Virus record (IMG/VR): IMGVR_UViG_3300032092_000184
Coordinates: 1 to 28,289 of that record
Length of the DNA stretch: 28,289 nt
Direction: 5' to 3' (one strand)
DNA from: a virus
The translations under genes were made by a program, and so were the position numbers. The notes under the pieces were generated by a model. The model made no database searches. It was given only the letters and a program-made list of their open reading frames with translations, and was not told the DNA's origin. This document shows positions 1 to 28,289 of the stretch, piece by piece (the stretch's first letter is position 1; every line of letters starts with the position of its first letter).

Positions 1-98
1 CCATAGGCGGAGAGGCACCAACACCAGGAGCTGAAGTGCCGCCGCCAGAAGGAGCACCTGAAGCAGGAGCTGCACCAACGCCGGAAGCAGGAGCATAA
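1..98 (+). CDS. C-terminal tail of an upstream protein (partial)
   Basis: The reading frame is open from the window edge to a TAA at 96-98. It encodes a low-complexity tail rich in Pro, Ala, Gly and Glu (for example APTPGAEVPPPEGAPEAGA). Such acidic Pro-rich tails occur at the C-terminus of portal proteins (gp20) in some T4-like phages, and portal would fit the position just before neck and head genes, but nothing diagnostic of portal is in view. The stop codon lies inside the late promoter box of the next gene. Identity as portal is an inference only. Confidence 0.5.
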   Translation, partial: IGGEAPTPGAEVPPPEGAPEAGAAPTPEAGA

Positions 99-101
99 AT
101 A
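94..101 (+). promoter_or_regulatory. T4-like late promoter box (CATAAATA) for the neck-like gene
   Basis: CATAAATA is followed by exactly 5 nt and then ATG at 107. With T4 late geometry (box at -13 to -6), +1 falls on the A of ATG, so the transcript would be leaderless. The box overlaps the stop codon of the upstream gene. Confidence 0.65.
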
Positions 102-106
102 TAATT

Positions 107-1249
107 ATGTCATGCTCGATTACGCCAATCACTGCCTTTCAAAGTACTAATTTAAATAGTAGAATAGATTCTTATTCACGATTGGCTGATCGAATCGTGC
201 GTATGTTGGGTGCACCACTGATTTCTGTAGAAACACATCAAGACCAAATATTCGAAGCTATAGCTATCTCTTGTGAGATGTTTACAAAATTTGCTGGATA
301 TACCAAAGAATATCTAGTATTTGATTCTAATTTATATGAAAGAGGAAAAGGCATAAGACTAGATTATCTCTATACATTATCAAATACTAATTTGACAAAT
401 ACACAAGTGGATAATCATACTACATTATCAACATCAACATCGCCTTATGTAAATGATCATGATCCAGTTTATGTAACTTTATCTACTATACCAGGATCAT
501 ATTTTTCTTCTTCATCTGTATTATCATCTATTTTTTCTGATGATTTGAGAGCCAATCAAATTTTAGATAAAGAAATAAGAGATTTGGTAGTAACACATAA
601 TGCATCACTTTCTGCTTTATTTCAAGAATCTGATATTCAAAAATATTCTCTGAGAGGTGAAAAAGATGCATTACCTAATACACCCATTAATAAAATGTTT
701 GACTATGATCTAATGGATTATCGTAGAGTTATTTCTGTTACAGACTTTGAAGAAGGTTCTACTTCGGGCATTAATACTTTATTCACCATAGAACAAACAT
801 TAGCACAACAGACATATTTCTCTTATGCAATGGGTAATTACGGGTTTGATCTTATTTCTTGGTATACATTAAAAGAGTGGCTTGAATTGAGAGAAAAGCT
901 ATTGTCCACGAGAAGAAGTTTTGATTTTGATGAAAGAACTCAGTATTTAAGAATGTATCCAGAACCTAATGATAGTACAAGATTCTGGGGTGTTTTAGCT
1001 TGCTATGTAGAGAGGCCTATTAGAGATATCATCAAGGAAATATGGGTTTATAAATATACTATGGCACAAATAAAAGTTCTAGTAGGTACTATTAGAGGCA
1101 AGATTCCAGTAACTATGTTTGGCGGTCAAATATTCAATGCTAATCTATTAGAACAGGGATTAGCTGAAATGAAGGAATTAGAACAACAATTATTCACAGC
1201 ATCTGCTGGATATGGTGACGCCGATCCTACTGTATTTTTGGTGGGCTAA
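107..1249 (+). CDS. Putative neck / head-tail connector protein (gp13-like position)
   Basis: A 380-residue protein, probably a virion structural component of the portal-neck region. The N-terminal part (about 25-75) is a helical region of the kind seen in connector proteins (RIVRMLGAPLISVE, then EAIAISCEMFTKFAG). The C-terminal third (about 245-370) contains WYTLKEWLELREKLL and the RPIRDIIKEIWVYKYTMAQI stretch, resembling neck or structural proteins of large T4-like phages. The middle is Ser/Thr-rich and poorly conserved in character. The gene follows a Pro-rich tail that may belong to portal, and precedes the gp4-like gene by 16 nt with no separate promoter, so the two are probably co-transcribed. 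T4 gp13 is about 309 residues, so this one is longer. The neck assignment rests on position and general resemblance, not on a decisive motif. Confidence 0.55.
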   Translation: MSCSITPITAFQSTNLNSRIDSYSRLADRIVRMLGAPLISVETHQDQIFEAIAISCEMFTKFAGYTKEYLVFDSNLYERGKGIRLDYLYTLSNTNLTNTQVDNHTTLSTSTSPYVNDHDPVYVTLSTIPGSYFSSSSVLSSIFSDDLRANQILDKEIRDLVVTHNASLSALFQESDIQKYSLRGEKDALPNTPINKMFDYDLMDYRRVISVTDFEEGSTSGINTLFTIEQTLAQQTYFSYAMGNYGFDLISWYTLKEWLELREKLLSTRRSFDFDERTQYLRMYPEPNDSTRFWGVLACYVERPIRDIIKEIWVYKYTMAQIKVLVGTIRGKIPVTMFGGQIFNANLLEQGLAEMKELEQQLFTASAGYGDADPTVFLVG

Positions 1250-1265
1250 TGATTAACAATAAGTT

Positions 1266-1721
1266 ATGCCATCTTTATCAAGAGATCCAAGATTTAAGCA
1301 AGGCATATATACTCCTAAGTATAAAGAAAAATTTATTGGTAAAATAGCTATCTATCGTTCTTCATTTGAATTGCAGTTCATGAGATGGGCTGATAATAAT
1401 CCAAATGTATTAGAATGGGGATCTGAGAATATTATCGTGCCTTATAAAAGCCCTATAGACAATAAAGTGCATCGTTACTATGTGGATAACTTTCTAGTCT
1501 TAAAAGAAGGCGAAACTATCAAAAAGTATTTGGTTGAAATAAAACCTTCTTCGCAGACACAAAAGCCCGTGCATTCCAATAGAAAAAAGAAGCAAACTAT
1601 TCTTTATGAGAATGCACAATATGCCGTTAATATGGCAAAATGGGAAGCCGCAAAATTATTCGCAAAACATAAAGGGTTTGAATTTATCATATTAACAGAA
1701 AAAGAACTTTTTTCTAAATAA
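1266..1721 (+). CDS. 4: Head completion protein, T4 gp4-like nuclease fold
   Basis: A 151-residue protein matching T4 gp4 (150 residues) in length and motif order. It has YRSSFELQFMRWADNNPNV near residues 30-48, then VLEWGSE, a VPYKSPIDNKVHRYYVD block, LVEIKPSSQTQKP and a C-terminal KWEAAKLFAKHKGFEFIILTEKEL. The E...D...ExK pattern (Glu in SSFELQF, Asp in YYVDNF, EIK) resembles the TnsA/Vsr-type nuclease core. In T4, gp4 acts with gp50 and gp65 in head completion after packaging. The start has no late box or Shine-Dalgarno of its own and lies 16 nt after the neck-like gene, so it is probably expressed from the promoter at 94. Confidence 0.85.
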   Translation: MPSLSRDPRFKQGIYTPKYKEKFIGKIAIYRSSFELQFMRWADNNPNVLEWGSENIIVPYKSPIDNKVHRYYVDNFLVLKEGETIKKYLVEIKPSSQTQKPVHSNRKKKQTILYENAQYAVNMAKWEAAKLFAKHKGFEFIILTEKELFSK

Positions 1722-1741
1722 AGAAAAGATTTCCAAAAAGG

Positions 1742-1749
1742 TATAAATA
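1742..1749 (+). promoter_or_regulatory. Late promoter box TATAAATA for gp21
   Basis: A perfect T4 late consensus (TATAAATA) ends 5 nt before the ATG at 1755. The predicted transcription start coincides with the A of the start codon. Confidence 0.8.
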
Positions 1750-1754
1750 TCGTT

Positions 1755-2417
1755 ATGCCTCTTAGACTAATTGTCGAAAAACCCGCACCTGAAGAACAGT
1801 TTGAATATATTCTAGAAGAAAAGGATAGAAATACACCAGCTACTCTTTTTATTCGTGGGCCATATATGATGGCTGAAGGCGTTAATCGCAATAATCGTCT
1901 ATATCCTATTAATGAGATGCAAAGAGAGGTTGAACGTTATCGCACAGAAATGATTTCAACAGCACGTGCTATGGGTGAATTAAATCATCCGACCAATGCA
2001 GATGTTGATTTAGAAAGAGCTTGCCACTTAGTCACTGAATTAAAACAAGATGGTAATGTTTTTTATGGTAAGAGTAAAGTATTGAATACTCCTTGCGGAT
2101 TGATTGTGAAGTCTCTTATTAATGACGGAGTTCGTGTTGGTATGTCTTCAAGGGCTTTGGGTCAATTAGTAGAAAGCGGTGGTAAAAATGTAGTAAAGGA
2201 TATGAGGCTTGTTGCAGTAGATTGCGTAGCGGATCCTTCTTTTCCGAAAGCTTTCGTAAATGGTATTCTTGAATCTAAACAATGGGTCTTATCAGAAGAT
2301 GGTAAGTTTGAAGAAGATTATGATCGATTCGAAAGAGGGATTTCTTCGTTACCTAAACACGAAGTAGATTCTTTCCTAAGAAAAATGGTGTTAGAGTTTA
2401 TCAATAAAATTAAATAA
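1755..2417 (+). CDS. 21: Prohead core protein protease, T4 gp21 family
   Basis: A 220-residue serine protease of the T4 prohead maturation type (T4 gp21 is about 212 residues). The diagnostic segments are in order: IRGPYMMAEGVNRNNRLYP (about 33-51), MGELNHPT with the catalytic-type His78, SKVLNTPCG (107-115), VGMSSRALG with the nucleophile-type Ser131 or Ser132, and VAVDCVADPSFPKAFVNG. In T4 the protease sits in the prohead core, cleaves scaffold and capsid proteins after [LI]xE and then digests itself. Fitting sites are visible in this window: ISE at residues 57-59 of gp23 and INE at residues 8-10 of the metalloprotease at 11475. The gene has its own perfect late promoter 5 nt upstream and precedes the small core protein and scaffold genes. 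Confidence 0.93.
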   Translation: MPLRLIVEKPAPEEQFEYILEEKDRNTPATLFIRGPYMMAEGVNRNNRLYPINEMQREVERYRTEMISTARAMGELNHPTNADVDLERACHLVTELKQDGNVFYGKSKVLNTPCGLIVKSLINDGVRVGMSSRALGQLVESGGKNVVKDMRLVAVDCVADPSFPKAFVNGILESKQWVLSEDGKFEEDYDRFERGISSLPKHEVDSFLRKMVLEFINKIK

Positions 2418-2418
2418 C

Positions 2419-2426
2419 CATAAATA
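2419..2426 (+). promoter_or_regulatory. Late promoter box CATAAATA for the small core gene
   Basis: CATAAATA ends exactly 5 nt before the ATG at 2432. It lies just after the gp21 stop and is the nearest recognisable late box upstream of gp22 and gp23. Confidence 0.7.
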
Positions 2427-2431
2427 TCCTC

Positions 2432-2578
2432 ATGAGCCAAAAACAAGCTATTAAAAAAATTATCCGTTGCATAAGTGAAAAAAATTATGCCGAAGCTGAT
2501 AAATACTTGAAATTAGTCGTGACCGAAAAAATGAAGTCACGTATTAGAAAAGCAATTGCAACTCAAAATATTTTTTAA
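2432..2578 (+). CDS. Small prohead core-like protein (48 aa, gp67/68-like candidate)
   Basis: A 48-residue helical, lysine-rich protein: MSQKQAIKKIIRC, then NYAEADKYLKLVV and a KMKSRIRKAIA tail. The pattern (short helix, Asp/Tyr-Ala-x-Ala repeat, basic helix) resembles the start of T4 gp67 (PIP) and small core proteins encoded beside gp21/gp22 in T4-like phages. Its location between protease and scaffold, and a late box exactly 5 nt before ATG, support a real gene. Its stop is 5 nt before the scaffold start, so gp22 is probably translated from the same message. The core role is inferred from context and weak resemblance. Confidence 0.65.
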   Translation: MSQKQAIKKIIRCISEKNYAEADKYLKLVVTEKMKSRIRKAIATQNIF

Positions 2579-2583
2579 ACGAT

Positions 2584-3474
2584 ATGCCTAAGGATATTAC
2601 AACACTTTTAAAAGAAGCGACCAAAGACCTCCTTTCTGAGGAATCGCTTAAATTAATTAAAGAATCATTCGAAGCCGCTGTTAATGAAAAGGTTTCTATT
2701 CACGTAGAAAAAGCATTAACAGAACAAGATGCCGAATATACTAAGAAGCTCGAACATCTTCTAGAAGTTCAAGACACAGACCACACCAACAAGCTTAAGA
2801 GAGTTGCCGAAGCTATTGATTTAAATAACACCAAGAAATTACAAGCTGTTATTAAGCGTTATAGTCAAGCATTAACAGAACAAGCAGGGTCATTCAAGGA
2901 TGGATTAGTTGATAATCTTTCTAAGTATCTTGATGTTTATCTTGAAAAAGCATTGCCTACTAAAGAATTAAACGAGGCTGTTAAAGATAAGAAGGCTCGT
3001 ATCGTTTTAGAAAATCTTCGCAGAACATTAGCTGTTGATTCCGCACTTATGGCTGAGTCTATTCAAGAAGCAGTATTTGATGGTGCTAAGACCATAGCAG
3101 CTGCTACTTCTTCTAATGAACAACTTTCAGAACAAGTATCTACACTCTCAGAAGAGTTAGAACAAGTCAAGGCGCAATTAGTTCTTGAACAAAAACTTTC
3201 AGCAGTAACTCCAGAGAAGCGCTCTTATGTTAAGAGAGTTCTCCAAGGAAAAGACGCACAATTTATTACAGAAAACTTTGATTACACCATTTCACTTTTT
3301 GATCAAAAGGAAGAAGAAAGAGTAGAAGCTCTTAGGGAAGAAGCATCAGAAAAGACAGTAATCAGAGAGTCGGTTTCAGTACCTTCTTCAGAAGAAGAGT
3401 TACTTGAAGAATCCACAACCGCAATTTCAACCCCTTTCCTCCCAGCTTACTTAAGTGAGCTCGGGAAGTACTAA
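2584..3474 (+). CDS. 22: Prohead scaffold protein, T4 gp22-like
   Basis: A 296-residue, strongly helical, Glu/Lys-rich protein with long coiled-coil character (about 5-130 and 170-205), as expected for the T4 prohead core scaffold (T4 gp22 is about 269 residues). It begins MPKDITTLLKEATKDLL and has a C-terminal helical domain from about 205 with SYVKRVLQGKDAQFITENF. Several [LI]xE tripeptides that would suit gp21 cleavage are scattered through it. It lies between the protease/core genes and the capsid gene, the same order as T4 21-22-23. There is no late box at this start; expression probably comes from the promoter at 2419. Confidence 0.88.
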   Translation: MPKDITTLLKEATKDLLSEESLKLIKESFEAAVNEKVSIHVEKALTEQDAEYTKKLEHLLEVQDTDHTNKLKRVAEAIDLNNTKKLQAVIKRYSQALTEQAGSFKDGLVDNLSKYLDVYLEKALPTKELNEAVKDKKARIVLENLRRTLAVDSALMAESIQEAVFDGAKTIAAATSSNEQLSEQVSTLSEELEQVKAQLVLEQKLSAVTPEKRSYVKRVLQGKDAQFITENFDYTISLFDQKEEERVEALREEASEKTVIRESVSVPSSEEELLEESTTAISTPFLPAYLSELGKY

Positions 3475-3560
3475 TTTAGTCGAAGTAACAAATTACTTGA
3501 GCATCCTGGACGAAAGTCCTTGAGGTCGAATAAAAAATAAGAAAGGAAAAGACAATCTTT
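3475..3560 (+). promoter_or_regulatory. Structured leader of the major capsid gene with two hairpins and a Shine-Dalgarno-like site
   Basis: Two perfect small hairpins lie here. AAGTAA/TTACTT with loop CAAA is at 3483-3498. GGAC/GTCC closing a GAAA tetraloop is at 3508-3519. An AAAGGAAAA stretch at 3542-3550 could pair with 16S rRNA, though its AGGA ends 13 nt before ATG, farther than usual. No late box is in register with this start. This contrasts with the box-at-5-nt arrangement elsewhere and suggests distinct translational control or RNA stabilisation of the most abundant protein. Confidence 0.5.
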
Positions 3561-5009
3561 ATGCAAATCAAACCTACACAAGCATATATCGATAAGAGTC
3601 GTGCAGAAGCACTTCTTGAGAAATGGGCACCAGTGCTCAATTATTCTTCCAAGACAGTCGCTCCTCTCGAAGACAGTCACACCCGTTTAAACACCGCAAT
3701 GCTTCTTGAGAACCAAGAATCATGGTGCATTAGTGAAGCTAATGTCGCCGGCGGCGGCAGTTCCGTTTTCGGTTCTGTTGATGCAGGTAGCACCGGTGGC
3801 CGTTTCGGCAACGCTGATAGCTACGCAACTGGTGATGCACGTCTTCCTAAGATTCTCATCCCAATGATTCGTCGTACATTCCCTGAACTCATTTCTAATG
3901 AGATTGTTGGGGTTCAACCAATGAGTGGTCCTGTTGGACTTGCTTTCGCTCTCCGTTACAAATACGGTACCGATGCACTCGGTGCTGGTGGTGCTGATGG
4001 TGGAGTCGGCGGTAATTCAACAAATCACCCATATTTTGCAACTTCATCACCCGGCGGTGAAATTGGTTATCAACATCTTGATACTCGATTCACAGGTGCA
4101 ACAGCAGGTGCCCTAAGTGGAAACGCAGAATGGGCATTCGCAGCACAAGATCAAGGTGTTGCTGAAATTCTTAAGAATTTCGAAGTTAATTCCAAAATTC
4201 CTACCGTTGAAGTCTCCTTCGAGAAGACAGCAGTAGAAGCAGGAACACGCCGCCTCGGTGCACGTTGGTCCGTTGAACTTGAACAAGATCTTAAGAACAT
4301 GAACGGCATCGATATCGACGCTGAGATCACAAATGCTATGGCATATGAGATCCAAGCAGAAATCGATCGCGAAATGATCATCCGTATGATCCAAACCGCA
4401 CTCAATGGTGGACAAGGAGCTGGATATTCTATCTGGAGCCCAATTTCCGCTGATGGTCGTTGGTTAGTTGAGCGCAATCGTGATTTCTATCAACGTTTAA
4501 TCGTTGAAGCAAATCGTATTGCTGTTCGTAACCGTCGTGGTGCTGCTAACTTCGTTGTAGCTACACCTCGCGTATGTGCAATCCTTGAAATGCTTCCTGA
4601 ATTCCAGTGGGCACCAGTTCAAGGTTCTGTAAATACACAACCAGTCGGAGTTGCCAAAGTTGGTAATCTCGGCGGTCGTTTCAATGTATATCGCGATACC
4701 CGTACAGAAGTACAAAATACTACTCAATATGGTGATCAAGGTTATGGCAATCCCCGTAAAGGTGTTGAATATGCTCTCCTTGGATACAAGGGACCAGAAT
4801 TCTACGACACCGGTATTATCTATTGCCCATACATCCCAGTTATGGTTCAGAGAACAATTGGTCCTAACGATTTTGCACCTCGCGTTGGATTGCTCACACG
4901 CTATGGCGTTGTTGACAATATCTTCGGTGCTAATCTCTATTACCACATTATTCTTGTCAAGAATTTGGGAGAAGCATTTACACCCGGCGCAAACAGCGTA
5001 TACTTCTAA
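3561..5009 (+). CDS. 23: Major capsid protein, T4 gp23 family
   Basis: A 482-residue major capsid protein (T4 gp23 is 521). Family features include a helical N-terminal delta region, LPKILIPMIRRTFPELIS, GVQPMSGPVGLAFALRYKYG (about 117-136), RRLGARWSVELEQDLKNMNGID (E-loop/spine region about 229-250) and the C-terminal domain with RTIGPNDFAPRVGLLTRYGV. A gp21-type cleavage site is visible: Ile57-Ser58-Glu59 followed by Ala60, close to the T4 cleavage after residue 65. Cleavage would leave about 423 residues. The gene is more GC-rich and its codon choice more uniform than its neighbours, fitting very high expression. It is followed by a strong intrinsic terminator. Confidence 0.95.
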   Translation: MQIKPTQAYIDKSRAEALLEKWAPVLNYSSKTVAPLEDSHTRLNTAMLLENQESWCISEANVAGGGSSVFGSVDAGSTGGRFGNADSYATGDARLPKILIPMIRRTFPELISNEIVGVQPMSGPVGLAFALRYKYGTDALGAGGADGGVGGNSTNHPYFATSSPGGEIGYQHLDTRFTGATAGALSGNAEWAFAAQDQGVAEILKNFEVNSKIPTVEVSFEKTAVEAGTRRLGARWSVELEQDLKNMNGIDIDAEITNAMAYEIQAEIDREMIIRMIQTALNGGQGAGYSIWSPISADGRWLVERNRDFYQRLIVEANRIAVRNRRGAANFVVATPRVCAILEMLPEFQWAPVQGSVNTQPVGVAKVGNLGGRFNVYRDTRTEVQNTTQYGDQGYGNPRKGVEYALLGYKGPEFYDTGIIYCPYIPVMVQRTIGPNDFAPRVGLLTRYGVVDNIFGANLYYHIILVKNLGEAFTPGANSVYF

Positions 5010-5034
5010 GAAGTATTGTAAAGCTAAAACCTTT

Positions 5035-5067
5035 AAGATCCGGTTCGAAAGAGCCGGATCTTTTTTT
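5035..5067 (+). terminator. Intrinsic terminator after the capsid gene
   Basis: AAGATCCGGTTC (5035-5046) pairs with GAGCCGGATCTT (5051-5062) around a GAAA tetraloop, with one T-G wobble, and is followed by a run of T to 5067. It lies 25 nt after the gp23 stop. Confidence 0.92.
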
Positions 5068-5075
5068 AGTTAAAG

Positions 5076-5083
5076 GATAAATA
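5076..5083 (+). promoter_or_regulatory. Late promoter box GATAAATA
   Basis: GATAAATA ends 5 nt before the ATG at 5089, just downstream of the gp23 terminator, so it restarts transcription for the next gene. Confidence 0.65.
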
Positions 5084-5088
5084 ATCAC

Positions 5089-5457
5089 ATGGCAACACAA
5101 ACCGATTCAATCGTATTCGTATCAACTAGAGCAGAAAGTTCTGTATACGGGGGTTCTAATAATCTTAAGTTAGGTTCACAAGTAGCTACTATTAGTGGTA
5201 AGACTATTGTTGGAGTAGCTTATAATCTTATTACCAATACACAATCAGCATCCTCCGTTGTTAAATTAGGAACTGGTGCATTGGAATTATCTGCAGGCAG
5301 TGCATATGACGGACAAACACTTTATGTATATTGTGAAGATCGTACTGCAGTACCATTTGTTTTAGATATAGAAACTGAAATCCAAACACTAGGTGACACA
5401 TTTGAATATCTTTGGACACCCAATGAAGTACGTCTTCGTAGACAAGAGATAATCTAA
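5089..5457 (+). CDS. Late protein of unknown function, probable virion component (122 aa)
   Basis: A 122-residue protein, mostly predicted beta: MATQTDSIVFVSTRAESSV, several GSxVxxISGKTIVG-type strands and a C-terminal YLWTPNEVRLRRQEII. No catalytic motif or membrane segment is visible. It follows the capsid gene after a terminator and has its own late box exactly 5 nt before ATG, so it is a late gene and plausibly a small head or decoration protein. That role is inferred from location only. Its TAA directly abuts the stop of the convergent gene on the other strand. Confidence 0.7.
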   Translation: MATQTDSIVFVSTRAESSVYGGSNNLKLGSQVATISGKTIVGVAYNLITNTQSASSVVKLGTGALELSAGSAYDGQTLYVYCEDRTAVPFVLDIETEIQTLGDTFEYLWTPNEVRLRRQEII

Positions 5458-5784
5458 TTACAATTTACCACCAGATTTGTGAGTGGCGTGTTCTTCACCT
5501 AGGAGATCACGCCACTTTTTTCTTACCCGTTCTCTCAAAGCATCTACTCCAGATTCTTTAATAGCAGAGGTTCTAAATCCAGAACAAGTCACATAATTAA
5601 GTACTCTACGTACACGCCATGGATCTTCTGGATCCTTTTCAAAGTAATTTGTAAGCTTTTCAAGACATTCTTTGCCTTGTGTATTCCATTTACCTTTAAA
5701 CCAAAGACGTAGCTTTTGCCATTCTGGATTATCAACTACCTTCTTGATATTGGTTCCTTTAACAATTTGAGCTTCATTCTTCAT
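5458..5784 (-). CDS. Hypothetical protein (108 aa)
   Basis: A 108-residue basic protein with several tryptophans: WQKLRLWFKGKWN (about 22-34), a DPEDPWRVRRVLNYVTCSGF segment (about 51-70) and a basic ALRERVRKKWRDLLG helix near the C-terminus. The family was not recognised. The compact Trp/Arg-rich helical character would suit a nucleic-acid or protein-binding role, but this is a guess. It is read after nrdB on the minus strand, with a TATAAT hexamer ending 6 nt before its ATG, so it can be transcribed separately. Confidence 0.7.
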   Translation of the reverse strand: MKNEAQIVKGTNIKKVVDNPEWQKLRLWFKGKWNTQGKECLEKLTNYFEKDPEDPWRVRRVLNYVTCSGFRTSAIKESGVDALRERVRKKWRDLLGEEHATHKSGGKL

Positions 5785-5790
5785 AGAAGC

Positions 5791-5805
5791 ATTATAAGAG
5801 GTTTC
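5791..5805 (-). promoter_or_regulatory. Promoter with TATAAT 6 nt before ATG and upstream GAAACC
   Basis: On the minus strand GAAACC is followed by 3 nt, TATAAT, then 6 nt and ATG at 5784. GAAACC-n3-hexamer is the same arrangement as the repeated right-arm element at 25348-27861. Confidence 0.55.
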
Positions 5806-6867
5806 CTATAATTCAATTTCATTAAAAGCTGTTACATCTACTTCAGTATTTCTGGCACCAATCTTATAGGATGTAATACCTGTTTCTTGAGGTGCTACTT
5901 GAACTTTATCTGAATTCATAAATGCATCATACCAAGATCCTAATGGATTCTTTTTGGTATCAAAAATCTTTTTATAACCCAAAGAGGTTAAACGATTATT
6001 AGCTAACCATTCAACATATTGTTTTAATACATCAGCATTAAGACCTAAGAGTCCTCCATTAGAGAATAGATAGTCTGCCCATTTCTTTTCAATATCTACG
6101 GCTAATCCATAAGCATCATAGACCTTTTGTTCATTCTCTCTTACAATAGATTGAAACCCTTCTTCGGGATTATCACGAAGATAAGAAAGAATATTTTGAC
6201 TTACCGCAACATGAAGGTTTTCATCTCTTGCAATGAGCTTAATGATCTTAGCATTTCCCTCCATCTTTCCTCTTGCGCCGAAGAAAAAACTACATACGAA
6301 AGAAGTATAAAAAGCAAGACCTTCAGTAATTTGCGTAGATAGAAGCGCATCAAATATCTGAGTTCTGAGATCACTATTTTCCCCAAATAATTTATCATAA
6401 TCTTTTTTAGCAGCATTGGCTCGGTTTTGAATCTCTTCGTCTGCAAGAATAGAATTCCAGAATTTAGATTCGTCTGGATAAACATTCTTGAGAATATGTG
6501 AATAAGAACGAGAATGAATATTAGATTCAAAGAAAGCCCATACATTCATTGCTGCTTCTAATTCTGGGTTAGAGACATACTCAGCCATTTTAAAGATAGA
6601 CCTAGACAACATACTATCAGTCATGGTTTGCCATTTAAGATTTGTATCAAAAACAAATCTCTCAGCATCTGATAATTCATGATAATCATTACGATCTTTT
6701 AAGAGAGACACTTCATTTGGTCTCCAAAAGAACTCTTCCATCTTCTCTGCCAATTCAAACAATTTTGGATATTTTAATTGATCATACCGCTGAAGTGAAA
6801 GATCTTTACCTAAAAATAAAGGTTCATGACGCGTATCAACATTAGTAATATTCAAAACAGTTCTCAT
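5806..6867 (-). CDS. nrdB: Ribonucleotide reductase class Ia beta subunit
   Basis: A 353-residue R2 protein that supplies the tyrosyl radical for reduction of ribonucleotides to dNTP precursors, working with the NrdA encoded upstream. It begins with a typical VDTRHEPLFLGKDLSLQRYD segment and has WRPNEVSL at 48-55. Metal ligands by motif are Asp84 (TDSMLSRS), Glu114 and His118 (FFESNIHSRSY), Glu182 (TEGLAFYTSF), and Glu216 and His219 (ARDENLH). The radical tyrosine is Tyr122. The first helix reads E-S-N-I-H, one residue longer between Glu and His than the E-x-x-H of E. coli NrdB. The C-terminus ends in an acidic FNEIEL tail expected to dock on NrdA. Two small late-type genes separate it from nrdA. 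Confidence 0.95.
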   Translation of the reverse strand: MRTVLNITNVDTRHEPLFLGKDLSLQRYDQLKYPKLFELAEKMEEFFWRPNEVSLLKDRNDYHELSDAERFVFDTNLKWQTMTDSMLSRSIFKMAEYVSNPELEAAMNVWAFFESNIHSRSYSHILKNVYPDESKFWNSILADEEIQNRANAAKKDYDKLFGENSDLRTQIFDALLSTQITEGLAFYTSFVCSFFFGARGKMEGNAKIIKLIARDENLHVAVSQNILSYLRDNPEEGFQSIVRENEQKVYDAYGLAVDIEKKWADYLFSNGGLLGLNADVLKQYVEWLANNRLTSLGYKKIFDTKKNPLGSWYDAFMNSDKVQVAPQETGITSYKIGARNTEVDVTAFNEIEL

Positions 6868-6873
6868 AATTTT

Positions 6874-6879
6874 ATTATA
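6874..6879 (-). promoter_or_regulatory. -10 element TATAAT for nrdB
   Basis: TATAAT on the minus strand ends 6 nt before the nrdB ATG. No clear -35 lies 17 nt upstream. The expected start is at or next to the A of ATG. Confidence 0.5.
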
Positions 6880-6882
6880 GTA

Positions 6883-7137
6883 TTATTTTTTAGATATCCA
6901 TTTAATTCGTTTGCTGCTCTTCTTTTTTCTTTTAGAACCAGTACACATAGCCTTAGTAGGTCTGCATGCTGGGTATCCTTTTCTTTTTTCACCTTCTTGT
7001 CGACCGCATGGTTTACCTGTTTTACAATCAACCCAACCCTTTCCATGATTGCGGTCGAACCAACCTTTTAATCCTCTTTCTTTTTCTAAGTCAAATTTTT
7101 CTAATAAAAATTCAACTAATTCTTGAAATTTGTTCAT
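6883..7137 (-). CDS. DUF5872-like small basic protein (84 aa)
   Basis: An 84-residue protein with an N-terminal helix MNKFQELVEFLLEKFD, followed by GLKGWFDRNHGKGWVDCKTG, then KPCGR, YPACRP and a very basic tail (KRKKKSSKRIKW). The WVDCKTGKPCGR...YPACRP pattern matches a small Cys-containing domain (DUF5872 type) common in large aquatic phages; its function is unknown. The ATG overlaps the stop of the preceding 54-residue gene as ATGA, so both are translated from one message that starts at a late box. The N-terminal helix resembles those of two other small late proteins here, and an LLE site for gp21 follows it. Packaging into the head is possible but unproven. Confidence 0.75.
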   Translation of the reverse strand: MNKFQELVEFLLEKFDLEKERGLKGWFDRNHGKGWVDCKTGKPCGRQEGEKRKGYPACRPTKAMCTGSKRKKKSSKRIKWISKK

Positions 7138-7298
7138 TTCTTGTTACCCCAGTTTTTAGCCCCCTTCTTCCTGCATTTTACTAAAGCACCAGAAGCATAT
7201 GCCGAAGGCCATACTTTATATCTACTCTTTACCTTATAATAGCAAGCATCCTTCTTCTCACGAAGAAGGATGTCAATCATCTCATTTACCGAAGCCAT
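7134..7298 (-). CDS. Small conserved phage protein with KVKSRYKVWPSAYASGALVKC motif (54 aa)
   Basis: A 54-residue protein with the highly conserved phage block KVKSRYKVWPSAYASGAL, then VKCRKKGAKNWGN. It is preceded by a helical leader MASVNEMIDILLREKK. This small family is widespread in large phages and has no known function. The reading frame stays open further upstream (to 7421), but the start at 7298 is chosen because a late box (CATAAATA, 7304-7311) ends exactly 5 nt before this ATG and because the upstream extension would run into nrdA. The stop overlaps the next ATG, giving a two-gene late operon inserted between nrdA and nrdB. Confidence 0.85.
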   Translation of the reverse strand: MASVNEMIDILLREKKDACYYKVKSRYKVWPSAYASGALVKCRKKGAKNWGNKK

Positions 7299-7303
7299 AT
7301 TAA

Positions 7304-7311
7304 TATTTATG
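7304..7311 (-). promoter_or_regulatory. Late promoter box CATAAATA on the minus strand
   Basis: On the minus strand CATAAATA, TTAAT, ATG gives the same 5-nt spacing as the plus-strand late genes. It lies just after the nrdA stop. Confidence 0.7.
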
Positions 7312-7314
7312 GCA

Positions 7315-9555
7315 TTATAACGTACAAGCGCCTCCTGCACATTTCTCATCTGAAGCAGATTGTTTATCACCATCAGATGTATTTGAATAATAGAGACACT
7401 TAATACCCATAGAATAAGCATAAAGAAGATCTTTAATTACAACTGAATCAGGCAATAGGCGATCAGGATAATTATCATAGTTGTAATAGAGATTACCGGA
7501 AATAGCTTGATCAATCCATTTTTGGGCTGCAGCCATTACATTGATAAATCCAGTATTACTTTCCATATCAAATGCTAATGTATATTTGTTTTTAGTAGTA
7601 GCATAGTTAGGAACCAAGACAGGAATAGTCGATGCCTTTGATGTTTTATAAGTCATTAAAGATCTTACTGGCTCAATGCCATTAGTTGAATTTTGAATAA
7701 CAGATGAACTTTCAACAGGCATCTGAGCAGTTAATGTGCTATTACGTAATCCATGTTTAAGAATTCTTTCTCTCAAACCTTCCCAATCTAAGGATGGTTT
7801 TCTGGTTACTACTTGATCGATCTTCTTTTTATACGTATCGATAGGCAATACACCTTTACTATATTTCGTTAAATGAAATTTCTCACATTTACCTTTTTCT
7901 TCAGCTAAAGTAGAAGAGGCAGATAATAAATGATATTGAACTTTTTCAAACCATTCATCAACAAAATTAGCAGCTTCAGTGTCTGTGTACTTGATATTAT
8001 TTTTAGCAAGCAATGCAGCTAGGTTGGTAACACCAACACCCAACGCTCTTCTACCTTCAATAAAGTTCTTAGCAGCAGGTGTAAACCAGTCTTGATATGA
8101 AATTAATTCATCTAGCATACGGACAATAATGTCACATGTATTAATCAAATCTTGATCATCCTTAATCTCTAGCAAATTAAGCGCAGAAAGTATGCAAATA
8201 CCGATTTCACCATTTGGATCATCAATATGGTTAATTGGAGTTGTCGGGAATGTAATTTCAGTGCACAGATTAGTCATGGTAACACGATCTAAGAATGCCC
8301 CGTGTTCATTACAATGATCAATATTCATCACATAGATACGGCCTGTTTCTGTTCGTTCTTTAACAAACAATGACATTAGTTGCTTTGCACTTATCTTGCG
8401 TTTATACCGTATTTTTGCGTTGTTCTCAGCGGCTTTATAGAGCTCATCAAATTCAGGTAGTCCCCATGAATCTACTAACTCAGGAACCTCGTGCGGAGAG
8501 AACAAAGTGATGCCTTCATTCTTCATGAATCTCTCATAAAAGAGTTTTGAGAATTGAATGACATAATCAAGGTTACGTACACGAGAATCTTCTGTTCCAC
8601 CATTGTTTTTCAAAACAATAACATCTTCAATATCCCAATGCCAGAAGGGTGTATTAACCGTACCGCCACCACCTCTCAATCCATTTTGTTGAAGAGATTT
8701 GACTGTAGATTCAAATACTTTTAAGAAGGGAATAGCACCTGTATGAATTACTGCACCACCTTTAATCTCTGTGCCCAATCCACGAATACGACCAAAATTT
8801 AATCCAATGCCATAGCGCTGTGCTGTTGCATAACCAGAAGCCATAACAGAAGAAAAGATACTTTCTTTTGAATCACCGACATCAATCAAACAACAAGATG
8901 CATATTGCTTTAATGGACCCCTAATACCAGCCATTTGTGGCGTGGGTAAATTGATTTTGAATTTAGAAAATGCATCATATGCTTTCTTTACATAATTTAA
9001 ACGAACATCTTGAGGATACTTATGAAAAGCAACCATAGCAATAAGCATATAGACAAATTGTGGTGTTTCGTAAATCTCTTTGGTTTTTCTATTTTGAATG
9101 AGATACTTATCAACTAATTGCTTAATGCCAGCATAAGTGAAATTATAATCACGATCATGATTAATTTTTTCATCAAGCTTATCAATTTCATCAGCAGAAT
9201 ACATGTTTAATAATTCTGCATCATATACTGAACGTTCAATATTTTTCTTAATGAGATCAATGAGCTTTGGGGGATTTTTCCCACCCCAGACATCTTTTCT
9301 TAATTGATAATTAAGAAGTCGGGATGCGACCCATTGATAATTAGGAGATTCTTCTGTAAAGAGATTAGCAGCCGATTCAATTAATACTTTATGAATTTCT
9401 TTTGTAGAAATACCATCTACAATATTAATCTTAGCGTTAATTTCGATATCTGAAAGAGATACACCTGCGATCCCTTCTATAGCCCACGAAATAACCTTAT
9501 TAATCTTCTCAATATCGAACTCTTCTTTCTCTTTATTTCGCTTCACAACTTTCAT
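7315..9555 (-). CDS. nrdA: Ribonucleotide reductase class Ia alpha subunit
   Basis: A 746-residue catalytic subunit (E. coli NrdA is 761). An N-terminal ATP-cone (about 1-90) should give allosteric control of activity. Catalytic elements are the first thiol in QYASCCLIDVGDS, the NLCTEI motif with Asn, radical Cys and Glu, the partner Cys in GEIGICILSALNL, the radical-transfer pair Tyr722-Tyr723 and the C-terminal reducing cysteines Cys739 and Cys744 (CAGGAC). All expected residues are present, so the enzyme should be active with NrdB. The start is the ATG at 9555. A TAAATA hexamer lies 8 nt before it, out of the usual late register, and a CATAAT lies farther upstream, so the promoter is uncertain. 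Confidence 0.97.
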   Translation of the reverse strand: MKVVKRNKEKEEFDIEKINKVISWAIEGIAGVSLSDIEINAKINIVDGISTKEIHKVLIESAANLFTEESPNYQWVASRLLNYQLRKDVWGGKNPPKLIDLIKKNIERSVYDAELLNMYSADEIDKLDEKINHDRDYNFTYAGIKQLVDKYLIQNRKTKEIYETPQFVYMLIAMVAFHKYPQDVRLNYVKKAYDAFSKFKINLPTPQMAGIRGPLKQYASCCLIDVGDSKESIFSSVMASGYATAQRYGIGLNFGRIRGLGTEIKGGAVIHTGAIPFLKVFESTVKSLQQNGLRGGGGTVNTPFWHWDIEDVIVLKNNGGTEDSRVRNLDYVIQFSKLFYERFMKNEGITLFSPHEVPELVDSWGLPEFDELYKAAENNAKIRYKRKISAKQLMSLFVKERTETGRIYVMNIDHCNEHGAFLDRVTMTNLCTEITFPTTPINHIDDPNGEIGICILSALNLLEIKDDQDLINTCDIIVRMLDELISYQDWFTPAAKNFIEGRRALGVGVTNLAALLAKNNIKYTDTEAANFVDEWFEKVQYHLLSASSTLAEEKGKCEKFHLTKYSKGVLPIDTYKKKIDQVVTRKPSLDWEGLRERILKHGLRNSTLTAQMPVESSSVIQNSTNGIEPVRSLMTYKTSKASTIPVLVPNYATTKNKYTLAFDMESNTGFINVMAAAQKWIDQAISGNLYYNYDNYPDRLLPDSVVIKDLLYAYSMGIKCLYYSNTSDGDKQSASDEKCAGGACTL

Positions 9556-9627
9556 AGGACATGTATTTAGGAAGTATGATTATGACTCACTGCGTTTAAA
9601 AAACAATGATTAAAATAGATAAATAGC

Positions 9628-9963
9628 TCAGAGTTTCTTTATATTTTCAATAAAGAGAGCTACTTCAGGATCTGATTTCTTAATACTAATACTTTCAAAT
9701 CTAGCCAAGTCATCATTTTCATTTAAATTCTTAATGTCATCAAGAATTTCTTTATCTATTACAGGAACCTTCTTATCTACTTTTAGTAGATCACGAATTT
9801 CATCAATTGAATAACCACGATTCAATAATCCCGATGCTTGCCTGCAAACATACTTCTTTTGAAGTTCTTCTTCTGTTCCAAATTCTGTTACCTTCTTTTG
9901 GTAATATTCATTATTAAAATTAAAGCTCTTACCCGTAATTACACAAGTTACTTTTTTTGCCAT
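9628..9963 (-). CDS. Hypothetical protein with possible Cys motif (111 aa)
   Basis: A 111-residue protein. The N-terminal half reads TCVITGKSFNF, EYYQKKVTEFGTEEEL, then YVCRQASGLLNRGYSIDEI, with two cysteines (residues 6 and 40) too few for an obvious zinc site. The rest is an acidic helix-rich tail. The family was not identified, though the architecture looks like a small phage regulatory or adaptor protein. It follows the 58-residue gene by 8 nt and the phosphoribosyltransferase on the minus strand, so all three probably form one operon. A 72-nt gap separates it from nrdA. Confidence 0.7.
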   Translation of the reverse strand: MAKKVTCVITGKSFNFNNEYYQKKVTEFGTEEELQKKYVCRQASGLLNRGYSIDEIRDLLKVDKKVPVIDKEILDDIKNLNENDDLARFESISIKKSDPEVALFIENIKKL

Positions 9964-9971
9964 AACCTATA

Positions 9972-10148
9972 TTAAGAGTGTTTCTTTCTTTTTCTCTTCT
10001 TTTTAAGTAAAACGGGTTTATTCTCCATGGGATTAGTACCCATTGGAACATAACCAGCAAAGTTCACAGAGAATGGATATTGATTTTGAGGCGCGTAAGG
10101 CGGATTAAAATCTTCAAGCATCATTAAAATTAATTGATCTAAATTCAT
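9972..10148 (-). CDS. Small basic-tailed protein (58 aa)
   Basis: A short gene starting one base after the TAA of the phosphoribosyltransferase (TAA-T-ATG), so probably translationally coupled. It encodes MNLDQLILMMLEDF, a Pro/Tyr-rich middle (NPPYAPQNQYPFSV, GYVPMGTNPM) and a dense basic tail (LLKKKRKRKKHS). Function is unknown; the tail could bind nucleic acid. The tight coupling on both sides and sensible composition argue for a real gene despite its length. Confidence 0.65.
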   Translation of the reverse strand: MNLDQLILMMLEDFNPPYAPQNQYPFSVNFAGYVPMGTNPMENKPVLLKKKRKRKKHS

Positions 10149-10149
10149 A

Positions 10150-10599
10150 TTATTCCCATGGAAAGACTAACCATGTATTTTTTTCAAAGCGCCTACTATA
10201 GAAATCCGGTTCTAATGAAGTACCTTCCTTCATGTATGGTGCTAATGTATATACATTCTCGAAATAATATTTATAATTATCTACTGCAAATCTAAATGTA
10301 TCACCTGAATCTGAAAGATCATCTACAATTAATACATTTTTTCTTTCAGCTAACATATTAATAATACTATCATAACATGTTTGATACAATAATATTTCAG
10401 ATTGTTTATTGTCTGATGTATAAGATTTCAATCCCATCATCCTCATTGGAATATTTAAACGATTAGAAATAATGGTAGCAGGAATAGAACCGCCTCTCAT
10501 CAATCCAATAACAAGATCAAACGTTTTATTTTTAATTTGTGAAATGCATGCATCAATATCACTTTGGAAGTCTTGCCAATTAATAATTGTTTTTTCCAT
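10150..10599 (-). CDS. Purine-type phosphoribosyltransferase
   Basis: A 149-residue type I phosphoribosyltransferase. The PRPP-binding loop is clear at residues 89-101, NVLIVDDLSDSGDTF, with the paired acidic residues Asp93-Asp94. The pyrophosphate loop region reads GLMRGGSIPATIISNRL (about 32-48). The size and the WLVFPWE C-terminus resemble hypoxanthine/xanthine/guanine phosphoribosyltransferases, which join a free purine to PRPP. The exact base cannot be read from sequence. Together with GMP reductase at 17162 and the reductase genes it suggests purine salvage for phage DNA synthesis. It leads a three-gene minus-strand operon. Confidence 0.88.
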   Translation of the reverse strand: MEKTIINWQDFQSDIDACISQIKNKTFDLVIGLMRGGSIPATIISNRLNIPMRMMGLKSYTSDNKQSEILLYQTCYDSIINMLAERKNVLIVDDLSDSGDTFRFAVDNYKYYFENVYTLAPYMKEGTSLEPDFYSRRFEKNTWLVFPWE

Positions 10600-10604
10600 A
10601 ATTT

Positions 10605-10610
10605 ATTATA
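10605..10610 (-). promoter_or_regulatory. -10 element TATAAT for the phosphoribosyltransferase operon
   Basis: TATAAT ends 5 nt before the ATG at 10599 on the minus strand. It lies within 12 nt of the divergent late box at 10622, so the two promoters share one short intergenic region. Confidence 0.5.
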
Positions 10611-10621
10611 ATAACCTTTTC

Positions 10622-10629
10622 GTTAAATA
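10622..10629 (+). promoter_or_regulatory. Late promoter box GTTAAATA
   Basis: GTTAAATA ends exactly 5 nt before the ATG at 10635. It lies back to back with the TATAAT promoter of the minus-strand operon. Confidence 0.6.
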
Positions 10630-10634
10630 TCTAC

Positions 10635-10991
10635 ATGGCAGATGATTTCTATGCAATTAAGCGCATTTATGAAGGTTATAATGTAGGTACACAATCTAGT
10701 TATCAGCATGCTGACGTTACATCTGATCATGATAATTCTTATGAAACAACTTCATCAATGATGGGTCCCGGACATGGTGCTGTTGTTGGAAGTAATACGG
10801 GATTGGGTTCTGCTAAGGATATCTTAGAAGCACCTATAAAAAGATATTCGGCAGAACAATTAAAAGATGAATTAATCAAAAAAGTAAGCGAGGAATTAGA
10901 TGAAGCTAAAGAACAGAAAATGGGATACGCTGAAAACTCTCTCAAGCGTTTATTAAATTTTCTTCTAGATTTAGATAAAACCGAAGATTAA
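10635..10991 (+). CDS. Late protein of unknown function (118 aa)
   Basis: A 118-residue protein with a low-complexity Ser/Gly/His-rich N-terminal half (about 15-60) and a helical, charged C-terminal half beginning KRYSAEQLKDELIKKVSEEL and ending NSLKRLLNFLLDLDKTED. No family was recognised. The in-register late box makes it a late, perhaps virion or assembly, protein. Its TAA interlocks with the stop codon of the convergent membrane gene (TTAA shared), so the two messages end face to face without a spacer. Confidence 0.7.
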   Translation: MADDFYAIKRIYEGYNVGTQSSYQHADVTSDHDNSYETTSSMMGPGHGAVVGSNTGLGSAKDILEAPIKRYSAEQLKDELIKKVSEELDEAKEQKMGYAENSLKRLLNFLLDLDKTED

Positions 10992-11257
10992 TCTTTTGTT
11001 ATAATATCATGGATAGTGTCTATCGTCCATGAAAATGCTGCAGCAGCAGTCGGAAATAATATCGCATATACTACACCGTATTTTAAAAATATTAGCGGTG
11101 ATAAAAAAGCACCCGACCAAAACCCGAGACACAATGAACATTTAAATAGTTCATTAAAAAAATCATCCTTTGACAAGAAGGATCTAAATTTATTAAGGAT
11201 TGACCCATATTTTAAGATATAGGTCAATCCCAATGCACTAATTAACTCAAACCACAT
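10988..11257 (-). CDS. Small membrane protein with CSLCLGFWSG motif (DUF1360-like)
   Basis: An 89-residue protein with hydrophobic segments at about 2-18 and 47-78, probably two or three transmembrane helices. The FKCSLCLGFWSGAFLSPL stretch (about 38-55) carries a CxxC pair followed by GFW, the signature of DUF1360-type small membrane proteins found in many large phages. Function is unknown. Its start lies inside the end of the upstream 62-residue gene (16-nt overlap), so it is coupled to that gene. Its stop interlocks with that of the convergent gene. Confidence 0.75.
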   Translation of the reverse strand: MWFELISALGLTYILKYGSILNKFRSFLSKDDFFNELFKCSLCLGFWSGAFLSPLIFLKYGVVYAILFPTAAAAFSWTIDTIHDIITKD

Positions 11258-11430
11258 GAATCATTTTCAGCTGATTGATATTTTTCAACTGCTTCACTAA
11301 GCATGAGAAATTCTTCTTTTGTCAATTTAATTTTTCCGCCATAATCATCTGAAATAGTAAATGCATTTTCCTCTTCAGAAATGACCGGGCAACATGAACC
11401 GTTTCTACCACAAAGTGTGAATTTGAACAT
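11242..11430 (-). CDS. Small CGRNGSCCPV protein (62 aa)
   Basis: A 62-residue protein with FTLCGRNGSCCPVIS near the N-terminus, then FTISDDYGGKIKLTKEEFLMLSEAVEKY. The combination of a CG-x4-CCP cluster with an ISDDYGG-x-(V/I)-x-LTKEE block is a small conserved protein of T4-like phages with no known role; the cysteines could hold a metal or disulfide. It precedes the DUF1360-like gene with a 16-nt overlap. A TAAATT hexamer ends 5 nt before its ATG and may be the promoter. Confidence 0.75.
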   Translation of the reverse strand: MFKFTLCGRNGSCCPVISEEENAFTISDDYGGKIKLTKEEFLMLSEAVEKYQSAENDSCGLS

Positions 11431-11461
11431 ATATTAATTTAAGATTACAATGTTTATTTTC

Positions 11462-11469
11462 AATAAATA
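11462..11469 (+). promoter_or_regulatory. Late promoter box AATAAATA
   Basis: AATAAATA ends 5 nt before the ATG at 11475, in the same register as the head and baseplate gene boxes. Confidence 0.65.
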
Positions 11470-11474
11470 AAAAT

Positions 11475-12464
11475 ATGATTTCTTATAGGCAGTTAATTAA
11501 TGAGCAGTTATATTATAAAATGAGAGCTCAAAATGAGAAAGCTGCAGATTTAATTACAAATGCAATTTCTGTAATAAAGGAATTGGTCATGCGCAATCAT
11601 AAGAATGATATGTCTTTTGCGAAATTTTTAGTTTCAGCTTTTAATTCAAAACACCCCCAAAACAGGGATAATAATTTATATTTTTTGCAAAGTGAATTAG
11701 AAAATAAAAATTTTAAAGTATCTTATGTAGATAATATAGAGGGATCGGCACCAGAGAATATATTATTCCCCGGATTGTATTTCGGAAAAGCAAAACTATT
11801 TGATGAAGAAACACAATCAGAAATTATGGTTGATGTATTTTTTTCATCGCAATTGAAAGGAGGAGATGCATATTATCAAGAACCCAATAGTATTATTATA
11901 TGTGCTAGTATTCTAGATAATACAATATCTGAAATTCACGGAACTATATATCATGAATTAATTCACGCTACACAGCCAGTTAAAATATCCCCGCGCCGTT
12001 ATAGACAAAGTCGTGTTATAACTGGTAAAGGTGATAAAGTACGACTAGATGACATGCATAATTATATTCGCGCTGGTGTTGAATTCGAAGCCCAGCTGGG
12101 GGGCATTATTCGTTCTTTCAAAAACAATTTTATTTTGTTATATAAAAAATCTCCAAATAATCAACTTTGGCAAAAAACAAGACAAATACAATTAGATAAT
12201 TTAAAAAAATTAACTCAGTTATCCAGAAAAGATGTTTTGAAAGAATTCAGTATAAATTTTACTGAAGAAAATAAAATGCCTTATCCTAATTCAATTATAC
12301 CCACAACATCTTTATATTTGCTAAGATTGTTTTATTATGCTTCTTTAGGAGAAGAAAAAACCGCAACCTCTAATGCAGGAAGGTTGCGGTGGAATCAATT
12401 AATTAATGCTTTTAAAAAATTATATACGGAATTATCAACAGATCCTAATTATTCTACTAAGTAA
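11475..12464 (+). CDS. Putative zinc metalloprotease with capsid-targeting-type leader
   Basis: A 329-residue protein with a zincin motif, HELIH (His160, Glu161, His164) in GTIYHELIHATQP. A third ligand could be Glu203 or Glu205 in AGVEFEAQLGG. The protein starts MISYRQLINEQLYY. This parallels the T4 capsid-targeting leader MKTYQEFIAE of the internal proteins and Alt, which is cut by gp21 after Glu10. Here Ile8-Asn9-Glu10 would be an equivalent [LI]xE site. With the in-register late box this suggests a protease packaged in the head, perhaps delivered with the DNA; that is an inference. The gene ends in a 16-bp convergent overlap with the kinase gene. An inverted repeat near codons 296-305 serves as the kinase terminator on the other strand. 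Confidence 0.75.
   Translation: MISYRQLINEQLYYKMRAQNEKAADLITNAISVIKELVMRNHKNDMSFAKFLVSAFNSKHPQNRDNNLYFLQSELENKNFKVSYVDNIEGSAPENILFPGLYFGKAKLFDEETQSEIMVDVFFSSQLKGGDAYYQEPNSIIICASILDNTISEIHGTIYHELIHATQPVKISPRRYRQSRVITGKGDKVRLDDMHNYIRAGVEFEAQLGGIIRSFKNNFILLYKKSPNNQLWQKTRQIQLDNLKKLTQLSRKDVLKEFSINFTEENKMPYPNSIIPTTSLYLLRLFYYASLGEEKTATSNAGRLRWNQLINAFKKLYTELSTDPNYSTK
12355..12389 (-). terminator. Minus-strand intrinsic terminator inside the metalloprotease gene
   Basis: On the minus strand CCGCAACCT (12389-12381) pairs perfectly over 9 bp with AGGTTGCGG (12369-12361) around an 11-nt loop, followed by six T (12360-12355). It lies 60 nt past the kinase stop, within the coding sequence of the convergent gene. 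Confidence 0.85.
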
Positions 12465-13018
12465 TTTGTCTGAATGAATTTTTTAACTTCATGTACAAAG
12501 ATACTTACTCTTTCTTCTACAGTACCTGATAGCCTAATAATCTTGGGTGGATTTTTATACGTAGAGATATTTTCTAACCAACGATCATAGTAATAAACTA
12601 CTTTATCAAAAAATTCTCTATCGGTTGGTCTAATACCATCTTCTTTTAATTCCAATTCCGGTTCAATATAAAAGATAATATCATAATTCTTATAACATTT
12701 TGATGCAATGATTCCTAATGCATGTTTAAATTCATAATCATCAAAATTCTCAAGTACTGCTTGCGTGTATGCCAAGCCATCTAATACACAACGATCTGCA
12801 ACAACTAATCCTTTCTTCTTACTATATTCATAATATTTTGAAATAACAAACAGCTGCGTTACTTCATCACCATCTTGATTAATAGGAAAACCTTGCTTTT
12901 GCAAATCTCTAATCGGTGATGAAATGAATTCATAATCTTTCATCATGGCATTATTTTTTAATGCATTGCATAAAGTAGTCTTACCTTGACTATGTGCACC
13001 TGAAATACAAATATACAT
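12449..13018 (-). CDS. P-loop nucleoside/nucleotide kinase-like ATPase (AAA_28 type)
   Basis: A 189-residue P-loop NTPase. The Walker A motif is GAHSQGKTTL (residues 7-16). A Walker B or substrate-binding DR motif follows, GLVVADRCVLDGLAYTQAVL (about 75-94), and there is a lid-like GIRPTDREFFDKV segment (about 137-149). This layout resembles AAA_28 / NadR-like and deoxynucleoside kinase-type proteins of phages that phosphorylate nucleotide precursors. The substrate cannot be told. The gene sits downstream of the TGT-like gene on the minus strand, 21 nt apart, and ends at a terminator placed inside the convergent metalloprotease gene. Confidence 0.8.
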   Translation of the reverse strand: MYICISGAHSQGKTTLCNALKNNAMMKDYEFISSPIRDLQKQGFPINQDGDEVTQLFVISKYYEYSKKKGLVVADRCVLDGLAYTQAVLENFDDYEFKHALGIIASKCYKNYDIIFYIEPELELKEDGIRPTDREFFDKVVYYYDRWLENISTYKNPPKIIRLSGTVEERVSIFVHEVKKFIQTNYLVE

Positions 13019-13039
13019 ATTTTTATAATATAATGAAAA

Positions 13040-13840
13040 TTACTTTCTGCCAACGATTTGTTTGAAAGATTCAATATTATATTTGATAAGATCTAATTGA
13101 TCATCATCCAATGTTGTTGAAATATTATCCGCCAATAATCCTTTTGGTTTATCTTTGAGTCCTAAATCACCACTATACTTCATGTAATTGAAGCCTGCCA
13201 TTACTGGATTGCTAGTGTCGACACTTCTAATATTGTAGATATTTTTATCGTAGTAGTAACGAAATTCTTGAGGTAATGCACAACCTAATAAGTGATGTGG
13301 TTTATTCCAATTCCAAATACCATCATCAATTAAATTTTGAATCAATCTTTGTCTCCCGTTAACCATTCGTTCATACTTATTATTGCCAAGTCCTGTCCAT
13401 TCAAAATAGCTATATGCAAAAGAAACAGCAATATAATCAGCATGATCTGACATAAATTTATAGCACCGCACAAAGTCTTGATATGTTTTACCTTGTGTAG
13501 CACCAATCTTTAATGATTTAATATCATCATATTTGGTTACGAACTTATCAAAAGAAATAATAGTAGCATCAGCATCTTCCCAAACATCTGGGACAATATA
13601 ATATGTAGGTTCTAGCTTAGTGATCCATTTATAATATTCTTCACTTTCGAATGCTTTCCCTAATTCAAAAATACTATTATCTAATAGTACTTCCCGATTA
13701 GATAATACAGATGATCTAAAGAAATGATAATAATGTGGATTATGTTCAAATAGATGAACTAATGCATAATCATAATCATTATAATTAACAGAATCTTTTA
13801 ATAAACATAAAGGTGATTCATGCGATACTTTAATATTCAT
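13040..13840 (-). CDS. TGT/DpdA-like base transglycosylase (candidate 7-deazaguanine transferase)
   Basis: A 266-residue protein that keeps the motif order of tRNA-guanine transglycosylases on a predicted TIM barrel. VLLDNSIFELG (Asp54) corresponds to the TGT DSGGFQ region. YIVPDVW (Asp85) corresponds to the second Asp. IGATQGKT (Gln116-Gly117) corresponds to the GxVQGG loop, and HLLGCALPQEF (183-193) to the YLMGVGxPxD segment. IRSVDTSNPV (Asp208) lies at the nucleophile position. It is shorter than TGT (about 370) and lacks the zinc-binding C-terminus, like phage DpdA enzymes that insert 7-deazaguanines into DNA. The assignment comes from motif order read by eye. TATAAT ends 6 nt before ATG. 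No preQ0-pathway genes lie in this window. Confidence 0.6.
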   Translation of the reverse strand: MNIKVSHESPLCLLKDSVNYNDYDYALVHLFEHNPHYYHFFRSSVLSNREVLLDNSIFELGKAFESEEYYKWITKLEPTYYIVPDVWEDADATIISFDKFVTKYDDIKSLKIGATQGKTYQDFVRCYKFMSDHADYIAVSFAYSYFEWTGLGNNKYERMVNGRQRLIQNLIDDGIWNWNKPHHLLGCALPQEFRYYYDKNIYNIRSVDTSNPVMAGFNYMKYSGDLGLKDKPKGLLADNISTTLDDDQLDLIKYNIESFKQIVGRK

Positions 13841-13846
13841 ATAATG

Positions 13847-13852
13847 ATTATA
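13847..13852 (-). promoter_or_regulatory. -10 element TATAAT for the TGT-like gene
   Basis: TATAAT on the minus strand ends 6 nt before the ATG at 13840, again predicting a start at or beside the initiation codon. Confidence 0.5.
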
Positions 13853-13874
13853 TTGAGATACTTTAGGTTAATCA

Positions 13875-13882
13875 AGTAAATA
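13875..13882 (+). promoter_or_regulatory. Late promoter box AGTAAATA for the baseplate operon
   Basis: AGTAAATA is followed by five T and then GTG at 13888. The register singles out a GTG start, which is typical of leaderless messages. Confidence 0.6.
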
Positions 13883-13887
13883 TTTTT

Positions 13888-14472
13888 GTGGAGATTCTTA
13901 AACTAGCTGGAGACTTTAGGGGAAAGATGAATGACATAGACCGGATCGTTAAGATGTCACAGGGCTTAATGTGCTTAGGGATGACTGCAGCTTCTCTATT
14001 AACCAATCCAGCAAATTTATTCAAAGCTGCTGGGTTTATAGCTGCCTCTGCTGGAAATTTAATAGCTAATGCTGTAGCGGGTCAAATTTCTAGAAGAATA
14101 GGAACATTGACTAATATCATCAGCACACCACTTAAACTAATAAATTCCTATATCAAGAGTTTGACAAACACTTTAGATAATCTGGAAAGTACTTATAAAA
14201 AAATAAAGAGCAAAAAAACAGACCTCAAAAGTTTTTTATTTCAAACCCAAAATTGTGCTGTACAAGCAGGCAATTTTTTAAATTGTATATCTGCCATAAT
14301 AGCTAAGAAAATAACAAAAAAAGTATTATTAAAAATAGATACTGAATTTGATAAAATACAAAAAGAAGTCTCTGCTTCAGTATATGCTGCTGGTGGTATA
14401 TTAGAACAAAGTGCCGGCAGACAGATCAGACAAGTAGAGAGATTGTCTAAACAATTAAATGCAATGTTGTAA
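13888..14472 (+). CDS. Baseplate-operon helical protein of unknown function (194 aa, GTG start)
   Basis: A 194-residue, mostly helical protein starting at GTG. Residues 28-68 are hydrophobic and Ala/Gly-rich (LMCLGMTAASLL, KAAGFIAASAGNLIANAVAG), and the middle and C-terminal helices are charged and coiled-coil-like (about 85-115 and 155-194). It leads the three-gene block with the gp5-like spike gene and a second spike-like gene, separated by only 2-3 nt, so a role in baseplate hub assembly or as a small tail-lumen protein is likely by context. No specific family was recognised. The GTG is chosen because the late box ends exactly 5 nt before it. Confidence 0.7.
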   Translation: MEILKLAGDFRGKMNDIDRIVKMSQGLMCLGMTAASLLTNPANLFKAAGFIAASAGNLIANAVAGQISRRIGTLTNIISTPLKLINSYIKSLTNTLDNLESTYKKIKSKKTDLKSFLFQTQNCAVQAGNFLNCISAIIAKKITKKVLLKIDTEFDKIQKEVSASVYAAGGILEQSAGRQIRQVERLSKQLNAML

Positions 14473-14474
14473 TT

Positions 14475-15872
14475 ATGTCATCAATACTAACAGAAAAAAT
14501 TTACGGCTTTACTAGAGGTATTGTTATAAAAAATGATGATCCCTCAAAAAGAGGGAGGGTTAAAATATTCTTACCAGCATATCCGGCGTTAATATTAAAT
14601 GGATCATATTCCATGAATAAGCCAGGTGTGAAAATTCAGCCCTCAGATGTAGCGGCACAATATTTAAAAACAGAACAAGTGGCAGCTGCAGCACGTGCTG
14701 CCATATCTTCTGATACTGTCCCTTCTGCACTGCCTCCGAGTGTAATGGAAGAAATTGCTAAAATTGTACCATGGGCTGATCAAGCTTCGCCATTAATGGG
14801 GAGCGGTGGTATGGGTGTTTATGATGCATCAACGGGAAAATATAATGTCGCTGACGTTTCAAGAAACAGTAGTGATATATCGCCCGCAAAAAAAGAAGCA
14901 AAACGAATAGCAAATTCTGTTTTTCCTGATGCAAAATCTACTGGTGCAATTGATACTAGAAGCCGTTTGGGAGTACCTAGTCACACACATAATTCAGCAC
15001 GCGGGTCATTTTCTATACCAAAAGTGGGCTCTCATGTTTGGGTTTTTTTTGAAAATGGAAATGTAAAGAGACCAATTTATTTTGCATATTCATTTAATGA
15101 TGATGAATGGAATTCAGCATTGGATGGCACTCCAGATGCACCTAGTATACATCAACCCAGTGCTATTCCTTCAGAAAGCTACGTTGGTTCACCTAAACTT
15201 ATTGCTGGCAAATATACTTTAACAGAAAGGGGTGGGACACTAGAAATAGTAAACACTCAAAATTTTGAAGCAGTAAAGATTACTGACTTTCATGGAAATA
15301 CCTACCAATTAACTAATCAAGGCATATTTGAAAATACTGCAACAGGAAAAAATAAATCTACACATATATCAGGAGATTATTTTATTAAGGTGGATGGTAC
15401 GTATAAAGTAGAAGTATCCGGTGATACTCAAATAGTAAGCAAAGGCACTAAACATCATGTATCCGGAAATTTAAAAGATGTTCCCTTGCAGATGGAATGG
15501 TTATCAACAAGTGACGATGCAAGAAAGAATGCAGCTAAGTTTAAAGCACCACCAGACTTTTCAAAACTAACAGAAAATATTTCAAAGTCTGCAGAAAAGA
15601 AAGCCCCTAATGATTTCTTTTGTTTACCCAAATTTTTGAATTTTAAATTACCCGGAATTCCGTTTACTTTATTTTTGAAGCAATTAAATATGCTATTATC
15701 AAAAATAAAGAGAGGTATAGATATGGGATTAACTGTAATTAAGGGTGTACAAGAAATGTCTGATGCAATATTAGCAATAATAAGGAATCCTTTTGCATTC
15801 ATTTTCAGTCTTTTAGGTGATCCTATTAAACTATTAGGCATTTCTTTATGCAACGATAAAAAGAAAAAATAA
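14475..15872 (+). CDS. 5: Baseplate central spike / hub protein, T4 gp5-like OB-fold
   Basis: A 465-residue protein with a gp5-type OB-fold N-terminal domain: IYGFTRGIVIKNDDPSKRGRVKIFLPAYP (read as two segments, about residues 9-37), and the later half RGSFSIPKVGSHVWVFFENG followed by RPIYFAYSFND (about 177-212). An insert with PWADQASPLMGSGGMG splits them, as in other T4-type gp5 proteins. From about 250 there are short repeated beta strands (ITDFHGNTYQLTNQG, KVDGTYKVEVSGDTQIVSKG), which look like the spike stem. The T4 gp5 lysozyme domain is not visible. The C-terminal 100 residues are hydrophobic and unusual. Start follows the previous stop by 2 nt. Confidence 0.82.
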   Translation: MSSILTEKIYGFTRGIVIKNDDPSKRGRVKIFLPAYPALILNGSYSMNKPGVKIQPSDVAAQYLKTEQVAAAARAAISSDTVPSALPPSVMEEIAKIVPWADQASPLMGSGGMGVYDASTGKYNVADVSRNSSDISPAKKEAKRIANSVFPDAKSTGAIDTRSRLGVPSHTHNSARGSFSIPKVGSHVWVFFENGNVKRPIYFAYSFNDDEWNSALDGTPDAPSIHQPSAIPSESYVGSPKLIAGKYTLTERGGTLEIVNTQNFEAVKITDFHGNTYQLTNQGIFENTATGKNKSTHISGDYFIKVDGTYKVEVSGDTQIVSKGTKHHVSGNLKDVPLQMEWLSTSDDARKNAAKFKAPPDFSKLTENISKSAEKKAPNDFFCLPKFLNFKLPGIPFTLFLKQLNMLLSKIKRGIDMGLTVIKGVQEMSDAILAIIRNPFAFIFSLLGDPIKLLGISLCNDKKKK

Positions 15873-15875
15873 TAT

Positions 15876-17165
15876 ATGTCTTGTTCTCCAGATAAAAATC
15901 AAATCCAAGCAATTGCAGCGGCACGGCAAAAAATTAATTCTGCGACTAAACTAGTACAATCCTTCGGTTCTGGTTCGATTATAAAAGGAATGGGTGCGAA
16001 ATTGGTGGGCAGTTTTAAAAAGCTTTTTAAACCACCTACTGTTGAAGAAAGACAAGATCACGCATCAGTAATAGAAGACACTGCCTCTAAACTAACAGAC
16101 ATTGAAACACAAATGTATCCTGGCGGAACTGAAATTATGTCTTACACCAATGATTTGCATATTACTGTTGGTGGGGCATATGTATCTTCTCAAACAAGTC
16201 CTCCGATTAGAAAAGTTGATGGCCTGCCTGTTATTGAAAAGATTGAAATTAAAAATCAAAGAACCGATGCAAAAATATCGACTGCGCCGTATGTGGAGAC
16301 AATGTCACATCCTGTTCCTTTTGGCAATTACTCTATATTGGCTAACAACAGTTATAATCTTGTAGTAGGCGCAAATGGAATAGTCATGTCCACAGAAGGC
16401 AATATGGACCTCAATGCATTTGGTGTATCTACCATATCATCATTGCATGGATTAAATTTAACAACTTCTGAAGGCAACTTAAATATTATTTGCGGCAATC
16501 ATGTTCACATAGTAGGAAAAACTGTTAATATTCAAACGTGTAATGAAAATGATCAAGTAGTCATCAATAGTAATTTGGGCATTAAGAAGAATGCAGTAGT
16601 TCATGGTTCTTTATATGTAGATGGTGAAATATATGCGCAACACTTAACAACACCAGCACAAACACAAGAAACATCAGAGTCTATGGCCAAGGGATTCTTA
16701 CCGCCAGAACAGGTAATGGCTTACGCAGATATAGGTCCTCTAATTACTTGGATCAAGCAAAATTTTGCTATGATATCAGTATCTATAGCTAGTCAAATAC
16801 CCCAGGGCCCACATGGGTATATATATGCCCCAACGCTACCAGCTACTATCTATTATCCGGGAATGAAACTGGCGTGCAGATCATTTGACTATATGGGCAT
16901 GGGTATACCAAATGGAATGTGGGCTATGATGCCGGGCGGTCCAGTAGGTAGTGTTATGGACCCGTTTGCTATAGGCGATATTCATATGGGTGATAACGGT
17001 CAGAAAGCAGTAAGTATATTGCCGCATAATCACCAATACTATGGTCCAGCTTCTTCTAAGCTACAAGGTAATGGAGATGTTAGAGATGCTGCTTCTGTTA
17101 TTAATTCTGGTATTACTGGCGAAGCTAAAGGTGTAATACACGGTGGATCAGGACTCCATGTTTAA
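15876..17165 (+). CDS. Baseplate spike-associated beta-helical structural protein
   Basis: A 429-residue protein. After a helical N-terminus (about 1-75) comes a series of short beta repeats (ILANNSYNLVVGANGIVMST, NMDLNAFGVSTISSLHGLNL, NLNIICGNHVHIVGKTVNIQ) at about 150-235, typical of beta-helical spike stems. The C-terminal 180 residues are Gly/Pro/Met-rich, with PHNHQYYGP and IHGGSGLHV, like tail-spike tips or baseplate wedge proteins. It follows the gp5-like gene by 3 nt and so probably belongs to the same central spike complex. Its precise T4 counterpart is not clear. The TAA interlocks with the stop of the convergent GMP reductase gene. Confidence 0.7.
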   Translation: MSCSPDKNQIQAIAAARQKINSATKLVQSFGSGSIIKGMGAKLVGSFKKLFKPPTVEERQDHASVIEDTASKLTDIETQMYPGGTEIMSYTNDLHITVGGAYVSSQTSPPIRKVDGLPVIEKIEIKNQRTDAKISTAPYVETMSHPVPFGNYSILANNSYNLVVGANGIVMSTEGNMDLNAFGVSTISSLHGLNLTTSEGNLNIICGNHVHIVGKTVNIQTCNENDQVVINSNLGIKKNAVVHGSLYVDGEIYAQHLTTPAQTQETSESMAKGFLPPEQVMAYADIGPLITWIKQNFAMISVSIASQIPQGPHGYIYAPTLPATIYYPGMKLACRSFDYMGMGIPNGMWAMMPGGPVGSVMDPFAIGDIHMGDNGQKAVSILPHNHQYYGPASSKLQGNGDVRDAASVINSGITGEAKGVIHGGSGLHV

Positions 17166-18103
17166 ACAATTAAGTAATCTGTATTAATTAAATCATTAAG
17201 TGTCAGAGCGCCAGCATAAGACATAGAGCTTTGCAAATCTTCTTGAATTTCTTTTAGCTTCTCAAAATATGTAAACCCGTTTGTCGGTAATAACATCTTC
17301 TTACCTTCTACATTCTTTTTAAACCCTTTATTTTCTGCAGAAGCTGAACCGAAATATACCTTTTCACCATTAATGATTTCACCTGGGCTATCTACACATT
17401 GAGCAAAGATACTACCAGCCATAACAAAGTCTGCACCTGCAACCAATGCTTTAGCAATGTCGCCGTTATGTTGAATACCCCCATCAGCAATTAATTTAAT
17501 AGAACTACCGCACGATTCTCTAATATTCTTTACTGTAGAAAACATGGGTGTAAAGAATCCTGTTTTTAATTTTGTAATACAAGACTTTCCTGGTCCGATT
17601 CCTATTTTAATAACATCTGCTCCCCATGAAATTAAATCTAATGCAGCTACTGATGTTCCTACATTACCCGCAATAATAGTAGTATCTGGAAATATTTGTT
17701 TTAAAAAAGATAACATCTCTCTCATACTTCTACAATGCCCATGTGCTACATCTACTGTAATATAATCTAGAGAAAGATTATCAGTTTGAATTCTTCTCAA
17801 GATATTATAATCTTCATCTTTTACACCGACCGAAATAGAAATAGTATTCCACCCTTCTTTGTTTGCATGCAAAACAAATTCATAATTATCAATACCAAAT
17901 CTATGCATTACATAGAAATAATTATTTGATTGTAATTTATTAGCTAAATCATAATCAATAACACATTTCATGTTAGCTGGCATTACAGGCAATTTAAATG
18001 TTTTATTGCTTAAAGTAACATGAGTTGATAATTCTGATCTACTAGTACCGTCAAAGTATTTCGGTACTAGCGCAACGTCATCATAATGCAGAGCTTTATT
18101 CAT
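17162..18103 (-). CDS. guaC: GMP reductase-like enzyme (IMPDH/GMPR family)
   Basis: A 313-residue TIM-barrel enzyme without the CBS insert of IMP dehydrogenase. The family motifs are LHYDDVALVPKY (5-16), VDVAHGHC, IIAGNVGT and the active-site loop IGIGPGKSCITKLKTG with the catalytic Cys175 and Thr177. Further on are IADGGIQHNGDIAKALVAGADFVM and a C-terminal YFGSASAEN and SSMSYAGA flap. Length and loop favour GMP reductase, which converts GMP to IMP with NADPH, over IMP dehydrogenase, but the two cannot be fully separated by eye. In a phage it could redirect ribopurines from host RNA breakdown towards dATP supply, along with the phosphoribosyltransferase and NrdAB. TATACT ends 6 nt before ATG. 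Confidence 0.88.
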   Translation of the reverse strand: MNKALHYDDVALVPKYFDGTSRSELSTHVTLSNKTFKLPVMPANMKCVIDYDLANKLQSNNYFYVMHRFGIDNYEFVLHANKEGWNTISISVGVKDEDYNILRRIQTDNLSLDYITVDVAHGHCRSMREMLSFLKQIFPDTTIIAGNVGTSVAALDLISWGADVIKIGIGPGKSCITKLKTGFFTPMFSTVKNIRESCGSSIKLIADGGIQHNGDIAKALVAGADFVMAGSIFAQCVDSPGEIINGEKVYFGSASAENKGFKKNVEGKKMLLPTNGFTYFEKLKEIQEDLQSSMSYAGALTLNDLINTDYLIV

Positions 18104-18109
18104 AAGCTC

Positions 18110-18115
18110 AGTATA
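18110..18115 (-). promoter_or_regulatory. -10 element TATACT for the GMP reductase gene
   Basis: TATACT on the minus strand is followed by 6 nt and the ATG at 18103, matching the spacing used for nrdB and the TGT-like gene. Confidence 0.5.
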
Positions 18116-18120
18116 GTGGA

Positions 18121-18753
18121 TTAAATTACTTTATCAACCAATCCGAACTTTAAACAAGTATCACTATCCATCCAAAGATCATGCTTTAAGATGGAGTCCA
18201 ATTCTTTCATTGGAATCTTAGTATATTGTTTATAGAGATTTTTAATAAGCATCATTAATCTCTTATTATTTTCTTGCCCATCATTCATCTGTTCATAAGT
18301 ACCAGCACATACAGATGATAGTTGATGGATTAACATAAAAGCATTCTTTCCAATAAATCTCTTCTTGCCAGCAATTGAAATAATAGTGGCAGCAGAAGCC
18401 GCTGCACCTTCTACGTAGGTATAAACACGGCTCTTAAGATCTCTAATAGTATCAACTGTAGAGATACCGGCAAAAAGATCACCGCCATAGCTATTGATTC
18501 TTAAATGAATAGTCGGAATGAAGTCTTCTTCATTCATAATCATCTTTGCTTGTTGAAGTTTATTATCAACTTCTCTAAGGAGTCTATTTAATTCAGCACA
18601 AGACTGTGTATGAATATCACAATAAAAGAATATTGAATTGTCGACAGATTTAATAGAACCAGCAGATGTAATCAAATCAGCCATTGGTGGTGCAGGTAAA
18701 GCTTCCTTTGAAGATTGCTCTCCCTCTGTTGTCAGACCCCATTTTTTTAACAT
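18121..18753 (-). CDS. clpP: ClpP-like serine protease
   Basis: A 210-residue ClpP-family protease. The catalytic triad is visible: Ser120 in EGAAASAATIIS, His143 in FMLIHQLSS and Asp192 in LKHDLWMDSD. The His-Asp distance is 49 residues, the same as in E. coli ClpP. IHLRINSYGGDLFAGISTVDTI (two segments about 82-103) is the oxyanion/substrate strand, and the protein ends in the usual FGLVDKVI. The N-terminal 35 residues are an extra, Pro-rich extension that could be a propeptide. No ClpX/ClpA-type unfoldase is encoded in this window, so it may borrow a host chaperone or act alone. The Shine-Dalgarno is weak or absent. Confidence 0.92.
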   Translation of the reverse strand: MLKKWGLTTEGEQSSKEALPAPPMADLITSAGSIKSVDNSIFFYCDIHTQSCAELNRLLREVDNKLQQAKMIMNEEDFIPTIHLRINSYGGDLFAGISTVDTIRDLKSRVYTYVEGAAASAATIISIAGKKRFIGKNAFMLIHQLSSVCAGTYEQMNDGQENNKRLMMLIKNLYKQYTKIPMKELDSILKHDLWMDSDTCLKFGLVDKVI

Positions 18754-18775
18754 TATATTAATTTATCTTATAGGT

Positions 18776-19342
18776 CTATTTTAGCAAACGAGAAAAGCCT
18801 AGAATAAAGACTCTATTGCCATTGTCATCTAATACATCAGTAGCATGACATTTTACCATTGTTATTTCTTCGGTGATTCTATGTTGATAGCGAAATGTCT
18901 CTTCAAATGGAATTCTATTTTCTACCATATCGTGCCACTTTTCTTGTACATGATCACGATCTTCGGGATGTATAGATAACAACCAATTATGCCCTAACGC
19001 TTCTGATTCAGACATACCGGTTAATTGTATCCATTTGCTATTTACTTTAATGCATTTACCCATAGCATCACAAAGAAAATGTGCTAGCTCTAATGTATCT
19101 AGCATAGTATAAATCAATTTACCTTGCAATTTAATTTCCGAATAAATGTGTGTTTGATGTTGTGCTATTTCTTTTATGGATAATGGCATTTCTTTTAAGC
19201 TATCCAAAAATTCTTTTATATCTGAATTAGTGAGTTTCTTCTTAATATAAAGATAAGTAGAAAACAAAGTTAATGCTGTGGATACAGCATAATATAACCA
19301 AGTAGAATGATTCTTTATTATTTGTAAGAAGAAATCTTCCAT
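18776..19342 (-). CDS. Membrane-anchored PAS-domain protein
   Basis: A 188-residue protein with one N-terminal transmembrane helix (about 14-33, STWLYYAVSTALTLFSTYLY). A short helical linker (about 38-80) follows, then a PAS domain from about 85 to 188. Its core signatures are KCIKVNSKWIQLTGMSESEALGHNW, the HPEDRDHVQEKW helix and the FRYQHRITEEITMV and VFILGFSRLL strands. PAS folds bind small ligands or mediate dimerisation. No kinase, GGDEF or other output domain follows, so it is a sensor without a visible effector. It begins 4 nt after the stop of the small membrane gene upstream, implying a joint function at the membrane, possibly control of lysis timing (inference). Confidence 0.78.
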   Translation of the reverse strand: MEDFFLQIIKNHSTWLYYAVSTALTLFSTYLYIKKKLTNSDIKEFLDSLKEMPLSIKEIAQHQTHIYSEIKLQGKLIYTMLDTLELAHFLCDAMGKCIKVNSKWIQLTGMSESEALGHNWLLSIHPEDRDHVQEKWHDMVENRIPFEETFRYQHRITEEITMVKCHATDVLDDNGNRVFILGFSRLLK

Positions 19343-19346
19343 GATA

Positions 19347-19571
19347 TTAGGGTTGTTGGTTATTGTCTTCTTTATTTTCTAATTCACCCGTATCAAACAA
19401 TGCCTTTAATGAAATTAAACACGGCATAGCCGATTTAAGAAGAATACCTGCCCATTTAGATGGATTCAAAGAACTGAAAACAAAATCAATTTGATCCAGT
19501 TGAGATATAAATGCAATGAGAAATGTAGTAACAACATATCCCATGATTTTTGTTTTGTTCTTATTTTCCAT
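19347..19571 (-). CDS. Small membrane protein, holin-like candidate (74 aa)
   Basis: A 74-residue protein. After a basic start (MENKNKTKI) comes a hydrophobic segment at about 10-26 (MGYVVTTFLIAFISQL) and a second at about 40-58 (KWAGILLKSAMPCLISLKAL), then a charged hydrophilic tail (ELENKEDNNQQP). Two membrane segments with a charged C-terminus are the usual form of a holin, but no family is recognised. It has an in-register late box and leads the PAS gene by 4 nt. No endolysin is visible next to it, which weakens the lysis reading. Confidence 0.55.
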   Translation of the reverse strand: MENKNKTKIMGYVVTTFLIAFISQLDQIDFVFSSLNPSKWAGILLKSAMPCLISLKALFDTGELENKEDNNQQP

Positions 19572-19576
19572 ATTAA

Positions 19577-19584
19577 TATTTAAT
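19577..19584 (-). promoter_or_regulatory. Late promoter box ATTAAATA on the minus strand
   Basis: On the minus strand ATTAAATA is followed by TTAAT and ATG at 19571, the 5-nt register seen at other late genes. Confidence 0.6.
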
Positions 19585-19593
19585 CAAATTTAA

Positions 19594-19636
19594 ACAAAAA
19601 AAATCGCAGGATTACTAAAAAAAAGTAATCCTGCGA
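19594..19636 (-). terminator. Intrinsic terminator after hsp20
   Basis: A perfect 13-bp inverted repeat, TCGCAGGATTACT (19604-19616) with its complement at 19624-19636 and a 7-nt loop. On the minus strand it is followed by a T-run from 19603 down to 19596. It separates hsp20 from the late box of the membrane gene. Confidence 0.9.
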
Positions 19637-19653
19637 ATATTTATTTATCTCTT

Positions 19654-20082
19654 TTAACTAATTTGCACGCGTTTTAATTTATCTTTTGTTGCTGCTTTTC
19701 TAGGAGCGGTGATGGTCAAAACACCGTCTTCTTGTTTAGCATTCAACAATTCAATGTCAAAGTCCTTATTAATAGTATAGGACCTAGTGAATGTTTCTTC
19801 TCGCTGGCCTGATTGTGAACGAACACTTCGTTTAGCAGAAATGTAAACTTCGTCTTTTCCAACTTCGATAATGGTGTCTTCCTTCTTTACACCCGGCAAA
19901 TCCACCTCAATAGATAAGCCATCTGCTGTAGTAGAGAAACGTGTAGTTTCTTCTGAGAAGTTTTGTAATAATGATCCGGGGCTAATATTGCCTATTAAGG
20001 ACCAGGGGTTACCGACAAGCTTGTTCCAGAGATCATCTGAAAGTAAACTTGTCCCGACTCGTGGGATTAATGATGTACTCAT
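19654..20082 (-). CDS. hsp20: Hsp20 / alpha-crystallin small heat shock protein
   Basis: A 142-residue chaperone that holds unfolding proteins. The alpha-crystallin domain spans about 45-138: FSTTADGLSIEVDLPGVKKE, then IIEVGKDEVYISAKR, and ETFTRSYTINKDFD and EDGVLTITAPRK (the conserved GVLTI motif). The N-terminal 40 residues are variable and hydrophobic, and the short C-terminal LKRVQIS tail carries the V-x-I-type anchor. Hsp20 genes are frequent in T4-like phages of aquatic hosts. It has its own terminator. TACATT ends 6 nt before ATG and may be a weak -10. Confidence 0.95.
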   Translation of the reverse strand: MSTSLIPRVGTSLLSDDLWNKLVGNPWSLIGNISPGSLLQNFSEETTRFSTTADGLSIEVDLPGVKKEDTIIEVGKDEVYISAKRSVRSQSGQREETFTRSYTINKDFDIELLNAKQEDGVLTITAPRKAATKDKLKRVQIS

Positions 20083-20132
20083 AATATTAATGTAGCAAAT
20101 TAAAAATAAAAATATATGTGCTACAAAAATAT

Positions 20133-20351
20133 TTAACCTACATTTAATTTTATTTCAATATTTTCTAGTAAGAAATGATATTGCGGTTTAAAATAACCAC
20201 GAGCTTCTTTTAATGAATCTCTAACGTACTTAGGATTCAACCAAGTTAAATGCCCTTGCAGTACACCGCCGCAAGGAGATTTAGATACGATGTACTGAAG
20301 AGCTAATCTTTCGTCTGAAGTTAATTTGTCTAGATTACTTCTTGCTACCAT
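20133..20351 (-). CDS. Hypothetical protein (72 aa)
   Basis: A 72-residue protein: VARSNLDKLTSDERLALQYIV, SKSPCGGVLQGHLTWLNPKY, then a helical VRDSLKEARGYFKPQYHFLLENIEIKL. No motif or family was recognised. Its ATG overlaps the end of the EF-hand gene by 17 nt, so it is translated by coupling and belongs to the same message. Confidence 0.65.
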   Translation of the reverse strand: MVARSNLDKLTSDERLALQYIVSKSPCGGVLQGHLTWLNPKYVRDSLKEARGYFKPQYHFLLENIEIKLNVG

Positions 20352-20553
20352 TTTTCATGTTTTTTTGAATAGCTGCACTACGGGCTTTTTCCCAACCTTC
20401 AATCTTACCATCCTTATTAACATCATAAGCACCTGATTCATCATCATCTTTCTTCTTGCCTTTCATCATTTTCTTAGGCATCTTTTTAGCTTTTTCGGCT
20501 TTCTTCTTCTTTTTTGCTTCTAGAAACAAATCAACTAGTTCTGTGAATTTCAT
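20335..20553 (-). CDS. Small basic EF-hand protein (72 aa)
   Basis: A 72-residue protein in three parts: an N-terminal helix MKFTELVDLFLEA, a Lys-rich stretch (about 14-36) and a single canonical EF-hand loop, DVNKDGKIEGWE (about 45-56), with Asp1, Asn3, Asp5, Gly6, Ile8 and Glu12 all in place, then EKARSAAIQKNMKNG. The calcium-binding role follows from the loop. Small EF-hand proteins with this WEKARSAAIQKNM tail occur in large aquatic phages without a known role. The leader resembles those of the two small proteins at 6883-7298. A TAAATA box ends 7 nt before ATG, slightly off the usual 5-nt register. Confidence 0.75.
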   Translation of the reverse strand: MKFTELVDLFLEAKKKKKAEKAKKMPKKMMKGKKKDDDESGAYDVNKDGKIEGWEKARSAAIQKNMKNGSKK

Positions 20554-20596
20554 ACGAATCTATTTAGCTTTTATGAATAATAAATCTTCTAATAAT

Positions 20597-20604
20597 AATA
20601 AATA
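20597..20604 (+). promoter_or_regulatory. Late promoter box AATAAATA for the fibre-like gene
   Basis: AATAAATA ends 5 nt before the ATG at 20610. An out-of-frame ATG at 20606 would lie upstream of the predicted transcription start and so be left out of the message. Confidence 0.65.
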
Positions 20605-20609
20605 TATGA

Positions 20610-21764
20610 ATGAAAAGCGATTTCTCGGCTTTCGTTAATCCGAATAAAAAAATTAAAAAAGAATATGAAGTTGAACAAACTGACGCTTTTGATTCTTTTC
20701 TCGCTACATTATCTGAACAATTGGGTAATCTTAAAAAAATAAATCAAGACATTTTTGAAGAAAATTTGATTTATAGCCAACCAGAAAAAATATCTACAAA
20801 AACAAATACTAGTATTGACACAAACAAGTATTTAAATTTTTTAGAAGAACTAGAGACAATACAAAAGACTACAAACTCTCTACCAGAAGAAAACAAAGAT
20901 ATCACAAACATATCTTCTCAAATAAATGAAGAACTAAAGAAGTTCAAACTACAATTAGGTAGAATGGCATTAGAGGGCGGCGGTGGGACAAATGCAGTTC
21001 AGTATGCCAATGGTGGATATATGGATGGTGACTTATTAGTCAGCGGAGATATAACAGCTTTAGGGCGCGTCATGCAAGATGGAAATGATTTATCGGCAGA
21101 TATATCAAACCTCAAAACTTTTATACAAACAAATTCTAGTGATTGGGATAGTAGTGGTGATGATCAGATGAAATTTGCAGCTGATATCATAGGTGACGGC
21201 GTTACTACAGATTTCACATTTTCACATAGTTTAGGTACTCCTGATTTGGTAGCTAATGTAATTGATAAAGAAACGAATGCAATTGTATTAGCTACAATAA
21301 TTATAGACGACACAGATATAACAGTTGAATTTTTAGAACCTTTTTTAAAAACATATCGTTTAGTTGTAATAGGATCAGGTCAGCCGGCAGTGTCTTTGGG
21401 CACTATAGTATCAGATTCAGAAAAATGGAATAATAGCAGTAATGCAGTTATTGGTTTATCATCATCATGGAATACAGGAATATTTAATTTGATAAAAGTA
21501 ACTGAGTCTGAATTTATTGAATCTAATGAATATTCACACTTTTTATATGATGATGATTTAGTTGGTTCAAGTATAAATGTAACATTATTACCAGTAGGTT
21601 CACATACTGGTGTAAAATTTCATAAAAAAATAGGTGACACTGGTTCTGTCACATTGACGCCTCCTGCGGGTGTAACAATTGATGGCGAATCTTATTTTTC
21701 TATAAATACAAAAAATCAGACAGTGGGGTTATTTACAGACGGAATTAATTATTTTATACAATAA
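20610..21764 (+). CDS. Tail fibre-like structural protein (384 aa)
   Basis: A 384-residue protein with a charged, coiled-coil N-terminal third (about 1-120). A glycine-rich hinge, GGGGTNAVQYANGGYMDGDL (about 127-146), and the LLVSGDITALG beta repeat follow. From about 185 the protein is beta-rich (DGVTTDFTFSHSLGTPDLVA, and later LLPVGSHTGVKFHKKIGDTGSV and FSINTKNQTVGLFTDGINYFIQ). The hinge plus DGDLLVSGDITA type repeat is common in tail fibre and baseplate-attached proteins of large T4-like phages, so attachment to the tail is likely; the receptor-binding part, if present, is not recognised. Start at 20610 rather than 20606 is set by reading frame and by the late box. Confidence 0.7.
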   Translation: MKSDFSAFVNPNKKIKKEYEVEQTDAFDSFLATLSEQLGNLKKINQDIFEENLIYSQPEKISTKTNTSIDTNKYLNFLEELETIQKTTNSLPEENKDITNISSQINEELKKFKLQLGRMALEGGGGTNAVQYANGGYMDGDLLVSGDITALGRVMQDGNDLSADISNLKTFIQTNSSDWDSSGDDQMKFAADIIGDGVTTDFTFSHSLGTPDLVANVIDKETNAIVLATIIIDDTDITVEFLEPFLKTYRLVVIGSGQPAVSLGTIVSDSEKWNNSSNAVIGLSSSWNTGIFNLIKVTESEFIESNEYSHFLYDDDLVGSSINVTLLPVGSHTGVKFHKKIGDTGSVTLTPPAGVTIDGESYFSINTKNQTVGLFTDGINYFIQ

Positions 21765-21801
21765 TTAATAAAAAATTTATAATATTAAAATATGATTATA
21801 A

Positions 21802-21876
21802 TGGAGCCAACAGTCGGGATTGAACCGACGACCTGAGCTTTACAAAAGCCCTGCTCTACCACTGAGCTATGTTGGC
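21802..21876 (-). tRNA. tRNA-Thr (anticodon UGU), CCA encoded
   Basis: A complete cloverleaf on the minus strand: acceptor GCCAACA with TGTTGGC, D arm GCTC...GAGC, anticodon stem GGGCT/AGCTC with loop TTTGTAA giving anticodon TGT, T arm GTCGG/CCGAC with TTCAATC, discriminator T and encoded CCA. It reads ACA threonine codons, which are common in the AT-rich genes here, so it probably supplements the host tRNA pool. Confidence 0.97.
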
Positions 21877-21885
21877 AATCATATT

Positions 21886-21891
21886 ATTATA
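21886..21891 (-). promoter_or_regulatory. -10 element TATAAT upstream of tRNA-Thr
   Basis: TATAAT on the minus strand ends 9 nt before the first base of the tRNA. No clear -35 was found. Confidence 0.4.
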
Positions 21892-21922
21892 CGTATATTA
21901 CGTATAAATCAATAGAAGAATA

Positions 21923-22027
21923 CTATTGTTTATTCTTCTTTTTATTAGCTCCTTTTTGAGAAGACTTTGATCCTGGTTTCTTTGGTTTCTTTGTTTCTTT
22001 GCGTTGTGAGTGATCTCCTTTTCCCAT
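21923..22027 (-). CDS. Very small basic protein (34 aa)
   Basis: A 34-residue Lys/Gln-rich protein: MGKGDHSQRKETKKPKKPG followed by SKSSQKGANKKKNKQ. Similar tiny MGKGDHSQRKETKKP-type basic proteins occur in bacteria and phages, with no known function; the composition would suit RNA or DNA binding. On the minus strand a GATAAATA box lies 7 nt before the ATG. The gene is short, so the call depends on that resemblance and the box. It lies just upstream of the tRNA on the same strand. Confidence 0.6.
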   Translation of the reverse strand: MGKGDHSQRKETKKPKKPGSKSSQKGANKKKNKQ

Positions 22028-22053
22028 AGATAATTATTTATCTTGGGTGTGAT

Positions 22054-22061
22054 ATTAAATA
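22054..22061 (+). promoter_or_regulatory. Late promoter box ATTAAATA
   Basis: ATTAAATA is followed by five bases and GTG at 22067. The box chooses that GTG over an in-frame TTG at 22043 and GTG at 22049, which would lie upstream of, or inside, the promoter. Confidence 0.6.
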
Positions 22062-22066
22062 ATAAT

Positions 22067-22594
22067 GTGTACCACACTTCAGGAAACATACCGAAGCACC
22101 AGTACGTATGGGCGGATCTCTCACTCATCTCGCACGCCTCTGGATGGGCTCCGGCTGTCTGGTTTGGGATATCTTCTATTCCCGGTAGAGTATGGGGTCT
22201 CCATTTACTCCTAGAATCGGGTGCTGTTTATCGTAATGTTCCGCCACATGGGGTATCCTTTTCTCCCAATCCTCCAAATTGGTCTCCTAAAGATGCACAA
22301 TTATGGGATTGTTATTCTTCGGAATTCAGTACAATAGAATATGACTACTTATCTGAAATGCGATGTAAAACGATACCCAATGGTGATTGGGGTAGGTATC
22401 TATTCACAGTGGTTCCCTATGGAGAGGGTTTCTCGGGATACCCTGAACAAGCTAAAGAGTTCTTTTTTATACAATTGGATACCGGTAGACTAGTAATATT
22501 ACCTACTAACCGGGTTTTGTTTCGAGACCAATCCTTTACTAGAGACATTGAGATACCCCTAAAGGTATCCGATACCATTTTTAGATGTGAATAA
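22067..22594 (+). CDS. Orphan late protein of unknown function (175 aa, GTG start)
   Basis: A 175-residue protein, rich in Trp, Tyr, Pro and Gly: YHTSGNIPKHQYVWADLSL, WAPAVWFGISSIPGRVWGLH, NPPNWSPKDAQLWDCYSSEF, then VPYGEGFSGYPEQAKEFFF and LVILPTNRVLF. The aromatic-rich, beta-like character would fit a binding or virion surface protein. The family was not recognised. It precedes the tandem array by 25 nt on the same strand and has the last clear late box before it, so the array may be read from this promoter. The start is placed at the GTG 5 nt after the box. Confidence 0.65.
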   Translation: MYHTSGNIPKHQYVWADLSLISHASGWAPAVWFGISSIPGRVWGLHLLLESGAVYRNVPPHGVSFSPNPPNWSPKDAQLWDCYSSEFSTIEYDYLSEMRCKTIPNGDWGRYLFTVVPYGEGFSGYPEQAKEFFFIQLDTGRLVILPTNRVLFRDQSFTRDIEIPLKVSDTIFRCE

Positions 22595-22619
22595 ATTAGG
22601 ATACCCTTTATTATAATTT

Positions 22620-22889
22620 ATGGAGTATCATGATAAAGAATCAGATTTATTGCATTTTTTATATGAAGATTATGAAGCTTGGTTAGTTAGACAAAGATAT
22701 AATAAACCCCAAATTAATGCAGACAAAATAACAGACTTTCATTATACATGGAAATTGTTTGTAGAATCTTGTGACTTCGGACTAAATCTTACCGAACCTT
22801 TAGAACGATATAATATACCGGGCGCATTTATCTATGATATCGTAGACGAGAAGAAGTGGCTCTTAGCTAAGTTAAAGTATGGACTCTGA
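22620..22889 (+). CDS. Tandem KWLLAKLKYG family, member 1 (89 aa)
   Basis: The first member of an array of related small genes. It has a variable, acidic and aromatic N-terminal part (MEYHDKESDLLHFLYEDYE), the family middle WKLFVESCDFGLNL (pattern W..F......LGI/GL) and the invariant C-terminal block IVDEKKWLLAKLKYGL. The final codons TAT-GGA-CTC-TGA contain the ATG of the next gene in another frame. The family is not recognised and has no signal, membrane segment or catalytic motif. It lies 25 nt after the orphan gene at 22067. A TATAAT sits only 2 nt before ATG, too close to be its promoter by the rule seen elsewhere. Confidence 0.75.
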   Translation: MEYHDKESDLLHFLYEDYEAWLVRQRYNKPQINADKITDFHYTWKLFVESCDFGLNLTEPLERYNIPGAFIYDIVDEKKWLLAKLKYGL

Positions 22890-23130
22890 TAATATTGTAT
22901 ATATAGACAAAGAAAGTTGGTATCAATTTCACTTAAAAGTAAGGGATGATGATATATCTGAGTACTCAGCTATGTTAGATATTATAGGTTTAAAAAGTGT
23001 TACTTGTAATCTGAAAAATCAACCATATATTATATCTATATACATGAAAGCACGAGACATTAACAAATTCCCATTTCAAGTAATTGATGAACAAAAATGG
23101 TTATTAGCTAAGTTAAAGTATGGACTATAA
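22879..23130 (+). CDS. Tandem KWLLAKLKYG family, member 2 (83 aa)
   Basis: Starts inside the last codons of member 1 (11-nt overlap) and ends VIDEQKWLLAKLKYGL, again containing the next start. The N-terminal part (MDSDNIVYIDKESWYQFHLK) and the middle (YSAMLDIIGLKSVT) are poorly related to its neighbours, lacking the clear W..FI...LGI pattern. Function is unknown. It is the most divergent intact member outside the C-terminal block. Confidence 0.75.
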   Translation: MDSDNIVYIDKESWYQFHLKVRDDDISEYSAMLDIIGLKSVTCNLKNQPYIISIYMKARDINKFPFQVIDEQKWLLAKLKYGL

Positions 23131-23424
23131 AGACGATTCTATAGAAGAATTACTCTCTGACACGGCATTGTTTAATAAATGCAGAGATGAAGGTAAATTC
23201 ATATTCATTCCCGGGATCTATGACAGGTTCCGCGACTCTTATAAAGAGTCTAATTCTCTTTATAAAGCATTCATAAAATCTAAAAATTTACTAAAAATTT
23301 AGGTGTCATGCCATGTGTTTCTATATTAAATGAAGCTTTGTATAAGAGAGATATACATTCAGATTATTATTATGTGACAAATGAAAAGATGTGGTTATAT
23401 TCAAAATTGAGGTATGGATTCTAA
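23120..23424 (+). pseudogene. Tandem KWLLAKLKYG family, member 3, frameshifted by an 11-bp duplication
   Basis: The frame opens MDYKDDSIEELLSDTALFN and reaches FIKSKNL, then meets a stop at 23300-23302. An exact 11-bp tandem duplication (23280-23290 and 23291-23301) causes this. Deleting one copy restores a 97-residue protein that continues GVMPCVSILNEALYKRDI and ends YYYVTNEKMWLYSKLRYGF, a proper family C-terminus, closing at the TAA at 23422-23424. The next start again lies 11 nt inside this end. The shortened 60-residue product may still be made, but it lacks the conserved block. A sequencing or assembly error is the main alternative. Confidence 0.8.
23280..23301 (+). repeat. 11-bp tandem duplication causing the frameshift in member 3
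   Basis: CTAAAAATTTA is present twice in a row with no mismatch. As 11 is not a multiple of 3 it shifts the frame. One copy alone gives the family sequence KSKNLGV. Confidence 0.9.
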
Positions 23425-23635
23425 ATTATTTTTTAGTGAAGATATATGGGACAGGTTTCAACATGAATATTATGCCAAACAACCATACACTGGAAGAGGT
23501 GGATGGAAATTATTCATTTCAAATAAAGACTTAGGTATCAGATATACCCCTTCATATACACTAGATTTAATACATGTTTATGAAGTCGTCGATGAACAAA
23601 AATGGCTCTTAACTAAGTTAAAGTATGGATTCTAA
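23414..23635 (+). CDS. Tandem KWLLAKLKYG family, member 4 (73 aa)
   Basis: Starts 11 nt before the end of the frameshifted member 3. It shows the fullest family pattern in short form: MDSKLFFSEDIWDRFQHEY, then GWKLFISNKDLGIRYTPS (W..FI..K.LGI) and YEVVDEQKWLLTKLKYGF. Function is unknown. Its end contains the ATG of member 5. Confidence 0.75.
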   Translation: MDSKLFFSEDIWDRFQHEYYAKQPYTGRGGWKLFISNKDLGIRYTPSYTLDLIHVYEVVDEQKWLLTKLKYGF

Positions 23636-23924
23636 CATTTATAATAGATATGATAGTATCTTAGTAGATGTGGCATTATGTGATGTATTTCTAGGAGAGT
23701 TCTTAGAAAGTGAAGAAGGAATACATCGTTCTCCTAAAGAGAATCTTAATCGTTGGTGTATTTTTATTAACGAGAAGAATCTAGGAATCTATGTTACTCA
23801 AACACCTCCCGACTCAGTAGGCCATATGGATTGGGTATATACGGTAATAGATCCTAAGAAATGGTTCTTAACTCAACTCAAATATAGTTTAAATTTTAGA
23901 AATCCTGATGAAGCAGAATTCTAA
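23625..23924 (+). CDS. Tandem KWLLAKLKYG family, member 5, with lost stop and C-terminal extension (99 aa)
   Basis: Begins MDSNIYNRYDSILVDVALC and has the family middle NRWCIFINEKNLGIYVTQ, then VYTVIDPKKWFLTQLKYSL. At the place where the others read Y-G-L/F-stop this one has TAT-AGT-TTA-AAT, so the old stop and the old overlapping ATG are both gone. The frame runs on 11 more codons (NFRNPDEAEF) before stopping at 23924. The next gene has moved its start into this extension. The block itself is also more diverged (WFLTQLKYS). Function is unknown. Confidence 0.75.
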   Translation: MDSNIYNRYDSILVDVALCDVFLGEFLESEEGIHRSPKENLNRWCIFINEKNLGIYVTQTPPDSVGHMDWVYTVIDPKKWFLTQLKYSLNFRNPDEAEF

Positions 23925-24117
23925 TATAAAATCTGACGACATCTTAGATAAGCTTCTCCCTTTCTGGTATTTATCTGGAATTAATCATTACTATGATTTC
24001 ATGAAACACTTAGACATTGGTATTCTGCCAATAGGATCTGAAAAAGTAATTAGTAATAATTATAGAATCGTAGACGAAAATAAATGGCTCTTAGCCAAGC
24101 TAAAGTATGGACTCTGA
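23908..24117 (+). CDS. Tandem KWLLAKLKYG family, member 6 (69 aa)
   Basis: The shortest intact member. It starts at an ATG within the extension of member 5 (17-nt overlap instead of 11), so its N-terminus is MKQNSNIKSDDILDKLLPF rather than MDS. The middle reads YDFMKHLDIGILPIG and the end YRIVDENKWLLAKLKYGL, with the next ATG embedded. Function is unknown. Confidence 0.75.
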   Translation: MKQNSNIKSDDILDKLLPFWYLSGINHYYDFMKHLDIGILPIGSEKVISNNYRIVDENKWLLAKLKYGL

Positions 24118-24331
24118 AGTAGAAAACAGTAAACTCAATGCACGACTCTGGCGTATTTTACATAAAGAATTTATTAAAAACTTCACCGAGGACTCAACGT
24201 ATGATGCCTGGATTTCTTTTATTGAAGGAAAAGATCTCGGCCTCGCAGTAAGCGTAGAGGGATATTATATCGTATATAAAATAATTGACGAACGAAAATG
24301 GCTCTTAGCTAAGCTAAAGTATGGGTTCTAA
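24107..24331 (+). CDS. Tandem KWLLAKLKYG family, member 7 (74 aa)
   Basis: The last full member: MDSEVENSKLNARLWRILH, then AWISFIEGKDLGLAVSV and YKIIDERKWLLAKLKYGF. It overlaps member 6 by 11 nt. Its own final codons still contain ATGGGTTCTAA in the overlapping frame, though no full gene follows. Function is unknown. Confidence 0.75.
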   Translation: MDSEVENSKLNARLWRILHKEFIKNFTEDSTYDAWISFIEGKDLGLAVSVEGYYIVYKIIDERKWLLAKLKYGF

Positions 24332-24380
24332 TATATACATATTAGAATTGACATTTCGAAATCTTGACAAAAAAGAATAG
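24321..24380 (+). other. Array end: short stub opening from the eighth overlapping start
   Basis: The ATG embedded in the end of member 7 opens a frame of only 19 codons (MGSNIYILELTFRNLDKKE) ending at 24380. Its MGSNIY opening resembles MDSNIY of member 5. It may be the leftover of a deleted eighth copy, or simply the open end of the array. It is unlikely to be a functional gene. Confidence 0.5.
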
Positions 24381-24623
24381 TCTTCACTCAATCGAGTCAT
24401 CATATTTATAATTCCCAGTACGGAATAAGGAATATATAACCTCAGAACCCCGGAAGACAACGGGCCGTCAGCGCCTATAGGAAAAACAGAGGATTTTTAG
24501 AAAAAAAATTTTTTGGTTCGGATGGACTCGGAAGGCTATTAGGAAATCGGCAGGTTTTTATAGAAATTTTTTAGGCATGCCGCCTCTACCAACCTTGTGC
24601 CGGTCCTTTGTTTATAGCACTAT
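24381..24623. other. Non-coding junction between the array and the right arm
   Basis: No convincing gene on either strand. It contains two similar A/T-rich blocks, each a short purine stretch followed by a T run (around 24493-24514 and 24554-24572), and a GGCATGCC palindrome at 24573-24580. Base composition changes here from AT-rich to more balanced. No clear terminator or origin can be named. Confidence 0.5.
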
Positions 24624-24866
24624 TTAATTACTCGTGCTCTCTAGACCCTTCTCCTTCTGTAGAAGACTCCACATCTTCCACTCTAGACTGTCTACTACGT
24701 TGGCTACAGCGTCTATACCGCCTACAGGATTAAAGCCATCGGCAAGGATAGAACGGGTCTCGGGATTTAATTCGGGCAAAAGAAAATGGAGGCTGCGGAC
24801 TAGCTTGAGTGTCTGGGCCAAAGCCTTCTGGGCTTTCATGGCGGCTTTCTTTTCTTCTTTGTTCAT
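24624..24866 (-). CDS. Small right-arm protein (80 aa)
   Basis: An 80-residue helical protein, MNKEEKKAAMKAQKALAQTL, then KLVRSLHFLLPELNPETRSI, ADGFNPVGGIDAVANVVDSL and EWKMWSLLQKEKG. Function is unknown. It is the last gene read from the right arm on the minus strand. Upstream lie TTGCCC and GATACT (16-nt spacing) about 13 nt before ATG, a plausible promoter with a short leader. Confidence 0.65.
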   Translation of the reverse strand: MNKEEKKAAMKAQKALAQTLKLVRSLHFLLPELNPETRSILADGFNPVGGIDAVANVVDSLEWKMWSLLQKEKGLESTSN

Positions 24867-24922
24867 AATGTTAGCTAAGAGTATCGGGCTCGTGGTGGAC
24901 AGGGCAACGCTTAGAAGTTTGC

Positions 24923-25090
24923 TTACTCGATGGCAGTAGCTTCTGCATCGCTGACTACGTGGTCTAGCCAGGCTTCAAATGCCTCGAGGTCCCACAATCC
25001 AGTCTTGACAAGACCGTAAGCCAGCTCCGGAGTAATCCTCAGAGCTTCTTCACGATTTTCAGGTCCGGTGATGTTGTCGTTCTTGATCAT
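24923..25090 (-). CDS. Small acidic right-arm protein (55 aa)
   Basis: A 55-residue acidic protein: MIKNDNITGPENREEALRIT, then PELAYGLVKTGLWDLEAFEA and WLDHVVSDAEATAIE. The frame is open to a TTG at 25132, but that part lies across a good promoter, so the ATG at 25090 is taken as the start: TATACT ends 6 nt before it. Function is unknown. Confidence 0.65.
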   Translation of the reverse strand: MIKNDNITGPENREEALRITPELAYGLVKTGLWDLEAFEAWLDHVVSDAEATAIE

Positions 25091-25096
25091 GTGAGT

Positions 25097-25125
25097 AGTA
25101 TAGGGGCTCAGGGTGGACAGGGCAA
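25097..25125 (-). promoter_or_regulatory. Sigma70-like promoter TTGCCC-17-TATACT
   Basis: On the minus strand TTGCCC, a 17-nt spacer and TATACT, then 6 nt and ATG at 25090. This is the best standard promoter in the window. It starts directly after the stop of the upstream gene. Confidence 0.65.
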
Positions 25126-25128
25126 CTC

Positions 25129-25323
25129 TCAATCAACAACAGTGGTCATGACCAAGCGATATCGTGCATTGGGAGTGACAGGAGTAGCCCTGAAACTTGC
25201 GAGCAAAGCCTTTGCATTCTCTAAGTCTGCATTGCTTCCAGATATCCACCACGTCTCCCAGAGCACGGATTGCTCTTTCTGGCCCACCTGCTGATCGGTT
25301 GTGTACTCAATGATGAGTTTCAT
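25129..25323 (-). CDS. Small right-arm protein (64 aa)
   Basis: A 64-residue protein: MKLIIEYTTDQQVGQKEQSV, then LWETWWISGSNADLENAKAL and LASFRATPVTPNARYRLVMT. Its beta-helix-beta character with a DLENAKALLASF helix recalls small ferredoxin-like folds, but no family is recognised. It lies behind a copy of the repeated promoter element and the shared 22-nt leader. Confidence 0.65.
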   Translation of the reverse strand: MKLIIEYTTDQQVGQKEQSVLWETWWISGSNADLENAKALLASFRATPVTPNARYRLVMTTVVD

Positions 25324-25347
25324 AATCTTGATTCTTTCTACTCTTTT

Positions 25348-25371
25348 ATTTTCCAGGGTTTCAGATGGTCC
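25348..25371 (-). promoter_or_regulatory. Right-arm repeated promoter element, copy 1 (degenerate -10)
   Basis: On the minus strand GGACCATCTGAAACC, 3 nt, then GAAAAT in place of TAAAAT. A 24-nt stretch to the ATG at 25323 matches the one before the genes at 25659 and 27255. Confidence 0.55.
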
Positions 25372-25659
25372 TTATTGGCAGAGATTGACAAACAGATTGC
25401 CTACATCTTCTGGTCTGATTTCGTCTCCTTCTTCAAGCCCTATAGAAGATTTAATCTCATTCCACAAAGCATCAAAAGCTTCGCCGGAGAAAGAATCAAT
25501 AAACGATTCTACATTGACTAAAGAGTAATCACAATCTCCGTACGTAAAGCTATCATTCACCTGAGAATCTTCTAAGATTTGTTCAGCTTCGTCACCGAAT
25601 ACACCGGTCAACAGATCCATCATTCCGAACACTTGAATGTTAATGTTTTGTGCTTTCAT
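25372..25659 (-). CDS. WGD/YGD family protein, copy A (95 aa)
   Basis: A 95-residue acidic protein. FTYGDCDYSLVNVESFIDSF (about 38-57) matches the same block in the genes at 25884 and 27592, and all three end in an F/L-V-N/D-L motif (here LFVNLCQ). The first half (MDLLTGVFGDEAEQILED) aligns with the SDILDVVGEDKVELLEK of copy B. Function is unknown; acidic charge and small size are common in phage proteins that bind host factors, but no target can be named. Unlike the other two copies it has no adjoining small membrane gene. Confidence 0.7.
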   Translation of the reverse strand: MKAQNINIQVFGMMDLLTGVFGDEAEQILEDSQVNDSFTYGDCDYSLVNVESFIDSFSGEAFDALWNEIKSSIGLEEGDEIRPEDVGNLFVNLCQ

Positions 25660-25683
25660 AATCTTGATTCTTTCTACTCTTTT

Positions 25684-25707
25684 ATTTTAATGGGTTTCAG
25701 ATGGTCC
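25684..25707 (-). promoter_or_regulatory. Right-arm repeated promoter element, copy 2
   Basis: GGACCATCTGAAACC, CAT, TAAAAT on the minus strand, then the shared leader AAAAGAGTAGAAAGAATC and on to ATG at 25659. Confidence 0.65.
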
Positions 25708-25727
25708 TTAAGATTCTTTTCTTTCTA

Positions 25728-25871
25728 TTACCTAACCATGTCTAGGGTGATCCAAGGTAAAGAACCTAGAATAATTAACAAACACCCAGAAACAAAGAAG
25801 AAGAACCGGCCAGGTACGTTTAGATAAACCAGAACCAATAAGACTAGTAGTGTCCAGCTATAGATAGTCAT
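25728..25871 (-). CDS. Small two-helix membrane protein, copy 1 (47 aa)
   Basis: A 47-residue hydrophobic protein with helices at about 4-19 (YSWTLLVLLVLVYLNV) and about 23-38 (FFFFVSGCLLIILGSL) joined by a P-G-R turn, ending PWITLDMVR. It is closely similar to the 48-residue protein at 27428: shared YLN(V/F)PGRFF, GCLLI(I/V)LG and PWITLDM. It begins 12 nt after the WGD-family gene at 25884, the same arrangement as the second copy. Conservation at the protein level between copies supports a real gene. Function is unknown; a small toxin, holin-like or signalling peptide are possible. Confidence 0.8.
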   Translation of the reverse strand: MTIYSWTLLVLLVLVYLNVPGRFFFFVSGCLLIILGSLPWITLDMVR

Positions 25872-25883
25872 AGTGGTGATGTT

Positions 25884-26132
25884 TTATCCATTTAAGTCTA
25901 CCAGAACACCTAGTGCTTGGAATTCATCTCCATTAGTAGCGTACAATGCGTCCCACAAACCATCAGCTAAATCGCGCGGAAATGCTTCAAAAACCTCTTG
26001 AATTTCTACCAGCGAGTAGAGACAGTCTCCCCATGAGAATTTCTTCTCTAGTAATTCTACTTTATCTTCTCCTACAACATCCAGAATGTCTGAGAGATCG
26101 AGGATTCGTAGTTCCACTTTGTTTACTTTCAT
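25884..26132 (-). CDS. WGD family protein, copy B (82 aa)
   Basis: An 82-residue acidic protein: MKVNKVELRILDLSDILDVV, then the family block FSWGDCLYSLVEIQEVFEAF (about 34-53), and a helical LADGLWDALYATNG segment ending VLVDLNG. It pairs with the downstream membrane gene at 25728. TAAAAT ends 6 nt before ATG within the repeated promoter element, which here predicts a leaderless message. Function is unknown. Confidence 0.72.
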   Translation of the reverse strand: MKVNKVELRILDLSDILDVVGEDKVELLEKKFSWGDCLYSLVEIQEVFEAFPRDLADGLWDALYATNGDEFQALGVLVDLNG

Positions 26133-26138
26133 AGTATG

Positions 26139-26160
26139 ATTTTAACTGGTTTCGGATGGT
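26139..26160 (-). promoter_or_regulatory. Right-arm repeated promoter element, copy 3
   Basis: ACCATCCGAAACC, AGT, TAAAAT on the minus strand. The hexamer ends 6 nt before the ATG at 26132. Confidence 0.65.
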
Positions 26161-26205
26161 AGAAAAGGTCTTCGAAGGCCGGTGAGACTTTAGACAGGGC
26201 AACGT

Positions 26206-26403
26206 TTAATATTCGTCCAAAGTCACTCGGAACTTGGAGCCATCTTCGAGAGTAACGACCAAGCCTAGTTTCTTGGTCTTGATATCAAGATCCTCAAAGG
26301 AACACACATTCTTAATAGGTTTTCCATCCCAGTTTTCATCATCTCCAGTCTGGATAGTTTGGAGGAGAATGTATAAACAATCTTGGAATCGTTGGGTAGT
26401 CAT
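26206..26403 (-). CDS. Small right-arm protein (65 aa)
   Basis: A 65-residue protein: MTTQRFQDCLYILLQTIQTG, then DDENWDGKPIKNVCSFEDLD and KTKKLGLVVTLEDGSKFRVT, with a beta-rich end. Function is unknown. Unlike most genes here it has a leader with a purine-rich AAGAAAGGA site about 9 nt before ATG, so it is expected to use ordinary ribosome binding. Confidence 0.65.
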   Translation of the reverse strand: MTTQRFQDCLYILLQTIQTGDDENWDGKPIKNVCSFEDLDIKTKKLGLVVTLEDGSKFRVTLDEY

Positions 26404-26427
26404 TTGTTTTCCTTTCTTCTTAGTATC

Positions 26428-26450
26428 ATTTTAACTGGTTTCGGATGGTC
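26428..26450 (-). promoter_or_regulatory. Right-arm repeated promoter element, copy 4
   Basis: GACCATCCGAAACC, AGT, TAAAAT on the minus strand. The predicted start lies 18 nt before the ATG at 26403, giving a leader that holds a Shine-Dalgarno-like AAAGGA. Confidence 0.65.
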
Positions 26451-26499
26451 TTCGAAGGCCGGCGGGGGTGTGGGATTTGGATGGTGGATCAGGCAACGC

Positions 26500-26709
26500 T
26501 TATTTCGTACGGACGTCTACTTCATCCCAGTAGTACCTTTCAGCTGCAGCTGCTTCTGGATTCTTGATACCTAGGCGGGCATACTTAGGAACTTCTTTTG
26601 CTACTAATTCCTTCGTGACAGTCTTGGCTAGCTCTTCAGTAGCACAGATACATTGCATGGCAGGAGCATCGAAATGACCGCCGCGATAAACAATGTAAAC
26701 TTTCATCAT
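26500..26709 (-). CDS. Small VYIVYRGGHF-type protein (69 aa, DUF7336-like)
   Basis: A 69-residue protein with the layout MKVYIVYRGGHFDAPAMQCI, CATEELAKTVTKELV and a C-terminal YYWDEVDVRTK. A KVYIV strand, a helix after a TEELA turn and an (Y)YWDEVDV strand is the pattern of DUF7336-type small proteins common in phages and bacteria, function unknown. It starts with two consecutive ATG codons; TAAAAT lies 6 nt before the first. The gene at 28024 has a related plan. Confidence 0.65.
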   Translation of the reverse strand: MMKVYIVYRGGHFDAPAMQCICATEELAKTVTKELVAKEVPKYARLGIKNPEAAAAERYYWDEVDVRTK

Positions 26710-26715
26710 ACAATT

Positions 26716-26739
26716 ATTTTAATGGGTTTCAGATGGTCC
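26716..26739 (-). promoter_or_regulatory. Right-arm repeated promoter element, copy 5
   Basis: GGACCATCTGAAACC, CAT, TAAAAT on the minus strand, 6 nt before the first ATG at 26709. Confidence 0.68.
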
Positions 26740-26745
26740 TAGTCT

Positions 26746-26958
26746 CTACCACGATGCTGTAAAACGATCCTCGAAGTCATTCATCATGTCCAGTTCTGCT
26801 CGAGCTTCCATTTCACATGTGTCGTAATAATCTTGCAAGTCAGTCATCAGAGTGTCTAGTTCGTACTGAAGATATTCATTAGCACCGTGCTGCTTCATAA
26901 ACTCCTGCAAAAACTTGACACGATCTTCCGCAGGCTGAACTTGACTTGATTTCATCAT
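26746..26958 (-). CDS. Small acidic helical right-arm protein (70 aa)
   Basis: A 70-residue acidic helical protein: MMKSSQVQPAEDRVKFLQEF, KQHGANEYLQYELDTLMTDL and QDYYDTCEMEARAELDMMND. Function is unknown. It starts with two ATG codons, TAAAAT lying 6 nt before the first. Confidence 0.65.
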   Translation of the reverse strand: MMKSSQVQPAEDRVKFLQEFMKQHGANEYLQYELDTLMTDLQDYYDTCEMEARAELDMMNDFEDRFTASW

Positions 26959-26964
26959 ACTATT

Positions 26965-26988
26965 ATTTTAAGGGGTTTCAGATGGTCC
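26965..26988 (-). promoter_or_regulatory. Right-arm repeated promoter element, copy 6
   Basis: GGACCATCTGAAACC, CCT, TAAAAT on the minus strand, 6 nt before the first ATG at 26958. Confidence 0.68.
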
Positions 26989-27006
26989 TTATTTTCCAAT
27001 CAATGA

Positions 27007-27255
27007 CTACAGATTCTCCAGGTCCTCCATTTCCACATCATTGAGAGTGTAGAAGAAATCATTCGACAAGTCTTTCAACGCATCTGCGAACCCCAAACAC
27101 GTACCAGATACTTCATCCCGATAATCTGTTTCTCGCGCCATTTTCGCAATGTAAATTGCGACATCATTATCCGCCAACGTTAACGCCTGCTTCATCAGAG
27201 CTTGAGCGTTGTTGATAAGTCCACTGATGGTGATTGCTTTTTGTTCGGGTGTCAT
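27007..27255 (-). CDS. Small right-arm protein (82 aa)
   Basis: An 82-residue helical acidic protein: MTPEQKAITISGLINNAQAL, MKQALTLADNDVAIYIAKMA, and GFADALKDLSNDFFYTLNDV. Function is unknown. It has the repeated promoter element and the shared leader. Confidence 0.65.
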   Translation of the reverse strand: MTPEQKAITISGLINNAQALMKQALTLADNDVAIYIAKMARETDYRDEVSGTCLGFADALKDLSNDFFYTLNDVEMEDLENL

Positions 27256-27279
27256 AATCTTGATTCTTTCTACTCTTTT

Positions 27280-27301
27280 ATTTTATTGGGTTTCAGATGG
27301 T
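27280..27301 (-). promoter_or_regulatory. Right-arm repeated promoter element, copy 7
   Basis: ACCATCTGAAACC, CAA, TAAAAT on the minus strand, then the shared leader found also before 25323 and 25659, and ATG at 27255. Confidence 0.65.
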
Positions 27302-27342
27302 GGAATCGATTCTTTTGTTTCTATGAAGAAAGCAGACACTGG

Positions 27343-27411
27343 CGGCTAGTACTTATTTGCCGACGCTCAGGGCAGGGCCGCAGGGTATAATTAACGGCTA
27401 GTACTTATTTG
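27343..27411. repeat. Two direct repeats of a 17-nt unit in a gene-free gap
   Basis: CGGCTAGTACTTATTTG occurs at 27343-27359 and at 27395-27411 with no mismatch; a shorter relative (TTACTTATTTGAAGG) lies at 27868-27882. The gap of about 170 nt between the genes at 27255 and 27430 holds no gene. A binding-site or recombination remnant is possible. Confidence 0.6.
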
Positions 27412-27427
27412 GCATAATTAACACCCT

Positions 27428-27574
27428 TTAATGCGCTAACATGTCCAGTGTAATCCAAGGAATATTACCTAGAACTATCAACAAACAACCCGTTGCGAAC
27501 AAGAAGAACCTACCAGGAAAATTCAAATAAACAGCTACGAAGAGAACCAGCAATGTAATATTGTAGAGAGACAT
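27428..27574 (-). CDS. Small two-helix membrane protein, copy 2 (48 aa)
   Basis: A 48-residue hydrophobic protein paralogous to the one at 25728: MSLYNITLLVLFVAVYLNF, P-G-R turn, FFLFATGCLLIVLGNI, then PWITLDMLAH. Helices lie at about 4-19 and 23-38. It begins 17 nt after the WGD-family gene at 27592, repeating the gene pair at 26132-25728. About 60% of residues are identical by eye. Function is unknown. Confidence 0.8.
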   Translation of the reverse strand: MSLYNITLLVLFVAVYLNFPGRFFLFATGCLLIVLGNIPWITLDMLAH

Positions 27575-27591
27575 AAGAGATTAGATTTGTA

Positions 27592-27840
27592 TTAGTCAGC
27601 CAAGTTAACGAACAAACGAGAAACCAGATCTGGATCATTCTTAGCCAGAAGAATGTTCTTTAATTTAACCTGTTCTTCATCTTCTAAGACTTGTAGAACT
27701 TCTTGAATATTGACTAGCGTGACATCCGTATCACCCCAGGTATACTTAGTATCATAATATTCACACATGTCACTGTATTCCAAACCCAGCAAAGAAGCGA
27801 TGTCCGAGAGATTGATGTATGATGCAGATTTGATTTCCAT
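27592..27840 (-). CDS. WGD family protein, copy C (82 aa)
   Basis: An 82-residue acidic protein: MEIKSASYINLSDIASLLGL, the family block YTWGDTDVTLVNIQEVLQVL (about 34-53), and an ending NDPDLVSRLFVNLAD. The block is shared with the genes at 25372 and 25884, here with Thr in place of Cys after WGD. It is paired with the membrane gene at 27428. TAAAAT ends 6 nt before ATG. Function is unknown. Confidence 0.72.
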   Translation of the reverse strand: MEIKSASYINLSDIASLLGLEYSDMCEYYDTKYTWGDTDVTLVNIQEVLQVLEDEEQVKLKNILLAKNDPDLVSRLFVNLAD

Positions 27841-27846
27841 ACTTAT

Positions 27847-27861
27847 ATTTTATTGGGTTTC
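27847..27861 (-). promoter_or_regulatory. Right-arm repeated promoter element, copy 8 (shortened)
   Basis: GAAACC, CAA, TAAAAT on the minus strand, 6 nt before the ATG at 27840; the GGACCATCT part is not conserved here. This copy shows which part of the element is essential. Confidence 0.6.
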
Positions 27862-28023
27862 TTTTGTTACTTATTTGAAGGATAAAAGCCGTTTCTTAGA
27901 CTGAGATGGCGATGGTCTCATGAGCTTGTGATTATAGGGACTTGCTTATAATAGCAACTTGTTTATCTATTCAGCTGTGGTTGTGATGTCTTTTGATTTC
28001 TCTTACTGCAGAAAGAGCAACGT

Positions 28024-28278
28024 TTAAACGGTGAAATCGTATCTAGCCGGCTGACCAAGATCCATGCGACGAACTACAACATGTTCACGAAGATAGTCGA
28101 ACCCGAACTCCCGGGAGTATGATTCAGATAGACATAGCTTCATCTCAGCAGCTATGTAAGCTTCCCGAGCTGCTTCGGCTTCTCCTTCAAGAGAGTAAAG
28201 ACCCATGAGGACTTGACCTTCATAATCTTCGTCGAAGAAAACGCCATACACTGCAGCGGAGGCTTGTTCTGTTGTCAT
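28024..28278 (-). CDS. Small VYGVFFDEDYEG-type protein (84 aa)
   Basis: An 84-residue acidic protein: a strand AAVYGVFFDEDYEGQVLMGL, a helix EGEAEAAREAYIAAEMKLCL and a final strand EHVVVRRMDLGQPARYDFTV. The strand-helix-strand plan is like the DUF7336-type gene at 26500. Function is unknown. Its promoter lies beyond the window edge. Confidence 0.62.
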   Translation of the reverse strand: MTTEQASAAVYGVFFDEDYEGQVLMGLYSLEGEAEAAREAYIAAEMKLCLSESYSREFGFDYLREHVVVRRMDLGQPARYDFTV

Positions 28279-28289
28279 AATACTCTTTT

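Follow-up and report, generated by a model that had tools for sequence, protein, structure and literature searches.

The DNA stretch analysed here (the window, 28,289 bases of a viral record) carries T4-type genes, among them a gp23-like capsid protein about 33% identical to its marine cyanophage counterparts, and its open reading frame listing places a tandem run of seven small paralogues on the plus strand between positions 22620 and 24331 (Table 1). A sequence-only reading had described a seven-gene tandem array with a fixed C-terminal block, and both parts of that description hold, with the amendments that the reading frame of member 3 is interrupted and that a remnant eighth member follows. 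Mean identity between window paralogues reaches 76% in a 14-residue C-terminal block versus 21% elsewhere, and a family profile that left out the window's own proteins and included near-identical orthologues from the related contig L008 matches the individual intact window members at 6e-13 to 1e-21; together, these matches and the contrast in identity exclude chance. The members are protein-coding paralogues of 60-99 residues and make up a new phage protein family. The frame of member 3 is shifted by an 11-nt tandem duplication of CTAAAAATTTA, which may be a real mutation or an assembly error, and its L008 orthologue is intact at 97 aa. In member 5 the C-terminus is prolonged (KYSLNFRNPDEAEF) and the overlap with member 6 amounts to 17 nt; member 8, a 92-aa protein in L008, is reduced by an internal deletion to a 19-codon remnant, as seen in the alignment.

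Table 1. Array members and associated features in the window
Feature	Coordinates	Strand	Evidence and remarks
Syntenic gene 5' of the array, phrog_3704 (labelled ferredoxin or PurM)	22043..22594	+	PHROGs E 1e-18; in all four contigs
Array member 1	22620..22889	+	89 aa; ORF, profile match; orthologue L008 4571-4840, dN/dS 0.07
Array member 2	22879..23130	+	83 aa; ORF; orthologue L008 4830-5078, dN/dS 0.44
Array member 3	23120..23424	+	Frameshifted: 23120-23302 plus 23308-23424; intact in L008 5068-5361
Two tandem copies of CTAAAAATTTA breaking member 3	approx. 23279..23300	+	L008 alignment and sequence
Array member 4	23414..23635	+	73 aa; ORF; orthologue L008 5351-5575, dN/dS 0.14
Array member 5	23625..23924	+	99 aa; ORF; orthologues L008 5565, L009 8213; model pLDDT 85.1
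Array member 6	23908..24117	+	69 aa; ORF; orthologues L008 5848, L009 7505
Array member 7	24107..24331	+	74 aa; ORF; orthologue L008 6047, dN/dS 0.82; model pLDDT 85.7
Remnant of array member 8	24321..24380	+	MGSNIYILELTFRNLDKKE, then stop; intact in L008 6261-6539

The array genes are physically interlocked. An 11-nt overlap had been noticed in nearly every case, and the count confirms it for six of the seven window junctions and for 28/32 junctions over four contigs, the others being 17-nt overlaps (3/32) and a 6-nt gap (1/32). The final codons of the block, TAT GGN, double as the source of the ATG for the following gene, which lies in the +1 frame relative to its predecessor and starts 11 nt before the latter's end. 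The tyrosine codon of the terminal KYG motif is TAT in every block that hosts the next ATG. Five other blocks have no start embedded at this point; among these the codon is TAC in two, both of terminal genes where no start is needed, the tyrosine is never lost and the glycine is lost in three. The tyrosine is therefore retained for the protein, and the glycine may be kept partly for the start of the next gene. Furthermore, when codons for identical block residues are compared within each genome, 34-51% of the comparisons differ; given this synonymous variation, the block is maintained as a protein sequence rather than as DNA.

We found no recognisable Shine-Dalgarno sequence at the array starts, yet most other window genes also have none. 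Because the starts are devoid of such sites, termination-reinitiation is a plausible mode by which the downstream members would be translated. Over the four contigs, almost every start has an in-frame stop 6 nt upstream, and we reject on that ground a polyprotein produced by readthrough or frameshifting. In T4-type phages, the PeSL mobile regulatory cassettes said to have been described by Arbiol (2010) and Comeau (2014) reportedly consist of a non-coding promoter-terminator hairpin, a repeated element between small genes that is said to promote modular shuffling. The array does not fit that organization of promoter and stem-loop between genes, as its 11-nt overlaps leave no intergenic space and its repeated element, unlike PeSL, is coding and forms the 3' end of every gene. 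Promoter-like sites in the array occur at shuffle level, the only terminator-like site on its plus strand lies inside member 3, and the late-promoter motif TATAAATA is uninformative, with five occurrences in the window versus 5.2 expected.

Syntenic arrays are present in three related viral contigs, L008 (8 members), L009 (14) and L010 (6), so that copy number, whose comparison among related phages had been proposed as a check, does vary from the seven members plus remnant of the window. Scans of the viral collection with the array proteins or the seam pattern returned only these three contigs besides the window, and scans with the flanking genes again returned those three together with a distant contig whose phrog_3704 protein is 48% identical and in whose 20.7 kb the array was not found. 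Given this convergence of array-based and flanking-gene scans, every contig found of this lineage has the array in the same place. In tblastn searches of the phage and plasmid collections, single members had no matches or only chance ones (Staphylococcus, Listeria and other phages, E 2-9), and the family was not found in 84,980 host species scanned by pattern. Among eight named phage genomes, the family profile matched once, in P-SSM2 (E 0.006), which we take as chance because it contains an internal stop and lies within the annotated gp26, the listed protein being without the motif; likewise, a match at G003 25188 (E 0.04) is taken as chance, as the 228-aa ORF in which it sits has no C-terminal block.

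The surroundings of the arrays show several further features. In L008 (4229-4534) and L009 (4965-5270), a gene for a 101-aa protein separates the array from the phrog_3704 gene; this protein is absent from the window and not listed in L010. Directly 3' of the array, all four contigs carry at least two copies of an AT-rich repeat of about 60 nt (TATAGGAAAT...ATTTTTAGAAAAAAAATTTTT), at 24477-24600 in the window, 6636 and 6698 in L008, 8594 and 8750 in L009, and 6213 and 6297 in L010. A C2H2 zinc-finger gene with a weak Pfam match lies just 3' of the arrays of L009 (8930-9598) and L010 (6477-7145); its DNA is 98.8% identical between the two, the flanking genes being 62-75% identical, and its product is probably a nuclease and a candidate mobile (homing-type) endonuclease. 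On the contig of L010, the segment L035 includes five tandem paralogues of about 270 aa, tail-collar-like by eye (13956-18115), that make up another tandem array of the phage lineage, as well as a DNA polymerase gene apparently split by an intein-like sequence, again by eye (392-4327). Finally, positions 18776-19342 of the window encode a PAS-domain protein with a hydrophobic N-terminal segment, in a T4-type phage.

The locus has the makings of a gene accordion: tandem homologous genes at a single site, a copy number that differs between relatives, and sequence signs of recombination between members. The clearest such sign is a pair of L009 members, 6824 and 7044, that are identical over 100 nt of their 3' part, up to the overlap and ending in TATGG, and unrelated in their 5' halves, a combination that points to recombination near the seams. 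The order of orthologues is also shuffled, as members 5565 and 5848 follow one another in L008 and their L009 counterparts lie at 8213 and 7505, respectively. These observations point to recombination near the overlap and, with the varying array length, lend the earlier interpretation partial support. Member loss is shown by the remnant, by the frameshifted copy and by the last L010 gene, which retains the embedded stub ATG of a lost successor. In the phylogenetic tree, orthologues cluster across phages, and therefore most paralogues predate these phages. Apart from the 100-nt case, the longest exact run within a genome is 35 nt; seam identity is mostly short and the longer runs sit in the 3' block. 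Blocks of one genome do not in general resemble each other in DNA more closely than they resemble those of other genomes; seam conversion is thus occasional, and concerted evolution of the block across the genome finds no support in the same comparison. Adjacent blocks show a weak excess of similarity in L009 (Mantel p 0.04) and no significant one in L008 or L010.

Such plasticity bears on a structural role. The array lies just 3' of a cluster of virion-type genes in a neighbourhood that also holds accessory genes, and an upstream gene (20610-21764) has PHROGs structural matches; the members could accordingly be subunits of a phage hetero-oligomer or a minor virion component, where the C-terminal helix common to them would be the interface and coupled translation of the interlocked units would balance the subunits. 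We consider this improbable, as 6 to 14 members in shuffled order, with one broken and one deleted in the window, fit a fixed assembly poorly and as the members have no structural-protein match.

AlphaFold models of members 7 and 5 follow the same α-α-β-β-α order, in which the C-terminal block makes up the second strand and the last helix and an invariant glycine follows helix 2. The structure prediction suggested earlier as a check thus returns one fold for both members and, with the block forming the last strand and helix of a shared domain, the 'different' N-termini would represent a single diverged fold, the diverged part corresponding to two predicted helices and a strand. The sequence-only reading had called the N-terminal parts very different, which stands for their sequence (21% identity outside the block) and not for their predicted architecture. 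Scans of 28 or 34 members against Pfam-A, PHROGs v4, NCBIfam and PADLOC-DB gave no convincing match (best E-values of 0.0022 to 0.08 depending on the library, each in one or two members only), a profile search of solved structures reached E 0.36 at best, and no member matches a defence, anti-defence or host-takeover family; the initial remark that no described family was recognised thus holds for Pfam, PHROGs, NCBIfam and PADLOC, and no PDB family gives a convincing match. Structural comparisons returned nothing at E 0.001 with Foldseek and Z-scores of at most 3.2 with VIA, so that no fold-library entry stands out, a missing match being no evidence for a new fold.

The helix-helix-hairpin layout, a lysine conserved in the last helix and the frequency of ArsR, SmtB and PadR winged-helix proteins among the weak Foldseek and VIA matches of member 7 would suit small, winged-helix-like nucleic-acid-binding regulators diversified for different sites. 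We judge this less probable still than the structural role, given that every such match is insignificant (Foldseek E at least 0.37, Z at most 2.9), that the best matches of the other modelled member (5) are unrelated folds, and that net charge is often negative among the members. Their charges span -7 to +3, which also led us to reject DNA mimicry.

Between the window and its L008 orthologues, pooled dN/dS is 0.26 for the N-terminal part and 0.14 for the block, and synonymous change exceeds non-synonymous change in both (Fisher 8e-6 and 7e-5, respectively). Both parts are thus under purifying selection in this comparison, and the pooled N-terminal parts give no indication of recent positive selection. 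The N-termini had further been described as fast-changing, a view at odds with a dN of 0.031 that matches the 0.030 of the block; their differences are better described as old divergences within one shared predicted fold. Single members range in dN/dS from 0.06 to 0.82 between the window and L008. The upper end of that range, the narrow distribution, and the frameshift, deletion and stub among present copies might suggest an array that is mainly a by-product of recombination, in which the repeated seam duplicates genes whose products are nearly neutral spares, but purifying selection on the pooled members and on distant orthologue pairs (dN/dS 0.13-0.30 where dS is estimable) makes this the least probable of the alternatives.

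We are highly confident of the array anatomy and of its recombination, and give about an even chance to the overall interpretation, a gene accordion of accessory host-interaction proteins. In this gene accordion, the coding block common to all gene ends would allow recombination between blocks to add, remove or swap whole genes with frames and starts preserved; such whole-gene exchange is well supported. The fixed part could serve as structural core or as a docking element common to the members, whose diverged helices would allow binding to various partners, most probably proteins of the host or of anti-phage defence; this is the weakest step of the proposal. Such host or defence targeting is suggested by how small, redundant and narrowly distributed the members are and by their rapid turnover; to this role, as read from sequence, we assign somewhat less than an even chance. 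More tentatively, and in our view rather unlikely in its full form, the array may be a self-preserving set of cassettes in which the block is at once the fold core, the start of the next gene and the recombination seam, so that any crossover between blocks would give intact, interlocked genes and diversify a host-targeting repertoire.

In the literature searched, we found no described array of this kind. The csa1 cluster of S. aureus is likewise a standing tandem cluster of paralogues, thought to concern host interaction, whose length changes in a RecA-linked way by recombination between similar genes, but it encodes bacterial lipoproteins that are unrelated to the array proteins and highly similar to each other (PMC7360770). 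In phage T4, the anti-defence locus dmd-tifA undergoes tandem amplification under toxIN selection via short-homology recombination; the resemblance lies in a small accessory gene repeated in tandem in a T4-type phage, and the difference in that those are laboratory-evolved repeats of one locus (PMC9391042). The present array consists instead of standing, strongly diverged and interlocked paralogues with no known sequence relation to dmd-tifA. To our knowledge, a coding overlap at each seam has not been described for the csa1 genes. According to excerpts of its description, the ORFanage of the T4-like cyanophage S-PM2 is also a block of many small orphan genes, lost under laboratory passage, and is not presented in those excerpts as paralogues or as a fixed-overlap array (PMC4503421).

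Tandem amplification is a known phage answer to host defences, usually seen as recent, near-identical copies. The array described here stands apart as a standing, strongly diverged set of up to 14 genes, in which crossovers would preserve frames and starts. Should the members have different host proteins as partners, arrays of this kind would record phage-host conflict in readable form and offer a route to unknown defence targets.
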